Below, in pieces: positions 1 to 64,000 of a DNA stretch of 64,000 nt (position 1 is its first letter; each line of letters begins with the position of its first letter). The position numbers were made by a program, and so were the translations under genes. Source of the DNA: Granulicoccus phenolivorans DSM 17626 = NBRC 107789 = JCM 15570. GTDB lineage: Bacteria; Actinomycetota; Actinomycetes; Propionibacteriales; Propionibacteriaceae. Under the pieces are notes generated by a model, which was given only the letters and a program-made list of their open reading frames with translations, made no database searches and was not told the DNA's origin. The stretch lies in contig NZ_AUHH01000001.1 of the NCBI RefSeq assembly GCF_000423085.1, positions 62,001 through 126,000 on the forward strand. Reading direction: 5' to 3'.

Positions 1-152
1 AGCACCGTGCCGGGGCCGGCGGTCCCGGCCCGGGCCCGGGCGGCCAGTTCGAGGTTGGTGGAGCCGATCTCGGGCAGCACCTCGATCTTCGACCACAATC
101 CGCCGCCCGCCGCGGCGAGGGCATGCTCGGTCAGCGCAGTGCGGGCAGTCAC
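1..152 (-). CDS. birA: Biotin--[acetyl-CoA-carboxylase] ligase, N-terminal part (cut by window edge)
   Basis: Reading the minus strand from a GTG at 152 gives an open frame to the window edge that contains the stretch [18 protein letters not shown]. The GSTN motif with a preceding hydrophobic strand is the N-terminal signature of the catalytic domain of biotin protein ligases, which biotinylate acyl-CoA carboxylases. There is no N-terminal DNA-binding domain, so it would be a monofunctional ligase. The gene is divergent from the carboxylase beta subunit at 223, the same arrangement as birA and accD5 in mycobacteria. Only about 50 residues are visible, so the call rests on that motif and on context. 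Confidence 0.8.
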
Positions 153-209
153 GCCCTCGAGCCTAGCCGGAACTTTGGGACTTGGGACGCCCGCCGCAAT
201 CCCTGCCGC

Positions 210-215
210 TAGTCT
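210..215 (+). promoter_or_regulatory. -10 element TAGTCT of a leaderless promoter for accD
   Basis: TAGTCT lies 7 nt before the ATG at 223 and no Shine-Dalgarno sequence is present. This spacing puts transcription initiation at or next to the A of the start codon, the classic actinobacterial leaderless arrangement. It supports 223 as the true start rather than an in-frame upstream codon. Confidence 0.6.
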
Positions 216-222
216 GCACCCC

Positions 223-1794
223 ATGGACATCGATATCCACACGACTGCGGGCAAGATTGCCGACCTGGAGCGACGGATGGATGAGGCGCTGCATGCCGCC
301 TCCCCCGCCGCGGTGGAGAAGCAGCACGCCAAAGGCAAACTGACCGCTCGTGAGCGCATCGACCTCCTGTTGGACGAGGGTTCCTTCGCCGAGTTGGATC
401 AGTACTCCCGGCATCGCTCGACCGCGTTCGGGATGGAGAAGAAGCGGCCCTACGGCGACGGTGTGGTGGTCGGTACCGGCTCGATCAACGGTCGCCCGGT
501 CTGCGTGTTCTCCCAGGACGTGGCCATCTTCGGTGGCTCGCTGGGGCAGGTCTACGGCGAGAAGATCGTCAAGATCATCGACTTCGCGCTGAAGACGGGG
601 TGCCCGCTGATCGGCCTGAACGAGGGTGGCGGCGCCCGGATCCAGGAGGGCGTGGTGTCCCTGGGTCTGTACGGCGAGATCTTCCGACGCAATACCCGGG
701 CCTCCGGGGTGATCCCGCAGATCTCGATGATCATGGGCGCGGCCGCCGGCGGACACGTGTACTCCCCCGCGCTGACCGATTTCGTGGTGATGGTCGATCA
801 GACCTCGCAGATGTTCATCACCGGCCCCGAGGTGATCAAGACCGTCACCGGTGAGGACGTCTCGATGGAGGAGCTGGGTGGCGGGCGCACCCACAACACC
901 AAGTCGGGCAACGCCCACTATCTGGCCGCCGACGAGCAGGACGCGATCGACTACGTCCGAGACCTGATCAGCTTCCTGCCGCAGAACAACCTGGAGGATC
1001 CGCCGATCTTCGATGAGGAGGCGGACCTGAGCATCACCGAGCACGACCGGTCCCTGGACACGCTGATCCCGGATTCGCCGAACCAGCCCTACGACGTGAA
1101 GAAGATCGTCGAGGTCGTGCTGGACGATGAGGATTTCCTCGAGGTGTCCGAGCTGTTCGCCCCGAACATCGTCACCGGGTTCGGCCGCGTGGAGGGCCGC
1201 TCGGTCGGCATCGTGGCGAACCAGCCGATGCACTTCGCCGGCTGCCTCGACATCGATGCCTCGGAGAAGGCGGCCCGGTTCGTGCGTACCTGTGACGCGT
1301 TCAACATCCCGATCCTGACCTTCGTGGACGTGCCGGGCTTCCTGCCCGGCGTGGAGCAGGAGCATCAGGGCATCATCCGCCGCGGGGCGAAGCTGATCTA
1401 CGCGTACGCCGAGGCGACCGTGCCGCTGATCACGGTGATCACCCGCAAGGCGTACGGCGGCGCGTACGACGTGATGGCGTCCAAGCACCTCGGCGCCGAC
1501 ATCAACCTGGCCTGGCCGACCGCCCAGATCGCGGTGATGGGCGCCCAGGGTGCGGTCAACATCCTGTACCGCAAGGAACTGGCGGCCGCCTCGGATCCGG
1601 AGAGCCTGCGGGCGAAGCTGATCCAGGAGTACGACGACGAGCTGGCCAACCCCTATGTGGCCGCCGAGCGCGGCTACATCGATGCGGTGATCAAGCCGCA
1701 GGAGACGCGCAGCGAGATCGTGAAGATGCTGCGGCTGCTGCGGACCAAGCGGGAGACGCTGCCGCCGAAGAAGCACGGAAACATCCCGCTGTGA
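223..1794 (+). CDS. accD: Acyl-CoA (propionyl-CoA type) carboxylase beta subunit, carboxyltransferase
   Basis: The 523-residue protein is a biotin-dependent carboxyltransferase that moves CO2 from carboxybiotin to acetyl- or propionyl-CoA, in complex with the alpha subunit at 6580. Family signatures are the N-terminal [19 protein letters not shown] segment, GGGARIQEG, the oxyanion-hole region around [16 protein letters not shown], and the C-terminal [12 protein letters not shown] and [18 protein letters not shown] segments. The length is normal for PccB/AccD5. The ATG at 223 is chosen because a leaderless -10 sits just upstream and because the in-frame extension overlaps birA and is not family-like. 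The epsilon subunit follows 20 nt downstream. The exact acyl-CoA specificity cannot be fixed from sequence reading. Confidence 0.96.
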
Positions 1795-1814
1795 CCGGCG
1801 GAGGAGAGCAGGCC

Positions 1815-2039
1815 ATGACCGAACAGCAGAAGCCGCCGGTGATCGAGGTCGTTGCCGGGTCGCCGACACCGGAGGAGATCGCGGCGATCGTGACCGTCGT
1901 CTCGGCGCTGGCGGCCGCCCCCGCGGAGGAGAAGGCCGTCGACCAGCCCCGGGTGGGTGGCTGGCGCTCCTACTACCGGGCGCTGCGCCGGCCGTTCGTA
2001 CACGGGCCGGGCGCCTGGCGGACCATCCCCGGGTTCTGA
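1815..2039 (+). CDS. accE: Acyl-CoA carboxylase epsilon subunit
   Basis: This 74-residue protein matches the actinobacterial AccE pattern: an N-terminal VIEVVAGSPTPEEIAAIVTVVSAL segment followed by a Trp/Arg-rich tail ending GPGAWRTIPGF. Epsilon subunits bind the carboxyltransferase beta subunit and stimulate the holoenzyme in actinomycetes. The ATG at 1815 is preceded by GAGGAGAG with good spacing. A GTG at 1791 that overlaps the accD stop is in frame but has poorer support. Its position between accD and maf matches accD5-accE5-maf of mycobacteria. Confidence 0.88.
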   Translation: MTEQQKPPVIEVVAGSPTPEEIAAIVTVVSALAAAPAEEKAVDQPRVGGWRSYYRALRRPFVHGPGAWRTIPGF

Positions 2040-2043
2040 GCCG

Positions 2044-2631
2044 GTGCCGGCGCTGCGGGTGGTCCTGGCCTCGGCCTCCCCGGCCCGGGCGCTGACCCTG
2101 CGCCACGCGGGCCTCGACCCGGAGATCGTCGTCTCCGGGGTCGACGAGGACGGGGTGTCGGGTACGCCGGCCGAGCAGGTCACCGAACTCGCCGTCCGCA
2201 AGGGCCGCGCGGTGGCTCCCCGGGTCGGCCCGGACACGCTGGTGATCGCCTGCGATTCCATGCTCGAGTTCGCCGGGGAGACCCTGGGCAAGCCCGGCAC
2301 CACGGCAGCGGTCGAGGCGCTGTGGCGTCGGCTGCGCGGCAATCGCGGGCTGCTGCACACCGGCCACTACGTCGCCCACGCCGGCCGGGAGGCGACCGCG
2401 GTCGGGACGACGGTGGTCCACTTCGCCGAGGTGAGCGATGCCGAGATTGTGGCGTACGCGGCCACCGGGGAACCCCAGCGAGTCGCCGGCGGATTCGCGA
2501 TCGACGGGCGCGGCGGCGCTTTCGTGACCCGGATCGAGGGCGATCACGCGAACGTGGTCGGGGTCAGTCTGCCGCTGCTGCGGGACCTGGTCGGGGGCCT
2601 GGGTCTGGTCTGGTCGGATCTGTGGGTGTGA
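2044..2631 (+). CDS. maf: Maf-like nucleoside triphosphate pyrophosphatase
   Basis: The 195-residue protein begins at a GTG 5 nt after the accE stop. It carries the Maf signatures: LASASPARALTLRHAGL at the N-terminus (usually SxSPRR, so the second Arg position is altered here), then DTLVIACDSMLEFAGETLGKPGT with the catalytic Asp region, and AGGFAIDGRGGAFV. Maf proteins hydrolyse non-canonical or modified nucleotides to monophosphates and have been linked to septum inhibition. It is co-transcribed with the carboxylase subunits by spacing. Confidence 0.9.
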   Translation: MPALRVVLASASPARALTLRHAGLDPEIVVSGVDEDGVSGTPAEQVTELAVRKGRAVAPRVGPDTLVIACDSMLEFAGETLGKPGTTAAVEALWRRLRGNRGLLHTGHYVAHAGREATAVGTTVVHFAEVSDAEIVAYAATGEPQRVAGGFAIDGRGGAFVTRIEGDHANVVGVSLPLLRDLVGGLGLVWSDLWV

Positions 2632-2680
2632 CCGCGCCGTCGTGAGTTGTGGCCGCCGAGCCGGTAGCCTCGACAACGTC

Positions 2681-3640
2681 ATGAGTACCAATGCCGAAGG
2701 GCCCGCGTCCGCCTCCAGCGCGCCCAGTGTCCCCGCCGAGGCCCCGCCGAACCATCGTCTGCCCGCCTGGCTGCGGGCGATGCGGCCCCGCCAGTGGGTG
2801 AAGAACGTCCTCGTTTTCGCGGCCCCGTTGACCGCGGGCCGGATCCTGGAACCGGCGGTGCTGATCCCCGCCGTGCTCGCCTTCGTCGCGTTCTGCCTGA
2901 TCAGCGCGACGATCTATCTGCTCAACGACGCCAAGGATGTCGCCGAGGATCGGCTGCATCCGCGCAAGCGCTACCGGCCGATCGCCGCCGGGGAGCTGAA
3001 GCTGCCGGTGGCGTACGCGATGGCGGTGGTGTGCTGCGCCGCCGGGCTGGTGCTGGGCTTCTGGGTGGCCCGCGATCTGGGCACGGTGCTCTCGGTGTAT
3101 CTGATCCTGCAGTTGCTCTACACCCAGTTCCTCAAGCATCAGCCGATCATCGACCTGGCCATGGTCGCCTCCGGCTTCCTGCTGCGGATGATGGCCGGCG
3201 GTGCGGCCACCCATATTCCCTTGTCGGCCTGGTTCCTCCTGGTCGCCGCGTTCGGGTCGCTGTTCATGGTGGCCGGCAAGCGCTACTCGGAACTGGTGGT
3301 GCTGGGTGCCGACGCCGGCACCCGGAAGTCGCTGAAGGCCTACACGGTGTCCTACCTGCGTTTCGCCTGGCACCTGTCGGCGGCGATCACGGTGATGTCG
3401 TACTGCCTGTGGGCGATCGGTGGCCCGCTCCCCCAGGGGCAGCCGATCGGCTCCGGCGGGTTGTGGGGCCTGCCCTGGGCCACGCTGTCGATCATTCCCT
3501 TCGTCCTCGGCCTGCTGCAGTACGCCCTGGAGGTGGATCGTGGCGACGCCGGGGAGCCGGAGGATGTGGTCCTCAACCACCGGCCGCTGCAGATCTCGGG
3601 GCTGCTCTGGCTGCTGTGTATCGTGGCCATGTTCTTCTGA
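2681..3640 (+). CDS. UbiA-family decaprenyl-phosphate phosphoribosyltransferase-like membrane protein
   Basis: The 319-residue polytopic protein has the RPRQWVKNVLVFAAPL opening typical of decaprenyl-phosphate 5-phosphoribosyltransferases and the first Asp-rich motif NDAKDVAEDR, followed by RYRPIAAGEL. The second family region is around GKRYSEL. In mycobacteria the homologue (Rv3806c) makes the donor for cell-wall arabinan, using PRPP and polyprenyl phosphate. Other UbiA proteins prenylate quinones, but the opening motif favours the phosphoribosyl group. The ATG at 2681 is preferred; a GTG at 2642 would add 13 residues with no conserved character. About nine hydrophobic segments are visible. 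Confidence 0.82.
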   Translation: MSTNAEGPASASSAPSVPAEAPPNHRLPAWLRAMRPRQWVKNVLVFAAPLTAGRILEPAVLIPAVLAFVAFCLISATIYLLNDAKDVAEDRLHPRKRYRPIAAGELKLPVAYAMAVVCCAAGLVLGFWVARDLGTVLSVYLILQLLYTQFLKHQPIIDLAMVASGFLLRMMAGGAATHIPLSAWFLLVAAFGSLFMVAGKRYSELVVLGADAGTRKSLKAYTVSYLRFAWHLSAAITVMSYCLWAIGGPLPQGQPIGSGGLWGLPWATLSIIPFVLGLLQYALEVDRGDAGEPEDVVLNHRPLQISGLLWLLCIVAMFF

Positions 3641-3673
3641 CCCAGGGTCTCGACTCAGGATGAGGGCTGCCCG

Positions 3674-4759
3674 ATGACACCGTCCACCTCCCACGATGCC
3701 CCGATCGCTGCCGCGGAGGTGTCCCTGGCCCGGATCGTCGCGCAGCGGCTGGCCCGCAACCCGGCCGCCACCCCCGGCGAGACGATCGCCTGGCTGGGCT
3801 GCCTGCAGGCTCAGGACCTCCCCGGCGCGCTGACCTCGCTCGCGCTGCGTACCGAGGCCACCGATCAGCAGGTGGTGGACGCGTTCAACGATGCCACGGT
3901 GGTCCGCAGTTGGCCGATGCGGGGCACGCTGCATCTGGTGCACGGTGCCGATGTCGGCTGGATGTCGGAGGTCACCGCCCCACGGATGGATGCCAAGGCG
4001 GCCAAGCGTCGACAGAATCTGGGGATCGACGAGGCAATGATCGAGCGGGCCGGTGCCCTGGTGGAATCGGCGTACGCCGAGGTGGGCCCGCTCACCCGTT
4101 CCGAAATCGTCTCCTTGTGGGAACCCGACGGGTTCAGCGAGGTGGCCGGGCGCGCCTATCACCTGCTGCATCTGCTGTGCTATCGCGGCCTGCTGGTGCA
4201 GGGGCCGTTGCGCGGCCGCGAGCAGTGCTTCGTCACCCAGGCCGACTGGATCACCGAGCCCCGGGTGCCGGCCGACCGGGAGCAGGCGCTGGCCTGGTGG
4301 GCCACGGCGTACTTCCGCTCGCACGGCCCGGCCACGATCAAGGACTTCACCCGCTGGACCGACCTGACCACCAAGGACGCCCGGCTCGGGATCGCCGCCG
4401 CCGGTGCGGCGCTGCTGGCGCGCCGGATCGACGGGGTCGAGCACTGGATGGATCCCGCGCTGCCCGACCGGCTGGCCGAGCACCGGGAGCAGGCGGGCCG
4501 GGTGCTGCTGCTGCCCGGCTTCGACGAGCTGATCCTGGGGTACCGCGACCGCAGTGCCACGGTCGCGCCGGAGCACGAACAGTTTCTCGCCCCCGGCGGC
4601 AACGGGGTGTTCCGGCCGACGGTGATCAGTGCGGGCCGGGTGGTCGGCACCTGGCGGCGCAGTGGGGACGCCATTGCCGCGGTCGGGATGGCCGATCGGT
4701 TGCCCGACCCGGAGGTGTTGCAGCCGCTGCTGGACGAGCTGCCGCGCCCGCTCGGTTGA
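3674..4759 (+). CDS. Winged-helix DNA-binding domain protein (HTH_42 / YcaQ-like family)
   Basis: The 361-residue protein has the features of the actinobacterial winged-helix family PF06224: an N-terminal LGCLQAQDLPGALTSLALR segment, then RSWPMRGTLHLV, and a C-terminal LLPGFDELILGYRDRSA region. Members are related to YcaQ/AlkX-type proteins implicated in interstrand crosslink repair, but many are uncharacterised, and no catalytic role is assigned here. It starts 33 nt after the UbiA gene and ends convergent with corA, 7 nt away. Confidence 0.8.
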   Translation: MTPSTSHDAPIAAAEVSLARIVAQRLARNPAATPGETIAWLGCLQAQDLPGALTSLALRTEATDQQVVDAFNDATVVRSWPMRGTLHLVHGADVGWMSEVTAPRMDAKAAKRRQNLGIDEAMIERAGALVESAYAEVGPLTRSEIVSLWEPDGFSEVAGRAYHLLHLLCYRGLLVQGPLRGREQCFVTQADWITEPRVPADREQALAWWATAYFRSHGPATIKDFTRWTDLTTKDARLGIAAAGAALLARRIDGVEHWMDPALPDRLAEHREQAGRVLLLPGFDELILGYRDRSATVAPEHEQFLAPGGNGVFRPTVISAGRVVGTWRRSGDAIAAVGMADRLPDPEVLQPLLDELPRPLG

Positions 4760-4766
4760 GCCGGGC

Positions 4767-5789
4767 TCAGATCCAGTCGTAGTGCCGCAGCACCAGGTAC
4801 AACCCGAGTGAGCCGAACACGACCATCGCGGCACTGAGGTAGAGCCCCAGCGGCTGGCTGAACCCGGGATAGGGCACGTTCTGTCCGAACCAGCCGGTCA
4901 CCGCCGTCGGCACCGCGATCACCGCGGCCCAGCCGGCGAGTTTCTTCATCACCACGTTGAGCCGCTCGTCGGTCAGCGACAGATTCGCCTCGAACACCGA
5001 GGTGATCATGTCCCGCAGCGACTCGACCCAGTCGCTGGCCCGCAGCACGTGGTCCTCCAGGTCGGCGTAATAGCCGCGCAGCACCGGGCGCGACTCGGTG
5101 CCCAGGTGGCGCTGCAGCGTGTTCACCACTTCGCGCATCGGCAGCACCACCCGACGCAGTTCCACCAGTTCCTTGCGGCCGCGGTAGATCGTGGGGATCC
5201 ACTCCTCCCCGGTGTTCCCGTTGAACAGGTCGCTCTCCAGCGTCTCGATCCGGTCGCTGAGCAGTTGAATCATCTCGAAGTGCTGATCGACGATCAGGTC
5301 GAGCAGCCCGTACGCGAGTGCCCCGGTTCCCCCCTCGGCAAGCAGTTCGGTGTCACTGGCCCAGCGCCGCTGCAACTCCTCCAGATCCAGTCCGCCGGTG
5401 CCCAGGCGTATCGTGATCAGGCCGTTGGGCAGGATGAACGCCGAGATCCGGTGTCGCTGCAGTCGCGAGTCATGGCTGGAAGCCGAGGACGAGGCCTTCT
5501 CGAAGGTGGCGGTGTACACGGTGAGGAAGGCATATCCGGGATGGCGGGTCGCCTTGGCCCGCTCCGCCGCCGCCACCGCGTCCTCGATCGCGAGCGGGTC
5601 CAGCCCGACCTCCTGGGCCAGTTCGAGCAGGGTCGCGTGATCGGGATCGACAATGTCGCACCAGGACAGCGCCTGGGGATCGGCCAGGATCTCCCCGATC
5701 TCGGAAATTCCCCCGGCGACCGCGACGGGCTCGCCCAGTCCGCCGTCCTCGTCGCGATCCCAGCGGATAATGCGGTGTTCGGTGTCCAC
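4767..5789 (-). CDS. corA: CorA-family magnesium/cobalt transporter
   Basis: The 340-residue protein has a large acidic cytoplasmic N-terminal domain and two C-terminal transmembrane helices separated by WFGQNVPYPGF, the position of the family's periplasmic signature. The canonical GMN is GQN here. CorA pentamers conduct Mg2+ and Co2+ down the membrane potential; GxN variants also occur in Zn-transporting relatives, so ion selectivity is uncertain. The GTG at 5789 is chosen because a CATGAT hexamer lies 6 nt upstream (leaderless pattern) and longer frames would run into the divergent gene at 5851. Confidence 0.9.
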   Translation of the reverse strand: MDTEHRIIRWDRDEDGGLGEPVAVAGGISEIGEILADPQALSWCDIVDPDHATLLELAQEVGLDPLAIEDAVAAAERAKATRHPGYAFLTVYTATFEKASSSASSHDSRLQRHRISAFILPNGLITIRLGTGGLDLEELQRRWASDTELLAEGGTGALAYGLLDLIVDQHFEMIQLLSDRIETLESDLFNGNTGEEWIPTIYRGRKELVELRRVVLPMREVVNTLQRHLGTESRPVLRGYYADLEDHVLRASDWVESLRDMITSVFEANLSLTDERLNVVMKKLAGWAAVIAVPTAVTGWFGQNVPYPGFSQPLGLYLSAAMVVFGSLGLYLVLRHYDWI

Positions 5790-5850
5790 CGGTCCATCAT
5801 GGAGCACCGGGAAATGATCGGGCTGGTGGCGCGCGTGGCAGACTGTGCAG

Positions 5851-6480
5851 GTGCGCATCGATCTGAACGGAAATGTTGGGGAGTCCTTCGGGTCCTGGAC
5901 CGCCGGTGAGGACGGGTCCATGCTCCGGGTCGTGACGACGGCGAACGTCGCCTGCGGGTTCCATGCCGGCGACCCCACCGCGATGCACGGGGCCTGTCTG
6001 GTGGCGGTGCAGCGTCGGCTGCGGATCGGTGCCCTGGTCGGCTACCGGGATCTGCACGGCTTCGGGGAGCGCTACCTCGCCATCGATCCGGAGGACCTGC
6101 TCAACGAGGTGATCTATCAGTTGGGTGCCCTGGACGGGATCGCGCTCAGTGTCGGGGGCAAGCTCGCCTGCGTCCGCCTGGCCGGTGCCCTGGGCGAGGC
6201 GGTCAGCCAGAATCCGGAGCAGGCCAATGCGGTGATCGACGCGATCAAGGCCTACGACGACTCGCTCACCCTGATCGTGAAGCAGGGTTCCTGGTTCGCC
6301 CACCTGGCCGACACGTCCGCGCTCGAGACCGTGGTCGAGGCGGATGCGACCACCCCGCAACTGGTCGAGGAGGCGCTGGTGGCCGTACGGTCCGGCGCGG
6401 TCGGGTCGTTGCATCTGGGTCCGGAAACGATGGAGGTACGCCAGTACCTGAATGAGATCGGCGTCACAGTCGGTTCCTGA
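5851..6480 (+). CDS. LamB/YcsF (PxpA-like) family protein, divergent and shortened
   Basis: The N-terminal half (RIDLNGNVGESFGSW, then TANVACGFHAGDPTAMHGA) is clearly of the LamB/YcsF family, whose characterised member PxpA is a subunit of 5-oxoprolinase. The protein has 209 residues against about 250 in the family. The GAHP motif is replaced by GALV, the VKPHG motif by VRLAG, and the EVFADRxY segment is missing. No pxpB or pxpC partner is nearby. The fold may be kept, but the usual catalytic or metal residues are not. The GTG at 5851 fits the family start and has CAGACT 6 nt upstream. It is separated from corA by a 61-nt divergent gap. Confidence 0.7.
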   Translation: MRIDLNGNVGESFGSWTAGEDGSMLRVVTTANVACGFHAGDPTAMHGACLVAVQRRLRIGALVGYRDLHGFGERYLAIDPEDLLNEVIYQLGALDGIALSVGGKLACVRLAGALGEAVSQNPEQANAVIDAIKAYDDSLTLIVKQGSWFAHLADTSALETVVEADATTPQLVEEALVAVRSGAVGSLHLGPETMEVRQYLNEIGVTVGS

Positions 6481-6495
6481 TCCTGTTTTGACCAA

Positions 6496-6527
6496 CAGGT
6501 GCGCACCTGCCCAGTGCCCCCTAGACT
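6496..6527 (+). promoter_or_regulatory. Palindrome CAGGTGCGCACCTG and -10 TAGACT upstream of the carboxylase alpha gene
   Basis: A perfect 14-bp palindrome (6496-6509) lies 12 bp upstream of TAGACT (6522-6527), a good actinobacterial -10. The palindrome therefore covers the -35 region, where a repressor would block initiation. The transcript would carry a leader of about 45 nt ending in a GGAGGA ribosome binding site before 6580. No regulator is identified. Confidence 0.45.
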
Positions 6528-6579
6528 CCGATCTGGAGTGCCCGCCGCACTGTCGGGCGGGCAGGAAGCAGGAGGAACC

Positions 6580-8364
6580 GTGGCCATCAGCAAGGTACTC
6601 ATCGCCAACCGCGGCGAAATCGCGGTGCGGGTCATCCGCGCCGCCGCCGACTCGGGTCTGGGCAGCGTAGCCATCTACGCCGATGCCGATGCCGATGCCC
6701 TGTTCGTCACGCTGGCCGACGAGGCGTACGCCCTCAACGGCACGACCCCGGCACAGACCTACCTCGACATCGCCAAGATCCTGGAGATCGCCGAACGCTC
6801 CGGCGCCGACGCGGTGCATCCCGGCTATGGGTTCCTCGCTGAGAACGCCGACTTCGCCCAGGCCGTGATCGATGCCGGGCTGACCTGGATCGGTCCGCCG
6901 CCGGCGGCGATCACCGCCCTCGGCGACAAGGTCGAGGCCCGGCACATCGCGAACAAGGTGGGCGCGCCACTGGTCCCGGGCACCAAGGATCCGGTCGCCA
7001 ACGCCGATGAGGTGATCGCTTTCGCCGAGGAGCACGGGATGCCGATCGCGATCAAGGCCGCCTTCGGTGGCGGTGGTCGTGGCCTCAAGGTGGCCCGGGA
7101 GAAGTCCGAGATCCGCGACCTGTACGAGTCCGCGGTCCGCGAGGCGACCACCGCTTTCGGTCGCGGCGAATGCTTCGTGGAGCGCTACCTGGACAAGCCG
7201 CGCCACGTGGAGACCCAGTGCCTGGCCGACAGCCACGGCAACGTGGTGGTGGTCTCCACCCGCGACTGCTCGCTGCAGCGCCGGCACCAGAAGCTGGTCG
7301 AGGAGGCCCCGGCGCCGTTCCTGTCGCCGGAGCAGATCGACCGGCTCTACACCTCCTCCAAGGCGATCCTGACCGAGGCCGGGTACGTCGGGGCCGGCAC
7401 CTGTGAGTTCCTCGTCGGCCAGGACGGCACCATCTCCTTCCTGGAGGTCAACACCCGGCTCCAGGTGGAGCATCCGGTCTCCGAGGAGGTCTCCGGCCTG
7501 GACCTGGTCCGCGAGATGTTCCGCATCGCCGACGGCGAGGAACTCGGCTACGGCGACCCCGAAATCACCGGCCACTCGATCGAGTTCCGGATCAACGCCG
7601 AGGACGCCGGGCGCAACTTCATGCCCGCCCCCGGCACCCTGACCGAATGGCATCCGCCGCTGGGCCCCGGCGTCCGGGTCGACGAGGGCTATGAGAAGGG
7701 CATGACCGTGCCCGGCTCCTTCGACTCGCTGGTCGCCAAGATCATCGTGACCGGGGCCAGCCGGGAGCAGGCCATCCAGCGTGCCCGCCGGGCCCTCAAG
7801 GAGACCCGGATCGACGGCATGCCGACGGTGATCCCGTTCCACCGGCAGATCCTGCTCGAGCCGGCCTACCTGGCCACCGGCGACGCCGGATTCGCGGTGC
7901 ACACCCGCTGGATCGAGACCGAGTTCGACAACCGGATCGAACCGTTCGAGGCGCCGGCGGCGACCGAGGAGGAAGCCGAGGCGGCCGCGAAGAGCACCGT
8001 GGTCGTCGAGGTGAACGGCAAGCGGGTCGAGGTCAAGCTGCCGGCCACGCTGGGCAGCGTCGCCGCACCGGCCGCGGCGAAGGCCAAGAAGCCCAAGCGG
8101 GCCAAGAGCGACACCGCGGTGAAGCAGGTCTCCTCCAATGCGCTCACTTGCCCGATGCAGGGCACGATCGTCAAGGTCGCGGTCAACGAGGGCGACACCG
8201 TCAGCGAGGGCGACCTGATCGTGGTGCTGGAGGCGATGAAGATGGAACAGCCGATCAGCGCCCACCGTTCGGGGGTGATCACCGGCCTGAACGCCGCCCA
8301 GGGGGCGACCGTGTCCAGCGGCACCGTGCTCTGCGAGATCATCGACGGGCCCGAGCAGGACTGA
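6580..8364 (+). CDS. accA: Acyl-CoA carboxylase alpha subunit (biotin carboxylase + biotin carboxyl carrier domain)
   Basis: The 594-residue protein combines an N-terminal ATP-grasp biotin carboxylase ([30 protein letters not shown], the glycine-rich loop [25 protein letters not shown]) with a C-terminal biotinyl domain carrying [10 protein letters not shown], where the second Lys receives biotin. An Ala/Lys-rich linker near residues 495-520 joins the two. It matches AccA3/PccA of actinobacteria in length and order and pairs with accD and accE upstream. The start is GTG 6580 behind GGAGGA. Confidence 0.96.
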
Positions 8365-8379
8365 TCCACCGGCCACCAC

Positions 8380-8420
8380 GGACGCCTCGGACCGATCGGG
8401 TCCGGGGCGTCCCGTGTTTT
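8380..8420 (+). terminator. Rho-independent terminator after the carboxylase alpha gene
   Basis: GGACGCC-T-CGGACC pairs with GGTCCG-G-GGCGTCC around a short GATCG loop, followed by CGTGTTTT. The stem begins 15 nt after the stop codon at 8364. Confidence 0.85.
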
Positions 8421-8469
8421 GCCCTGAGTCCGGTTGGCCCCTCCAGCCGAACACGGCAGAATAGAGGGT

Positions 8470-9282
8470 ATGGATCCCCTCATCTTGTTCGGCGTCATCG
8501 CAGTGGTGGTCGTTGTCGGCCTCATTTTCATGCGCCGCCACCAGAAACAACTCGAGACGCAGAAGAAGCTGGAGTTGGAGGGCCAGTTGGCCACCGCCAA
8601 GGTTCCGGCCGAGGAGGACGTCACCAAGTTCGGCGAGGAGTTGATGCTCCTGGACGCGGACGTGGCCGGCCACCCGCTGGACGAGGCGATGAACCAGGAC
8701 TACTCCCGGGCCCTGGACGCCTATGACAATGCCAAGAAGTCCCTGGCCGCGGTCACCAAGCCGGAGGAGATCCGCAACGTCACCGAGATCCTGGAGGACG
8801 GCCGATACGCGGTCGCGTGTGTGAAGGCCCGGGTCGAAGGTCGACCGCTGCCGGTGAAGCGTCCGCCGTGCTTCTTCAATCCCGCGCACGGCCCCTCCAC
8901 CGAGAACGTCGACTGGGCGCCGCCCGGCGGCACCGTCCGTTCGGTCCCGGCCTGTGCCGCCGACGCCGAGCGGGTCAAGGTCGGCGCCGACCCGAATATC
9001 CGCACTGTCCAGGTCGGTTCGCAGCGCGTGCCGTACTGGGACGGTGGCCCGGCGTACGCCCCGTACGCCCAGGGGTACTACAATTCCTGGCGAGGCTCGG
9101 ACATGCTGACCGGCATGATGCTGGGCGGCATGCTGTTCGGCGGCGGCGACATGTTCGGCGGCATCGGCGCCGGCATGGGTGAGATGTTCGAGGGGATCGG
9201 CGACGGCATCGGGGATGTCGGCGAAGGCATCGGCGACATGTTCGGTGGCATCGGCGACATGTTCGGCGGCCTGTTCGACTGA
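8470..9282 (+). CDS. Membrane-anchored protein with Gly-rich heptad-repeat tail (unknown function)
   Basis: The 270-residue protein starts with one transmembrane helix (LILFGVIAVVVVVGLIFM), followed by a charged helical region. A central domain contains PPCFFNPAHGPSTENVDWAPPGG and a further Cys at VPACAADAERV. The final 45 residues are built from near-heptad units such as GIGDMFG and GIGDVGE. The central CFFNPxHGP pattern resembles a segment I associate with actinobacterial TPM-domain-related proteins, but I cannot assign a function. CAGAAT 7 nt before the ATG suggests a leaderless transcript. Confidence 0.7.
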   Translation: MDPLILFGVIAVVVVVGLIFMRRHQKQLETQKKLELEGQLATAKVPAEEDVTKFGEELMLLDADVAGHPLDEAMNQDYSRALDAYDNAKKSLAAVTKPEEIRNVTEILEDGRYAVACVKARVEGRPLPVKRPPCFFNPAHGPSTENVDWAPPGGTVRSVPACAADAERVKVGADPNIRTVQVGSQRVPYWDGGPAYAPYAQGYYNSWRGSDMLTGMMLGGMLFGGGDMFGGIGAGMGEMFEGIGDGIGDVGEGIGDMFGGIGDMFGGLFD

Positions 9283-9286
9283 TCGG

Positions 9287-10126
9287 TCAGTCGGTCAGCC
9301 CGGCGAGGAACTCGCTCACTCCCCCGTCGACCTTGCAGGTGGCCAGGTCATCGCCGCGGGTCCGGCCGCGGTTCACGATCAGCACCGGCTGCCCGCGTTT
9401 GGCGGCGTGCCGGACGAAGCGCAGGCCGGACATCACCGTCAGCGAGCTGCCGAGCACCACCAGCAGGTCGGCGTCCTCGACCCGGGCATAACACTCGCTC
9501 ACCCGGGGCCGGGGCACCGATTCCCCGAAGAACACCACATCCGGCTTCAGCAGCCCGCCGCAGGAGACACAGTCGGCAACCCGGAAACGATCCCACTCCG
9601 CCACGACGGCATCCCCGTCGGGGCGGAGTTCTGCTTGTCCGGCGGCCAGGGAGTTCGCCGCGGTCACCCGCAGTTCCGGGTTCAGGGCGGTCAGCCGGGA
9701 CTGCAGCACCGCCCGGGAGGACCGCTCCCCGCAATCCAGACAGACCACGTCGGCGAGCCGCCCGTGCAGGGCGACCACCGGGCGGGAGCCGGCCGCCTCG
9801 TGCAGGCCGTCGACATTCTGGGTGATCACCCCGGTGACCAGGCCCTGGGTCCCCAGACGGGCCAGTCGGTGATGCCCGGGGTTCGGGATGGCGGTGCCCA
9901 TCCGGGCCCAGCCGCGGTAGGAGCGGGCCCAGTAGCGCCGGCGGGAGTCGGAGTTGCCGACGAACTCGTCGTACATCATCGGGTTCGCCTTGGGCGCGTT
10001 CGGTCCGCGGTAGTCCGGGATGCCCGAATCGGTGCTCATTCCCGCCCCGCTGAGCACCACCGGTCGCCGGGAGCTGTGCCACAGCAGGATGCCCCGGTCC
10101 ACGGAGGTGCGTACGTCGATGCTCAC
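9287..10126 (-). CDS. SIR2-family NAD-dependent protein deacylase
   Basis: The 279-residue protein has the sirtuin motifs in order: VVLSGAGMSTDSGIPDYRG (NAD binding), TQNVDGLHEAAG, the catalytic HG in VALHGRL, two CxxC pairs (CLDC and CVSC) for structural zinc, KPDVVFFGESVP and GSSLTV. It removes acyl groups from lysines with consumption of NAD. The GTG start at 10126 overlaps the lpdA stop by 4 nt, so the two are translationally coupled and minus-strand co-transcribed. Confidence 0.93.
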   Translation of the reverse strand: MSIDVRTSVDRGILLWHSSRRPVVLSGAGMSTDSGIPDYRGPNAPKANPMMYDEFVGNSDSRRRYWARSYRGWARMGTAIPNPGHHRLARLGTQGLVTGVITQNVDGLHEAAGSRPVVALHGRLADVVCLDCGERSSRAVLQSRLTALNPELRVTAANSLAAGQAELRPDGDAVVAEWDRFRVADCVSCGGLLKPDVVFFGESVPRPRVSECYARVEDADLLVVLGSSLTVMSGLRFVRHAAKRGQPVLIVNRGRTRGDDLATCKVDGGVSEFLAGLTD

Positions 10127-11541
10127 AGCGTGATCTGCTGGTTGAGCAGTTCGATGCTGTGCCCGTGCAGCCGGCGGGCCGCCTCGGCGATCGAACCGGA
10201 CAGCGACGGGTAGACGGTGAAGTCGTGGGCGAAATCGTCGACATTGATCTGTTCGGCCACGGCGATCGCAATCGAGTGGATCAGCTCGCTGGCGCGCGGA
10301 GCGACTATCACCCCACCGATGATATTGCCCGTCGACGGGCGACAGAACAGCTTGACGAAGCCGTCCTTGAAACCGAGCATCTTGGCGCGGGGATTGCTGG
10401 CCAGCGGCAGGGTGACGCCGATGCCGCGGACCCGACCGCTGTCGATGTCATCCTGGGTCACCCCGACCGTGGCGATCTCGGGGTTGGTGAAGATGTTCGA
10501 GGAGACCTCGGCCCTGTTGAACGGTTCGACCGCGTCGCCCAGGGCGTGCCACATCGCGATCCGGCCCTGCATCGCCGCCACCGAGGCCAGCGGGAACACC
10601 CCGGTGCAGTCGCCGGCGGCGTACACCCCCTGGGCGGAGCTGCGCGAGACCCGGTCGACATTGATGTGTCCGCTCGGCTTGAGGATGACCCCGGCTTCGG
10701 TCAGGCCGATGTCGTGGGTGTTGGGGATCGACCCGACCGCCATCAGCACATGGGAGCCGAGGACCTCGCGGCCGTCCTCCAGGGTGACCACGACCCCGTT
10801 GCCCTCGCGATGGGCGCGGACCGCCCGGGACCCGAGCACCAGATCCATCCCGCGCTCGTGGAACAGCGCCTGCAGCACCTTGGTCGCATCCGGATCCTGG
10901 CCCGGCAGCACCTGGGGCTGGGAGGACACCAGGGTGATCGGTACGCCGAGGGCGTCGTAGGCGTTGGCGAACTCGGTGCCGGTGACCCCGGAGCCGACCA
11001 CGATCAGCCGCTCGGGGATCTCGTCGATGTCGTAGAGCTGGGCCCAGGTGAGGATGCGTTCCCCGTCGGGCTGGGCGTCGGGCAGCGTCCGCGGCCGGGT
11101 CCCGACCGAGACCAGGATGTAGTCGGCGGGCAGGCGCACCTCCCCGGTCGCGGTCTCGGCGATCACCTCGTGCGGACCGTTCAGCCGCCCGCGCCCCTCG
11201 ATGAGGGTGATTCCGTCGCGCTCCAGTCGGTGCCGGATGTCGTCGGACTGGGCCTTCGCCAGGGCCTTGACGCTGGCGTTGACCTTCATCAGGTCCACCT
11301 TGACCAGCGGCTTGCCGCGGCTGTCGGCGGCCTCGTAGACCAGGCCCATCTCGTTCGACTTGCGGGCCCGCGACATCACCCCGGAGACCGCGATCAGGGA
11401 CTTCGAGGGGACTACGTCGGTCAGCACCGCGGACCCACCCAGGCCGCGGTCCTCGATCAGCGTCACCTCGCCCCCGAGCTGTGCGCCGACCAGCGCCGCC
11501 TCGTATCCGCCGGGACCCCCACCAATGATCACTACTCGCAC
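10123..11541 (-). CDS. lpdA: NAD(P)H-quinone dehydrogenase, LpdA-like flavoprotein disulfide reductase family member
   Basis: The 472-residue protein has the FAD-binding VVIIGGGPGGYEAAL, the second nucleotide-binding segment LIVVGSGVTGTEFA and the dimerisation domain around GFVKLFCRPSTG. The redox-active CxxxxC of lipoamide dehydrogenases is absent: the site reads GGSAVLTDVVPSKS with Val where a Cys would be. This agrees with the mycobacterial LpdA (Rv3303c) group of quinone reductases rather than a true E3 component. The GTG at 11541 has AAGAAT 6 nt upstream. It is divergent from the purine phosphorylase gene across 53 nt. Confidence 0.88.
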   Translation of the reverse strand: MRVVIIGGGPGGYEAALVGAQLGGEVTLIEDRGLGGSAVLTDVVPSKSLIAVSGVMSRARKSNEMGLVYEAADSRGKPLVKVDLMKVNASVKALAKAQSDDIRHRLERDGITLIEGRGRLNGPHEVIAETATGEVRLPADYILVSVGTRPRTLPDAQPDGERILTWAQLYDIDEIPERLIVVGSGVTGTEFANAYDALGVPITLVSSQPQVLPGQDPDATKVLQALFHERGMDLVLGSRAVRAHREGNGVVVTLEDGREVLGSHVLMAVGSIPNTHDIGLTEAGVILKPSGHINVDRVSRSSAQGVYAAGDCTGVFPLASVAAMQGRIAMWHALGDAVEPFNRAEVSSNIFTNPEIATVGVTQDDIDSGRVRGIGVTLPLASNPRAKMLGFKDGFVKLFCRPSTGNIIGGVIVAPRASELIHSIAIAVAEQINVDDFAHDFTVYPSLSGSIAEAARRLHGHSIELLNQQITL

Positions 11542-11594
11542 GGCTCGATTCTTCCACGTCCACCCAGCGGGGTCGGATATGGGATAGTCGGCCC

Positions 11595-12407
11595 ATGACA
11601 CAGAGCCCCGGATCGGTCGACCCGCTGACGCTGGCGGCCGGCGCCGCGGAGGCGGTACGCCGGCGGCTGCGGATTCCGAGTGCCGAGGTGGCCCTGGTGC
11701 TGGGTTCGGGCTGGTCGGAGGCGGTCGCCGAGCTGGAGGTGATCGGGCGGGTGCCGCTGGCCGCGTTGCCGGGCTTCCACACCCCGGCGGTGGCCGGACA
11801 CGGCGGGGAATTGCTCGCGGTACGGATCACTGGCGATCGGTGTGCGCTGGTGTTCACCGGGCGGACCCATCACTACGAGGGACGCGGGGTGGCCGCGGTC
11901 GTGCACGGCGTCCGGACCGCGGCGGCCTGCGGGGTGCGCACGGTGGTGCTGACCAACGGGTCGGGGTCGCTGCGGCGCGAGTGGGGGCCGGGCACGCCGG
12001 TGCTGATCCGCGATCACATCAATCTGACCGGGGTGACGCCGCTGGTGGGGCCCCGGTTCGTCGACATGTCGGAGGCGTACGCCGGGCGGCTGCGGGACCT
12101 GGCGCGGACGGTGGATCCGTCGTTGCCGGAGGGGGTGTACGTGCAGTTCCCCGGGCCCCAGTACGAGACCCCGGCGGAGGTCCGGATGGCCGGCGTGCTC
12201 GGCGGTGACCTGGTCGGGATGTCGACGGTTCTGGAGACGATCGCGGCCCGGGAGCGCGGCCTGGAGGTGCTGGGGCTGTCGCTGGCCACCAACCTGGCTG
12301 CGGGGATCTCCCAGGCCCCGCTGGATCACCGCGAGGTAATCGCCGCCGGTCAGGCCGCCGCGCCGCGGCTGCGTAGCCTGATCACCGAACTGCTGGCGGT
12401 GCTGTGA
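11595..12407 (+). CDS. Purine-nucleoside phosphorylase, trimeric class
   Basis: The 270-residue protein phosphorolyses inosine and guanosine (and deoxy forms) to free base and (deoxy)ribose-1-phosphate. Visible motifs are the phosphate-binding VLGSGWSEA, the HYEGRG segment, GPQYETPAEVRM containing the base-binding Glu, VGMSTVLE, and SLATN with the base-contacting Asn. The usual TNAAG is TNGSGS here. The next gene, overlapping by 4 nt, is a phosphosugar mutase that can take the pentose-1-phosphate onward, as in the mycobacterial deoD-pmmB pair. Confidence 0.94.
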   Translation: MTQSPGSVDPLTLAAGAAEAVRRRLRIPSAEVALVLGSGWSEAVAELEVIGRVPLAALPGFHTPAVAGHGGELLAVRITGDRCALVFTGRTHHYEGRGVAAVVHGVRTAAACGVRTVVLTNGSGSLRREWGPGTPVLIRDHINLTGVTPLVGPRFVDMSEAYAGRLRDLARTVDPSLPEGVYVQFPGPQYETPAEVRMAGVLGGDLVGMSTVLETIAARERGLEVLGLSLATNLAAGISQAPLDHREVIAAGQAAAPRLRSLITELLAVL

Positions 12408-14011
12408 GGGACTGGGCGGCCCAAGATCCGGATCCGCGGACCCGGGCGGAGTTGACCACGTGGATCGAGCGGGCCGAGCAGGGAGATCCGGCGGCGGCAG
12501 CCGAGCTGGCCGACGCGTTCGCGGGTCGCTTGCAGTTCGGGACGGCGGGGCTGCGCGGGCGGATGGGACCGGGGCCGAACCGGATGAACCGGGTGGTGGT
12601 GTCCCAGGCCGCAGCCGGGTTGGGACGCTATCTGGCGCGAACGGGTGCGGCGGCGGGCCGGGTGCTGATCGGCTATGACGCCCGACACAATTCCGAACGG
12701 TTCGCCCGGGATTCCGCGGAGATCCTGGCCGGGGCCGGGTTCGAGGTGCTGCTGACCGCGGGGCCGGTGCCGACGCCGCTGGTGGCGTACGGGATCGGGC
12801 ACTTCGGGTGTGCCGCAGCGGTGGTGGTGACCGCCTCGCACAATCCGGCGGCCGACAACGGGTACAAGGTGTATCTGGGGGACGGCTGCCAGATCGTGCC
12901 GCCGGCCGATGCCGAGATCGCCACCGAGATCGCCGCGGTGGCGGAGGTTCCGCTGGGTGAGCTGGCCCGGTCGCCGCGCTATCGGCTGGTCGGCGCGGAG
13001 TTGGCCGAGGCGTACCTGGACCGGATCGCGACGCTGGTCGCGGCCGCGGCGCCGCGGGAGGTGCGCTGGGTGTACACGCCGCTGCACGGGGTGGGCGCGG
13101 CGACGGTCCGGCAGGCGGTGGCCCGGGCCGGGTTTCCGGCAGCGCTGGAGGTGGCGGCGCAGGCCGAGCCGGATCCGGATTTTCCGACCGTGGCGTTCCC
13201 GAATCCGGAGGAGCCCGGCGCGCTGGATCTGGCTCTCGAGCTGGCGCGGACCGAGGGGGTCGATCTGGTGATCGCGAACGATCCCGATGCGGATCGGTGT
13301 GCCGCGGCGATCGAGCAGGACGGGCAGTGGCGGATGCTGCGGGGGGATGAGCTCGGGGTGCTGCTGGGCGATCAGGCGCTGCGGCGCGGGGTGCAGGGCA
13401 CCTACGCCGCGTCGGTGGTGTCGGGGTCGCTGCTGGGCCGGTTGGCGCGGGCGGCGGGGCAGCCGTATGTGACCACGCTGACCGGGTTCAAGTGGATCGC
13501 GCGGACGCCGGGGCTGGTGTTCGGGTACGAGGAGGCGCTGGGCTACTGCACCGATCCGGCGGCGGTGCGGGACAAGGACGGGATCTCGGCCCTGATCCGG
13601 CTGCTCGCCCTGGCCGCGGAGCTCAAGGCCGAGGGCCGGACCCTGGCCGACCGACTCGCGGAGATCGAGCAGGAGCACGGGGTGTACGCCACCGACCAGT
13701 TGGCGTACCGGGTGGCGGATCTGTCGCTGATCACCGGGGCGATGGCCCGGCTGCGCGCCGATCCGCCAACGACGCTGCTCGGGGAACCGGTCCGGTTCGT
13801 CGATCTGGCGGAGGGGGGTGCGCTGCCGCCGACCGATGCGGTCCGGTTGGGGGGTGCGTCGGTGACGGTGACCGTACGCCCCTCGGGGACCGAGCCGAAG
13901 CTGAAGTGTTACTTGGAGGCACGCTCCCCCGTCGGCAGCGCGAATCCGCTGGACCGGCTCAAGGCCGAAGTTCAGGGTCTGGTGGACGGGTACCTGGACG
14001 TGGTGCGGTGA
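12404..14011 (+). CDS. Phospho-sugar mutase (phosphomannomutase/phosphoglucomutase family)
   Basis: The 535-residue protein shows the four alpha-D-phosphohexomutase signatures: FGTAGLRGRMG at the N-terminus, the phosphoserine loop TASHNPAADNGYKVY, the Mg2+ loop DPDADRC, the sugar-binding GYEEALGY and the phosphate-binding RPSGTEPKLK. Family members interconvert hexose- or pentose-1- and hexose- or pentose-6/5-phosphates. The length fits the larger PmmB/phosphopentomutase-like branch. GTG 12404 overlaps the purine phosphorylase stop, implying coupled expression and a salvage role. Confidence 0.93.
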   Translation: MRDWAAQDPDPRTRAELTTWIERAEQGDPAAAAELADAFAGRLQFGTAGLRGRMGPGPNRMNRVVVSQAAAGLGRYLARTGAAAGRVLIGYDARHNSERFARDSAEILAGAGFEVLLTAGPVPTPLVAYGIGHFGCAAAVVVTASHNPAADNGYKVYLGDGCQIVPPADAEIATEIAAVAEVPLGELARSPRYRLVGAELAEAYLDRIATLVAAAAPREVRWVYTPLHGVGAATVRQAVARAGFPAALEVAAQAEPDPDFPTVAFPNPEEPGALDLALELARTEGVDLVIANDPDADRCAAAIEQDGQWRMLRGDELGVLLGDQALRRGVQGTYAASVVSGSLLGRLARAAGQPYVTTLTGFKWIARTPGLVFGYEEALGYCTDPAAVRDKDGISALIRLLALAAELKAEGRTLADRLAEIEQEHGVYATDQLAYRVADLSLITGAMARLRADPPTTLLGEPVRFVDLAEGGALPPTDAVRLGGASVTVTVRPSGTEPKLKCYLEARSPVGSANPLDRLKAEVQGLVDGYLDVVR

Positions 14012-15834
14012 ACAACGACCGCACGGAGTTATCCAATCACGACGCCGCAGTGTTGTTTGCGCTGTGGAATCTGCGGGGCAGTCAGCTCAGCGAATCGGGC
14101 CGGACCTTCGTCCGGCTCGGCGGGCAGGTGGAGCTGGTGTTCCTGGACGACACGGTGCTGACCCGACCCGGGCAGGAGGAGCTGCCGGCCTGGTCGGTCG
14201 GTCGGCGCCTGGCCGAGGTGCTCGGCCGCGGCTACGTGATGTGGCGGGCCACGGTCAGGGCGCCGGTGCGCATCCTGCTCGGACGTGATGCCGCGGGGCA
14301 GTTCAGCTGGCAGGTCCAAGAGCTCCCGCCACTGGACGTTGCCTCCTCGGTGCAGGCTCCCCTGTTGGTCCGGGCGCCCTCGGCGGCGGGACCCAGTGCG
14401 TCCTATTCCGAGATTCCCGCGGAACCGCCCGGCCGGGCCTTCGATGACATGAACCTTCCCGAAATGGCCTTCAGCATCAGCCTCCGGGCGATCGACAACG
14501 AGCGGGCGGCCGAGGCCTTCCTGTTGTTGGCCCAACTCGGTGTGCGGGAGCCGCCCCATCAGTTCAATCGCTCCTTCTATCTCCCCACCCCGACCGGGGA
14601 CACGCAGATCGCTATTCCCGATTCCCGAGTCCTGGTCGCCCCGGATTGGCACCGCCGGGAGGAGGTCCCGGCCTGGGCGGGGAGCCGAAGCACAGCAGCG
14701 GAACTGCGGCGCACCTGGCCGCATGATTTCCATCCGCTGGTCGCAGTCATCCGGTTCGAGGATGATGGCCGGCCCGGGATCTGGTACTTCGATCGGCCGC
14801 CGTACACCTTCGCCGAGCCGATTGCGCAGCGTCCCTCCGCCGGCTGGTCGGTTCCGGTCCCGGAGGCGATCGTCGAGGATTGGCTGCCCACGCCGGAATT
14901 GAGTGACGAGGACGCCGCGGTGATCTTCGCCATGTGGACGTTGGCCCATCCGCATCTGTCGGCCGGTGGCAGGCTGTACGCCGACATCCGGGACGCTCAC
15001 ATTGAGATCAGGATTCCGGATCGTTCGGTCCTCCTGCAGCCGGACCGGGCCCATCCCGAGCAGGCGCTGTCTCCGTGGCAGGCCGGTCGGTTGGTCTCGG
15101 GGTTGATCTCCGACGCCATGGACACCTTCGTTCCGGAGAACGGCGTACAGCGAATCACTGTCGGCTACGACACCGCAGGCTTTCTCGCGCTCGCCCTCGA
15201 GAGCATCGACGAAGCCCATGAGTACCATCCGCTGGCTCCGCCGGGAACCTACCCACCACCGCCACCACCCGAATGGCAGTTCCCTGGGCTGGCGGTGGGT
15301 GATCTCACCAGGCACCGGTTGATCCCGGACCGGGTCAGCAATGAATTCGCGGGCCTGGTGTTCCTGTTGTGGCAGTTGCGGGCCGATACAACAGGGTTTC
15401 GCTACTACGTGTCGACCGGCCTGGGTCCGATCGAGATCTGCATCCCGGACTGGCGGGTCATCGTTGTCCCGGATGCCCACCTGCCGAACCAGCGGATTTC
15501 CGCTTGGGCGGGAGCCAGTGCACTGGCTCCACTGATCCGGGCCACCTGGGAGGGCCTTCCGGAGGCCGCACGGCCGGTGCGGGTCACCGTCGGCTATGAC
15601 CGGAGCGGCAAACCGGCCGCCATTATCGAAGATATGCCGATCCCGGACGGGCCCCTGCCGTCGCTGACCGACCAGGCCCCACCGTGGCCGGTCTCGACGA
15701 CTGCGCACCGGCAGATCATCAGACGATTGCGGAGCCGCCCGCGAGAGCTACTGGTCCCGCTGAGCGACCCGTTCCCCGGCACGCTGAACTGGAGTGGACA
15801 GCGCCCCGAGAGCGAAGCCGACCAGGACACCTGA
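14008..15834 (+). CDS. Unrecognised protein built of four ~140-residue internal repeats
   Basis: The 608-residue product has no motif I recognise but consists of four related units at about residues 8-145, 150-290, 297-435 and 443-570. Each unit has an opening helix (FALWNLR, FLLLAQL, FAMWTLA, FLLWQLR), a strand ending in D plus a hydrophobic run and PD or RP (FLDDTVLTRP, IPDSRVLVAPD, IPDRSVLLQPD, IPDWRVIVVPD), a pAW/SPWQAG turn, and a late VGYDxxG-like strand. No signal peptide or transmembrane segment is visible. GTG 14008 overlaps the mutase stop by 4 nt, so it belongs to the purine-salvage operon. Codon use is a little less GC-biased towards its 3' end. Confidence 0.75.
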   Translation: MNNDRTELSNHDAAVLFALWNLRGSQLSESGRTFVRLGGQVELVFLDDTVLTRPGQEELPAWSVGRRLAEVLGRGYVMWRATVRAPVRILLGRDAAGQFSWQVQELPPLDVASSVQAPLLVRAPSAAGPSASYSEIPAEPPGRAFDDMNLPEMAFSISLRAIDNERAAEAFLLLAQLGVREPPHQFNRSFYLPTPTGDTQIAIPDSRVLVAPDWHRREEVPAWAGSRSTAAELRRTWPHDFHPLVAVIRFEDDGRPGIWYFDRPPYTFAEPIAQRPSAGWSVPVPEAIVEDWLPTPELSDEDAAVIFAMWTLAHPHLSAGGRLYADIRDAHIEIRIPDRSVLLQPDRAHPEQALSPWQAGRLVSGLISDAMDTFVPENGVQRITVGYDTAGFLALALESIDEAHEYHPLAPPGTYPPPPPPEWQFPGLAVGDLTRHRLIPDRVSNEFAGLVFLLWQLRADTTGFRYYVSTGLGPIEICIPDWRVIVVPDAHLPNQRISAWAGASALAPLIRATWEGLPEAARPVRVTVGYDRSGKPAAIIEDMPIPDGPLPSLTDQAPPWPVSTTAHRQIIRRLRSRPRELLVPLSDPFPGTLNWSGQRPESEADQDT

Positions 15835-15840
15835 CCAGGG

Positions 15841-15893
15841 GTTCCTCCTCGCACCTTCCACTCATTCGCCAGCTTGCAAACCTCGGCGGATCT
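15841..15893. repeat. Left copy of an imperfect direct repeat flanking the catabolic block
   Basis: Contains the 17-mer CAAACCTCGGCGGATCT (15877-15893), found again at 24630-24646. Upstream of the 17-mer the two copies also share TTCCT-CCTC and TTCC-CTCAT-CG blocks in the same order with small gaps. The copy sits between the stop of the four-repeat gene and the IclR gene end at 15895. Confidence 0.6.
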
Positions 15894-15894
15894 C

Positions 15895-16662
15895 TCAGAT
15901 GCTCTCGTGCCCGCGATTGCGGTAGAGGGCTCTGCTCAGCCCCCGGGCAGCGACCTGCAGCGCAGGGACGAAGCGCGCCAGATCCGGAGCTCCCGCCGGG
16001 TAGAGCAGGGACAGCGCGGCGAGCGCGTTTCCTTCCAGATCCAGAACTGGGACCGCCACGGCCTCGACCGCCTCTTGATGGCTACGCGGGTCGGGTGCGA
16101 ATCTGTTCGACTGAATATCGGCCTTCTCTGCAGTCGTAGGCATCCGCCCAACGCCTCGACGTCCCCGCGATTGCTCCTGCACAGCCTCAATCACCGAGTT
16201 CGGGGAAAATGCCAACATTGCCCACCCTGCGGCCGTGGCCTGCGCCGGGAGGCGGCCTCCCGGGCGCGATGAAAGGCCCTTGATCGGATTCACGATCTCG
16301 AGGTACACCACATCGGCGCCTTCCAGGACAGCGAGGTGCATCGCACCTCCCGTGGTCGCTGCCAAATCGCTGAGGAATGGCAGCGCCGCGACCCGGAGCG
16401 GGGAGTGGAGCGGAACCAATTGACCGATCTCGAACATGCGCAAACCGATGCGCACTCCGGTGTCGGTCTTCTCCAGCATCCCGAGGCTGACCATTTCTTG
16501 CACGATGCGGTGTCCAGTGGCCTTGGACAGCCCGGCCCGACGAGCGAGTTCGCTCGATTGCACACAGGCATCACCCGGGCGGAACGCACTGAGAATCGCG
16601 AAACTGCGCTCCAGAATGCCGGACCTGCTTGTTTCGGGCTTGGCCGCCCCGTCGTCGGTCAC
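15895..16662 (-). CDS. IclR-family transcriptional regulator
   Basis: The 255-residue protein has an N-terminal winged helix (ERSFAILSAF, ELARRAGLSKATGHRIVQEM, LGMLEKTDTGVRIGLRMFEIG) and the C-terminal IclR effector domain (MHLAVLEGADVVYLEIV, AGWAMLAF, AVAVPVLDLEGNALAALSL). Such proteins bind small aromatic or carboxylic effectors and control neighbouring catabolic genes. It is the last gene of the minus-strand block, 37 nt after the ABC ATPase, so it is likely co-expressed with and controlling the operon. GTG 16662 follows AGAGGGGC. Confidence 0.93.
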   Translation of the reverse strand: MTDDGAAKPETSRSGILERSFAILSAFRPGDACVQSSELARRAGLSKATGHRIVQEMVSLGMLEKTDTGVRIGLRMFEIGQLVPLHSPLRVAALPFLSDLAATTGGAMHLAVLEGADVVYLEIVNPIKGLSSRPGGRLPAQATAAGWAMLAFSPNSVIEAVQEQSRGRRGVGRMPTTAEKADIQSNRFAPDPRSHQEAVEAVAVPVLDLEGNALAALSLLYPAGAPDLARFVPALQVAARGLSRALYRNRGHESI

Positions 16663-16699
16663 GATGCCCCTCTGTTCTCTTCCGCCTCACCACGATAGT

Positions 16700-17566
16700 T
16701 CATAGGACCCCAGCCGCGATCTGAGCGGGGACCAAGCCCCTCTTCGCGAGCTGAATTTGCTCGTGGATGTGAAGGCGCAGCTCCGCGAAGCGGGGAGTCG
16801 ATCGGGTCGCCAACTGGTTGCGTTCGTCGGGCAGGTCAATGGTGACCACCTCCTGAACGACAGTTGGGCTGGACGACAACACAAGTACCCGTTCCGCGAG
16901 ATAGACCGACTCGTCGATGTCATGGGTCACGAAGAGGACGGTGACCCCCAGGCGGTGCCAGATGTCTCGGACCAGGTCTTCCAGATCCGCTCGGGTTTGT
17001 GCGTCCACTGCGGCGAACGGCTCGTCCATCAGGAGGATGTGTGGTTTGTACGCCACAGCACGGGCGATCGCCACGCGCTGCTGCATCCCACCCGACAGTT
17101 GCCAGGGGTAGCGGGCATGGGCATGCGCCATGCCGACTGCCTCCAGCGCCTCGGTGACCCGGCGGTCCCGCTCGTCCTTCGGTACCCGGGCATTCTTCAG
17201 CGGAAGGTCCACGTTGCCCTGAACCGTGAGCCAGGGAAACAAGGATCGTCCGTACTCCTGGAACACCACCGCCATCGTTTTTGGCGGCCCGGTCACCGGC
17301 TTGCCCTCCAGCGTTACTTGGCCTGCGGTGGGTTCGAGGAGCCCCGCGATGATCTTTAGTAGGGTCGTCTTGCCAGCCCCGGAAGGCCCGACAATGCAAG
17401 CGAACTCGCCACGACGTAGGTCGAAGGTCAGGTCGCGGACCGCCTCGACCGGGCCGGATTTACTCGCGTAGATCTTTTGCACCCCATGGACCGACAGGAG
17501 TATCTCCTGGCGTTGTTCTCGGGCCGAAGCCGCGGGCCGGGACACTTCATCATTCACTGTGCTCAA
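16700..17566 (-). CDS. ABC transporter ATPase, nitrate/sulfonate/taurine type
   Basis: The 288-residue protein has Walker A GPSGAGKTTLL, signature LSGGMQQRVAIARA, Walker B ILLMDEPFAAVD and the H-loop FVTHDIDES, closest in character to SsuB/TauB ATPases. It powers the two permeases encoded upstream. A TTG at 17566 overlaps the permease stop by 17 nt; a GTG at 17557 is an alternative start. It is part of the same polycistronic unit as the permeases, amidohydrolase and binding protein. Confidence 0.93.
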   Translation of the reverse strand: MSTVNDEVSRPAASAREQRQEILLSVHGVQKIYASKSGPVEAVRDLTFDLRRGEFACIVGPSGAGKTTLLKIIAGLLEPTAGQVTLEGKPVTGPPKTMAVVFQEYGRSLFPWLTVQGNVDLPLKNARVPKDERDRRVTEALEAVGMAHAHARYPWQLSGGMQQRVAIARAVAYKPHILLMDEPFAAVDAQTRADLEDLVRDIWHRLGVTVLFVTHDIDESVYLAERVLVLSSSPTVVQEVVTIDLPDERNQLATRSTPRFAELRLHIHEQIQLAKRGLVPAQIAAGVL

Positions 17567-18323
17567 CTTCTTTCAATCCGTAGTACCAACGCAGGATTCG
17601 CTTCTCTGCCACAGCGAAGATGGCTGCCAGCAGGACACCGATCAGGCCGAGAAGGATGATGCCGCTCCACATTTCCGGAACCGCGAACGACCGCTGGAAG
17701 GCCACGATCGTGAACCCGAGACCCGATGAGGAGGCGAACATCTCCGAGATCACCATCAGGATGAGCCCGATCGACAGTGCTTGGCGGATGCCGGTCACGA
17801 AATACGGGCTGGCTGCCGGAAGAGTGAGCATGATGGTCCGCGACAGACCCTGAATGCCGTAGACACGGGCGGTGTCACCGAGCACCTCGTCCATGGACCG
17901 CACGCCTTCGATGGTGTTCAGCAGAATCGGCCAGATGCAGCCGGACACGATCACGAGGACCTTCATCGAGTCGTTGACACCCACCAACAGCATGAGGATC
18001 GGAACCAGAATCGGCGGGGGGATTGCCCGGAACAGTTCCAAGACCGGCTCAGTGAGCCGACGCAGCGTCCGACTGGAACCGATAACGAAGCCGAGGCCAA
18101 TTCCCAGAACCGTGGCGGTCGCCAGGCCCACGAGCAGCCGTAGCAGGGATGGCACGACATCGTTGGCGAATCTCGGCCCGATCCACACCTCGGTAAAGGT
18201 CGAGACCATCTGGGCGGGTCTTGGCACCCAGAAGCTGTCGCTGTTCAGGGTGAGTGCCCACCACAGGAAGACAAGTATGAGGGGTAGCGCAACGAAGTAC
18301 GCGGTTCGTTTGATCAGACTCAT
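17550..18323 (-). CDS. ABC transporter permease (SsuC-like), second
   Basis: The 257-residue integral membrane protein has about six hydrophobic segments and the binding-protein-dependent permease loop near residues 170-190 (TLPAASPYFVTGIRQALSIG). ATG 18323 overlaps the preceding permease stop as ATGA. Two permease genes in tandem suggest a heterodimeric channel. Confidence 0.9.
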   Translation of the reverse strand: MSLIKRTAYFVALPLILVFLWWALTLNSDSFWVPRPAQMVSTFTEVWIGPRFANDVVPSLLRLLVGLATATVLGIGLGFVIGSSRTLRRLTEPVLELFRAIPPPILVPILMLLVGVNDSMKVLVIVSGCIWPILLNTIEGVRSMDEVLGDTARVYGIQGLSRTIMLTLPAASPYFVTGIRQALSIGLILMVISEMFASSSGLGFTIVAFQRSFAVPEMWSGIILLGLIGVLLAAIFAVAEKRILRWYYGLKEVEHSE

Positions 18324-19180
18324 CGGTCAGCCTCCGACCGGATCGAGGAATGCCAGCTGAGCCAGCGTTTCTGAATGAATCGGAATCCGGCGTTGATCAG
18401 AACACCCAACAGGCCGGTGGTCAATACCAGTGCGTACATCCCGGAGTAGGCGCCACCGGACTGGGCCCTGGCTATCTCGTGCCCCAGGCCGGGCATTCCG
18501 ATTAGGAGTTCCGCGGTCACCGCGAGCACCAGAGCAACCGAGGCAGACAGTCTGAGTCCCGTGACCAGGTAGGGCAGTGTGGTGGGCCACACGACATGCC
18601 GAAGCCTCGCGATGTAGCTGGTGAGACCGTAGCTGCGCGCGGTGTTGGCGGCTACTGGATCGACATCCGCCACCCCGTACAGGACCTGCACGAGCACCGG
18701 CCAGAAAGAGGCGTACACAACCAGGAGAAGTTTCGATTCCAACTTGACGCCGAATACCAGGACGGCCAGCGGGATGAGGGCCACCGAAGGGATGGGGCGC
18801 AGAAATTCGATGGTCGAAGCGGTGAAGCGGCGCAGGAAACCGGAACTCCCGATCAGCATGCCCAGGATGATGGCGGCAACCGAGGCGATCGCTAGGCCGA
18901 TAGCCCAGCCCAAAAGGGTTTCCCCGATTGCCTGCCACAACGTGGCAGTGCCCAGCAGGGTGAAGAATTCTGCCAGCACCGCACTTGCCGGCGGGAGATA
19001 TCGGGCCGGGACCAGCCCGGAACGAGGGATGAGTTCCCAGATCAGTAGGAAAACCAAGGTGCCGATGGCACCCAACAGCCCGGCAGGGAGCGCCCGTAGC
19101 TTGTCCCAGAAGGAGCGGGGCCGTTGTGCCGGTCCGGCTTGTGGATGGGCGAGTGTCATGTTTGTCATCTGATGCCTCAC
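18320..19180 (-). CDS. ABC transporter permease (SsuC-like), first
   Basis: The 286-residue protein has about six transmembrane segments and the conserved permease loop VVWPTTLPYLVTGLRLSAS. It starts at GTG 19180, overlapping the amidohydrolase stop by 4 nt; an ATG 12 nt further in is an alternative. It partners the permease at 17550 and the ATPase at 16700. Confidence 0.9.
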   Translation of the reverse strand: MRHQMTNMTLAHPQAGPAQRPRSFWDKLRALPAGLLGAIGTLVFLLIWELIPRSGLVPARYLPPASAVLAEFFTLLGTATLWQAIGETLLGWAIGLAIASVAAIILGMLIGSSGFLRRFTASTIEFLRPIPSVALIPLAVLVFGVKLESKLLLVVYASFWPVLVQVLYGVADVDPVAANTARSYGLTSYIARLRHVVWPTTLPYLVTGLRLSASVALVLAVTAELLIGMPGLGHEIARAQSGGAYSGMYALVLTTGLLGVLINAGFRFIQKRWLSWHSSIRSEADR

Positions 19181-20736
19181 TGGGCGGTCTGGTGGACGAT
19201 GTCGCCCCCGATTGCTGTCGCCACAACGCGAAGGTCTGCCAGCTCACTGGCGCGGCAGGAGAGAGGGTCCCCGTTGAGGACCACCCAGTCGGCCCGGGCG
19301 CCCGGCCGAAGTACCCCTTCGGTTGCGTCGACCATGGCGACGGCGGCCGCCCCCGGCCCGTAGAGTCGCAGCGCAGCGTTTCGATCCAGCGTTTCGGCGG
19401 GATTGAGGCAGCGACCGCCATGCTGACGGGTCACCGCTTGCCAGATGCCGTGGACGGGGCTGGACGCCGTGACCGGGGAATCCGATCCCCCACCGACGGT
19501 TACCCCTGCCGACAGCCACGAGCGCAGGGGGCTGGCCAATTCAGTGGCCTCCCAGCCGAACCGATTGGCCAGGGTTTCCGCGAATCGGGCGTACATCCCC
19601 GGCTGCGCCGCAACCCGCACGCCCAGTTGTGCAGCGGTCCGCATGCTCTCCGGAGATGGCCAGAGATATGCATGGATGAGCGAGAATCCCAGATGCTGCA
19701 CCTGCGAGGCCGGCCTCAGCCTGGCAATGCTGCGAAGCGCTGAGTCAACAGCCGCATTGCCAACAGTATGTGCGCCCACAGGGAGGCCTTGACCGAAGGC
19801 GAACTCATACAGCGCATCGAGATCAGGTTGCTCGATCAGACGCTCGCCGTAGTAGTCGGGACGCCCCGGGTACGGGTCGCGCAGCCAAGCGGTTCCCAGC
19901 GAACCACCGCCGTCCAGAAACACTTTGAACCCGCCGAAGTGCAAGCGAGGGTCGTCCTTCATTTCCCGGGCGAGCGGGAGGAAGGTCTCGGCCGATTTCA
20001 CCGCGGCCGCCCCCGAGGGAACCACCCCGAGAAGGGTGGCGCGCATCCGCAGTTGCCCGGAGACATTTGCCATACGGTAAGCGTCAACCTCGGCCAATGA
20101 CAGGCCCGGCTCGACCACCCGGGTGATGCCTTGTTCCAGGCAGCGGCGCTGGCCGGCGAAAAGAGCATCTTTCCGTTCCTGGGTAGACAGCTCCGGTAGC
20201 TGGCCACGGACCAAGTCCCGAGCGTGTTCAATCAGGTGTCCGGATGCCCATTGCCCTTCCGGGCTCAGTCCGGCGCGCAGGAGCGCAGCAGAGTTGACCG
20301 CGGCTTCGTGCCCCCCTCGGGCCAGATAAACCGGCCGTTCGGGACAGATCGCGTCCAACTCGGCGCGGGTGGGATAGCGCTGCTCGATTAGATCTGCGAT
20401 CTCCCATCCCTCGGAAGAGATGATCCAATCCCCGTCCGGATGGTCACGTACCCAGCGGCGCACCATGTCGAGGAGTTCCGCGATGGACCGGGCCGGGCTG
20501 AGATCCAGGTGGACGTCAGCCATCCCGGTCCACAGCATATGGTGGTGGCAGTCGATGAAGCCTGGCAGAACGGTCTGGTCGCCGAAGTCCAACACGTCGA
20601 TGTCCCCACGGAGCGGGCTGCTGACCTCCACCGGGTCCCCCACCGCGACGATGCGTCCGTCCGCCACCACCATTGCCCGGGCCCGCGGGATTTTGGTATC
20701 CAGCGTCAGCAGATCACCCAGGATCAGGCGGGCCAT
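19177..20736 (-). CDS. Amidohydrolase family 3 (YtcJ-like) metal-dependent hydrolase
   Basis: The 519-residue protein has the amidohydrolase layout: an N-terminal beta-sandwich half (LILGDLLTLDT, VVADGRIVAVGD), the metal-binding VLPGFIDCHHHM, later His-containing VGAHTVGNAAVD, GVTVGGGSDSPV with the metal-ligand Asp, and a C-terminal GVLRPGARADWVVLNGDPL. These enzymes hydrolyse C-N (sometimes C-O) bonds of amides and cyclic compounds. Placed inside a transporter operon between the solute-binding protein and permeases, it probably acts on the imported compound. The substrate cannot be deduced from sequence. Confidence 0.88.
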   Translation of the reverse strand: MARLILGDLLTLDTKIPRARAMVVADGRIVAVGDPVEVSSPLRGDIDVLDFGDQTVLPGFIDCHHHMLWTGMADVHLDLSPARSIAELLDMVRRWVRDHPDGDWIISSEGWEIADLIEQRYPTRAELDAICPERPVYLARGGHEAAVNSAALLRAGLSPEGQWASGHLIEHARDLVRGQLPELSTQERKDALFAGQRRCLEQGITRVVEPGLSLAEVDAYRMANVSGQLRMRATLLGVVPSGAAAVKSAETFLPLAREMKDDPRLHFGGFKVFLDGGGSLGTAWLRDPYPGRPDYYGERLIEQPDLDALYEFAFGQGLPVGAHTVGNAAVDSALRSIARLRPASQVQHLGFSLIHAYLWPSPESMRTAAQLGVRVAAQPGMYARFAETLANRFGWEATELASPLRSWLSAGVTVGGGSDSPVTASSPVHGIWQAVTRQHGGRCLNPAETLDRNAALRLYGPGAAAVAMVDATEGVLRPGARADWVVLNGDPLSCRASELADLRVVATAIGGDIVHQTAQ

Positions 20737-20739
20737 GAT

Positions 20740-21720
20740 TCACTTCCCGACGAGTTGCTGCACTGTGACCGGACCACCCAGAAGTCCCTGTTCCTGGCTG
20801 TACTGAATCAGCTTGTCCAGGGAGGACTCGTTGAACGTTTCCGGGAACGCCGGAAGTCCGATTCGGGCTGCGGTGGCCGCGTCGATGGATGTGTACTGCG
20901 TGAGAACGTTGCGCACCGCATCAGGGTTCTGCGTCGCATAGACCATCGATTTGTGCATCGCTCGCTTGAAGGCTGCCAGGGTCTCCGGATTCTTCGTGGC
21001 CCACTGCTTCGAAGCGAAGTAGGAGGCCACCGACAAGTTGGGATCGGTCTTGTCATAGTTGTCCAGCACCGGCCGGGCACCCCGGTCCAGGAGTTGAGTG
21101 ACAAAGGGCTCGCAGGCCCAGGCTGCGTCGACGCGCCTTTGTTCCACTGCAGCCGGCATGTCCGGGAAGGCCAGTTCGGTGAACTTGACCGTGCTGGGAT
21201 CGATTCCTTCGCTCTGCAGGGCGGCCTTGATGGTGACGTCGCCGATGTTGTTCAGCGTGTTCACCGCAACTGTTCGCCCTTGCAGGTCGGCGGCGTTCTG
21301 AATAGCGGAGTCTGCAGTGACCACGCTGCAGTAGCCGGCGGCTGGATTGCTCGAGCGATTCTCGGGCGAGATCCCGACTCCGGGGCTCACCAGTTGCAAC
21401 GGAAGCCCCTTGGAGACTCCGATGATCAGCGAGACGTTGTTCGAGAAACCGATCTGGTAACTGTCGCTGGTAACTGCAGGCACGATCGCTGCGCCGCCGG
21501 CAGCTAGGACCGGGTCGAGTTCGATCCCTTCCTCGCGGAAGAATCCTTGCTGAATACCCACATAGACGGGAGCCACATCCACAATCGGAATGAGGCCGAT
21601 GGTCAGCTTCTTTATCCCCTTGTCGCCAGCTGAACCACCACCTCCGCACGCAGCAAGAAGCAACGACAGGGAGACCGCAATAATCAGTGGGATGATACGA
21701 GTCTTGTTTCGCATATCCAT
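20740..21720 (-). CDS. ABC transporter solute-binding lipoprotein (SsuA/NMT1-like)
   Basis: The 326-residue precursor has a lipoprotein signal (IIPLIIAVSLSLLLAAC, Cys near residue 25). The mature part looks like a periplasmic nitrate/sulfonate/thiamine-precursor-type binding protein: KKLTIGLIPIVDVAPVYVG, GFFREEGIELDPV, then AAVEQRRVDAAWACEPF. It would capture the ligand outside the membrane for the permeases at 17550 and 18320. ATG 21720 follows GAAAGGAG. Base composition here is clearly less GC-rich than in flanking core genes. Confidence 0.9.
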   Translation of the reverse strand: MDMRNKTRIIPLIIAVSLSLLLAACGGGGSAGDKGIKKLTIGLIPIVDVAPVYVGIQQGFFREEGIELDPVLAAGGAAIVPAVTSDSYQIGFSNNVSLIIGVSKGLPLQLVSPGVGISPENRSSNPAAGYCSVVTADSAIQNAADLQGRTVAVNTLNNIGDVTIKAALQSEGIDPSTVKFTELAFPDMPAAVEQRRVDAAWACEPFVTQLLDRGARPVLDNYDKTDPNLSVASYFASKQWATKNPETLAAFKRAMHKSMVYATQNPDAVRNVLTQYTSIDAATAARIGLPAFPETFNESSLDKLIQYSQEQGLLGGPVTVQQLVGK

Positions 21721-21740
21721 CTCCTTTCGAATGAATTTTT

Positions 21741-22946
21741 TCAGAGGAAACGTTCAGGCTTTCCCTCGAAGGGGATACCCACATAGAGTTCAGAAAAGGA
21801 CGCCTGCGCGCTGCGTGAAATAACGAGGTTCTGCAGGCGAGCTCGTTGCAGCCGTCGTTCGAATTCCTGACCGGGCACGTGGTGCAGCAGGGCGGTCATG
21901 TGGCGAGAGAACTCCTGGGCCCGCCAGATGCGGCGCAGGGCCGTGGTGGAGTAGTTCGCGAGGAGTTCGTCATTCCCCGTGCGGTAGTGATCCATCAGTG
22001 CCTCACTGAGCACCGAGATATCAGACGCGGCCAGATTCAGTCCCTTGGCTGCGGTCGGCGGGACGATGTGCGCCGCGTCACCGGCAAGGAACAGCCGCTT
22101 GTACTGCAGCGGTTCCACCACGAAGGACCGCATCGCAGTGACGCTCTTTTGTACGATCGGCCCTCGGTGCAAGGTCCACCCGTCCTGGGTGGCGAGTCGT
22201 CGGGTCAGTTCGTCCCAGATGAACTCATCAGGGACCGTGGCTGCGTCGCAGTCGGGTTCCACCTGGAGATAGAGCCGACTCAACGTCGGGGACCGCCTGC
22301 TGTGCATGGCGAACCCATGGTCGTGGTGGGCGTAAATGAGCTCCCGGGTGGACGGCGGAACCTCGGCGAGAATGCCCAGCCAGCCGAAGGGATAGTCGTG
22401 CTGGAACTCGGTACGCAGGGTTTGGGGCACCGCCGACCGAGAGACCCCATGAAAGCCGTCGCAGCCAGCCACATAGTCGGCGGTGATAACGTGCTCGGCT
22501 CCGTCGGCATCGCGGTACGTGACCTGCGGCCGCTCAGTATCGAGGTTATGTAGCGCCACGTCGAGAGCCTCAAAGACGATAGGTTCCCCTGAGGTGTCAC
22601 GGGCGCGAAGCAGGTCCTTGACCACCTCCTGCTGGGGATACAACACGGTCTGCTGCCCACCGGTCAACTCGGCGGTGGGAAACCAGACGCGCTCCCCCTC
22701 GAACCGCAACTCGAAACCTTCATCGAACTGCCCATCGCGACGGAGGTGGTCGTCGACGCCCGCGATGCCGAGCAGTTCGACGGTGGGGTGTTCCAGCAGG
22801 CCGGCGCGGATCCGTTCCTCGATATAGCGTCGGGTCCGCAATTCCAGCACGAGGTTGTCGATGCCGGCGAGTCCCAGCAGACGACCGAGCAGGAGGCCCG
22901 CTGGCCCTGCGCCGACAATGACGACCGAAGTCTCGATGGAAGACAT
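21741..22946 (-). CDS. pobA: 4-hydroxybenzoate 3-monooxygenase-like FAD hydroxylase (PobA family)
   Basis: The 401-residue protein has the FAD motif VVIVGAGPAGLLLG (residues 8-21), the second flavin/NADPH motif DYVAGCDGFHGVSR and GDAAHIVPPTAAKGLNLAASD. Comparing with the P. fluorescens enzyme from memory, the carboxylate-binding Ser212, Arg214 and Tyr222 equivalents are kept (HSRRSPTLSRLY), as are Tyr201 (LIYAHH) and Tyr385 (ELYVGIP). The substrate should therefore be a para-substituted benzoate. 4-Hydroxybenzoate is the default, 4-aminobenzoate an alternative suggested by its neighbours. Length and layout are normal. Confidence 0.88.
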   Translation of the reverse strand: MSSIETSVVIVGAGPAGLLLGRLLGLAGIDNLVLELRTRRYIEERIRAGLLEHPTVELLGIAGVDDHLRRDGQFDEGFELRFEGERVWFPTAELTGGQQTVLYPQQEVVKDLLRARDTSGEPIVFEALDVALHNLDTERPQVTYRDADGAEHVITADYVAGCDGFHGVSRSAVPQTLRTEFQHDYPFGWLGILAEVPPSTRELIYAHHDHGFAMHSRRSPTLSRLYLQVEPDCDAATVPDEFIWDELTRRLATQDGWTLHRGPIVQKSVTAMRSFVVEPLQYKRLFLAGDAAHIVPPTAAKGLNLAASDISVLSEALMDHYRTGNDELLANYSTTALRRIWRAQEFSRHMTALLHHVPGQEFERRLQRARLQNLVISRSAQASFSELYVGIPFEGKPERFL

Positions 22947-22958
22947 GTCGGACTCCGA

Positions 22959-23378
22959 TCAGGAAGCAACTGCGGCGATGCAGTCGATCTCGACGAGGAC
23001 ACCGTCCCGAGGGGGATCGGCGCGGACACAGGTTCGCGCGGGGAACTGCCGCGAGGTTTCGAAGAACTCACGGTAGATGGCATTGAACGTGGGGAAGTTC
23101 GTCATGTCGCGGAGGTAGACATTGCAGCGCACAATGTCATCCTTGGTGCCACCGGCGGCCTCTACCACGCGCAGCAGGTTGGCGAGCGTGGACCTGGTCT
23201 GCTCCGCGAAGTCGTCGGAGACGATGGTGTGTGTGGCGGGATCCAGGGGTCCTTGGCCGGATACGAACAGCAGGCCGTTGTGTGCGATGGCCATCGAAAT
23301 CGGGGCCTTGGTGCCGGGAGAAAATCCTGTTGTGGGGGCCTTATCGGTGCTGATCACACGTGGGCTGCTCTGGCTCAT
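22959..23378 (-). CDS. RidA-family enamine/imine deaminase
   Basis: The 139-residue protein matches the RidA/YjgF fold pattern: FVSGQGPLDPATH, LRVVEAAGGTKDDIVRCNVYLRDM, and PARTCVRADPP containing the conserved Arg, then VEIDCIA. RidA proteins hydrolyse reactive enamines or imines, and relatives such as 2-aminomuconate deaminases act in aminophenol and 3-hydroxyanthranilate ring-cleavage pathways. The ATG at 23378 is preceded by CAGGAG. It lies between the dioxygenase and PobA genes in the same direction, which suggests a pathway-specific deaminase. Confidence 0.88.
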   Translation of the reverse strand: MSQSSPRVISTDKAPTTGFSPGTKAPISMAIAHNGLLFVSGQGPLDPATHTIVSDDFAEQTRSTLANLLRVVEAAGGTKDDIVRCNVYLRDMTNFPTFNAIYREFFETSRQFPARTCVRADPPRDGVLVEIDCIAAVAS

Positions 23379-23468
23379 GGTCAATCTCCTGATCTTGGTG
23401 TGTTTTGGGTGTGCTGATCCCGCCGGTGGCGCTTGCAGCGCACCGCCGGTGCAGAGGGTGAGGGTGAG

Positions 23469-24011
23469 TCAGCCGACCTGTTGATCGGGTCGCGGCATCA
23501 CATGCCCACAGTGGGCACAGGTGCGCGCTTCGACCGAATCGAAAAAGCGCGCGTAAGCCTTGGACACCGGATCCAGGGTGTAGTCCTCGACGGTGAAGTC
23601 CTCTTGATGGAGGAACTCACCACACTCGGGGCAGTACCAGCGGAAGTGATCCACTTCTCCATCGCGGCGTCCGCGCTCCAGGATCAAGGCGAAGGCATCC
23701 GAGGGAAACCGCGGGGAGTGCTCAGTGTTTGGCGGCATCCAGTTGGTCGCACCAGCAGGGATCACCGCCACGCTCTCCTCGCCGTCCGGCGTGCGGTGAT
23801 GCAGGTGCATGGTGCCACGGATCATGTAGGTGACCTCATCGCTGGCATTCAGATGAAATTCACTGCGATAGTCACGGCCCTTGGCAACAAACGCGAGCGA
23901 GCCCGGGTATTGCCAAAGGACCTTCACCTGACGGCCGCTTTCAATCAATTGCTCGACCACCGATTCGAGATCCTCGATCGGCAGACCCGAAGGCTTGATC
24001 TCCCGCTTCAT
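23469..24011 (-). CDS. 3-hydroxyanthranilate 3,4-dioxygenase-like ring-cleavage enzyme
   Basis: The 180-residue cupin protein has His53 and Glu59 (spacing six, in FHLNASDEV) and His98 (in TEHSPRF), matching the His-Glu-His iron triad of 3-hydroxyanthranilate dioxygenase. It also has the C-terminal structural iron site made of Cys127-Cys130 (YCPEC) and Cys165-Cys168 (CAHC), and the family segment LILERGRRDGEVDHFRWYC. These enzymes open ortho-aminophenol-type rings with O2. ATG 24011 follows GAAGGGG and gives the usual family length. It is the first gene of the operon. The substrate may be 3-hydroxyanthranilate or a related amino-hydroxybenzoate. Confidence 0.85.
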   Translation of the reverse strand: MKREIKPSGLPIEDLESVVEQLIESGRQVKVLWQYPGSLAFVAKGRDYRSEFHLNASDEVTYMIRGTMHLHHRTPDGEESVAVIPAGATNWMPPNTEHSPRFPSDAFALILERGRRDGEVDHFRWYCPECGEFLHQEDFTVEDYTLDPVSKAYARFFDSVEARTCAHCGHVMPRPDQQVG

Positions 24012-24177
24012 TCGATGCCCCTTCACCCGAAAGTATCTGCTTCCCGGAACATCAACGGTCACGGAATCGCATGTCGGCGAACCTCGAATGAGGATTAACG
24101 GAAAGCTCGTTCTTCCGATTCCTCAGAGGTTCCTTGTGGCAACTATTCAATCTTTGGGTCAAACCTCCGACAACCAG

Positions 24178-24198
24178 AGGTCTCACTCAATGAGACCT
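24178..24198. promoter_or_regulatory. 8-bp inverted repeat upstream of the catabolic operon (candidate operator)
   Basis: AGGTCTCA-CTCAA-TGAGACCT is a perfect 8-bp inverted repeat about 170 bp upstream of the first operon gene (ATG 24011), in the 283-bp gap before the phasin-like gene. IclR regulators bind palindromes of this general kind, but the link is inferred. Confidence 0.35.
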
Positions 24199-24240
24199 AG
24201 AGATGGGGAGCGACACCGGCGGGTCCCTGCGAGGGCACAA

Positions 24241-24278
24241 GCCTGCAACTCCGGGCTCACCGACTCGGAGTTGCAGGC
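24241..24278 (-). terminator. Terminator-like hairpin downstream of the phasin-like gene
   Basis: GCCTGCAACTCCG (24241-24253) and CGGAGTTGCAGGC (24266-24278) form a perfect 13-bp stem with a 12-nt loop, 17 nt after the stop of the phasin-like gene. There is no strong T-run. Confidence 0.65.
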
Positions 24279-24294
24279 TCAGCGGAACCTAGGC

Positions 24295-24600
24295 CTACTT
24301 ACGCAGCCGACGAGCGTTCGAACGCGTCTTGGTCCCGTACGGAGCCAGCGCCGCGTTCATGATCGCCAGCGGGGTCGCCCCCTTGGCGGCGGCCACCGAG
24401 GCCTTCTCGGTCGCCTTGGCCATGGCGGTCACCTTCTCCAGCACCATGCCGGTTGCTTCCGGCTGGGTCATGGTCCCGGTTGCCATCTGCGTGGTACGGC
24501 GCCAGATGACCTCGTTGGCCGACATCAGCATCTGCGAGTAGGCCATCGCGTACTCGCCCCAGGCCTGCATCGCCTTCATGCCCTGATCCCAAAACAGCAT
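24295..24600 (-). CDS. Small helical protein, phasin-like
   Basis: This 101-residue protein is almost entirely helical and Ala/Met-rich (QAWGEYAMAYSQMLMSANEVIW, MATGTMTQPEATGMVLEKV, KATEKASVAAAKGATPLAIMNAALAP) and ends in a basic tail (TRSNARRLRK). This resembles phasins, which coat polyhydroxyalkanoate granules, but no diagnostic motif is present and other granule- or envelope-associated helical proteins are possible. ATG 24600 has GAGGTAGGAA directly upstream. A TAAGAT hexamer at 24645-24650 on the minus strand could be the -10. The gene lies inside the direct repeats. Confidence 0.5.
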   Translation of the reverse strand: MLFWDQGMKAMQAWGEYAMAYSQMLMSANEVIWRRTTQMATGTMTQPEATGMVLEKVTAMAKATEKASVAAAKGATPLAIMNAALAPYGTKTRSNARRLRK

Positions 24601-24646
24601 TTCCTACCTCTTCCCCTCATCCGGTGATTCAAACCTCGGCGGATCT
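24599..24646. repeat. Right copy of the imperfect direct repeat flanking the catabolic block
   Basis: Contains CAAACCTCGGCGGATCT at 24630-24646, identical to 15877-15893, plus matching TTCCT-CCTC and TTCC-CTCAT-CG blocks. In this copy the sequence is the 5' leader and ribosome binding site of the phasin-like gene. Confidence 0.6.
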
Positions 24647-24770
24647 TAGTCCGCGATTACCCGCGCAACCATGTCAGCGCTCGCCATCAAATGACCTGCC
24701 AGCAGGGCTACGGGCGCAGCCTTCGGGCCCCGCAGACCGGTGATCGGCGGGGTTGGTGGGGCGCGGCCAC

Positions 24771-26117
24771 CTATGCGGCGCTACGGTCCACAATCGCCCG
24801 GAACGGGTGCGCGGTGGTCCCCTCCCGGGTCACGGTGTACTGGTAGCCGATCGGTGAGGTCCAGCACAGCACTCCTGGCTCGGGCTGCTCCACCAACCAT
24901 CCCCCGTGCGTCTTGACCCGATGTGCCCGCTGACTCAGCGGGGCCAGATTCCCCACCCGGGTCTGCCCGCAACCCGGCGGCGCGTCATGGACGTAGGGAA
25001 TCGTGTGATCCAGCTCGCACCGCCGCGCCGGCGTCGTGGAGTAGGGCGCCATATCGAACGGCATCTGCGCCTCGATCACCCGGCGCAACCACGCCGGCGG
25101 CCGATACCCGTCCACCGGCTCGGCCCGCGCCACATCGAGCACCGGGTGCACCCGGATGTGACAGCCCCGCAGCACCTCACCCAGCTGATCGGTGAGCACC
25201 GTGCCGAACCGATCCAGATCCACCGTCGGGTCCACCCGGATCCCACCGGACCCGGCATCCACCCGACCCGTCAGGTGCACCACCAACTCCGCCCGCCGGG
25301 TCCCGCGAACCACGGGCTGATCGAAAGTGTCCCCCGGCCCCAACGGCAGCCCCTCCGGCAACGCCGACGACCCCAGGGCATTGCGCGCCAACAGCCCCAG
25401 CGCCTGCGCCCGGCGCTGCCCGAGCGTACTGCCGTCTCCGGCCGGCAACGCCTCGGCGATCCGCCCCAACGCGGTGTCCAACGCCACCCCGTCGGCCGCA
25501 CCCAGCCGGGCCCACACATCCACATGCCCTCGCTCCACCCGGGAGACCCGCACCTCGCGGACCGCGCGAGCCTGCTCCACCTGCTGCGCCGCCAACTCCG
25601 GATCGGCCCCGATCACCAACCGGTCCACCTCCCGCAGCGCCCGCCCGAACGGCAACCGCACCAACGCCCCGGCCACCGGCGCATCGATCGCGGCACAATC
25701 GGCCAGGGACAGCTCCCGCGCCCGCTCGGTCACGATCCGGGCCTGCCACGGCGCCACCTCCCCGGCCACCACCCGGCCCCACAGCACCGGATGCCGGTGC
25801 CGCAGATTCAGCACGAACGCGATCCGTGCCGCGGCCTCGGCGGTACTCACCCGCAACCGCGGCCCCAACTCGGCCGCCAGGAATTCCCCGATCAGCGGCG
25901 TCCCGTCCGACCCGCCGGCGAACACCCGCTCACACCCGGCCAACAACACCGTGCGATCCACCCGATACAGATCACAGGCAGCTGCAATCCCCACCACTTG
26001 GGCGACCTCCCCGGCTCGCTGCTGCTCGATCCCATGATCGATCGCCGCAAACGCGTCGTCGAGCGACTCCGGCTCCCCGGGCGACATATCCGCATCCCAC
26101 AGAACTATCGAACTCAT
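24771..26117 (-). CDS. DUF222 / HNH endonuclease-signature protein (13E12-type)
   Basis: The 448-residue protein has the N-terminal DUF222 region (AEAAARIAFVLNLRHRHPVLWGRVVAGEVAPWQARIV split across strands and helices) and a C-terminal HNH-like segment CELDHTIPY...NLAPLSQRAHRVKTHGGW. Such genes occur in many copies in actinobacterial genomes (13E12 repeat family in mycobacteria). Their function is unknown; the HNH part may be a nuclease. One of the usual paired His residues before VKTHGGW is replaced. CAGGAT lies 6 nt before the ATG, suggesting a leaderless start. Confidence 0.88.
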   Translation of the reverse strand: MSSIVLWDADMSPGEPESLDDAFAAIDHGIEQQRAGEVAQVVGIAAACDLYRVDRTVLLAGCERVFAGGSDGTPLIGEFLAAELGPRLRVSTAEAAARIAFVLNLRHRHPVLWGRVVAGEVAPWQARIVTERARELSLADCAAIDAPVAGALVRLPFGRALREVDRLVIGADPELAAQQVEQARAVREVRVSRVERGHVDVWARLGAADGVALDTALGRIAEALPAGDGSTLGQRRAQALGLLARNALGSSALPEGLPLGPGDTFDQPVVRGTRRAELVVHLTGRVDAGSGGIRVDPTVDLDRFGTVLTDQLGEVLRGCHIRVHPVLDVARAEPVDGYRPPAWLRRVIEAQMPFDMAPYSTTPARRCELDHTIPYVHDAPPGCGQTRVGNLAPLSQRAHRVKTHGGWLVEQPEPGVLCWTSPIGYQYTVTREGTTAHPFRAIVDRSAA

Positions 26118-26154
26118 GTTTCAATCCTGGCAGCCCCCACTGACAAAAAATGCA

Positions 26155-26970
26155 TCACCCCGGCCAGGACTCCACCCCGCACTGCCCGATCCGGTTGTCA
26201 CCGGCCGCAAGGACCACCCCGTCGGCCCGCAGCCCGAGTGTGTGCCCGGCCCCCGCAGCGACCTCGACGACCTCTCGCCACGCTGCCACCTCACACTGCC
26301 CGTACGCATTGTCCCCGGCGGCCAGCACCCGGCCGTCCGAAGTGACGGCAACCACGTGCCGGCTCCCCGCGGCCACCGCCACCACACCCCGCCAGCCGGA
26401 GACGTCGCCGACCACCACCCCGGCGACCACCACGTGCCCGTCCCCGGTCACCCCGAATGTGCTCAGGTATCCGGCCGCAACGGCCCGCACCCCGCGCCAG
26501 GCGGCGACATTGCACTGCCCGCGCCGATTGTTGCCCACCGCGACGACCGTGCCATCGGCGCGCAGTCCCACCGAGTGCCAGTCCCCGGCACTGAGGGCGA
26601 TGATCTCCCGCCAGGTCTCCACCGCGCAGGCGCCTTCGCTGCGCCGCCCGGCTGCCACGACCCGCCCATCCGCGCGGCGGCCGAGCGTACGCCGCCAGCC
26701 CGCGGCAACCGCCACCACCTCCGACCAGGCAGCGACCTCGCACTGGCCGTCCCCGTTCCAGCCGACCGCGACCACCGACCCGTCCCGGCACAATCCCACG
26801 GTGTGCGAGCGGCCGGTATTCGGCGCCTCGTGCACGTTCCCGGCCGCGACCGCGACCACATTCCGCCACGACGCCACCCGGCATTCCGGGGCCCGGGGAC
26901 CACCGGCGGCGACCACCGACCCGTCCGGGCGTACCCCGACCGAATGCCGCCGGCCGGCCGCGATCCGCAC
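26155..26970 (-). CDS. RCC1-repeat beta-propeller protein
   Basis: The 271-residue protein consists of repeated RCC1-type units of about 35-40 residues. Each has a pattern like HSVGLRADGTVVAVGNN followed by RGQCNVAAW and xxVRAVAAG; about six are visible. RCC1 propellers in bacteria are mostly uncharacterised scaffolds. There is no signal peptide, so a cytoplasmic place is likely. The GTG start is 2 nt after the stop of the glutamine amidotransferase, indicating one operon running from metG. Confidence 0.85.
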   Translation of the reverse strand: MRIAAGRRHSVGVRPDGSVVAAGGPRAPECRVASWRNVVAVAAGNVHEAPNTGRSHTVGLCRDGSVVAVGWNGDGQCEVAAWSEVVAVAAGWRRTLGRRADGRVVAAGRRSEGACAVETWREIIALSAGDWHSVGLRADGTVVAVGNNRRGQCNVAAWRGVRAVAAGYLSTFGVTGDGHVVVAGVVVGDVSGWRGVVAVAAGSRHVVAVTSDGRVLAAGDNAYGQCEVAAWREVVEVAAGAGHTLGLRADGVVLAAGDNRIGQCGVESWPG

Positions 26971-26972
26971 GC

Positions 26973-27656
26973 TCAGCGCACTTGTTCGGCGAACGCCGCG
27001 ATCACTGCCCGGCTGTTCGCCGCCACCCGGTCATCCACCTCACGCAGCCGCCGGACCAGCTCCCGGCCGTTCTGCCCATCCTGATCGGCCCACTTCCCGA
27101 CCAACTCCGGGGAGGCCTCGGGATGGAACTGGACGCCGAGCGCCGACCCCAGCCGGAACGCTTGATTCGGATACTTCTTCGAGCGGGCCAGCTCCGTCGC
27201 CCCCGGCGGCAGCACGGAGACGACATCGTGGTGCGACTCCGCAAACAGTGCCGGACCGCCGGCCGCCACCGGCCCGAGCACCGGATCCTCGGCCGCGGCC
27301 GCGAGCCACTCGATCTCCACGGGGCCGTCCTCCGGACCGGCATCCGCACCCACGCTCACCTCCCCGCCCAGCACCTCGGCGAGCAGTTGGTGGCCCAGAC
27401 AGATCCCCAGGATCGGCACCTGCACACTGTGCAGATCCGCGATCAGATCGGCCACCGCCGCCGACCACGGCTGCGGCTCGCGTACGCTCATCCGCCCGCC
27501 GAGAATGATCAGGCCATCACCGACCGACCCCAACGGCGGCACCGGCTTCTCGTACAGCGGAATCAGCGAGCAGCCCACCCGAAGGTCCTTCAGCCAGCCG
27601 GCCAGCCGGTCGATCGGCACCCTGGCATCCAGCTGCAGCACGGTGACGCGTGGCAC
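26973..27656 (-). CDS. Class-I glutamine amidotransferase domain protein (GuaA-N-like)
   Basis: The 227-residue protein has the catalytic nucleophile motif GICLGHQLLAEVLGG, the DGLIILGGRMSV loop and the His-Glu part of the triad in GVQFHPEASPEL. It hydrolyses glutamine to supply ammonia, or acts on another gamma-glutamyl compound; free-standing relatives include gamma-glutamyl hydrolases. No synthetase partner is adjacent. GTG 27656 follows a GAGGGGG site and lies 9 nt after the thioesterase stop. Confidence 0.85.
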   Translation of the reverse strand: MPRVTVLQLDARVPIDRLAGWLKDLRVGCSLIPLYEKPVPPLGSVGDGLIILGGRMSVREPQPWSAAVADLIADLHSVQVPILGICLGHQLLAEVLGGEVSVGADAGPEDGPVEIEWLAAAAEDPVLGPVAAGGPALFAESHHDVVSVLPPGATELARSKKYPNQAFRLGSALGVQFHPEASPELVGKWADQDGQNGRELVRRLREVDDRVAANSRAVIAAFAEQVR

Positions 27657-27665
27657 GAATCCCCC

Positions 27666-28100
27666 TCAGTGCCGGTCGGCCGGCACGATCGCCATGGTGC
27701 AGCGCGACACGCACACCAGCTTGCCGTCCTCGTTGGCGATCCGGATGTCCCAGATCTGCGAGGTCCGCCCGCGACTGATCGGGGTCCCGGTCGCGTACAC
27801 CCAGCCGCTGCTGGCCGGGCGGATGTGGTTGGCGTTGATCTCCATCCCGACCGCGAGCGACTCCTTCGGATCCAGGGTCAACAGCGCACCCCAGGACGCC
27901 ACCGTCTCGGCCAGCGCGACCGAGGCTCCGCCGTGCAGGATTCCGTAGGGCTGGTGGGTGCGTCCGTCCACCGGCATCCGGACCACCAGGGCATCGTCGG
28001 TGAACTCCACCAGTTCCATCCCCAGCGTCGAGATCAGCGTGGAATCCCGCTCCCCGTTCAGCTGGGTGGGCAGATTGTCCGGGTCGTACCAGATGCTCAT
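27666..28100 (-). CDS. PaaI-type hotdog-fold thioesterase
   Basis: The 144-residue protein matches the hotdog thioesterase family: GMELVEFTDDALVVRMPV, the catalytic-region motif YGILHGGASVALAETVAS, and NANHIRPASSGWVYATGTP. It hydrolyses acyl-CoA thioesters such as phenylacetyl-type or aromatic acyl-CoAs; the substrate here is unknown. ATG 28100 is preceded by AAGGAA. It is 11 nt downstream of metG. Confidence 0.88.
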   Translation of the reverse strand: MSIWYDPDNLPTQLNGERDSTLISTLGMELVEFTDDALVVRMPVDGRTHQPYGILHGGASVALAETVASWGALLTLDPKESLAVGMEINANHIRPASSGWVYATGTPISRGRTSQIWDIRIANEDGKLVCVSRCTMAIVPADRH

Positions 28101-28111
28101 GGATCGGTTCC

Positions 28112-29899
28112 TTACTTGGCGATGGGGGCCCACGCGGGCCCGGTCTGGCCGAGGCTGTCATCCAGCTTCGGGAACAACGGGGTGGGCTTGGCCAGCGGGG
28201 TGCCGGGCACGATCGGCCGGTGCGCCCAGGTGGCCTGTTCGGCGGCGTAATCGCCGGTCAGCACCGGATAGTCGGAGTTGCCCTCCTCGCTGACGGTCCG
28301 GATCTCGGGCTGTTGTGCCCAGACCCCGGAGCCACCGAGGGATTCGAAGACCTTCTGCGAGGCGTGCGGCAGGAACGGGGTCATCATCGTGTTGATGTCG
28401 GTGACCGCCTGGAGCACGGTGTGCAGGATGGTGTCCCGGCGTACCGGATCCTCCTTGAGCTTCCACGGCTCGGTCTCCGACAGGTAGCGGTTGGTCAGCC
28501 CGGCCAGCCGCATCACCTCGGTGATCGAGTTCTTGAACCGGTTCTTGCCCAGCAGGTCCCCGACGGTCCCGAAGCCGCCCTGGATCGCCGACAGCAGTTC
28601 CCGGTCGGCCGGGAGCAGATCGCCCGCGGTCGGGATCGCGCCGACATTCTTGTGCGCCATCGAGATGGACCGGCTGACCAGGTTGCCCCACTCGTTGGCG
28701 AGTTCGGTGTTGTTGCGCCGGACGAACTCGTCCCAGGTGAAGTCGGAGTCGGAGTTCTCCGGGCCGGCGACGGCGATGTAGTAGCGCAGCGCGTCCGGCC
28801 CGAACTCCTTGAGGAAGTCGGTCACGTAGATCACGGTCTTGCGAGAGGTCGAGAACTTCGAGCCCGACATGGTCAGGTATTCGCTGGAGACCAACTCGGT
28901 CGGCAGGTTCAACGTCCCGAACCGGCCGGGCGTACCCCCCTTGGCGCCCCGCCCGGACTCCCCGAGCAGCATCGACGGCCAGATCACCGAGTGGAAGACG
29001 ATGTTGTCCTTGCCCATGAAGTAGTAGGACTTCGCCTCCGGGTCGTTCCACCACTTCTTCCACGCGTTCGGGTCGCCGGAGCGGTACGCCCACTCGATCG
29101 AGGCGGACAGGTAGCCGATCACGGCGTCGAACCAGACGTAGATCCGCTTCATCGGCTGATCCCGCCAGCCGTCCAGCGGAATCGGGATGCCCCAGTCCAG
29201 GTCCCGGGTGATCGCCCGCGGATGCAGGTCCTTCAGCAGATTCTGGGAGAATTTGAGTACGTTCGGACGCCAGTCGGTCCGGGTGTCGAGCCAGCGGCCG
29301 ACCTCGTCGGCCAGCGCCGGCAGGTCCAGGTAGAAGTGTTCGGTCTCCACGAACTTGGGGGTCTCCCCGTTGATCCGCGACCGCGGATTCTTCAACTCGA
29401 TCGGGTCGAGCTGGTTGCCGCAGTTGTCGCACTGGTCGCCGCGGGCGCCGTCGTACCCACAGATCGGACAGGTGCCCTCGATGTAACGGTCGGGCAGGGT
29501 GCGCCCGGTGCTCGGGCTGACCGCGCCCATGCCCTTCTTGGCGACCACGTAGCCGTTGTTGTAGAGCGCGGTGAACATGTCCTGGGTGACCCGCTCATGG
29601 TTCTTCGTCGTGGTGCGGGTGAACAGGTCATAGCTGAGCCCGAGCCCGTGCAGGTCCTCCACGATGACCCGGTTGTACTTGTTCGCGAGTTCCTTCGCGG
29701 TGAGCCCCTCCTGCTCGGCCTGCACCTGGATCGGGGTGCCGAACTCGTCGGTGCCGGAGACCATCAGCACCTCGTTGCCGCTCATCCGCATGTACCGCGA
29801 GAAGACATCGGAGGGGACCCCGAATCCGGAGACGTGTCCGATGTGGCGGGGGCCGTTGGCGTACGGCCAGGCGACGGCGGTCAACACGCGTGAACTCAT
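28112..29899 (-). CDS. metG: Methionine--tRNA ligase
   Basis: The 595-residue class-I synthetase has the HIGH motif within [20 protein letters not shown], a zinc knuckle [18 protein letters not shown], and the KMSKS equivalent KFSTSRK. The anticodon-binding helical domain ends the protein, with no C-terminal tRNA-binding domain. It charges initiator and elongator tRNA-Met. ATG 29899 is favoured over GTG 29908 because TAGGGT lies exactly 7 nt upstream (29907-29912, leaderless). It heads an operon with the thioesterase, amidotransferase and RCC1 genes. Confidence 0.96.
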
Positions 29900-30045
29900 G
29901 GACGCCACCCTAATGCGTGGGACCGATCCCCTCGGTCCGCGCTCAACCGCGAGGCCTCGGCGGGGCGACCAGTTGTACGCGGGAGGTGACCTGCAGTTTG
30001 GTCAGCAGGGAACTGTTCCCGGGAAGCCAGGGGGTTGTCCCGGGT

Positions 30046-31128
30046 TCAGCTCTCCCGCAGCGCGGCGAATCCGTCGAAGACCTCGGCGATCAGTTCCTGC
30101 TTCTCCTCGAATCCGAGGAAGGCAGCGTCGGCGGCGTTGACGGTGAAGGTCTCCAGGTCGTCGAGGTCATAGCCGAACGCGGCGGCCAGTTCGCTGAACT
30201 CGCGGGTCAGCGTGGTCCGGCTCATCAGTCGGTTGTCGCAGGAGACAGTCACATTGAAGCCGAGATCGTAGAGGTCGCCGAAGGGGTGCTCGGCATAGCT
30301 GGCGGCGATCCCGGTCTGCAGGTTCGAACTCGGGCAGACCTCCAGCGGGATCTGGGTATCGCGGACCAGCGCGGCCAGATCGCCCAGGATCCACCCGTCC
30401 CCCTCCCGGCGCACGTCGTCCAGGATCCGCACCCCGTGGCCCAACCGGTACGCCCCGCAGCGCCCGATCGCGGCCTGGATCGAGCCCAGTCCCTCGGCCT
30501 CCCCGGCGTGCAGCGTGTAGCGCATGTTGTGCGCGCGCAGCCACTCGTACGCCTCCGGATGCCGGTCCGGCGGGAAGCCGATCTCGGGTCCGGCGATGTC
30601 GAAGCCACACACCGAATCGTGCCGGTACGCCGTCGCCAGCCGGGCGATCTCCAGCCAGCGGTCGCTCTGGCGCATCGCGGTGACCAGTTGCGCGGCGATG
30701 ATGGACTGCCCCTGGGTGGCGGCTTCGGCGACCCCTTCGGCGAGCCCGTCCCGGACGGCCTCGACCGCGGCTTCCAGGGTCAGCCCGGCGCGTTGGTGCT
30801 GCTCGGGGGCCCAGCGCGCCTCGGCGTACACCACCCCGTCGGCGGCCTGGTCGAGCACCCATTCCCGCGCGACCCGGCGCAGCGCGTCGGCGCTCTGCAT
30901 GACCGCGATGGTGTGGTCGAAGGTTTCCAGGTAGCGGGCCAGCGTGCCGGAGTCGGCGGCCTCGAAGAACCAGGTGCCCAGTGCCTCCGGGTCGGCGGCC
31001 GGGAGTTGGTGTCCGGCGGCCTCGGCCAACTCGAGAATCGTGGCCGGGCGCAGTCCCCCGTCCAGATGGTCGTGCAGCGCCACCTTGGGCGCGCGCCGGA
31101 TGAGGTCGGGGGTGAGGGCATCGGTCAT
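30046..31128 (-). CDS. add: Adenosine deaminase
   Basis: The 360-residue protein has the metal-binding ALHDHLDGGLRPATI at the N-terminus (usually PKxELHxHLDG), the HAGE motif in RYTLHAGEAEG, the catalytic-region RLGHGVRI, LEVCPSSNLQT and VSCDNRLMS. It converts adenosine or deoxyadenosine to inosine for salvage. ATG 31128 overlaps the cdd stop as ATGA, giving a cdd-add operon that also occurs in other actinobacteria near deoD and pmmB. Confidence 0.95.
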   Translation of the reverse strand: MTDALTPDLIRRAPKVALHDHLDGGLRPATILELAEAAGHQLPAADPEALGTWFFEAADSGTLARYLETFDHTIAVMQSADALRRVAREWVLDQAADGVVYAEARWAPEQHQRAGLTLEAAVEAVRDGLAEGVAEAATQGQSIIAAQLVTAMRQSDRWLEIARLATAYRHDSVCGFDIAGPEIGFPPDRHPEAYEWLRAHNMRYTLHAGEAEGLGSIQAAIGRCGAYRLGHGVRILDDVRREGDGWILGDLAALVRDTQIPLEVCPSSNLQTGIAASYAEHPFGDLYDLGFNVTVSCDNRLMSRTTLTREFSELAAAFGYDLDDLETFTVNAADAAFLGFEEKQELIAEVFDGFAALRES

Positions 31129-31559
31129 TGCAGGGCTCCTTCCCGAGCCTGGTTCGCGGTCAGGTCGTGCGGCCCGAACGGTTGCGGGAGCACCTCGAGG
31201 ATGGTGCGCACACCTTCGGGGGTACGCAGCAGCAGGGTCGGCCCGCCGGCCTCGTAGAGCAATTGGCGGCAGCGGCCGCACGGCATGATCAGGTCCGCGG
31301 CGGCGTTGACGCACAGGAAGGCGACCAGCCGCCCGCCCCCGCCGGCATGCAGCGCGGAGACCAGGCCGCATTCGGCGCACAGGGTCAGCCCATAGGAGGC
31401 GTTCTCCACATTGCAGCCGACGACGATCCGGCCGTCTTCGACCAGCGCCGCCGCCCCGACGGGATATCCCGAGTAGGGCACGTACGCGCGTTCGCTGATC
31501 GCGACGGCCTGGGCGTGCAGACTGTCCCAGTCGATCTCGGGTTCCGGCGAATGCGGCAT
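31125..31559 (-). CDS. cdd: Cytidine deaminase
   Basis: The 144-residue protein has the zinc site CAECGLVSAL and MPCGRCRQLL together with NVENASYGLTLCAE. It deaminates cytidine and deoxycytidine. ATG 31559 is preceded by GGGGAGG. It is coupled to add by a 4-nt overlap. Confidence 0.95.
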   Translation of the reverse strand: MPHSPEPEIDWDSLHAQAVAISERAYVPYSGYPVGAAALVEDGRIVVGCNVENASYGLTLCAECGLVSALHAGGGGRLVAFLCVNAAADLIMPCGRCRQLLYEAGGPTLLLRTPEGVRTILEVLPQPFGPHDLTANQAREGALQ

Positions 31560-31623
31560 CGGCCTCCCCTTTCTGCGGTCAGGTTCTTCGGGCAGGGCTC
31601 ACCCTAGCCCTAGACTCGGGCCC

Positions 31624-32247
31624 ATGGCTGACACCGAACTCGTCGTGCAACGCGCCGGCTCCACTGCCGCGGATGCGCCGCTGATCCTGCTGCTGCACGG
31701 CCGGGGTGCCGACGAGCGGAGCATGCTGGGGTTGGCCGATGTGCTGCCGCGCGGGCTCGCGTACGCCGCCGTGCGGGGCCCGGTGGCCCTCCCCGAGGGC
31801 GGCTTCACCTGGTTCCAGAACGCCGGTCTGGGTCGGCCGCTGCCGGAGTCGTTGAACTCTTCGATCGCAGTGCTCACCGCGTGGCTGGACGCCGAGGCGG
31901 CCGGTCGGCCGGTGGTCCCGGTCGGTTTCAGCGCCGGGGCCCTGTTCGGCGGCGGGTTGCTGCTGAGCGATCCCGGTCGGTACGCCGGGTTCGGCCTGCT
32001 GTTGGGAGCGCTGCCGCTGCACGCCGGGCTGTCCACCCAGGGGCACCCGTGGACCGGGAAGCCGGTACTGGCGGTACACGCCGAGGCCGATGAGGTGATG
32101 CCGGCCGAGTTGATGAGCGAGGCCTGGCGGTGGGTGCACGAGGAATCCGGGGCCACCGTGACCAGTGCGATCGTGGCGGGCGGACATACCATCAGCGTGG
32201 AGACCGCCGGCCTGCTGAGCGACTGGCTGACCGGCCTGTTCGGCTGA
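31624..32247 (+). CDS. Phospholipase/carboxylesterase-family alpha/beta hydrolase
   Basis: The 207-residue protein has LILLLHGRGADERSM, the nucleophile elbow PVGFSAGALFGGGLL, the Asp region VHAEADEVMP and the His in VAGGHTIS, a complete Ser-Asp-His triad for a YpfH/carboxylesterase-2-type serine hydrolase. The substrate is unknown. TAGACT (31611-31616) lies 7 nt before the ATG (leaderless). It is convergent with the GNAT gene, with a short shared hairpin of CTGACCGG and CCGGTCAG at 32227-32260. Confidence 0.88.
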   Translation: MADTELVVQRAGSTAADAPLILLLHGRGADERSMLGLADVLPRGLAYAAVRGPVALPEGGFTWFQNAGLGRPLPESLNSSIAVLTAWLDAEAAGRPVVPVGFSAGALFGGGLLLSDPGRYAGFGLLLGALPLHAGLSTQGHPWTGKPVLAVHAEADEVMPAELMSEAWRWVHEESGATVTSAIVAGGHTISVETAGLLSDWLTGLFG

Positions 32248-32256
32248 GTCGACCGG

Positions 32257-32796
32257 TCAGTCCCGGGGCAGCGCCAGCAGCATCACATCGGCGTACTCCT
32301 CGGTGGCGACGGTACGCCAGCCCTGCCGGGCGTACAGGTCGATGGCGGGGTTGCCGGCCTCCACACTCAGGCTGAGCCCGGCCACCCCGCGTTCGGTGGC
32401 GACGGCGACGATCTCGCCCAGGAGGGCGGTCCCGATGCCTCGGCCGCGATGATCGACGAACACGCAGATGTTCAGCTCCGGAGCGTCGATGGCGACGAAG
32501 CCGTAGCCGGGGTGGGCCGGGTCGGCGTACTGGCACCACACGACCCCCAGCGGCACCGATCCGTCGACCGCCACCAGGCCGAAATCCCGCGGACCGAACT
32601 CGGTGTAGTGACCCATGATCGGATGCGCGGCGATCTGGGCCCGGGTGAACCGCTCGATGCCGGTCCAGTTGAAGTTCTCGTAGCAGGCCTGCTCGATCAG
32701 GCCCCGATCGGCGGCCGGGTCCAACGCCCGGAATTGCACCGACCCCGTCCCGGCGGGCCGGGGCGGGGTCTGGTCTGAATTGGGGCGGTCGGTCAC
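32257..32796 (-). CDS. GNAT-family N-acetyltransferase
   Basis: The 179-residue protein has the acetyl-CoA binding segment VFVDHRGRGIGTALLGEIV and the C-terminal SLSVEAGNPAIDLYARQGW typical of GNAT enzymes. The acceptor is unknown. GTG 32796 overlaps the HU gene stop by 4 nt, so the two are coupled. Confidence 0.88.
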   Translation of the reverse strand: MTDRPNSDQTPPRPAGTGSVQFRALDPAADRGLIEQACYENFNWTGIERFTRAQIAAHPIMGHYTEFGPRDFGLVAVDGSVPLGVVWCQYADPAHPGYGFVAIDAPELNICVFVDHRGRGIGTALLGEIVAVATERGVAGLSLSVEAGNPAIDLYARQGWRTVATEEYADVMLLALPRD

Positions 32797-33074
32797 TTCT
32801 CGCCGGCCACGGCGGCCTTGAACTGGGCGGCGGGCTTGAAACCCGGCACCGAGGTCGCTGCGATCTGGATCTCCGCACCGGTCTGCGGGTTGCGGCCGGT
32901 GCGCGCGGCGCGCTCACGCTTCTCGAAGGTGCCCAGGCCCGGGATGGCGACCCGGTTCCCGCTGGCAACCGCTCCCGAGATGGACTCGATCAGCGCGCCG
33001 AGGGCGGCGTCGGCGTCAGCCTGGGTGATGCCGGCGGCCTTGGCCATTGCCTCGAGGAGTTCCTTCTTCGTCAT
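32793..33074 (-). CDS. hup: HU-family nucleoid-associated DNA-binding protein
   Basis: The 93-residue protein matches bacterial HU: MTKKELLEAMAKAAGITQADADAALGAL, GNRVAIPGLGTFEKRERAARTGRNPQTG, and VPGFKPAAQFKAAV. It is a short HU without the Lys/Ala-rich tail of mycobacterial HupB. ATG 33074 has AAAAGGA upstream; an in-frame extension adds nothing conserved. Confidence 0.93.
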   Translation of the reverse strand: MTKKELLEAMAKAAGITQADADAALGALIESISGAVASGNRVAIPGLGTFEKRERAARTGRNPQTGAEIQIAATSVPGFKPAAQFKAAVAGEK

Positions 33075-33200
33075 GGCAATCCTTTTCCGATAGGGGTCGT
33101 GCTTCACACAATAACCACACGACAGCGCGCAACCCCAGTAAAGACAAGGGTTTGCGCCGTGTCGAGCCGGTTTTCGGTCGATTTTGGGGCCTCAGTCGCT

Positions 33201-33262
33201 TCCGACCCGGCCACCGGGTCGGAGCGGACGTGCTACCTTCCTGTACGCAAATGACAATCATT
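33201..33262 (+). promoter_or_regulatory. Inverted repeat and AATGACAATCATT element upstream of the HAF-repeat gene
   Basis: TCCGACCCGG-CCA-CCGGGTCGGA (33201-33223) is a perfect 10-bp inverted repeat in the HU/HAF divergent gap. At 33250-33262 the palindrome AATGA-CAA-TCATT resembles part of the Fur/Zur-type consensus TGATAATCATTATCA and lies just before the GGAGG ribosome binding site, where a repressor could act. Confidence 0.35.
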
Positions 33263-33282
33263 CTTCTTAAATGGAGGCCTCT

Positions 33283-34428
33283 ATGCCCCGTCCGGCCCAT
33301 CTCGCCCGACTGACTGCCGCCCTCGCCGTCGCCCTGCCGCTCGCCCTGGCGGGCAATCTCGCCGCCCAGGCAGCGGAGACCGAGCCGGCCCGAACCTGGT
33401 CCGGGCCGCGCCTGGCCGAGGCCGGGCAGGGGCGGTGCGCCCCGGCGTACACCCTCGAGGAGGTCACCGGACTCGGTGGGAACGCCACCTATGTCACCGC
33501 GCTGAACAACAGCGGCGATGTCGCCGGCAGCTCACGGACCGGGACGACAGGGCGTCCGCAGTTGCCCTTCCACCAGGACCAGCGGCTCGAGGTCCCCGCC
33601 GGCTCGACCTTCGGTCGGGTGATGGACCTCAACGAGCGTGGCCAGGCAGCCGGAGAGGTCTTCACTGCCGCGCCGGAGCAGAGCCGGGCCGCACTGTGGA
33701 GCACCTCCGGGCAGCTCACGATCCTCGAATCGCCGGGGCGACCGGGCGGCGTGGCCAATGCGATCAACAGCCGGGGCCAGGTCGCCGGGGTGACCACGGC
33801 GACCGACGGCCGGGCCCGCGCGACCGTGTGGGACAACAAGGGCTCCGCGAAGACCCTGCCCTTCTACCAGGACGAGGCCGGGGCATCGGCGCGAGCCCTG
33901 GACCTGGCTGACGACGGCACCGCGGTCGGCAGTTCCACATTCTTCGAGGGCGAGGGCGATGACCGCCACGGTCACGGCCAGGCCGCGCTGTGGACCTCGC
34001 AGGGCGCGGTGCACACCCTCGGCGCGCTCGCCGACCACGGCACCTCCTCGGCCAAGGCGGTCACCGGAGCCTATGTCGTGGGTGAGGCGTCGCTGTCCGG
34101 CGCCACCCGGGCGGTCGCGTTCACCGACCACGGCCCGCAGGAACTTCCGACCCTGAACGACTGGCGCCACTCGACGGCGAACGAGGTCTCCCAGCAGGGG
34201 GTCGTCGTGGGCCATTCCAGCCGGCTCGCCGGCGCACCCACCTTCGGTGGCGCGGCGACCGTGTGGTGCGAGGGGCGCGCGGTCGACCTGGGCAGCGTCA
34301 CCGTCGGCGCCCCCGAGGGTTGGACCCTGATCAGCGCCGAGGGCATCAATCCGCGCGGGCAGATCGCGGGCTACGCCCGGACCACCGACGGTGCGATCCA
34401 CGGCTTCGTGCTGACCCCGGGACGCTGA
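33283..34428 (+). CDS. Secreted HAF-repeat protein
   Basis: The 381-residue precursor has a Sec signal peptide (RLTAALAVALPLALAGNLAAQAAE, cleavage after AQA). The mature region repeats HAF-family units of about 45 residues: VTALNNSGDVAGSS, MDLNERGQAAGEV, NAINSRGQVAGVT, LDLADDGTAVGSS and INPRGQIAGYA, each followed by an ALW/TVW strand. Such proteins are extracellular propeller-like proteins of unknown role. ATG 33283 is chosen for the GGAGG at 33274; the signal peptide fits better from there than from ATG 33271. An EGEGDDRHGHG stretch is a possible metal-binding patch. Confidence 0.82.
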   Translation: MPRPAHLARLTAALAVALPLALAGNLAAQAAETEPARTWSGPRLAEAGQGRCAPAYTLEEVTGLGGNATYVTALNNSGDVAGSSRTGTTGRPQLPFHQDQRLEVPAGSTFGRVMDLNERGQAAGEVFTAAPEQSRAALWSTSGQLTILESPGRPGGVANAINSRGQVAGVTTATDGRARATVWDNKGSAKTLPFYQDEAGASARALDLADDGTAVGSSTFFEGEGDDRHGHGQAALWTSQGAVHTLGALADHGTSSAKAVTGAYVVGEASLSGATRAVAFTDHGPQELPTLNDWRHSTANEVSQQGVVVGHSSRLAGAPTFGGAATVWCEGRAVDLGSVTVGAPEGWTLISAEGINPRGQIAGYARTTDGAIHGFVLTPGR

Positions 34429-34500
34429 CCCGCCCGACTGGCGACCCCACCTCCTCGTACGCGGCCCCCGACCTCCCGGATCGAGCTTCACCACACCCAC

Positions 34501-34565
34501 CCAGCGTCACCATGGGCACACCAGCGTCACGGCGCACCGAAGCTGCCTGCCCAACGGTGACGCTG
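34501..34565. repeat. Three copies of CAGCGTCAC in an intergenic gap
   Basis: CCAGCGTCAC occurs at 34501-34510 and 34521-34530 (20-bp period), and its inverse GTGACGCTG at 34557-34565. The rest of the 34429-34695 gap holds only the tRNA promoter. The spacing of two helical turns is compatible with cooperative protein binding, and the inverted copy could also form a hairpin. Confidence 0.45.
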
Positions 34566-34648
34566 CCTGACCGAACCGAAGCCCGATCCGCCCGAAACAG
34601 CTCCGGGAGCCCCGCGGGCGGGCACTTTGGATGAGTCAACGCGTCGGT

Positions 34649-34677
34649 TTGCACGAGTGAGCCCCGGTGAGTAGAGT
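34649..34677 (+). promoter_or_regulatory. Promoter of tRNA-Ala
   Basis: TTGCAC (34649-34654), a 17-bp spacer and TAGAGT (34672-34677) form a near-consensus sigma-70 type promoter. Initiation would be about 12 nt before the tRNA 5' end. Confidence 0.7.
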
Positions 34678-34695
34678 GTCGGGGTCGCCAGATGC

Positions 34696-34768
34696 GGGGC
34701 ATTAGCTCAGCTGGTAGAGCGCCTCGGTCGCATCGAGGAGGTCAGGGGTTCGATTCCCCTATGCTCCA
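34696..34768 (+). tRNA. tRNA-Ala (anticodon CGC)
   Basis: The 73-nt cloverleaf has acceptor GGGGCAT/ATGCTCC, D-stem GCTC/GAGC, anticodon stem CCTCG/CGAGG with loop GTCGCAT (anticodon CGC, codon GCG), and T-stem AGGGG/CCCCT with TTCGATT. The discriminator is A and CCA is not encoded. Confidence 0.95.
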
Positions 34769-34776
34769 CTCCGCAA

Positions 34777-34809
34777 AAAGCCCCCGACCCATTCCGGGTC
34801 GGGGGCTTT
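34777..34809. terminator. Bidirectional terminator between tRNA-Ala and sepX/glpR
   Basis: AAAGCCCCCGACCC (34777-34790) and GGGTCGGGGGCTTT (34796-34809) form a perfect 14-bp stem with a 5-nt loop. It can end the tRNA transcript on the plus strand and the minus-strand gene ending at 34822. Confidence 0.9.
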
Positions 34810-34821
34810 CTCGCGTCCGGA

Positions 34822-35568
34822 CTACTCGCCCACCGCGCGCGGCAGTTCGACCGGCTCGAGCGCGGCGCCGGGCTGCTCGTCGGCAGTCACCGGAGCGGCG
34901 CCGACCGGCGGCCCGGACAGGTCGATGGTGCGAACCGTACGCGGGGCGAGCGGACGGGACACATAGGTCGGCGTGGTGATCGGCAGCGGATCCCACAGAC
35001 TCCCGGCCGAAGTCTTGACCGCTCCGCCCAGCGGCAGGGTCCGGGCGCGGCTCTCCCCCGACTCTGCAGGCAGGGCAGCCGGTCGAATCGCCACGGTCTC
35101 CTCGGTGCCGGCATCCAGGATCGCCGCACGCCGCTTGGCGATCTCCCGATCGAGCAGGACCACACTGAGCCGGCACCCCGGGAACCAGGCCAGCAGCAGG
35201 CCGCCCCCGACCGCGAGCGCCCACCAGGGCAGCGAACCGGTCACCACGAAGACCGCCAGCACCACCGTGCTCAGCAGCAGGCTCAGCAGGATATTGCGCC
35301 GCAGCCCGGTGGCCCGCTGCTCGACCAGGCGCAGGGCGGCGAGATCGGCCTTGCGGGTCAGCGGGGTCGACACCCCGGCCTGCGGATCCTCCGCTTCCTC
35401 GGCCGGCGCCTCGGCCGCCGCGCGGATCACGCGTACGTCGGCGAAGCGCTCCTGCGGATCGGCAATCGGTGCCGGCTTCCCGGTCGCGGAGCGAGTCAGT
35501 CGCCCAGGCACGAGCACCACCAGCCACACCAGGGCGATGGCTCCGAAGATCAGTCCTGTGGTCCCCAT
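34822..35568 (-). CDS. sepX: Divisome membrane protein SepX/GlpR-like
   Basis: The 248-residue protein has an N-terminal transmembrane helix (TGLIFGAIALVWLVVLVPGRL), an acidic linker, a central two-helix hydrophobic region (NILLSLLLSTVVLAVFVVTG, PWWALAVGGGLLLAWF) and a long disordered cytoplasmic tail. Gene order glp-rimJ-this gene is that of the actinobacterial locus where GlpR/SepX is the membrane receptor for Glp at the division site. Sequence identity to that family is judged from topology and context. TAACTT 7 nt before ATG 35568 indicates a leaderless start and its own promoter. Confidence 0.78.
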   Translation of the reverse strand: MGTTGLIFGAIALVWLVVLVPGRLTRSATGKPAPIADPQERFADVRVIRAAAEAPAEEAEDPQAGVSTPLTRKADLAALRLVEQRATGLRRNILLSLLLSTVVLAVFVVTGSLPWWALAVGGGLLLAWFPGCRLSVVLLDREIAKRRAAILDAGTEETVAIRPAALPAESGESRARTLPLGGAVKTSAGSLWDPLPITTPTYVSRPLAPRTVRTIDLSGPPVGAAPVTADEQPGAALEPVELPRAVGE

Positions 35569-35665
35569 GCCGGAGAAGTTATCGGGCCGTGACCCGGGGA
35601 CCCTTGATCCGCGTCGAGTGTCGCCGAGAAAGTTGGGGCAAATGTGACGGTTGTGACGAACGCGA

Positions 35666-36349
35666 TCAGCGCGGACGGCCGTGCTCGTAACGCGCAAGCA
35701 ACCCGCCGGGGACTTCCTCACTGTGCAGCGCGAAAATCTCGTGATCGCGCCATTCCCCGTCGATGTGCAGGTACCGCGGTCGCAGGCCCTCGTGACGAAA
35801 GCCGAGCTTGCGCACCACCCGCAGCGACTTCTCGTTCTCCGGCCGGATCGCGACCTCCATCCGGTGCAGGCCGAGCACCGCGAAGCAGTAATCGGTGGCC
35901 ATCGCGACCGCGGTGGGAATGATCCCCCGGCCGGCCCACCGCTGATCGATCCAATAGCCCACCTGCGCACACTGCGCCGAGCCGTAGGTGATACCGCTGA
36001 CGGTGAGCTGACCGACCACCGGCAGCGTTCCGGCGGCGGCCCCCCGCTCCCGGTCCACCGCGACCAGCCAGGGCAGGCTCTGCCCCTGCCGCGCCTGCCG
36101 GGTCAGCATCCGGACGAACCCGGCGTACGTGCGCGGGCCCGGCGCTCCCCCCGGCGGCATGGTCGCATCCCACGGGCTGAGCCATTGCCGGTTGGCCTCG
36201 CGGATGGCGTCCCAGGTCCCGCGGTCCCGGACCCGGATCGGGCGCAGCACCACGCCGGCGTGCTGCAGGGTGATCGGCCAGTGGTCCCCGGCCCGGTTCA
36301 ACTGATCCCGCCAGCCCGGATCGGTGGGCGGACCGCCCGCAGCGCTCAC
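35666..36349 (-). CDS. rimJ: GNAT acetyltransferase, RimJ/RimL-like
   Basis: The 227-residue protein has the RimJ/RimL pattern VVLRPIRVRDRGTWDAIREANRQWLSPWD (in parts), VGYWIDQRWAGRGIIPTAVAMATDY and the C-terminal ENEKSLRVVRKLGFRHEGLRPRYLHIDGEWRDHEIFAL. It would acetylate a protein N-terminus or a small molecule. GTG 36349 overlaps the glp stop by 4 nt. It is conserved between glp and glpR in related genomes. Confidence 0.88.
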   Translation of the reverse strand: MSAAGGPPTDPGWRDQLNRAGDHWPITLQHAGVVLRPIRVRDRGTWDAIREANRQWLSPWDATMPPGGAPGPRTYAGFVRMLTRQARQGQSLPWLVAVDRERGAAAGTLPVVGQLTVSGITYGSAQCAQVGYWIDQRWAGRGIIPTAVAMATDYCFAVLGLHRMEVAIRPENEKSLRVVRKLGFRHEGLRPRYLHIDGEWRDHEIFALHSEEVPGGLLARYEHGRPR

Positions 36350-37656
36350 TCGTCCTCGTCCAGCAACCACACCTCGACGTCGTCCCCGGCGGCCACGGCA
36401 GCCTGGTCCGGACGCACCAGGACCAGGGCGTTGCTGCGTTCCAGGGTGGCCAGCGGGGAGGCATCCCGCACCGGTTCGACGGTCCCGTCGGCGGGATCCA
36501 CCTCGGCCCGGATGAAGTCGGTGGTGCCCTCCTCGGAGGTGAACAAGACCTTGGCCGGGCGCTGCACGCTCTCCCGGACGACCGGCGCCACCCCGCGCAG
36601 GGTGAGCAGCGCGGGCCGGACGAAACACTCGAAGGCCACGAACGTGTCCACCGGGTGGTTCGGCACCACCAGCAGCGGCACCTCCTCCAGCCCGATCCGG
36701 GCGAACCCGAGCGGCATCCCCGCACCGATCGCGACGTCACAGAAGTCACTCAGGCCGAGCTCGGGCAGCACCTCCTCCAGCAGGCCACCGCCGCCCAGCT
36801 CCAGGCCCCCGGCGATCACCAGCAGGTCGGCGCGGACCAACTGGTCCGAGATCGCCTGGCTGACCTCGGCCGGATCGGTGCTCACCAGCGGCACCCGGAA
36901 CACCTGGGCACCGGCGGCCCGGGCGGCCGCGGCCAACAAGAAGGACGCCGCATCGTAGGTCTCCCCCCGCGCGGTCAGCGGCCGGCCCGGATCGACCAGT
37001 TCGGCCCCGGTCGACATCACCACCACACGCGGGCGCGGTCGGGCCAGCACCTTGTCGACCCCGACCCCGGCGAGCAGCCCGATGGTGCGCGGCCCGATCC
37101 GGTGCCCGTTGTCGAGCAGCTTGTCCCCGAGGCTGATATCCGACCCCTTCGCCACGATGTACGCCCCGACCTCCACCGGCATCCGGACGGCCACATCATC
37201 GGTGCCCGAATCGGTGCCACCCTCGGGCACGACCGCATCGGCCCCGGCCGGGATCGGCGCCCCGGCAGTCACCCGCATCGCCGTCCCCGGCGCCAGGGGT
37301 TCCCCGATCACCGAGCCGGCGTGCAGTTCGTCGGTCACCGCCAGCACCGACGGCTCCGCCTCGCTCGGGCTGCCCAGATCAGCGACCCGCACCGCGTACC
37401 CCGGCACGGCGGCCTGATCGAACCCGGGCAGGTCGACATCGGCGTAGATGTCCTCACACAGGTGCAGACCCCAGGCATCCAGCAGCTGCAACCCGAACGG
37501 CGGCAGCTGCTCGATCAGGCCGAGGAGATAGTCGCGCTGTTCGGCCCAGTCGCGGAACCCGCCGGCATTGGTGGCCGGTGGCGGCGGAAGCGTCGGCTCC
37601 TCAATCACCGGCTCCGGAGCCGGCGCGGCCTTCTTCTTGCGCCCGAAAAGTCCCAT
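36346..37656 (-). CDS. glp: Gephyrin-like molybdotransferase homologue Glp (MoeA family), active-site signatures altered
   Basis: The 436-residue protein has the MoeA domain order, preceded by an MGLFGRKKK leader and a Pro-rich linker. The MoeA motif FDNSAMDGYAV reads FDQAAVPGYAV, losing the Asp. GGVSVGxxD is GGLELGGGG, and GLPGNPVS is VVPNHPVD. In Corynebacterium Glp binds FtsZ and its receptor GlpR, which fits the neighbours rimJ and sepX. A divisome role with weakened or lost molybdenum-cofactor chemistry is inferred. TATCGT 7 nt upstream of ATG 37656 gives a leaderless start. Confidence 0.88.
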   Translation of the reverse strand: MGLFGRKKKAAPAPEPVIEEPTLPPPPATNAGGFRDWAEQRDYLLGLIEQLPPFGLQLLDAWGLHLCEDIYADVDLPGFDQAAVPGYAVRVADLGSPSEAEPSVLAVTDELHAGSVIGEPLAPGTAMRVTAGAPIPAGADAVVPEGGTDSGTDDVAVRMPVEVGAYIVAKGSDISLGDKLLDNGHRIGPRTIGLLAGVGVDKVLARPRPRVVVMSTGAELVDPGRPLTARGETYDAASFLLAAAARAAGAQVFRVPLVSTDPAEVSQAISDQLVRADLLVIAGGLELGGGGLLEEVLPELGLSDFCDVAIGAGMPLGFARIGLEEVPLLVVPNHPVDTFVAFECFVRPALLTLRGVAPVVRESVQRPAKVLFTSEEGTTDFIRAEVDPADGTVEPVRDASPLATLERSNALVLVRPDQAAVAAGDDVEVWLLDEDE

Positions 37657-37674
37657 GGCGCCTACGATAGGCGA
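37657..37674. promoter_or_regulatory. 18-bp divergent promoter with overlapping outward -10 elements
   Basis: The whole gap between glp and the cyclo-ligase gene is GGCGCCTACGATAGGCGA. It contains TACGAT (37663-37668) 6 nt before ATG 37675 on the plus strand and TATCGT (37669-37664) 7 nt before ATG 37656 on the minus strand. The two hexamers overlap by 5 bp. Confidence 0.6.
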
Positions 37675-38367
37675 ATGCTCCCGTCTGATCCGGTTCGACG
37701 CCCCGACGACCAGCGACCCTCCGCCGCGGAGCAGGCCCGGATCGACGACGCCGCACTCGCCGGCGCCAAGGACCAGCTGCGCCGGGCCGTCCGCACCCGG
37801 CGCGATTCGCGGACCGAACAGCGCCGCATCGCCGACGATTCCGCCCGGACCGCGCTGCTGCGCGACTTCCTGGGCGATCCCGGCGCGCTGACGGTGGCGC
37901 TGTATCTTTCGGTGAGCCCCGAGCCGGACACCACCGAGTTGATCGCCTGGCTGCACACCACCGGCGCCCGGGTCCTGCTGCCGGTGCTGGGCCGCCACCC
38001 CGACGGCACCCCGCGACGCCGGCCGGACTGGGCCGAGTACGCCGGCCCCGAGCAGCTGCGCCTGGGCTACCGGGACATTCCCGAACCGACCACCCCCGCG
38101 CTCGGCGAGGTGGCCCTGCTGCGCGCGGACGTGATCATCGCCCCGGCCCTGGCCGCGACCACCACCGGCGACCGGCTGGGCACCGGCGGCGGCTGGTACG
38201 ACCGCGCGCTCACCTTTGCGGTGCCCGGCAGTGTGAGTGTCGCCCTGCTCAACGAGGACGAGGTGCTGGCGGGGTTGCCGGTGCAGTCCTTCGACCGCCG
38301 GGTGGATGTGCTGGCCACCCCCACCCGGCTGATCCGCTGCGAGCCGGTCAGCCCACCCGAAGCGTGA
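37675..38367 (+). CDS. 5-formyltetrahydrofolate cyclo-ligase
   Basis: The 230-residue protein has KDQLRRAVRTRRDSR at the N-terminus and the C-terminal signature RLGTGGGWYDRAL with VQSFDRRVDVLATPTRLI. It converts 5-formyl-THF to 5,10-methenyl-THF using ATP. The N-terminus is longer than usual before the KxxLR motif, but the leaderless -10 supports ATG 37675. Its 3' end overlaps the convergent acylase-like gene by 20 nt. The homologue sits beside galU and the fmdB-like gene in mycobacteria. Confidence 0.92.
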   Translation: MLPSDPVRRPDDQRPSAAEQARIDDAALAGAKDQLRRAVRTRRDSRTEQRRIADDSARTALLRDFLGDPGALTVALYLSVSPEPDTTELIAWLHTTGARVLLPVLGRHPDGTPRRRPDWAEYAGPEQLRLGYRDIPEPTTPALGEVALLRADVIIAPALAATTTGDRLGTGGGWYDRALTFAVPGSVSVALLNEDEVLAGLPVQSFDRRVDVLATPTRLIRCEPVSPPEA

Positions 38368-40708
38368 GGCGCTCCTGGGCGCCGGCCTGCACCCGCTCCC
38401 GCGAGTACGCCCAGGGCCGCAACCGGTTGGCCATCATCGCCGGGGCCTGATCCCGATAGTGGGCATGCCCGGGATGCCCGGAGGCTCCGGTCAGGACTGC
38501 CCAGCGGGACCCGTCCGGATCAGCCAGGTCGATCACCATCCGATACAGCGGTGCGGTGGCCACTTCCCGGCTGCCCGGTCGTTGACCGAACCCGGCCACG
38601 GTGCCGGCGCCCCCGCCGACCGGCCCCTGCTCCGGACTCAGCAGCGCCGCGGCGAAGCTGTGCCGCAGCGGGTGCGTGACCCGCAGGGTGTGCAGCTTCC
38701 CCCAGCTCCACTCCCGGGGTGACTGCGCCACGCGCGCGGTGATCTGCCGGCGGGCCTCGGTCATCGCCTGGATCAGCAACGCCTGCCGGGTCTCGGTTGC
38801 CGGGGTCGCCGCAATGTCCCACAGCGGATTCTCCGGGTCGGCCAGCATCCGCTCCAGCAGGCTGTACCAGTAGCCCGACGGGGTGACCGGCAGCGAGGCC
38901 GGCATCTCGTCGAAGCACAGCGCGAGCAGCCGATCGACAACCTCCTGGAAGTACGCCGCGGCCGCACTGTCGGCGCTCATCCGGCCGTCCCAGCCGACCA
39001 GGGCATCGCGTCCCTCGGCCACCCAGGAGTCGCTCACCGGGGTTCGCAGCAGTTCGGGGAGCAGGGTGTCGGCCAGCGGGTGACGCTGATCCGCGAGCAG
39101 GGCCTGGGCCCGATCGGCATCGAATGCGGCACCGGTGTCGAGCTCGCGCTCCAGCGCCCGGCCGGTGACCTGATCGGCGGTGCTGAGTACGCCGGAGGCC
39201 GGGTTGAGCGTCGACGGCAATTCGGCGGCCGGGACGGTCTGCCAGTGGTCCCCGTCGGGGATCCAGGCGAACCGGTCGTCCCAGCCGGGGACCGGGAGGC
39301 TGCCGTCACCGGTCCCGCGGCGCGGCACCGCACCGGCGACCTGGTCGGCGATCACGCCGGAGGCATCGGCGTACAGGAGGTGGACCGGCTCCCCCATGGT
39401 GGCCGCCGCGGCGCGGAACTCGGTGAAGTCCCGGGCCCGGTTCAGGGCCAGCAACGACCCCAGGGTCCGATCGGGGGTGAGCAGGGTCGTGCGCAGGGCA
39501 ACGGCGTCGGTCTCGGTGCGGATCGCCTCCCCCAGGCCTTCCAACTGGGGGGCGACATCGGACAACAGCGGACCGTTCCCGGTCGTGCGCACCTCGATGG
39601 TCCGGGGCGGCTCGCCGCGCACGCCGATGGTTTCGCTGCGGTGCTGCACCGCCTCGGTGCCGCCGGCCCGCTGGACGGTCCCGGCCGCGATCCGTTCGAT
39701 CACCACGTCCTGGGTGTCGATCCGGGCCGGACTCAGCAGCCACGCGATCCGACCGTTGTGTCCGGAGTTGACCCCGGGGACGCCGGCGCGAGCGAATCCG
39801 GTGACGTCATAGGGGCAGGCATCGTTGCGGATGGCACAGTGCAGCCCCACCTGGTGCAGGCCCGCGCCCATCCGGGCCGGACCGGTGACGGTGCCGGCGA
39901 GCAGGGGCCGGCCGGTGGTGGTGCGGGTGGGCCCGAGGACGACCGCGCTCGCCCCCGAGGTGGCCGCCTGCGTCCGATCCCCCAGCCACGGTCCGAGGGC
40001 GGCATCGGCGCCGAGCGTGCGCAGCAGCGCCTGCGACCACTCGGTCGCCTCCACGCCCCCGGCCCCCTCCCGCAGTTGCTCCGTCTGGGCCACCCCCATA
40101 CTCCGGGCGACCGAGGCGTAGCCGATCTCGTCGGCCCAGCCCAGGTGCGACACCCAGGCCGACGCCTTCAGCACCACCAGGGTGTCCACCGCGGACCAGG
40201 TCGGCGGCGGCTGGTTGTAGCCGAGCAGGACGTACTCCACGGCGAGCTGGTCGGCATTGCGACTGGCCAGGTAGGCATTGACCCCCGAGGCGTACGCGTC
40301 CAGCAGGCGTCGGTCCTCGCCGGTCACCAGGGCCAGTTCGGCCTCCGCGACCCGTCGGAAGCCGAGCGTGCGGGCGTACGCATCGGCGGCGAAGCCGGTG
40401 GCCCCGACCAGTTCGGCGAGTTCGCCCGACCCCACCCGACGCTGCAGGTCCATCTGGAAGAAGTGGTCCTGGGCCTGCAGGAACCCCTGCGCGGCGAACA
40501 GGTCCTCCGGATCGCCGGCGGTGATCTGCGGCACCCCCTGCTGATCGCGGACCACCTCGACGTCGCGGTGCAATCCGGGCAGCACCACTTCGCCGGTGGT
40601 CACCGGGAAGGAACTGCGTACGGTGACCGTGAGCAGGCTGCCCAGGGCGGCTGCCAGCACCAGCAGCACCACCAGGGGAAACAGGAGCCAACGGCGAAGC
40701 ACACGCAC
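38348..40708 (-). CDS. Penicillin acylase (Ntn-hydrolase S45) family protein with altered nucleophile motif
   Basis: The 786-residue protein has an N-terminal membrane anchor/signal (RWLLFPLVVLLVLAAALGSLL) and S45 features: VVRDQQGVPQITAGDPEDLFAAQGFLQAQDHFFQMD in parts, SGELAELVG, LGYNQPPPTW, GVPGVNSGHNGRIAW and TQDVVIERI. The autoprocessing site, normally GSNxW where Ser is the catalytic N-terminal nucleophile, reads GASAV. The NDPH that follows TATGKPLLA is GTVT after TTTGRPLLA. Processing and activity are therefore doubtful, or use the next Ser. The GTG start is at 40708. Confidence 0.85.
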   Translation of the reverse strand: MRVLRRWLLFPLVVLLVLAAALGSLLTVTVRSSFPVTTGEVVLPGLHRDVEVVRDQQGVPQITAGDPEDLFAAQGFLQAQDHFFQMDLQRRVGSGELAELVGATGFAADAYARTLGFRRVAEAELALVTGEDRRLLDAYASGVNAYLASRNADQLAVEYVLLGYNQPPPTWSAVDTLVVLKASAWVSHLGWADEIGYASVARSMGVAQTEQLREGAGGVEATEWSQALLRTLGADAALGPWLGDRTQAATSGASAVVLGPTRTTTGRPLLAGTVTGPARMGAGLHQVGLHCAIRNDACPYDVTGFARAGVPGVNSGHNGRIAWLLSPARIDTQDVVIERIAAGTVQRAGGTEAVQHRSETIGVRGEPPRTIEVRTTGNGPLLSDVAPQLEGLGEAIRTETDAVALRTTLLTPDRTLGSLLALNRARDFTEFRAAAATMGEPVHLLYADASGVIADQVAGAVPRRGTGDGSLPVPGWDDRFAWIPDGDHWQTVPAAELPSTLNPASGVLSTADQVTGRALERELDTGAAFDADRAQALLADQRHPLADTLLPELLRTPVSDSWVAEGRDALVGWDGRMSADSAAAAYFQEVVDRLLALCFDEMPASLPVTPSGYWYSLLERMLADPENPLWDIAATPATETRQALLIQAMTEARRQITARVAQSPREWSWGKLHTLRVTHPLRHSFAAALLSPEQGPVGGGAGTVAGFGQRPGSREVATAPLYRMVIDLADPDGSRWAVLTGASGHPGHAHYRDQAPAMMANRLRPWAYSRERVQAGAQERLTLRVG

Positions 40709-40797
40709 GGGCCGACTCTAACCGGCGGCCCCGTCGAGAGGGTCGATTCCCGACCGCGGTTGTACCATTTCCGATCGAGATCGAGACGGAGGCTGCG

Positions 40798-41154
40798 TTG
40801 CCCACTTATCAGTACCGGTGCAAGAACTGCGGGAAAGAACTGGAGGTCGTCCAGTCGTTCAGCGACGACGCGCTGACCCTGTGCCCGAACTGTCACCAGG
40901 AGGCGCTGCAGAAGGTGTTCAGCGCCGTCGGCGTGGTGTTCAAGGGCTCCGGCTTCTACCGGACCGACAGCCGCGGCACCGGGGCAGGTACGTCGGCCGC
41001 CTCGGGTTCGGGTGACTCCGGGTCCGGTTCGGCGACCTCGTCGACGTCGTCGTCCTCGTCCCCCTCGACCGATTCCGGGTCTACGGGCTCGACGACAAAG
41101 AGCACCCCGGCGACCGGCTCCTCGACCGGCGGGACCGCCACCACCGCAAGCTGA
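40798..41154 (+). CDS. FmdB-type zinc-ribbon protein with disordered Ser/Thr-rich tail (Ruc-like)
   Basis: The 118-residue protein starts PTYQYRCKNCGKELEVVQSF and has a second CPNC pair, a four-Cys zinc ribbon of the FmdB family. Residues 60-118 are low-complexity Gly/Ser/Thr. In M. tuberculosis the homologue next to the cyclo-ligase gene (Rv0991c) was described as a redox-regulated chaperone with the same ribbon plus disordered tail. The TTG start at 40798 follows GACGGAGG. Confidence 0.88.
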   Translation: MPTYQYRCKNCGKELEVVQSFSDDALTLCPNCHQEALQKVFSAVGVVFKGSGFYRTDSRGTGAGTSAASGSGDSGSGSATSSTSSSSSPSTDSGSTGSTTKSTPATGSSTGGTATTAS

Positions 41155-41222
41155 CAACACCGGCGGCGTTCGGACAACACCGCATCCGGCGTGATCCGGG
41201 CGCGCACGGCCACCCTTACCGC

Positions 41223-41834
41223 ATGCGAGTACCCCGACTGCGACGCTTCCTCACCCGCCACCGCCGGATCCTGGCCGCCCTGGCCGCCGCGACCAGTATT
41301 GCCCTCACCGGCCTGGCCCTGTCCCCGGGCGCGACCGACACCACGGCGGTGCTCGTCGCCGCGGGACCGCTGCCGGGCGGGCGTACGCTCACCGCGGCCG
41401 ACCTACGGATTGCCCACTGGCCCACCGCCCAGGTGCCCGCCGAGGCCCTGACCGACCCCGCCGACGCCGAGGGGCGCATTCTGGCGACCCCGCTGACCGC
41501 GGCGTCCCCGCTCACCCAGGCCTCTCTGGTGCACGGCCGCGCCGTCGTGGCCGAGGGCAAGGTGATCGCGACCGTACGCCTGAGCGACCCCGCCCAGGTG
41601 GCGCTGGTCCGTCCCGGGGACCGGGTGGACGTGATCGCCGCCGAGGGGCCCCGCTCCGGCGTGGTCGCCCGCAATGTCCGGGTGGTCACCATCCCGCAGC
41701 CGGCCGGCGATCCCGGCCTGCTGGGCGGCGGCGAAACCGGCGCGGCGATGCTGCTGGTCGAGACCGATGAACCGACCGCCACCGAACTCGCCCGCGCCGC
41801 CACCGGCTCCCGGCTCTCCCTGGTCCTGCGCTGA
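41223..41834 (+). CDS. SAF-domain protein, CpaB/RcpC-like
   Basis: The 203-residue protein has an N-terminal membrane segment (RILAALAAATSIALTGLAL), an SAF domain (VLVAAGPLPGGRTLTAADLRIAHWP, ILATPLTAASPLTQASLV) and an RcpC-like half (VRLSDPAQVALVRPGDRVDVIAA). CpaB proteins are periplasmic parts of Flp/Tad pilus machines, but no other tad gene is nearby. In actinobacteria such a solitary SAF gene is often found between fmdB and mscL. Confidence 0.82.
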   Translation: MRVPRLRRFLTRHRRILAALAAATSIALTGLALSPGATDTTAVLVAAGPLPGGRTLTAADLRIAHWPTAQVPAEALTDPADAEGRILATPLTAASPLTQASLVHGRAVVAEGKVIATVRLSDPAQVALVRPGDRVDVIAAEGPRSGVVARNVRVVTIPQPAGDPGLLGGGETGAAMLLVETDEPTATELARAATGSRLSLVLR

Positions 41835-41981
41835 CCCACCAGGCCATCAGCTACTCAGCGTGCCCTCAGAAAATGGGACTACGCCGCACCGCTATCGATG
41901 AATATTCTCTCAGGCCGTCGCTGTTAGTTTGAGGTCGGTCTTGTCCCCAACCCCGGGGAAGCCAAGAGAGGATGTGTGCCC

Positions 41982-42341
41982 ATGAAGGGCTTCAAAGACT
42001 TTATTACGCGGGGAAATCTCATCGAGATGGCCGTGGCCTTCATCATGGCCGCCGCCTTCGCCGATGTGGTCAAGTCGTTCACCGCGGTGATCATGGACCT
42101 GATCGGTAAGTTGCTTCCGCTGGATCCGGGCACCGCGTTCAGCAGCGTCGCCGTCGGCGGCATCTCCATCGGCGCGTTCCTGACCGCGCTGTTCTCCTTC
42201 CTGATCATCGCGCTGGTGCTCTACTTCGCCGTGATCACCCCCTACGAGAAGTACAAGCAGCTTCGCGGCATCGACGACAGCAAGGCCAAGTCCGAGACCG
42301 AACTGCTCACCGAGATCCGCGACCTGCTGGCCGGTCGCTGA
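41982..42341 (+). CDS. mscL: Large-conductance mechanosensitive channel MscL
   Basis: The 119-residue protein has the amphipathic N-terminus KGFKDFITRGNLIEMAVAFIMAAAF, the first pore helix, a short periplasmic loop, a second helix (SIGAFLTALFSFLIIALVLYF), and the C-terminal cytoplasmic helix. It opens on membrane tension to release solutes after osmotic downshock. ATG 41982 is behind GAGAGGATG; a GTG two codons earlier is possible. A TAGTTT hexamer near 41926 may be the -10, giving a leader of about 50 nt. Confidence 0.95.
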   Translation: MKGFKDFITRGNLIEMAVAFIMAAAFADVVKSFTAVIMDLIGKLLPLDPGTAFSSVAVGGISIGAFLTALFSFLIIALVLYFAVITPYEKYKQLRGIDDSKAKSETELLTEIRDLLAGR

Positions 42342-42356
42342 CCACTCCCGAACGCT

Positions 42357-42387
42357 GAGGGCTCCCACCGCTGCGGTGGGAGCCCTC
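42357..42387. terminator. Bidirectional terminator after mscL
   Basis: GAGGGCTCCCACCG (42357-42370) and CGGTGGGAGCCCTC (42374-42387) form a perfect 14-bp stem with a 3-nt loop, followed by TTC. It lies between mscL and the convergent gene ending at 42389. Confidence 0.88.
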
Positions 42388-42388
42388 T

Positions 42389-42736
42389 TCATGCCCAGTG
42401 CGGCGGCCGATCGGCCAGCAGCCGGCGCTCCGGCTCGCCCAGTCGCCGGCCCGGGGCCGGGGTCCGCGGCTCCAGCCCGTCCACCCGGGCCAGCCGCCGC
42501 AGCTCGGTCAGCGCGGCGGCCAACTGGGCGGCCCCCAGTCCCGCGCGCAGCCTCGCCGGGATGACCCGGGGTTGCTGGTCGGGCTCGAGTCCCCGGGCCC
42601 GCAGTTCGGCGAGCAGTCCGGCCGGATCCGGCCGCGCCTGGAGGCCCAGGGCCAGATCCCGGCCGGTCACCGCGTACGCCAGGGCGGTGTGCCAGGCGGC
42701 CTCAGCCAAGACGGGTCCCGTCGGGGACCCGACCAC
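42389..42736 (-). CDS. Small uncharacterised protein downstream of galU
   Basis: The frame encodes up to 115 residues, Leu/Ala/Arg-rich with no recognised motif; the C-terminus has repeated LRARGLEP and RLAGxGAAQL-like helices. It may start at GTG 42736, overlapping galU by 35 nt, or at TTG 42709, overlapping by 8 nt. The latter begins LAEAAWHTALAYAVTG, the first plausible protein-like segment. The tight overlap with galU and the shared terminator support a real gene. Confidence 0.55.
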   Translation of the reverse strand: MVGSPTGPVLAEAAWHTALAYAVTGRDLALGLQARPDPAGLLAELRARGLEPDQQPRVIPARLRAGLGAAQLAAALTELRRLARVDGLEPRTPAPGRRLGEPERRLLADRPPHWA

Positions 42737-44072
42737 CCTCGCCGGACAGCACCGCGTCGCCGGTCACGGCCACGTCGGCGCCGAAGGTCCAGTCCCCCTC
42801 GACGGTCAGCGACCGGGCCTCGCGCAGCGAGGGCGCCCCCGCGGGGAAGCGTTCCTCGAAGGCGGCGATCTTGCTGTACACCTTGTCCAGGGTCACCAAC
42901 GGAGCCGCCTCGGCGACCAGCTCGACCGAGCCGTTGTCCCGCACGGCGTAGGCGTCCGAGCGCAGCAGCAGCAGGTCGTTGGTGGTCTTCACCGGCAGGA
43001 ACCGGCTGCGCGGCACCTCGATCGCGGTGGCGCCGGGGAAGACCCCGATCGCCGCCCCCATCGCGGTCTCGATCTGGTACACCTGCGGGGACTGCCCGTC
43101 TGTGGGATCCACGTTCTTGCGGTTGCGGATCATCGGCAGTCCCAGCACTCCCCCGCGCTCGGTCAGGGTGTCGGACAACTGCGCCAGGTCCAGCCAGATC
43201 GAGTTGGTGTTGAAGTAGCGGTGCCGGGTCTCATCGGTGAAGTACGCCAGGTCCTCCTCCGCGGTCTGCGCCTTCTCCCGCAGGATGAGCTGTCCGTCGG
43301 CCCGGTTCACCGCCAGGTGGCCCCCCTTGCGGTCAGCGGCGGTGCGCTGGCACACCTCCATCGCGAACGGGGCCCCGCTGTCGGCGAACCAGCCGGCCAG
43401 CACCGGATCGGGGGTCGCGCCGAGGTTGTCGGAGTTGGACACCGTCGCGTACCGGTAGCCGGCATCGAGCAGGGTCTGCAGCATGCCCGAGGTGAGCAGG
43501 GCGGTGTAGATGTCGCCGTGACCGGGCGGGCACCATTCCAGGCTCGGGTCCGCGGGCCACTCCACCGGGGTCAGGTCGGAGACCAGCAGCTTCGGTTCCT
43601 GGTTCTGACCGAAATCCTGCGGAATCCCGGGCACCGCGATGTCCGGGTGCTGCTCCAGTGCGGCCAGCGAATCCGCGGCGGTCCGGAAGGAGTTCATCAG
43701 CACCAGCGGCAGCGTGACCCCGAACTCGGCCCGCGCGGACCGGACCTGCTCCACGATCAGGTCCAGGAACGTACGCCCGTCGGCGACCGGCAGCAGCGAC
43801 TTGGCCTGCTGCATCCCCATCGAGGTGCCGAGGCCACCGTTCAGCTTGATCACCACCGTCGCGGCCAGCGCGTCGTGGCGGGTCTGCTCGGGCACCGACA
43901 GTTCGGCCAGTTTCGGCAGGTCGGTGAGAGAGTCGATATCGGCTTCGGCAATCAGACCGGTCGCGCCGGCCTCGAGTTCACGGTAGTAGTGGCTGAAGAC
44001 GTCGATGGCGACCCCGGGTACTCCGGCGGCGGCCATCTTCTCCTGGGCTGCGGTCAGTCCTGGCTGGCTCAT
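42702..44072 (-). CDS. galU: UTP--glucose-1-phosphate uridylyltransferase (UDPGP family, eukaryotic-like)
   Basis: The 456-residue protein belongs to the large UDPGP family rather than the short bacterial GalU type: VVIKLNGGLGTSMGMQQAKSLLPV for nucleotide binding, PPGHGDIYTALL, YRYATVSNSDNLGATPD, and NTNSIWLDL. The C-terminus is a beta-helix segment ending AVLSGEGGRVPDGT. It makes UDP-glucose for envelope polysaccharide. ATG 44072 has TAGCAT 7 nt upstream (leaderless). In mycobacteria the galU at the glp locus is the short type, so this is a functional replacement. Confidence 0.92.
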   Translation of the reverse strand: MSQPGLTAAQEKMAAAGVPGVAIDVFSHYYRELEAGATGLIAEADIDSLTDLPKLAELSVPEQTRHDALAATVVIKLNGGLGTSMGMQQAKSLLPVADGRTFLDLIVEQVRSARAEFGVTLPLVLMNSFRTAADSLAALEQHPDIAVPGIPQDFGQNQEPKLLVSDLTPVEWPADPSLEWCPPGHGDIYTALLTSGMLQTLLDAGYRYATVSNSDNLGATPDPVLAGWFADSGAPFAMEVCQRTAADRKGGHLAVNRADGQLILREKAQTAEEDLAYFTDETRHRYFNTNSIWLDLAQLSDTLTERGGVLGLPMIRNRKNVDPTDGQSPQVYQIETAMGAAIGVFPGATAIEVPRSRFLPVKTTNDLLLLRSDAYAVRDNGSVELVAEAAPLVTLDKVYSKIAAFEERFPAGAPSLREARSLTVEGDWTFGADVAVTGDAVLSGEGGRVPDGTRLG

Positions 44073-44178
44073 GGCCCGAATGCTAACCGCCATTGCGCCC
44101 GGATGCAGGTTCGGGTAACGGCACACAGAACGGCCACGAGTGCGGAAACATTGTCCGCTCCGTTAGCCTGATCCCATT

Positions 44179-44251
44179 GGCCCCATAGCTCAGGGGATAG
44201 AGCAGAGGTTTCCTAAACCTTGTGTCGCAAGTTCGAATCTTGCTGGGGTCG
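44179..44251 (+). tRNA. tRNA-Arg (anticodon CCT)
   Basis: The 73-nt cloverleaf has acceptor GGCCCCA/TGGGGTC, D-stem GCTC/GAGC, anticodon stem GAGGT/ACCTT with loop TTCCTAA (anticodon CCT, codon AGG), and T-stem GCAAG/CTTGC with TTCGAAT. The discriminator is G. Confidence 0.94.
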
Positions 44252-44288
44252 CGGTCAACCGACGCAACCGGTGTAAAGGAGCGATGCC

Positions 44289-45482
44289 ATGGCATCCCAG
44301 GTCATCATGGCCAACACCTTCGGGGCGGTCGGGGACGGCGTCACCGACGACTCCGCAGCCTGGCAGGCCGCCATCGACGCCGCCGGCAATCAGGGCTCCG
44401 GCGTGGTCACCGCGCGGCCGGGAACCTATCTGGTGACCGGCCTGGAGGGCCAGCCCGGACTCACTCTCGATCTGACCGACATCGTCTGGACCCGATCACC
44501 CCGGATGCCGAACTGGACCCGCACCCTCCTGGTCTCCGGACGGGTCCCGGTCTCGACCACCGACGCCGCCCCGGTCCGGATCATCGGCGGCACGATCGAC
44601 GGCAACCGGGCCAACCAGGGCGCCTATGACCGCTACCAGCAGGAACAGAGCCACCTGTTCCTGTTCTCCGGCAACACCGGCGGTCCCGGCCGACTGCCGG
44701 TCACGATCACCGGAACCCGGTTCCAGGACGTGGTCGCCGACGGGGTGCACGTGCTGGCCAACGTGGACATGACCATTTCCGATGTGACCGCGTACAACTG
44801 CTGGCGCGGCGGTCTGGTGCTCAGCGGTGGCCACAACATCCTGCACATCCAGAACTTCACCGGCGACGGCGACGTGTGCACCGGCGCGATCAATCTGGAA
44901 CAGGATTCGGCCGGCTGGAACGGCTCGCAGGCCTCCCGGATCACCGGGGACAACATCGTGCAGGGCGGCGTCCGCCAGGGCGATTTCAGCGGCAGCTTCA
45001 GTATCCAACTCGGCGACGGGTCGACCGCGGAGTTCTCCCGGGTCGAGGCCCGGGTGGGCTTCTTCGTCCGGGCGCAGAATGCCGAATGTGTGATCCGGGA
45101 CTCCCAGTTGCACAGCGGCAGTCACAAACCGTACGGCGGCGGCGTACGGGTGGGGACGGTGCGCTTCGAGCGGTGCAAGATCGGCACGTACGCCGAGGCG
45201 AGCGACCCGGATTACCTGATCGAGTTCGAGACCAGTAATCGGCAGGTCCCCGCCGACGGACCCAGCAAACTGACCCTGGTCGATTGCGACCTGTCCGCCG
45301 ACTCTGCCGACGGTGCCCCCTTCCGGGCGGTGTGGGCGTACGGCAACGCCGCCGAGGTGGTCTTCGAGGGCGGGTCGATCTCCGGTGACTTCGACAAGCT
45401 GGTCCGCGCCCAGAAGGGGATCGAGGTCACCGTGGCGCGCCCGGTGACCGGTGCCCCGCCGACCGTGGTCGAGCACTACTGA
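44289..45482 (+). CDS. Pectate-lyase-superfamily right-handed beta-helix protein, tailspike-like
   Basis: The 397-residue protein begins VIMANTFGAVGDGVTDDSAAWQAAIDAAG, the N-terminal cap of PF12708-type beta-helix proteins found in phage tailspikes and some glycoside hydrolases. It continues with short repeating strand turns (IIGGTIDGNRANQG, ITGTRFQDVVADGVHVL, ISDVTAYNCWRGGLVLSGG). No signal peptide is present. It sits 37 nt after tRNA-Arg, behind AAAGGAG, with no other phage gene in view. It may be a phage-derived remnant or a polysaccharide-acting enzyme. Confidence 0.75.
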   Translation: MASQVIMANTFGAVGDGVTDDSAAWQAAIDAAGNQGSGVVTARPGTYLVTGLEGQPGLTLDLTDIVWTRSPRMPNWTRTLLVSGRVPVSTTDAAPVRIIGGTIDGNRANQGAYDRYQQEQSHLFLFSGNTGGPGRLPVTITGTRFQDVVADGVHVLANVDMTISDVTAYNCWRGGLVLSGGHNILHIQNFTGDGDVCTGAINLEQDSAGWNGSQASRITGDNIVQGGVRQGDFSGSFSIQLGDGSTAEFSRVEARVGFFVRAQNAECVIRDSQLHSGSHKPYGGGVRVGTVRFERCKIGTYAEASDPDYLIEFETSNRQVPADGPSKLTLVDCDLSADSADGAPFRAVWAYGNAAEVVFEGGSISGDFDKLVRAQKGIEVTVARPVTGAPPTVVEHY

Positions 45483-45562
45483 CCGAACGGAATAGGGTGG
45501 GGCACTGTTGTGTTGACACCTGCGGCCGGGAAGAACTCTCGGCGTACCCGGGAAGGAATCCA

Positions 45563-45886
45563 ATGGCCACTGTTGAGCTGACCACCGATAATTTCACGAA
45601 CACGCTGAATGACAATGACATCGTGCTGATCGACTTCTGGGCCGATTGGTGCGGCCCGTGCAAGCGGTTCAGCCCGATCTTCGACAAGGTCTCCGACCAG
45701 CATGACGACGTGGTGTTCGGCAAGATCGACACCGAGGAGAATCAGGAACTCAGCGCCAGCCTCGGCATCCAGTCGATCCCCACGGTGATGGCCTTCAAGC
45801 AGGGCACGCTGGTCTTTTCCCAGCCGGGGCTGATGACCGCCGGCAAGCTGAACGATCTGATCGGCAAGGTTCGCGAAATGGCCTGA
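45563..45886 (+). CDS. trxA: Thioredoxin
   Basis: The 107-residue protein has the active-site WCGPC at residues 29-33 within IDFWADWCGPCKRF, the cis-Pro region QSIPTVMAFKQG, and standard length. It reduces cytosolic disulfides. ATG 45563 is preceded by GGAAGGAA; a TAGGGT near 45488 may be the -10. Confidence 0.93.
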   Translation: MATVELTTDNFTNTLNDNDIVLIDFWADWCGPCKRFSPIFDKVSDQHDDVVFGKIDTEENQELSASLGIQSIPTVMAFKQGTLVFSQPGLMTAGKLNDLIGKVREMA

Positions 45887-45902
45887 GGCCCTCGGCCACA
45901 AA

Positions 45903-45938
45903 GCCTCGCCCGAACTCTATAAATGGTTCGGGCGAGGC
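45903..45938. terminator. Terminator hairpin after trxA
   Basis: GCCTCGCCCGAAC (45903-45915) and GTTCGGGCGAGGC (45926-45938) form a perfect 13-bp stem with a 10-nt AT-rich loop, 16 nt after the trxA stop. The rest of the gap to 46085 shows no gene or clear motif. Confidence 0.82.
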
Positions 45939-46085
45939 GCCGGCAAACGGGCTCTCGCACCTTGTCTACCCACCCCCAGGAGACATTCACCGGCGCCTCG
46001 TCCCCCAACAATAACCCCATGCCCGTGCCTATCGGAGCGAGATTGGGCGATTTTCGCCGGTGAAGTTGAATGTTTGGGTTTTCGG

Positions 46086-47123
46086 TCAGCCGACAGCCAG
46101 CGCGCGGGCCACATCGGCGCCGATATCGCGGATAACCCGACCCGGCCCGATCGAGCGTCCGGCCACCGCCGAGACCAGCGCGGACATCCCCGGCAGGGCC
46201 TCGTTGTCCACCATCGTCTGCGCGCCGGGCTGTTCCAACGGGTTCGATCCGTCCCGCCAGGGGGCCGAGACGCGCTGCCAGGTGCGGACCCAGGCATCGG
46301 AGATCTCCTGCACCGACGGGACCCCGAAGAAGTGCCCCACCGGAGCGTGGTGGCGCAGGGACACGATCGGCGAATCGACGTAGAGCAGGGCGAGCCGGAG
46401 TCGGGCATCGAGGTCGCGGCGGTGGGCCATCGTCCCGCGCACCGCCCAGGAACACGGATTGGGGCAGGTCTCCCCGACATCGGGGCGCTCCCCCGCGCCG
46501 ATCGTGGCGTGGTTCATCCCGCACACCGCCAGCGCATCCCCGAGCCGGGAGTGGAACTTGTCCAGATAGGCGGTGTACCCGACGGTATCCCCGTTGCAGG
46601 CGTGCAGCGCTCGTTTCGCGGTGGCCCGCAGCGCCGAGGAGTGGGGGCACTGCGGCGAATCGGTTCCCCAGCGCTCCCCGACGTACTCCCCCAGCCGCAG
46701 CGGATCCCCGCCGTGCCCCAGGGTCGACTCCCAGGCCAACTGGCACAGGTACTCCCCGATCAGGTGCGCGGTGGTCACGATCTGCAACGGTTCGTGGCGC
46801 TGGGCCCGCAGTTCGAGCACCTCCAGCATCAACTCATACAGCGGCACCAGCGATCCCAACGCGCCGCGCTGGGTGTCCCGCGGCTCCAGCGGGAAGCAGG
46901 ATTGGGCCAGCCGGTCCGCCCAGGTCGTCCGGAAACCGCCGGCAATGACCCCGAAATCCTCGGCATCCAGGTCGAGCACGCGTTTGGCGGCGGTGGCCAG
47001 ATCCCGGGCGTAGGCCAGCTGCGGGGAATCGTCGGTGAGGTTGGCGGAGTCGGTCAGCAGCGCCGCCACCGCGTCGTACCAGTGCCCCGCCAGCAGCGCG
47101 TCCACCGCCCGATCCTGCATCAC
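46086..47123 (-). CDS. Uncharacterised Cys/His-containing protein downstream of the IdeR-type regulator
   Basis: The 345-residue protein is not recognised. It is mostly helical, with a central segment rich in Cys and His: SPQCPHSSALR, LHACNGDTVGYTAYLDKFH, AVCGMNHATIG and ETCPNPCSWAVRG. Such a cluster could bind a metal. The C-terminus has a possible VPSVQEISDAWVRTWQRV helix. GTG 47123 overlaps the regulator stop by 4 nt (ATG 47120 is an alternative), so translation is coupled to a metal-responsive regulator. No signal peptide or membrane segment is seen. Confidence 0.7.
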   Translation of the reverse strand: MMQDRAVDALLAGHWYDAVAALLTDSANLTDDSPQLAYARDLATAAKRVLDLDAEDFGVIAGGFRTTWADRLAQSCFPLEPRDTQRGALGSLVPLYELMLEVLELRAQRHEPLQIVTTAHLIGEYLCQLAWESTLGHGGDPLRLGEYVGERWGTDSPQCPHSSALRATAKRALHACNGDTVGYTAYLDKFHSRLGDALAVCGMNHATIGAGERPDVGETCPNPCSWAVRGTMAHRRDLDARLRLALLYVDSPIVSLRHHAPVGHFFGVPSVQEISDAWVRTWQRVSAPWRDGSNPLEQPGAQTMVDNEALPGMSALVSAVAGRSIGPGRVIRDIGADVARALAVG

Positions 47124-47803
47124 AGTACCTCGACGTACAGATGCGCGGCCAGCGCGTTGGTGAACTCGATCGAGGCGTGGTCGTTGCTGAGCTCGACCCG
47201 GTCCCCGGACCGGCGTACCGACAGCGTGCTGCCCGGCGACATCCCGGCGGCGTGCAGTTGGTCGAGCAGGTCGGTGTCGACCTGCAGGGTCTCACTGAGC
47301 AGGTGCAGCCGGACCTCGACCGAATCGGCGCCGCCGCCGAGCACCTCGGTCAGCGGCTGGGTCGCCACATCGGGCTCGCTGGCCACCCCCAACTCCTCCA
47401 GCCCGGGAATCGGGTTGCCGAACGGCGAGTGGGTGGGCCGGTTCAGGATCTTGATCAGCCGCTCCTCGACGTCCTCGGAGATCACATGCTCCCAGCGGCA
47501 GGCCTCGTCGTGCACCAGATGCAGGTCCAGCCCGATCACATCGACCAGCAGGCGCTCGGCCAGCCGGTGCTTGCGCATCACCCGGGTGGCGCGCTCGCGA
47601 CCGGCCTCGGTCAGGGCGATCTCACGGGAACGGGTCATGGTGAGCAGTCCGTCGCGCTCCATCCGGGCCACGGTCTGGGACACCGTGGGGCCGCTGTGCC
47701 CGAGTCGCTCGGCAATGCGGGCACGCAGCGGGGCGATGCCCTCTTCCTCCAACTCGAAGATGGTCCGCAGATACATCTCGGTGGTATCGATCAGCTCACT
47801 CAC
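47120..47803 (-). CDS. ideR: DtxR/IdeR-family iron-dependent repressor
   Basis: The 227-residue protein has the DtxR winged helix (TTEMYLRTIFELEEEGI, RIAERLGHSGPTVSQTVARMERDGLL) and the metal-binding dimerisation domain (RKHRLAERLLVDVIGL and HDEACRWEHVIS). The Cys in ACRWEH matches Cys102 of DtxR, which favours iron over manganese. The C-terminal SH3-like domain (PGSTLSVRRSGDRVELSN) completes the DtxR/IdeR layout. GTG 47803 has TAACCT 6 nt upstream (leaderless). Confidence 0.92.
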   Translation of the reverse strand: MSELIDTTEMYLRTIFELEEEGIAPLRARIAERLGHSGPTVSQTVARMERDGLLTMTRSREIALTEAGRERATRVMRKHRLAERLLVDVIGLDLHLVHDEACRWEHVISEDVEERLIKILNRPTHSPFGNPIPGLEELGVASEPDVATQPLTEVLGGGADSVEVRLHLLSETLQVDTDLLDQLHAAGMSPGSTLSVRRSGDRVELSNDHASIEFTNALAAHLYVEVL

Positions 47804-47807
47804 GACG

Positions 47808-47826
47808 CAAGGTTAGGCCATCGGAG
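47808..47826. promoter_or_regulatory. Partial iron-box-like sequence over the ideR promoter
   Basis: CAAGGTTAGGCCATCGGAG matches the left half and centre of the DtxR/IdeR consensus TTAGGTTAGSCTAACCTAA (12 of 19 positions) and overlaps the -10 TAACCT of ideR. The match in the right half is poor. Autoregulation is possible but unproven. Confidence 0.3.
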
Positions 47827-48970
47827 CAATCGGGTCATCCACTGTCCCCGGTTCCAACCAGGTGCCGCGCCGCATCACCCGCGCGGCGGCCCCCACCCCG
47901 TCCACCAGGACCAGGTCGGCCCAGGTTCCCCGGCGCAATTCGCCGATGTCGGTGAAGCCGTGCACCCGGGCCGGGGTGGTCGACGCCATCGCCGCCGCCT
48001 CGGCGAGCGTGCAGCCCTCGCGGACCAGTTCGGCGAAGGCCGCGTCCGCCGCCGAGGTCGAGCCGGCCAGCCGTCCGGCCGGGTCGGTGGCCCGGCCCTC
48101 CCGGACCACCACCGGCCGGTCGCCCAGGGCGTACTCGCCGTCGCCGCAGCCGGCCGCGGCCATCGTGTCGCTGACCAGCATCACCCGATCCACCCCGGCG
48201 GCGTCGATCGTCAACTGGATCACCTCCTGGGCCACATGGATCCCGTCGCAGATCAGTTCGACCGCAACCCGCGGATCGCCCAGCAGTTGCGGGATCGGCC
48301 CGGGGACGCGGTGGTGGATCGGCTCCATCGCGTTGAACAGGTGGGTGGCGATACTCACCCCGGCCGCGATCGCCCGGGCCGTGGTCGCCGCATCGGCGGC
48401 GGAGTGACCGAAGGCGACCTGGACGCCGGCTTCCAGGAGCTGGTCGATCAGGGCCCAGGCGCCGGGCAGTTCCGGCGCCAGGGTGACCATGGCGATGTGC
48501 CCGTGGCCGGCCTCCAGCAGGGTCGCCATGGTGGCCGCGTCGGGCGTACGCAGGTGCTCGGCGGGGTGCGCGCCACACTTGGCGGCCGACAGGAAGGGCC
48601 CCTCCAGATGGATCCCGGCGATCTCGCCCGCCTCGGCGAACCCGGTCAGCAGCTCCAGTTGGCGGACCAACTGCGGGATCGGCGCGGTGAGCAGGCTGGC
48701 GAGCACGGTCGTGGTGCCGTGCGAGCGCTGCCACTGCAGGATCCGGCGGACCCCGTCGGCGTCGGCGGAGTTGAAGTCGGTGCCGAGGGCGCCGTGGGTG
48801 TGGGTGTCGATGAACCCCGGAACCGCCCACAGCGGCGCGGTCGGACCGGCGTACTCGTCCACCCCGGCGATCCGGCCGTCGCGGATCCGGATCCGGGCCG
48901 GGGACACCGCCCCCTCGGGGGTGATCGCCCCGGCCACATGCAGTTCGGTGGGCCGCAGCAGATCAGTCAT
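47813..48970 (-). CDS. nagA: N-acetylglucosamine-6-phosphate deacetylase
   Basis: The 385-residue amidohydrolase has PGFIDTHTHGALGTDF with HxH, GIHLEGPFLSAAKCGAHP (metal Glu), VAFGHSAAD, THLFNAMEPIHHRVPG and LVSDTMAAAG with the catalytic Asp. It removes acetate from GlcNAc-6-P in amino-sugar recycling. ATG 48970 overlaps the stop of the SIS-domain gene by 8 nt, so the two act together. Confidence 0.94.
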   Translation of the reverse strand: MTDLLRPTELHVAGAITPEGAVSPARIRIRDGRIAGVDEYAGPTAPLWAVPGFIDTHTHGALGTDFNSADADGVRRILQWQRSHGTTTVLASLLTAPIPQLVRQLELLTGFAEAGEIAGIHLEGPFLSAAKCGAHPAEHLRTPDAATMATLLEAGHGHIAMVTLAPELPGAWALIDQLLEAGVQVAFGHSAADAATTARAIAAGVSIATHLFNAMEPIHHRVPGPIPQLLGDPRVAVELICDGIHVAQEVIQLTIDAAGVDRVMLVSDTMAAAGCGDGEYALGDRPVVVREGRATDPAGRLAGSTSAADAAFAELVREGCTLAEAAAMASTTPARVHGFTDIGELRRGTWADLVLVDGVGAAARVMRRGTWLEPGTVDDPIAPMA

Positions 48971-49847
48971 TCTGTTCCACCGTCCGGGTCAGGTTGCGCG
49001 GCTGGTCGGGATTGAGGCCGAGCTTCATCGCCCGGGCCACCGCGAGCCGCTGGGCCACGATCAGCTCCGCCATCGGGTCGTGGGTCATCTCGATCAGGGT
49101 CGCGCCGGATTCGCGGACCTGCTCGGCCAGCCGGGTCGGGGTCGGGCCGAGCATCCAGACGATTCGGCCCGGTTCGGCGACCGCGATCGGGCCGTGCCGG
49201 TACTCCCGGATCGGGTACGCCTCGGCCCAGCTCTGGGTGCACTGGCGGAACTTCGCCGCGGCCTCCCGGGCCAGGCCGACGGTCCACCGGTAGCCGAGGA
49301 AGGTGATCTGCTCGGTGTCGACCTGCTCCTCGCTCAGCCGGAACTGCAGCGCCTGTTGGGCCTGCTCGACCAGGCGTTCGATGTTGTCCCCCAGCCAGGC
49401 CCGGGTGAGCGCGAGCACCGTGGTCGCGAACCGGGTCTGCACCACCGACACCTCATCGGCGAAGGACAGGTCGATCACCGCATCGGCGAGTTCGGCGGAC
49501 TCCGAGTCGGGCTCCCCGACGAAACACAGCGTCGGAATCTTGCCGGCCACGGCGGCCAGGATCCGGTTCACATCGGTGGTCCGGCCCGAGCGGGTCAGCA
49601 CCACCAGCCGGTCGTACGCCCGTCCGGGCGGCACCTCCGAGGCAGCGAAGGCATCGGACTCCCCCTGCCCGGCGGCCTCCCGCAGCGCCGCCATGCATTC
49701 GGCCATGTACCACGCGGTGCCCGCACCGACGTAGGCCACCCGCTCACCGGCGCGGGGCAGCAGCCCGGCCACGTCGGCGGCGAAAGCACCAGCCCGCTGC
49801 CAGCACTCCGGCTGGGAGCTGATCTCGTCGAGGGTGATGAACGACAT
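48963..49847 (-). CDS. SIS-domain sugar-phosphate isomerase/deaminase (AgaS/GlmS-C-like)
   Basis: The 294-residue protein has tandem SIS domains: VAYVGAGTAWYMAECMAALRE and LVVLTRSGRTTDVNRIL in the first, then FLGYRWTVGLAREAAAKF and REYRHGPIAVAEPGRIVWML in the second, like the isomerase half of GlmS but without the glutaminase domain. With nagA immediately downstream it probably converts a hexosamine-6-phosphate to a ketohexose phosphate. TAGGTT 6 nt before ATG 49847 gives a leaderless operon start. Confidence 0.88.
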   Translation of the reverse strand: MSFITLDEISSQPECWQRAGAFAADVAGLLPRAGERVAYVGAGTAWYMAECMAALREAAGQGESDAFAASEVPPGRAYDRLVVLTRSGRTTDVNRILAAVAGKIPTLCFVGEPDSESAELADAVIDLSFADEVSVVQTRFATTVLALTRAWLGDNIERLVEQAQQALQFRLSEEQVDTEQITFLGYRWTVGLAREAAAKFRQCTQSWAEAYPIREYRHGPIAVAEPGRIVWMLGPTPTRLAEQVRESGATLIEMTHDPMAELIVAQRLAVARAMKLGLNPDQPRNLTRTVEQND

Positions 49848-49877
49848 GTGGTCAACCTATCGTCCGGCCGGCAGCGC

Positions 49878-50582
49878 TCAGCCCCCCAGGTAGGCCTGCT
49901 TCACCTCATCGGAGTCGGCGAGTTCACTGGCCTTGCCCGACAGCACGATCGTGCCGGTCTCGATCACGTACGCCCGGTGCGCGATCTGCAGGGCCATGTG
50001 GGCGTTCTGCTCCACCAGCAGCACGGTGGTCCCGGCCTCGTTGATCGCCCGGATGATGCTGAAGATCTCCTTGACCAGCAGCGGGGCCAGGCCCATCGAC
50101 GGCTCGTCCAGCAGCAGCACCTTGGGCTGGTTCATCAGCGCCCGGCCCATCGCCAGCATCTGCTGTTCCCCGCCGGACAGGGTCCCGGCCAGCTGCCGGC
50201 GCCGGTCGGCCAGGCGCGGGAAGCGTTGGAAGACCTGTTCCAGGGTCTTGGTGTTCTTCGCCTTGTCGTGATGCAGATAGGCACCCAGTTGGAGGTTCTC
50301 CAGCACCGACATCTTCGGGAAGACCCGGCGCCCCTCGGGTACCTGGACCAGGCCCTTCTTCACCCGGGACTGGGCCGGGGCCCGGGTGATGTCGGCACCG
50401 TTGAGCACGATCTTGCCCCGGTAGGCCCGCTCCAGGCCGGAGGAGGTCCGCAGCGTGGTCGTCTTGCCGGCCCCGTTCGCGCCGATCAGGGTGACGATCT
50501 CGCCCTCGTTGACCTCCAGGGAGATCCCCTTGAGGGCCTCGATCGCGCCGTAGCGGACCTGCAGGTCATGGATCTCAAACAT
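49878..50582 (-). CDS. livF: Branched-chain amino acid ABC transporter ATPase LivF
   Basis: The 234-residue ATPase has Walker A GANGAGKTTTLRTSSGL, signature LSGGEQQMLAMGRALM and Walker B VLLLDEPSMGLAPLLV, typical of LivF. It partners LivG; both drive LivH/LivM. ATG 50582 overlaps the livG stop by 8 nt. It is the last gene of livKHMGF. Confidence 0.95.
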   Translation of the reverse strand: MFEIHDLQVRYGAIEALKGISLEVNEGEIVTLIGANGAGKTTTLRTSSGLERAYRGKIVLNGADITRAPAQSRVKKGLVQVPEGRRVFPKMSVLENLQLGAYLHHDKAKNTKTLEQVFQRFPRLADRRRQLAGTLSGGEQQMLAMGRALMNQPKVLLLDEPSMGLAPLLVKEIFSIIRAINEAGTTVLLVEQNAHMALQIAHRAYVIETGTIVLSGKASELADSDEVKQAYLGG

Positions 50583-51360
50583 CGACGTCCTCTCCCAGGT
50601 AGGCCTCGATGACCTTGGCGTTGTTGCGTACCTCGTCGGGGGTGCCCTCGGCGATGACCACCCCGTGGTCGAGCACGTAGATCCGCTCGCAGATCTTCAT
50701 CACCAGCGCCATGTCGTGCTCGATCAGCAGCACGGTCAGCCCGAACTCGCTGCGCAGCCGGCCGATCATCTCGGTCAGCTCGGCGGTCTCGTTCGGGTTC
50801 ATCCCGGCGGCGGGTTCGTCGAGCAGCAGCAGGGTCGGCTCGGTGGCCAGGGCCCGGGCGATCTCCAGGTGTCGCTGGTCGCCGTAGGGCAGGTTCCGGG
50901 CCCGGGTGAGCGCCTTGTCCGCCAGGCCGACCCGGTGCAGCAGTTCCATACTGCGTTCGCGGATCTCCTCCTCCCGGCGGGCGAAGGGTGGCAGGTGGGT
51001 GAAGGCGGTGAACAGGCTGTACCCGTTGTTCTGCTGCAGCGCGATCTCGACGTTCTCCAGCGCGGTCAGTTGTTTGAACAACCGAATGTTCTGGAAGGTA
51101 CGCCCGACCCCGGCCCGGCAGATCGCGTGCGGGCGTTTGCGGCCCAGGTTGATCTGCTTGCCGTCGCGGGTGAAGGTGATCCGGCCCGAACTGGGCGGAT
51201 AGACGCCGGTGAGCAGGTTGAAGATGGAGGTCTTGCCGGCACCGTTGGGGCCGATCAGGCCGACCAGTTCGCCGGCCTCGAGGGTGAGGTTGACCTCCGA
51301 GACCGCCTTGAGGCCGCCGAAGCGCAGGGTGACGTTGTCGACGTCGAGAATCCGGGTCAC
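50575..51360 (-). CDS. livG: Branched-chain amino acid ABC transporter ATPase LivG
   Basis: The 261-residue ATPase has Walker A GPNGAGKTSIFNLLTG, the LivG insertion GVGRTFQNIRLFKQLTALENV, a modified signature LPYGDQRHLEIARAL and Walker B LLLLDEPAAGMNPNET. GTG 51360 overlaps the livM stop by 4 nt. Confidence 0.95.
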   Translation of the reverse strand: MTRILDVDNVTLRFGGLKAVSEVNLTLEAGELVGLIGPNGAGKTSIFNLLTGVYPPSSGRITFTRDGKQINLGRKRPHAICRAGVGRTFQNIRLFKQLTALENVEIALQQNNGYSLFTAFTHLPPFARREEEIRERSMELLHRVGLADKALTRARNLPYGDQRHLEIARALATEPTLLLLDEPAAGMNPNETAELTEMIGRLRSEFGLTVLLIEHDMALVMKICERIYVLDHGVVIAEGTPDEVRNNAKVIEAYLGEDVDV

Positions 51361-52397
51361 GCCTTCGACTCCTTCTTCGTCCGGATCGGCAGGATCCGAC
51401 CCAGGGCACGCACGGAGAACTCCCGGTTGCCGAGCAGGCCCTGGGGCCGGAACAGCATCAGCAGCACCAGGATCAGCGAGTACAGAATCATCTGGATCTC
51501 GGGGTAGCTCTGCAGGAACGTCGAGACCAGGCCCAGCACGATCGCGCCGAGCACCGAACCGGTCAGGCTGCCCAGCCCGCCCAGCACCACGATCACCAGG
51601 ATGTTGATCGACAGCATGAAGCTGAACTGCTGCGGCTGGATGACGTAGAAGCTGGAGGCGTACAGGCCCCCGGCGATGCCGGCGAAGATACCGCCGACGG
51701 TGAACGCCAGGATCTTCACCCGGGTGGTGTTCACCCCGACCGCGGAGGCGGCGATCTCGTCCTCACGGACGGCGACGATGTCGCGGCCCTGGGCCGAGCC
51801 GAGCAGGTTCGACACCAGCAGGATCGTCCCGGCGGTGAGCAGGAACAGCCAGTTCCAGTCCACGTAGGACGGGATCCCGGACAGGCCCGCGGCCCCGTTG
51901 GTGATCTCCAGGTTCTGCAGCACCACCATGATGATCTGGGCCAGGCCCAGGGTGGCGATGGCGAGATAGTCGCCCTTCAACCGCAGCGTCGGTACGCCGA
52001 TGGCGACCCCGACCACCCCGGCGGCCAGGCCGCCCCCGATCAGCCCGAGGATGAAGCCGACGATCTCGATGTCGGGGAAGGCCGAACTGAACGGCATCGT
52101 GATCAGCGCGCAGGTGTAGGCGCCGATCGCCATGAAGCCGGCATGCCCCAGGGACAACTGACCGGTGAACCCGACGATCAGGTTCAGGCTGACCGCGAGG
52201 ATGATGTTGATGCAGATCGTGGTCAGCGTCGACATCACGTACGCGTCGAGCACGCCGACCGAGATCAGCAACCAGCCCAGGCCCCACACGACCAGCAGGA
52301 TCGCGGCGGTGATGCCCAGCACGGCCGGGCGCGGCAGCGGATTGCGGACCGGCTTCGGGGGTGCGGTGATCAGGCTTGCGCCCTCGCCGGTGCTCAT
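51357..52397 (-). CDS. livM: Branched-chain amino acid ABC transporter permease LivM
   Basis: The 346-residue protein has about nine hydrophobic segments and LivM signatures SLNLIVGFTGQLSLGHAGFMAIGAY, LRLKGDYLAIATLG and GGIFAGIAGGLYAS. ATG 52397 overlaps the livH stop as ATGA, which excludes much longer upstream starts. Confidence 0.94.
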   Translation of the reverse strand: MSTGEGASLITAPPKPVRNPLPRPAVLGITAAILLVVWGLGWLLISVGVLDAYVMSTLTTICINIILAVSLNLIVGFTGQLSLGHAGFMAIGAYTCALITMPFSSAFPDIEIVGFILGLIGGGLAAGVVGVAIGVPTLRLKGDYLAIATLGLAQIIMVVLQNLEITNGAAGLSGIPSYVDWNWLFLLTAGTILLVSNLLGSAQGRDIVAVREDEIAASAVGVNTTRVKILAFTVGGIFAGIAGGLYASSFYVIQPQQFSFMLSINILVIVVLGGLGSLTGSVLGAIVLGLVSTFLQSYPEIQMILYSLILVLLMLFRPQGLLGNREFSVRALGRILPIRTKKESKA

Positions 52398-53281
52398 ACC
52401 TTCTCCTTCACGTTCTTGCCCAGCAGACCCGACGGCTTGAGGATCAGAATGAGGATCAGGATCGCGAACACGACCGCGTCCTTCCAACTGGAGAAGCCGT
52501 ACCCGGCCACCAGCGTCTCCACCCCACCGATCAGGAAGCCGCCCAACAGGGCACCGGGGATGATGCCGATGCCGCCCAGCACGGCGGCCACGAAGGCCTT
52601 CAGGCCGGGCAGGATGCCCATCAGCGGGTTGATCGAGTTGTAGTAGACACCGACCAGGACCCCGGCCGCACCGGCCAGCGCCGACCCGATCGCGAAGGTG
52701 AAGGAGATCGTGGTGTCCACGTTGATGCCCTGCAGCCGGGCCGCGTCCGGATCCTGGGAGACCGCGCGCATCGCCTTGCCGATCCGGGTGTAGCGGACGA
52801 TCAGTTGCAGCGCGATCATCAACGTGATCGAGACCGCCAGGATCAGGATCTGGGCGCCGGTGATCACGATGTTGTCGGTGATCTTGATGGTGGCCCGCAT
52901 GAAGTCGGGCAGCGCCGGGTAGGCGCGCGGATCGGGCCCCACGAAGTACATCATCGTGTACTCCAGCAGGAAGCTCATCCCGATGGCGGTGATCAGCACC
53001 GCCAGTCGGGTCTGTTTGCGCAGCGGTTTGTACGCCACCCGCTCGATCAACACCCCCAGCAGCAGACAGGTGATGATCGCCAGGGCCAGGGAAGCGAAGA
53101 AGTTGAGCCGCAATGTGGTCATGCCGGCGTACCCGACGAAGGCGCCGACCATGAAGATGTCGCCATGGGCGAAGTTGATGAGCTGGATGATGCCGTAGAT
53201 CATCGTGTAGCCCAGGGCGATCAGGGCGTAGATGCTGCCGAGCGCCAGGCCGTTGATCAACTGTTGGATCAACTGCTCCAT
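52394..53281 (-). CDS. livH: Branched-chain amino acid ABC transporter permease LivH
   Basis: The 295-residue protein has the LivH signatures GLALGSIYALIALGYTMIYGIIQLINFAHGD (in overlapping pieces), AYKPLRKQTRLAVLITAIG and AVSQDPDAARLQGINVD, with about eight transmembrane segments. ATG 53281 behind GAGGAGA is the family start. A hairpin lies in the 145-nt gap that separates it from livK. Confidence 0.94.
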   Translation of the reverse strand: MEQLIQQLINGLALGSIYALIALGYTMIYGIIQLINFAHGDIFMVGAFVGYAGMTTLRLNFFASLALAIITCLLLGVLIERVAYKPLRKQTRLAVLITAIGMSFLLEYTMMYFVGPDPRAYPALPDFMRATIKITDNIVITGAQILILAVSITLMIALQLIVRYTRIGKAMRAVSQDPDAARLQGINVDTTISFTFAIGSALAGAAGVLVGVYYNSINPLMGILPGLKAFVAAVLGGIGIIPGALLGGFLIGGVETLVAGYGFSSWKDAVVFAILILILILKPSGLLGKNVKEKV

Positions 53282-53332
53282 GCCTGTCTCCTCTCTGGTT
53301 GGGGCCGAATCTGCGGTGCCGGGAAGACGGTA

Positions 53333-53363
53333 CGGGGAGTGCGCCGAATCGACCCACTCCCCG
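53333..53363 (-). promoter_or_regulatory. Hairpin in the livK-livH gap
   Basis: CGGGGAGTG (53333-53341) and CACTCCCCG (53355-53363) form a 9-bp stem with a 13-nt loop. A stem of this kind downstream of a binding-protein gene can stabilise its mRNA or partly terminate, giving more binding protein than permease. Confidence 0.5.
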
Positions 53364-53409
53364 CAGCCGCGCGTATCGAGCACGTCATTTTGTCACGACG
53401 GACCCGACT

Positions 53410-53426
53410 TGAGCGATCAGGTTCGC

Positions 53427-53429
<3 letters not shown>
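53410..53429 (-). terminator. Small hairpin overlapping the livK stop codon
   Basis: TGAGCGA (53410-53416) and TCGCTCA (53423-53429) form a perfect 7-bp stem with a 6-nt loop. There is no T-run, so it is at most an attenuator-like structure together with the hairpin at 53333. Confidence 0.4.
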
Positions 53430-56593
<3,164 letters not shown>

Positions 56594-56603
56594 GTCCGCC
56601 GGG

Positions 56604-57980
56604 TCAGCGGATGTTGGTCGGGTCGTCGTCGTCCCCGCGCGGGGTGTCGGTGTTCCAGAACTCGCCGGAGGCGTACAGGTCGAAGGGCATCCCCTCATCC
56701 GCCGCCGGCACCACCGGCTGCGGATTGGTCGGATCGGACTGGGCGGCGGCCGGTACGCCGCCACCGAGATGCTCGTTGCCGGCCGCGCCACCGGCGTCGG
56801 CCGGGCCCGGCGCCGCCCGGCGGGCCCCGTAAGGGGCGAACGGCTGCTCCGCCGGCGCCTCGGCCCCGGCGGCGGAGTCGGTCGGCTCCTTGGGCACCCG
56901 GCCCAGCACTTCGGTCTCCTCCTCGACCTCGGCCGCGGCCCGGCGCCGCCGCCCGCGGACCCAGGGCTCCCAGAAGTAGGCGACCAGCCCGGCCAGGACG
57001 GCCACGAGCGCCGCCAGAATCAGCACCACCAGGGTGCCGCTGCGGTTGCCCGGTGCGGTGGGCGACTCATCGGGTTGGGCCGCCATCTGCCCGGGAGCCG
57101 AGGCCTGCGCGCTGGGCTCCATCGTGGGCGGCACCGAGGAGACCGGCACCGTGGTGGTCTCCCCCGCCGCGGGGACCGGCACCCGGAGCACGTCGGAGGG
57201 GGTCCCCTCCGAGCCCACCAGCAGGCCGTCGCCGCTGAGCGGGGCCGTGATCGACTCCCCCTGCGGCTGGTACGGCAGGGCCGCCCGGGCGAGGGATTTG
57301 TACTGACTGTCCAGGATCTCCACGGTGGTGTAGGTACGTACCGCGATCCGGTCGCCGTCCAGCGCGGTGGCGTCGGTGATCCAGGCGGGCGCATCGGCGA
57401 CCCGGGTCAGTTGGTTGACCCCCTGGGCCGTCGGCCGCGCCGGCGCCCGATAGATGCCACCCTGCTGACCGGTGGTGATGATGGTGAGTTGCCCGTTCGG
57501 GTCGACCACCATCGCCTCGGCGTCGTGGCGCCCATCGGGGTACACGAAGTCCCAGGAGCGGTAGGAACCGCCGTGGTCACCGCTGAAGGACGGGTTGTCG
57601 AAGAAGTACACGGTGATGTGCTCGCGGGCGCCCTGCTTGTCCCCGATGTCGCCCACGTACAGCCGGGTTCCGGTGTAGGTGATGGCCTCGATATCGACCG
57701 GGGTCGCCCCGAACTCGAAGATGCCGGCCACACTGCCATCGGGTTTCAGGCCGAAAACCTGCCCGGTGTTGCCGGCATCGTTGGCCGTCCAGTACAGGCC
57801 GCGGGTGTAGTCGACCGCGAGCCCGGAGGCCTTGGTGATCTGCGGATCGGTGATGCTGAACTCGACCCGGTCCTGACCATGGGCGCCGGGCGCCACCACG
57901 CCGACGGCCAGCACGGCCGCGCCCAGCGCACCCGCGACCCGGCCGGCCCAGCGGCCCCCGCCCGAGGTTGCCCCGCTCAC
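56604..57980 (-). CDS. Secreted/surface beta-propeller-like protein with transmembrane anchor and acidic cytoplasmic tail
   Basis: The 458-residue protein has a signal peptide (GALGAAVLAVGVVAPGAHG), an extracellular region with propeller-like strands (KASGLAVDYTRGLYWTANDAG, VDIEAITYTGTRLYVGDIGD, DAEAMVVDPNGQLTIITTG), and a Pro/Thr/Ser-rich stalk. A transmembrane helix (SGTLVVLILAALVAVLAGLVAYFW) is followed by RGRRRR and a 110-residue disordered acidic tail. The function is unknown; a sensor or cell-envelope scaffold is possible. Its GTG overlaps the stop of the microprotein gene upstream. Confidence 0.8.
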   Translation of the reverse strand: MSGATSGGGRWAGRVAGALGAAVLAVGVVAPGAHGQDRVEFSITDPQITKASGLAVDYTRGLYWTANDAGNTGQVFGLKPDGSVAGIFEFGATPVDIEAITYTGTRLYVGDIGDKQGAREHITVYFFDNPSFSGDHGGSYRSWDFVYPDGRHDAEAMVVDPNGQLTIITTGQQGGIYRAPARPTAQGVNQLTRVADAPAWITDATALDGDRIAVRTYTTVEILDSQYKSLARAALPYQPQGESITAPLSGDGLLVGSEGTPSDVLRVPVPAAGETTTVPVSSVPPTMEPSAQASAPGQMAAQPDESPTAPGNRSGTLVVLILAALVAVLAGLVAYFWEPWVRGRRRRAAAEVEEETEVLGRVPKEPTDSAAGAEAPAEQPFAPYGARRAAPGPADAGGAAGNEHLGGGVPAAAQSDPTNPQPVVPAADEGMPFDLYASGEFWNTDTPRGDDDDPTNIR

Positions 57981-58072
57981 CGGAGGGCCTGCCAGGCGGC
58001 TCCGACAACGACAATCACCAGCAGCAGGAGCATCACTCCGCTGACAATGGCTCGACGGCTCCGCAGTTTCAC
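57977..58072 (-). CDS. 31-residue single-pass membrane microprotein
   Basis: From GTG 58072 the frame encodes 31 residues: a basic start (VKLRSRRA) followed by a single hydrophobic helix (VMLLLLVIVVVGAAWQAL). TAGTGT lies exactly 7 nt upstream (58080-58085), the leaderless pattern seen across the window. The stop overlaps the GTG start of the propeller gene by 3 nt (57977-57979), so translation is coupled. No homologue can be named. Confidence 0.6.
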   Translation of the reverse strand: MKLRSRRAIVSGVMLLLLVIVVVGAAWQALR

Positions 58073-58149
58073 TCGGCCCACACTAGCCGGGCAGACAACC
58101 TGCGGCCGCATCCACGCGGCCTGTCGGTAGCGTTGCGTCCGAGGAGGGG

Positions 58150-58782
58150 ATGATGTCTGACCTGCACCTGTACGCCCTCAGCATCAATGAGGTCCGCGAC
58201 CTGGTCGGTGCCGAACCGGCCCACGCCGCCCGGCTGCGGGAGCAGGTCCGGCCGCTGCTGACCGAGCCGGTCGTGGCGCCGCGGGGGTGGAGCCGACTCT
58301 TCGCCCGCGGGCCGCGACCGGATCCGGGGCAGCCGACCGAGGCGGACGTGGAGGCGGTGCTGTCGGGGCGCTGGGCTCCCCCGGAACGGGCGGTCAACAC
58401 CTGGCGCGCCCTGGAACTGCTGATCCGGATCCGGGCACTGGGTTCGTGCGCCCTCCCGCTCGCCCCGGACGGGATCGAGGGCTTCGACTTCGCGGTGACC
58501 CGCGCCGGCGCCCCGGCCAATGCGGGCCTGGGCACGGTCCTGCGCGCCGGCTCGCGGATCGGACTGCCGCCCAACCCGGCGGTGGTGACCGGCTATCTGC
58601 CCTATGCCCAGGCCCAGTTGATGGCCCAGGGCCTGACCGGGATCCGACTGGAGGACGCCGGCCACCGGGCCGTGCTCGGCACACTCGTGGGGTTTCTCGC
58701 GACGTTCCCGCGCTGGGCCGGCGAGGCCGCGACCGCCGGCCGGCCGCAACCCGATCTGCTGGCGATCTGGACGCTAGGCTGA
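58150..58782 (+). CDS. Uncharacterised protein, cytoplasmic
   Basis: The 210-residue protein has no recognised motif. It opens SDLHLYALSINEVRDLVGA, contains a charged basic stretch (RGWSRLFARGPRPDPGQP) and ends with a helical region. The opening style resembles DUF-type actinobacterial proteins of about 200 residues that lie near envelope genes. ATG 58150 or 58153 follows GAGGAGGGG, a strong ribosome binding site. It is divergent from the microprotein gene. Confidence 0.65.
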   Translation: MMSDLHLYALSINEVRDLVGAEPAHAARLREQVRPLLTEPVVAPRGWSRLFARGPRPDPGQPTEADVEAVLSGRWAPPERAVNTWRALELLIRIRALGSCALPLAPDGIEGFDFAVTRAGAPANAGLGTVLRAGSRIGLPPNPAVVTGYLPYAQAQLMAQGLTGIRLEDAGHRAVLGTLVGFLATFPRWAGEAATAGRPQPDLLAIWTLG

Positions 58783-58786
58783 CCCG

Positions 58787-59263
58787 GTGGCCCAGACTTC
58801 GACCATTCGTACCACCGGACTCACCCGGGCCCACCTGTGGGTGGTCAGCCTGCTGATCGCCGCGGCCGTCGGCGGGTTCGTCGTCTGGTCGGTGGGCAAG
58901 AACCAGGCCATCGTGGCCGCGATCACCTGCACCCTGGCCGCGATCGCCTTCAGTGTCTTCGGCGGCCCGCAGCGCCGGGCCCGGGTGCTGGAGATCAGCG
59001 ACGACGGGCTGAGGGTGCTCCGGTTCAACCGGATCCGCACCGATCTCGACCGCGCCGAACTGGCCGCCGCCGAGGTCACCCCGGGCCGGCTGGAGCTGAC
59101 CCCGAGCGACCCGGCCGCCTTCGTGGCCGCGCACCCCGAACTGGGCGATCAGGTGCCGGTGAGCATTCCGATCGGCACCGGCGAGGCCACCGCGACAGCG
59201 GTGCGGACGGCGCTGGCCGAGCACCGGATCCCGGCCCCGCCCCGGGCTACAGCAGCGCCGTGA
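58787..59263 (+). CDS. Uncharacterised two-helix membrane protein
   Basis: The 158-residue protein has two N-terminal transmembrane helices (LWVVSLLIAAAVGGFVVWSV, IVAAITCTLAAIAFSVFGG) and a cytoplasmic domain with EISDDGLRVLRFNRIRTDLDRAELA that may form a PH-like barrel. TAGGCT lies 6 nt before GTG 58787, overlapping the previous gene's stop (58780-58782), so it has its own leaderless promoter. It overlaps the convergent permease gene by 17 nt. Confidence 0.7.
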   Translation: MAQTSTIRTTGLTRAHLWVVSLLIAAAVGGFVVWSVGKNQAIVAAITCTLAAIAFSVFGGPQRRARVLEISDDGLRVLRFNRIRTDLDRAELAAAEVTPGRLELTPSDPAAFVAAHPELGDQVPVSIPIGTGEATATAVRTALAEHRIPAPPRATAAP

Positions 59264-60749
59264 TCAGGCCCTGCCCGAAGTAGACGACGAACAGCAGGGC
59301 CACCACGTACATCAGCGGGTGCACCTCGCGGGCCTTCCCGCGGACCACCTTCAGCACCACGAAGAAGATGAATCCCGCCCCGATGCCGGCGGTGATGGAG
59401 AAGGCGAACGGCATCAGCGCCACGGTCAGGAAGGCCGGCAGGCCGTCCTCGATGTCGTCCCAGTCGATCACCCGGACGCCGCCCATCATCAGATAGCCGA
59501 CGAACACCAGCACCGGGGTGACCGCCTCCGAGGGCACCACGTTGATCAGCGGCGCGAGGAAGGTCGCCAACAGGAACGCGGCCCCGGTGACCAGGTTCGC
59601 CACGCCGGTCCGCGCCCCCTCCGCCACCCCGGAGGCCGACTCGATGAACGTGGTGTTGGAGGAGACCGAACCGACACCGCCGGCCACCGCCGACAGCGAA
59701 TCGACGACCAGGATGCCGGTCAGGTGCGGCGGGTTGCCGTCGTGCTGCAGCAGATGTCCCTCGGCACCGACGGCCACCACGGTGCCCATCGTGTCGAAGA
59801 AGTCGGCCAGCAGCAGCGAGAAGATGAGCAGCACCAGCATCACCACGGTGCCGAAGTTCGCCCCCGCGAACGCGCCGATCAGGTCGACGCGACCGATCAG
59901 GCCGAAGTTGGGCAGCGCCACCAGATCCTGGATCGTCGGAACGTTCAGGGCCCAGCCGTGCGGGTTGGCGTCGGTACGCCCGCCCACGTGGGCCACCGCC
60001 TCGATGATCACCGCAATAACGGTGGAGGCGATGATCGAGATCAGCAGGGCGCCGCGGACCTTGAGCGCCGAGAGCACCGCGACCAGCAGCAGGCCCACCA
60101 CGAACACGAACATCGGCCAGCCGATCAGCGAGCCCCCGATGCCCAGTTCCAGGGCGGCGGTGCCCGGGGGCTTGCGGATGATCCCGCCGTCGATGAACCC
60201 GACCAGCGCGATGAACAGGCCGATACCGACCGAGATCGCCGCCCGCAGGGACCGGGGCACCGCCCGGAAGACCGCGGTCCGGAAACCGGTGAGCACCAGG
60301 ACCAGAATGATGATCCCCTCCCAGACCACCAGCCCCATGGCCTGGGGCCAGGTCATCGTCGGGGCGATCACGTACGCCAGCAGCGCGTTGAGGCCCAGCC
60401 CGGTGGCGATGGCGACCGGATACCGGCCGACCACCCCCATCAGGATGGTCATCACCCCGGCGACCAATGCGGTGGCGGCGGCCACCATACCGATGGTGGT
60501 GGCCTGGTTCTCCGGGGTCGGGGTCAGCCCGGAGATGAGCAGGCCCTGCGCGTCGGTCGCGGTGCCGATGATCAGCGGGTTCAGCGCGATGATGTAGGCC
60601 ATCGAGAAGAAGGTGACCAGGCCACCGCGGACCTCGCGGCTCAGGTTCGAGCCGCGGGCGGTGATGGCGAAGTAGCGGTCCACCGAACTCGTCGGCGGTG
60701 GAGTGGCGACGGCGGTGGAGGAGTCGGCGGGAGGCACGTCAGCTGGCAT
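59247..60749 (-). CDS. NCS2-family purine (adenine/guanine/hypoxanthine) permease, AzgA-like
   Basis: The 500-residue protein has about 12-14 transmembrane segments and AzgA/GhxP signatures: VRGGLVTFFSMAYIIALNPLI, GLGLNALLAYVIAP, DFFDTMGTVVAVG, and SNTTFIESASGVAEGARTG. It imports purine bases by proton symport, complementing the salvage enzymes elsewhere in the window. CATACT 6 nt before ATG 60749 suggests a leaderless start. Confidence 0.93.
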   Translation of the reverse strand: MPADVPPADSSTAVATPPPTSSVDRYFAITARGSNLSREVRGGLVTFFSMAYIIALNPLIIGTATDAQGLLISGLTPTPENQATTIGMVAAATALVAGVMTILMGVVGRYPVAIATGLGLNALLAYVIAPTMTWPQAMGLVVWEGIIILVLVLTGFRTAVFRAVPRSLRAAISVGIGLFIALVGFIDGGIIRKPPGTAALELGIGGSLIGWPMFVFVVGLLLVAVLSALKVRGALLISIIASTVIAVIIEAVAHVGGRTDANPHGWALNVPTIQDLVALPNFGLIGRVDLIGAFAGANFGTVVMLVLLIFSLLLADFFDTMGTVVAVGAEGHLLQHDGNPPHLTGILVVDSLSAVAGGVGSVSSNTTFIESASGVAEGARTGVANLVTGAAFLLATFLAPLINVVPSEAVTPVLVFVGYLMMGGVRVIDWDDIEDGLPAFLTVALMPFAFSITAGIGAGFIFFVVLKVVRGKAREVHPLMYVVALLFVVYFGQGLITALL

Positions 60750-60792
60750 GGCGCCAGTATGTCGGTAGTGGGGTGACGGCGGCGTTACGGGG

Positions 60793-61014
60793 TCAGACCC
60801 GGCGCATCCCGTGTCGCAGCAGACCGATCCCGGTGAACACCACGCCGAGCCCGGTGCCGGTCAGCGCGGTCCACAGCCACCAGGTGTGACCGGTGGCGGC
60901 CAGCAGGTCGGTCCGGGTCCCGAGGATGAGCGCGGCCACCGCCCAGGCCAGCGTCCCGATCAGGGCAATCGCGGTCCGGTGGGTCCGCATCGGGGGAATC
61001 TGGGCCTGCTTCAT
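60793..61014 (-). CDS. Small two-helix membrane protein (DUF2530-like)
   Basis: The 73-residue protein has two transmembrane helices (AIALIGTLAWAVAALILG and WWLWTALTGTGLGVVFTGIGLL) and a basic C-terminus. Size, topology and position next to a DUF3027 gene match DUF2530 proteins of actinobacteria. ATG 61014 is 7 nt after the DUF3027 stop. Function unknown. Confidence 0.72.
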   Translation of the reverse strand: MKQAQIPPMRTHRTAIALIGTLAWAVAALILGTRTDLLAATGHTWWLWTALTGTGLGVVFTGIGLLRHGMRRV

Positions 61015-61021
61015 GTCCGGG

Positions 61022-61831
61022 TCAGTCGAACAGCGAATCGTCGGTGGTGATGGTGTCCCACACCGGCGGCGGGATCTCCACCCCACGCTCGGGCGCCACG
61101 ACGTCCGAATGGCCGCCACAGCCGTGGCCGAGGCTGACCACGTGCCCGTCGGACGGGGAGTAGCGATTGGCGCACACTCCGAACAGCCGGCCCAGGCTGC
61201 CGCCCAGCCGGACGAAGTAGCCGCAGTCGACGCACTCCCCCGGGGCCGCCCGGGTCAGTTCGTTGTCCGGGCCACCGGGACCGTCCAGCCAGCGATCGAC
61301 CGCTTCGTCGCGCCCCTCCCGGGACAGCACCCGCTGGCGACCCAGGCCGAGCTCGGCGACCAGGGCCCGCAGCTGGCTCGCCTCGGCCGGGTCGGTGTCG
61401 GCGGCCAGTTCGCCGCCGGTGTAGCCCGGTTCCAGCCGCGGATCGTTGTCCGGCGTCGGCAGGACGCTGCCCGGGACCAGGTCGCCGTCGCCGATCCGGT
61501 CGGTCCACGGCACCCAGGCCGGCGCCACCAGGGATCCCTCGCCGGGCAGCAGGCTCACCTCGGTGACGGTGACCTTCTTCGCCCGGGCCGCCCGGGCCAC
61601 GGTGACCGCCCAGCGCCACCCGCGATAGCCGGGATGGGAGCACACGAACCAGTGTGTGGCGACCCGATCCGCCTCCGCGGTACACCCGAGGTGCTCCCCG
61701 ACCGTCATGGTCGCGTGGGCCGCCTCATTGGCGGCCGCGCGCGCGGCGTCCACGGCGTCGGCCAGCGTGGGATCCAGCTTCGGCCGGGCCGTCCGCGCCC
61801 GGGGCGGGGTGGCGACAGCGGTCTCGGTCAA
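61022..61831 (-). CDS. DUF3027 domain-containing protein
   Basis: The 269-residue protein has the DUF3027 features HLGCTAEADRVATHWFVCSHPGYRGWRW (in pieces), WVPWTDRIGDGDLVPGSVLPT, and a C-terminal segment with CVDCGYFVRLGGSLGRLFGVCANRYSP, where three Cys residues could bind zinc. It is conserved next to cspB in actinobacteria; its function is unknown. The start is probably TTG 61831, 1 nt after the cspB stop, since no ATG/GTG is suitably placed. Confidence 0.8.
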   Translation of the reverse strand: MTETAVATPPRARTARPKLDPTLADAVDAARAAANEAAHATMTVGEHLGCTAEADRVATHWFVCSHPGYRGWRWAVTVARAARAKKVTVTEVSLLPGEGSLVAPAWVPWTDRIGDGDLVPGSVLPTPDNDPRLEPGYTGGELAADTDPAEASQLRALVAELGLGRQRVLSREGRDEAVDRWLDGPGGPDNELTRAAPGECVDCGYFVRLGGSLGRLFGVCANRYSPSDGHVVSLGHGCGGHSDVVAPERGVEIPPPVWDTITTDDSLFD

Positions 61832-61832
61832 T

Positions 61833-62216
61833 TCACAACTCCAACTCGTCGGCGACCGCACGCAGCACAGTGGCCGTCTTGGCCGCGGTCTTGGGATCGG
61901 GGTAGCGCCCGTGCCGGTAACCGTTGCCCAGATGATCCAGCATCTTGATCAGGTCCTCCACGATCAGCTGCATCTGGTCGGTCTTCTTGCGGCTCGCCTT
62001 CGACAGCGACGGCGGGGTGTCGATCAGCTCGACCGACAGCGCCTGCTCACCCTTGCGGGTCTCCACGACGCCGAACTCCACCTTCTGCCCCGATTTGAGG
62101 GTCGTCACACCGGCCGGGAGCGCATTGGCGCGCACATAGACGTCGCCGCCCCCTTCCTTGCTCAGGAAACCAAAGCCCTTGTCCGCGTCATAGAAACGGA
62201 CCTTGCCTACCGGCAC
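61833..62216 (-). CDS. cspB: Cold-shock domain protein, mycobacterial CspB-like
   Basis: The 127-residue protein has a cold-shock domain with the RNP motifs KGFGFLSKE and DVYVRANAL, followed by a 60-residue helical extension (TDQMQLIVEDLIKMLDHL, TAAKTATVLRAVADELEL). This extended form is that of mycobacterial CspB (Rv0871). GTG 62216 gives a start like that homologue (VPVGKVRFYDADKG); GTG 62246 adds ten residues. GAGGTT precedes the chosen start. Confidence 0.9.
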   Translation of the reverse strand: MPVGKVRFYDADKGFGFLSKEGGGDVYVRANALPAGVTTLKSGQKVEFGVVETRKGEQALSVELIDTPPSLSKASRKKTDQMQLIVEDLIKMLDHLGNGYRHGRYPDPKTAAKTATVLRAVADELEL

Positions 62217-62317
62217 CGCAACCTCACTCACTCGGTCTGTGGACACATCATGTCACCCGGCTCCGGGCGCGCGCAGGCACGCTACAGGTGGCCCTGGGGG
62301 CCCCGGGTCCGGCCATC

Positions 62318-63208
62318 CTACCCTGTCGGGCCAACCGGAGGGACCACCGCGGATCCGGTCCGGCCGGGCCGCAGCGCGTCGTTCAGCGACCCGGAACGAA
62401 ACGCCCGCAGGTCCACCTCGGTGAAGTCGTGCGCCCGCACCACCGCACCCAGGTCGGCCCGGTCGGCGTCGGTCAGGGCGGCCAGGCAGGCCTGATCGAG
62501 TTCCAGGCGCGCCGCCCCGGCCCCCAGATCGCGCACCCGCAGATCCCGGACCCGGTCGCCGAGTCGCGCGCGGACGGCGGCCTCGGCGCGCTCCACCCGG
62601 GCCAGCCGGTGCGGGGTGATCTCGATCCCGTACGCGATCCGCGAACTCAGACAGGCGGCGGCCGGCTTGTCCCAGGTGGGCAACTGCCAGGCCCGCGACA
62701 GCGCGCGGACCTGCGCCTTGGTCAGGCCGGCATCGGCCAACGGGGTGATCGCCCCGCGTTCGGCGGCGGCCCGGATCCCCGGCCGAAACCCGGCGACGAG
62801 GTCATCGGCATTGGTGCCGGTGGCAACCTGCCAGCCCCGTTCGGTGGCCAGTGGCTGCAGCCGCTCCAGCAGTTCGGATTTGCAGAAATAGCAGCGGTCG
62901 CCGGCGTTGGCGCGATATCCGGCGCGATCCATCTCGTGGGTGTCGATCACCCGGTACTCGACCCCGAGCGAGGCCGCGTACGCCCGGGCGGGGTCACGTT
63001 CGGCCAGCGGCAGCGAATCCGAGGCGGCGGTGGCGGCCAGCACTCGCTGCACCCCCAGGGCGCGGACCGCGGCAGCCAGCACCAGGGCACTGTCGGCGCC
63101 GCCGGAGAACGCCACGACCACCCCCGGGTGCGCTGCCAACCCGGCCAGCAGCCGACCCTCGGCCGCAGCCAGTTCCGCGGTCACCCCGCCCACCTCGACC
63201 TCGTTCAT
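62318..63208 (-). CDS. larE: LarE-like ATP-dependent sacrificial sulfur transferase
   Basis: The 296-residue PP-loop protein has VVAFSGGADSALVLAAA, GDRCYFCKSEL, ATGTNADD and KPAAACLSSRIAYG, where the Cys matches the sacrificial Cys176 of Lactobacillus LarE. It builds the nickel-pincer cofactor of lactate racemase by donating its own sulfur. No larA, larB or larC is visible here. TAGCCT 7 nt before ATG 63208 indicates a leaderless start. Confidence 0.88.
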   Translation of the reverse strand: MNEVEVGGVTAELAAAEGRLLAGLAAHPGVVVAFSGGADSALVLAAAVRALGVQRVLAATAASDSLPLAERDPARAYAASLGVEYRVIDTHEMDRAGYRANAGDRCYFCKSELLERLQPLATERGWQVATGTNADDLVAGFRPGIRAAAERGAITPLADAGLTKAQVRALSRAWQLPTWDKPAAACLSSRIAYGIEITPHRLARVERAEAAVRARLGDRVRDLRVRDLGAGAARLELDQACLAALTDADRADLGAVVRAHDFTEVDLRAFRSGSLNDALRPGRTGSAVVPPVGPTG

Positions 63209-63244
63209 CTCTCCCAGGCTACCCGTCCCCCTAGGATGGGTCCT

Positions 63245-64000
63245 ATGGCGAGTTGGGAGGACGGACCCGAGTACGCGCCGCTGGCGCGCCCCGAACAGTT
63301 CGCGGCGCCCCGGGTGGCGCCGCTGGACCGGGCGCCCGAACCGCCGCGTCCAGCCGCTGACCTGCCGACCGATCACCCCCGGTGGGAGCAGCCCCGGGAC
63401 GCGAAACCGCTGGACGAACTGGTCCCCGATCTGCCGGCGGCCCGCGATCCGCATCAGCCGTTCGACGCGCCCGCGGCCACCCTCACCACCTACGACACGG
63501 CCTGGGGCGCCGCGCACACCGTGCTCGGGGACTGGGCCCCGCCCACCGACGCCCCGATCGAGGCCGCGCCCGGCCCGGCCCCCCGCCCCACCGCCGACGG
63601 CGCGGCCGCGCCGGTGCTGGTCCGGCACGATCCGAACCGACCGATCACGCTGACCCGGACCCGCGAGCAGGTGCAGCGTCCCGGCCCCGAGCAGCCGATC
63701 GGGGCGCAGCCCGGAACCCCGGGCTGGTTCGGGCCCGGACAGTGGGCTCCCCCCGCCCCGCAGAATCCCGGGCTGTCGCTGCGCTCGTTCGTCTCGGGCC
63801 TCAGCGTCCCGTTGCTGATCACGCTGCTGGCCGGTGGCCTGATCCTGCCGCTGTCCCCGCTGTTCTTCGTCGCCGCGGCGATCTGTTCCCGGTTCGTGCG
63901 CTACCGACGCAGCTGGGTCCGCTCGGCGTTCATCGTGTGCGGGGCGATGCTGGGGACCGCGTTGATCATGGGGGCGCTGTTCACCGCCGAGGTCGGCGGC
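63245..64000 (+). CDS. Membrane protein with long Pro/Ala-rich N-terminal region (cut by window edge)
   Basis: From ATG 63245 the frame stays open for 252 codons to the window end. Residues 1-175 are Pro/Ala/acidic and probably disordered; two hydrophobic helices follow (SVPLLITLLAGGLILPLSPLFFVAAA, SAFIVCGAMLGTALIMGAL). No motif is recognised. TAGGAT lies 7 nt upstream (63232-63237), a leaderless start divergent from larE across 36 nt. Confidence 0.75.
   Translation, partial: MASWEDGPEYAPLARPEQFAAPRVAPLDRAPEPPRPAADLPTDHPRWEQPRDAKPLDELVPDLPAARDPHQPFDAPAATLTTYDTAWGAAHTVLGDWAPPTDAPIEAAPGPAPRPTADGAAAPVLVRHDPNRPITLTRTREQVQRPGPEQPIGAQPGTPGWFGPGQWAPPAPQNPGLSLRSFVSGLSVPLLITLLAGGLILPLSPLFFVAAAICSRFVRYRRSWVRSAFIVCGAMLGTALIMGALFTAEVGG

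Follow-up and report, generated by a model that had tools for sequence, protein, structure and literature searches.

An orphan gene for four homologous units on proline-rich linkers at the end of a nucleoside phosphorylase–mutase operon in Granulicoccus phenolivorans

In the 64,000-nt stretch of Granulicoccus phenolivorans DNA that was analysed as a whole (the window), an orphan gene for a four-unit protein lies at 14008..15834 of the forward strand (608 aa, GTG start). Upstream of it, on the same strand, are a purine-nucleoside phosphorylase (PNP) gene at 11595..12407, which matches TIGR01698 above the cut-off, and a phosphoglucomutase/phosphomannomutase-family gene at 12404..14011 (PF02878, PF02879, PF02880 and PF00408). 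A mutase of this kind next to PNP may handle pentose phosphate. The mutase gene and the orphan share the four nucleotides GTGA at 14008..14011 on the forward strand, the GTG of the orphan occupying 14008-14010 and the TGA stop of the mutase 14009-14011. Both the open reading frame and this overlap had been given in an earlier note on this DNA, and both are exact in the sequence. The same note described the gene as fused into a purine-salvage operon; its position after PNP and mutase stands, but it is a separate, abutting gene and no fusion. From the overlap, we infer that translation of the orphan is probably coupled to that of the mutase, the last gene of the operon before it.

The direct neighbours of the orphan are the mutase and, by Pfam, an IclR-type regulator, with no recognisable toxin. 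Downstream, a block that appears to be acquired is bounded by a 17-bp direct repeat, whose left copy lies at 15877..15893 (forward strand) and whose other copy at 24630-24646. The right edge of the variable interval in which the orphan lies is formed by metG, the methionyl-tRNA synthetase gene, on the reverse strand at 28112..29908 (PF09334 and synteny), and an adenosine deaminase gene is found nearby at 30046-31380.

A simple ORF caller omitted the orphan, probably because the longest frame there, starting at 13492, overlaps the mutase gene too far, and the six frames were therefore scored separately. With log-odds derived from a sample of 243 host genes, the frame of the orphan on the forward strand scored 0.138 per codon, against -0.108 to -0.923 for the five other frames, and it runs for 1824 nt without an internal stop. 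The GTG start fits, since the first unit begins within the first residues after it. The style of the gene is somewhat foreign, as its codon score falls at the 2.5th percentile and its GC3 at the 3.7th percentile of the 243 host genes; the GC3 is 0.81, compared with a host mean of 0.90 and with 0.73-0.78 in the adjoining block (seven block genes tested). The low codon score, the omission by the crude gene caller and the failure to find relatives (see below) would agree with a chance or decaying frame that has no function. We consider this very improbable, given that the frame is the best of the six and uninterrupted, and that it encodes four homologous units with codon-position conservation and a confident unit model.

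The gene is present as a single copy in its own genome. The protein carries a net charge of about -22, and the best 19-residue window reaches a mean hydrophobicity of 1.0, so that no strongly hydrophobic segment was found in windows of this length. The scarcity of lysine (1 Lys in 608 residues) was considered as a peculiarity of the orphan and dropped, because other host ORFs also have at most one Lys: 15 of 189 among those of at least 300 aa and 2 of 62 among those of at least 500 aa, as counted with crude gene calling and with membrane proteins left in.

Alignment of the protein with itself delimits four units, all encoded on the forward strand: unit 1 at 14020..14337 (residues 5-110), unit 2 at 14482..14811 (residues 159-268), unit 3 at 14887..15219 (residues 294-404) and unit 4 at 15310..15651 (residues 435-548). 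They are separated, on the same strand, by a proline-rich linker of 48 aa with 7 Pro (14338..14481), a proline-containing one of 25 aa with 4 Pro (14812..14886) and a second proline-rich one of 30 aa with 10 Pro (15220..15309). For five of the six pairs of units the local alignment score was reached by none of 1000 shuffles, and for units 2 and 3 by 8 of 1000. When each unit was compared by hhalign with a profile of the other three, the probabilities were 97.3% for unit 1, 95.9% for unit 2 (the lowest of the four), 98.5% for unit 3 and 99.2% for unit 4, with E-values from 5e-9 to 1e-19. Thus, the protein consists of four homologous units on proline-rich linkers, in a beads-on-a-string layout.

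The earlier note had read these units as about 140 residues long. Four homologous units are indeed present, but the homologous core spans about 110 residues and the start-to-start spacing is 154, 135 and 141, so the figure of 140 corresponds to a unit plus its linker. The motifs proposed as common to all units are likewise only partly shared: VGYDxxG is found in units 3 and 4, while unit 1 has LGRDAAG and unit 2 has RFEDDG, and the second of the PD motifs is absent from unit 1. Across the four units, which are about 30% identical in pairs, the invariant columns are A14, F18, D47, V50, P54, W66 and G100 (in the numbering of unit 4), and none of His, Cys, Glu, Lys and Ser is invariant in the four-unit alignment.

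Identity between units at codon positions 1, 2 and 3 is 0.43, 0.49 and 0.41; random pairing, tried 300 times, reached at most 0.34, 0.31 and 0.40. The second position is thus the most conserved and the third the least, which argues for selection on the units at the protein level. Among 168 identical residues between units, the same codon is used in 82. The linkers are unlike one another, and the score of their best pair was matched by 86 of 1000 shuffles. Origin by duplication of a two-unit block was considered as well; the unit scores leave it undecided (93 for units 1 and 3, 108 for 2 and 4, 113 for 3 and 4), and the linkers differ.

Searches for relatives in other genomes covered family, order, class and phylum samples, which overlap with one another and in which at most 8-15 candidates were scored per genome, so that a very remote relative may have escaped them. 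The whole protein had no relative in any of the 146 other genomes of the family. The unit profile gave matches up to E 0.01 in 4 of 292 other genomes of the order sample, none up to E 0.001 in 393 other genomes of the class sample, and one in 395 other genomes of the phylum sample, a partial match at E 0.009 and 16.9 bits that fell to 14.0 bits on rescoring. In our judgement, all five matches in the order and phylum samples arose by chance. The strongest of them, L003, also spans most of the profile (positions 12-103) and is the most worth a second look. It scored 18.1 bits, with E 7e-4 among 5828 fragments, and the protein that carries it, 251 aa long, has a match to PF01903 (CbiX, E 4e-6) covering part of the same stretch. 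We took it as chance because of the CbiX match and because, with 293 genomes per search, a per-genome E of 0.0016 like its own should turn up in about every second search. As for the other order matches, L004 and L006 come from two members of a single genus and reflect one and the same partial match; the L006 frame matches PF17764 (PriA_3primeBD), and the stretch of L004 that was scanned gave no Pfam match. The match of L005 covers 34 columns and runs across a stop codon. Scans with peptide patterns, which require near-exact peptides and are sensitive to close relatives only, returned 23 and 81 pattern matches in a collection of species genomes and 2, 96 and 155 in viral contigs, with no relative among them.

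Family libraries were equally silent. Pfam gave no match to the whole protein up to E 1 or to the four units and their consensus up to E 10, NCBIfam none to the whole protein up to E 1 or to the consensus up to E 10, and PADLOC none to either the whole protein or the consensus up to E 10, although HMMER filters discard most matches above E ~0.1 and remote kinship could escape such scans. With PHROGs one match was obtained, at E 0.022 over 30 residues. The domain is therefore unnamed in any family library searched here, and the consensus of the four units was placed in no known family of Pfam, NCBIfam or PADLOC; the earlier note's statement that the family is unknown agrees with these scans. 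When the unit profile was run against the sequences of solved structures, the best match was a partial one to Mce3R (E 0.047), and the whole protein reached E 1.3 at best; neither was retained. A tblastn search of phages with the orphan found no match up to E 1. In plasmids it pointed to a DotI/IcmL/TraM-family gene (29% identity, E 0.03, 26% of the query), which we took as chance.

To place the gene in its context, we compared it with 20 relatives picked from the best matches of the mutase. In all 20, the gene immediately before the mutase is PNP. An ORF resembling the orphan was found downstream of the mutase in none of the 20, the best E-values being 0.15 with phmmer and 0.37 with the profile for ORFs of at least 70 aa within 4.5-5.5 kb. 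The genes that come next after the mutase differ among these relatives; labelled by eye, they are presumably uridine-kinase-like, deoC-like and permease-like. These data bear on the idea that the orphan is an accessory of nucleoside salvage that tunes or scaffolds the pathway by binding to PNP, to the mutase or to a sugar phosphate. The 4-nt overlap, the constant PNP-mutase pair and the adenosine deaminase gene nearby are in line with it. The varied next genes, among which no relative of the orphan was detected, argue that the pathway manages without this protein, and we regard such a role as unlikely. PNP and the mutase may be a mere expression context for the orphan.

The distance from the mutase to metG is 14.1 kb here. 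Among the 20 relatives, metG was seen in 7 (two of these being partial and one just 64 residues), with its near end about 0.65-5.2 kb from the mutase; in the other 13 there was none within the stretch taken. The longer interval here is occupied by the orphan, by the repeat-bounded block (15877-24646) and by a small number of other genes. The repeat is exact and has just two copies in the genome at up to 2 mismatches. When the two flanks were modelled by 500 Markov controls, the longest repeat was 15 bp, although 15 different 17-mers recur within the 64-kb window. Between the stop of the orphan and the left copy of the 17-bp repeat lie 42 nt, which bears out the earlier note's remark that the gene adjoins the left repeat, and the repeat supports that note's view of the block as acquired.

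Such a setting invites the view that the orphan is the cargo of a mobile element at an insertion hot spot or an immunity- or defence-type protein made of several linked immunity-like domains. The expanded interval, the closeness of the repeat and the atypical codon usage would all suit this. On the other hand, the orphan stands just outside the block between the repeats, and in GC3 it is intermediate between host and block, so it need not share the origin of the block. Neither PADLOC nor Pfam contained any immunity, antitoxin or defence family that matched, and EspG, SseB, SUKH and Imm1, which were considered as candidate kin, have no support in the Pfam scans. The comparison with immunity and antitoxin families that the earlier note had proposed thus yielded no support in Pfam, NCBIfam, PADLOC or PHROGs. 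Together with the direct neighbours (the mutase and the regulator, with no recognisable toxin), this leaves cargo or immunity as a doubtful explanation.

Structure prediction was informative for a single unit. AlphaFold2, given unit 4 with the other three units as an alignment (that is, four rows from one protein), produced a model with pLDDT 87.9 and pTM 0.79. The whole chain, predicted from the single sequence, reached pLDDT 34 and was not used for claims about fold, so that of the structure predictions proposed earlier one succeeded and the other did not. In the unit 4 model, DSSP assigns H11-23, E25-28, E31-36, E39-44, H48-51, H65-80, E90-96 and E102-108, which gives the order helix, three strands, a short helix, helix, two strands. 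The model stops 6 residues past the last strand and shows no C-terminal helix up to that point. Foldseek found nothing below E 0.51 for it in the PDB and nothing below E 0.20 in BFVD. After structural re-alignment of the Foldseek candidates, segments of ClpA, ClpB and ClpC came out on top (Z 5.7, rmsd 4.1, 88 aligned); by the tool's own note, a Z below 8 may reflect merely a common arrangement.

A confident unit model without a significant fold match in the PDB or BFVD and without a family match might also mean a new fold with an unrecognised enzymatic or ligand-binding activity. We find this improbable, as the order of elements is common to a known fold class and, of residues with functional side chains, just a single Asp and a single Trp are invariant across the units.

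The explanation that we tentatively favour, with a probability of roughly 35%, is a cytoplasmic, non-enzymatic protein with four sites for binding proteins or peptides, acting as a multivalent chaperone or adaptor. The lack of invariant His, Cys, Glu, Lys and Ser speaks for the absence of catalysis, and the lack of a strongly hydrophobic segment for a cytoplasmic location. According to this proposal, the lineage would have gained the gene in the interval from the mutase to metG, and translation of the gene would be coupled to that at the end of the operon of PNP and mutase. Its product would be four divergent copies of one small domain strung on proline-rich linkers, and each bead would most likely use its sheet, together with the conserved IPDxxVxxPD...W face, to contact a partner protein or peptide; this face is a guess from conservation. 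The chain could then work as a four-site chaperone or adaptor akin to tandem domains of the YbjN/TY-Chap type. The Foldseek result, the Clp segments on top of the re-alignment, the low probability against TY-Chap (below) and the missing last helix count against the chaperone-like reading. Less likely, in our view, is that the units form a new domain family outside the chaperone superfamily and that their four diverged copies serve as a dedicated multivalent scaffold, linking nucleoside salvage to a lineage-specific partner in this one lineage.

Orphan genes that contain internal repeats are already familiar, and we see this one as a modest curiosity and not as a breakthrough. The variation here is the four-copy form of the predicted helix, three strands, helix, two strands order. 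The low identity among the units indicates that the domain is old or fast-evolving, and yet the genomes searched yielded no second gene of this type. Should the chaperone-like reading be correct, a four-copy architecture would be added to a superfamily which the portions of the literature used here describe with one or two copies; if it is wrong, the units may represent a new domain family.

Among named systems, the ClpA, ClpB and ClpC segments, which presumably belong to the C-terminal part of the D2 module, come from ATPases, whereas the orphan has no ATPase family match in Pfam. The YbjN family (AmyR, DR1245) and the class I type III secretion chaperones have domains similar in size to a unit and no sequence match to the orphan. 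They are absent among the structural matches listed by Foldseek, the candidates of which were the only ones re-aligned. The Pfam model that we take to be that of the YbjN family, PF10722, was unmatched by the units or their consensus up to E 10. In the accessible part of its description, AmyR (YbjN) has three helices and five strands, and its first seven elements follow the order of unit 4, barring the short helix H48-51 of the latter (PMC5398634). AmyR differs, in the same account, in having a last helix after the final strand, which is not seen in the unit 4 model, and in being a single-domain homodimer, while the orphan carries four units in one chain (PMC5398634).

The TY-Chap families have a predicted chaperone fold. 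Two of them, TY-Chap1 and TY-Chap3, are common in the order of the host (in 90 and 94 of 196 genomes, respectively), and both occur within one reading frame of the host itself. Pfam gave no match of TY-Chap1, TY-Chap2 or TY-Chap3 (PF22551, PF22553 and PF22552) to the units up to E 10. By hhalign, with profiles from 29 of 30 loci for TY-Chap1 (one was excluded because of a stop), 30 of 30 for TY-Chap3 and 4 of 4 for TY-Chap2, the probabilities between the orphan units and these families were 0.1-0.7%; this carries little weight because the TY-Chap families compared with one another were equally low (0.0-0.8%). The likeness of the modelled unit to the YbjN/TY-Chap fold class is thus a resemblance in element order alone, with kinship established by neither fold nor profile searches. 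As far as the sections of PMC9503650 at hand go, TY-Chap2 contains its domain twice, as a five-strand meander with two flanking helices, and these tandem copies offer a precedent for the repeated domains of the orphan. In the parts of both sources consulted, the fold class with the element order of the unit serves the binding of peptides and proteins (PMC9503650, PMC5398634).

The stretch between the mutase gene (phosphoglucomutase/phosphomannomutase family) and the methionyl-tRNA synthetase gene metG (window 14011-28112) measures 14.1 kb in the host versus about 0.65-5.2 kb in relatives, the latter lengths coming from 7 of the 20 relatives, namely those where metG was seen. The mutase-metG interval is likely an insertion hot spot. 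An adenosine deaminase gene (30046-31380, minus strand) adjoins metG, so the insertion zone is flanked on either side by purine-salvage genes.

Two identical copies of a 17-bp direct repeat (15877-15893 and 24630-24646) delimit a block at 15877-24646. This block encodes an IclR regulator, an ABC transporter and an amidohydrolase as well as FAD-binding monooxygenase-like, RidA-like and 3-HAO-like proteins. GC3 is low in the block (seven genes tested), and the genes that were scanned include no recognisable recombinase. Also inside the mutase-metG interval, we observed an RCC1-repeat protein gene (26155-26970, minus strand; PF13540, E 1.2e-46), which adjoins a DUF222 gene (24771-26117, minus strand).

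The four-unit orphan protein (14008-15834) contains only one Lys and one Cys in its 608 residues. At most one Lys is found in 15 of 189 host ORFs of 300 aa or more; its low Lys content is thus not rare among them. Below the orphan gene runs an antisense frame of 559 aa (14029-15708, minus strand), and frame scoring gave no minus-strand frame at this locus a score above zero.

The profile built from the four units weakly matched (18.1 bits, most of the profile covered) a CbiX-family protein from another genome of the host's family (L003:1285-2040, minus strand). We took this match as due to chance.

As for the families with a predicted chaperone fold that were compared with the units, TY-Chap2 had no host match up to E 0.001, and the TY-Chap3 and TY-Chap1 domains share one 380-residue open frame in the host (loci L069/L103; G000:C14:32853-33719).
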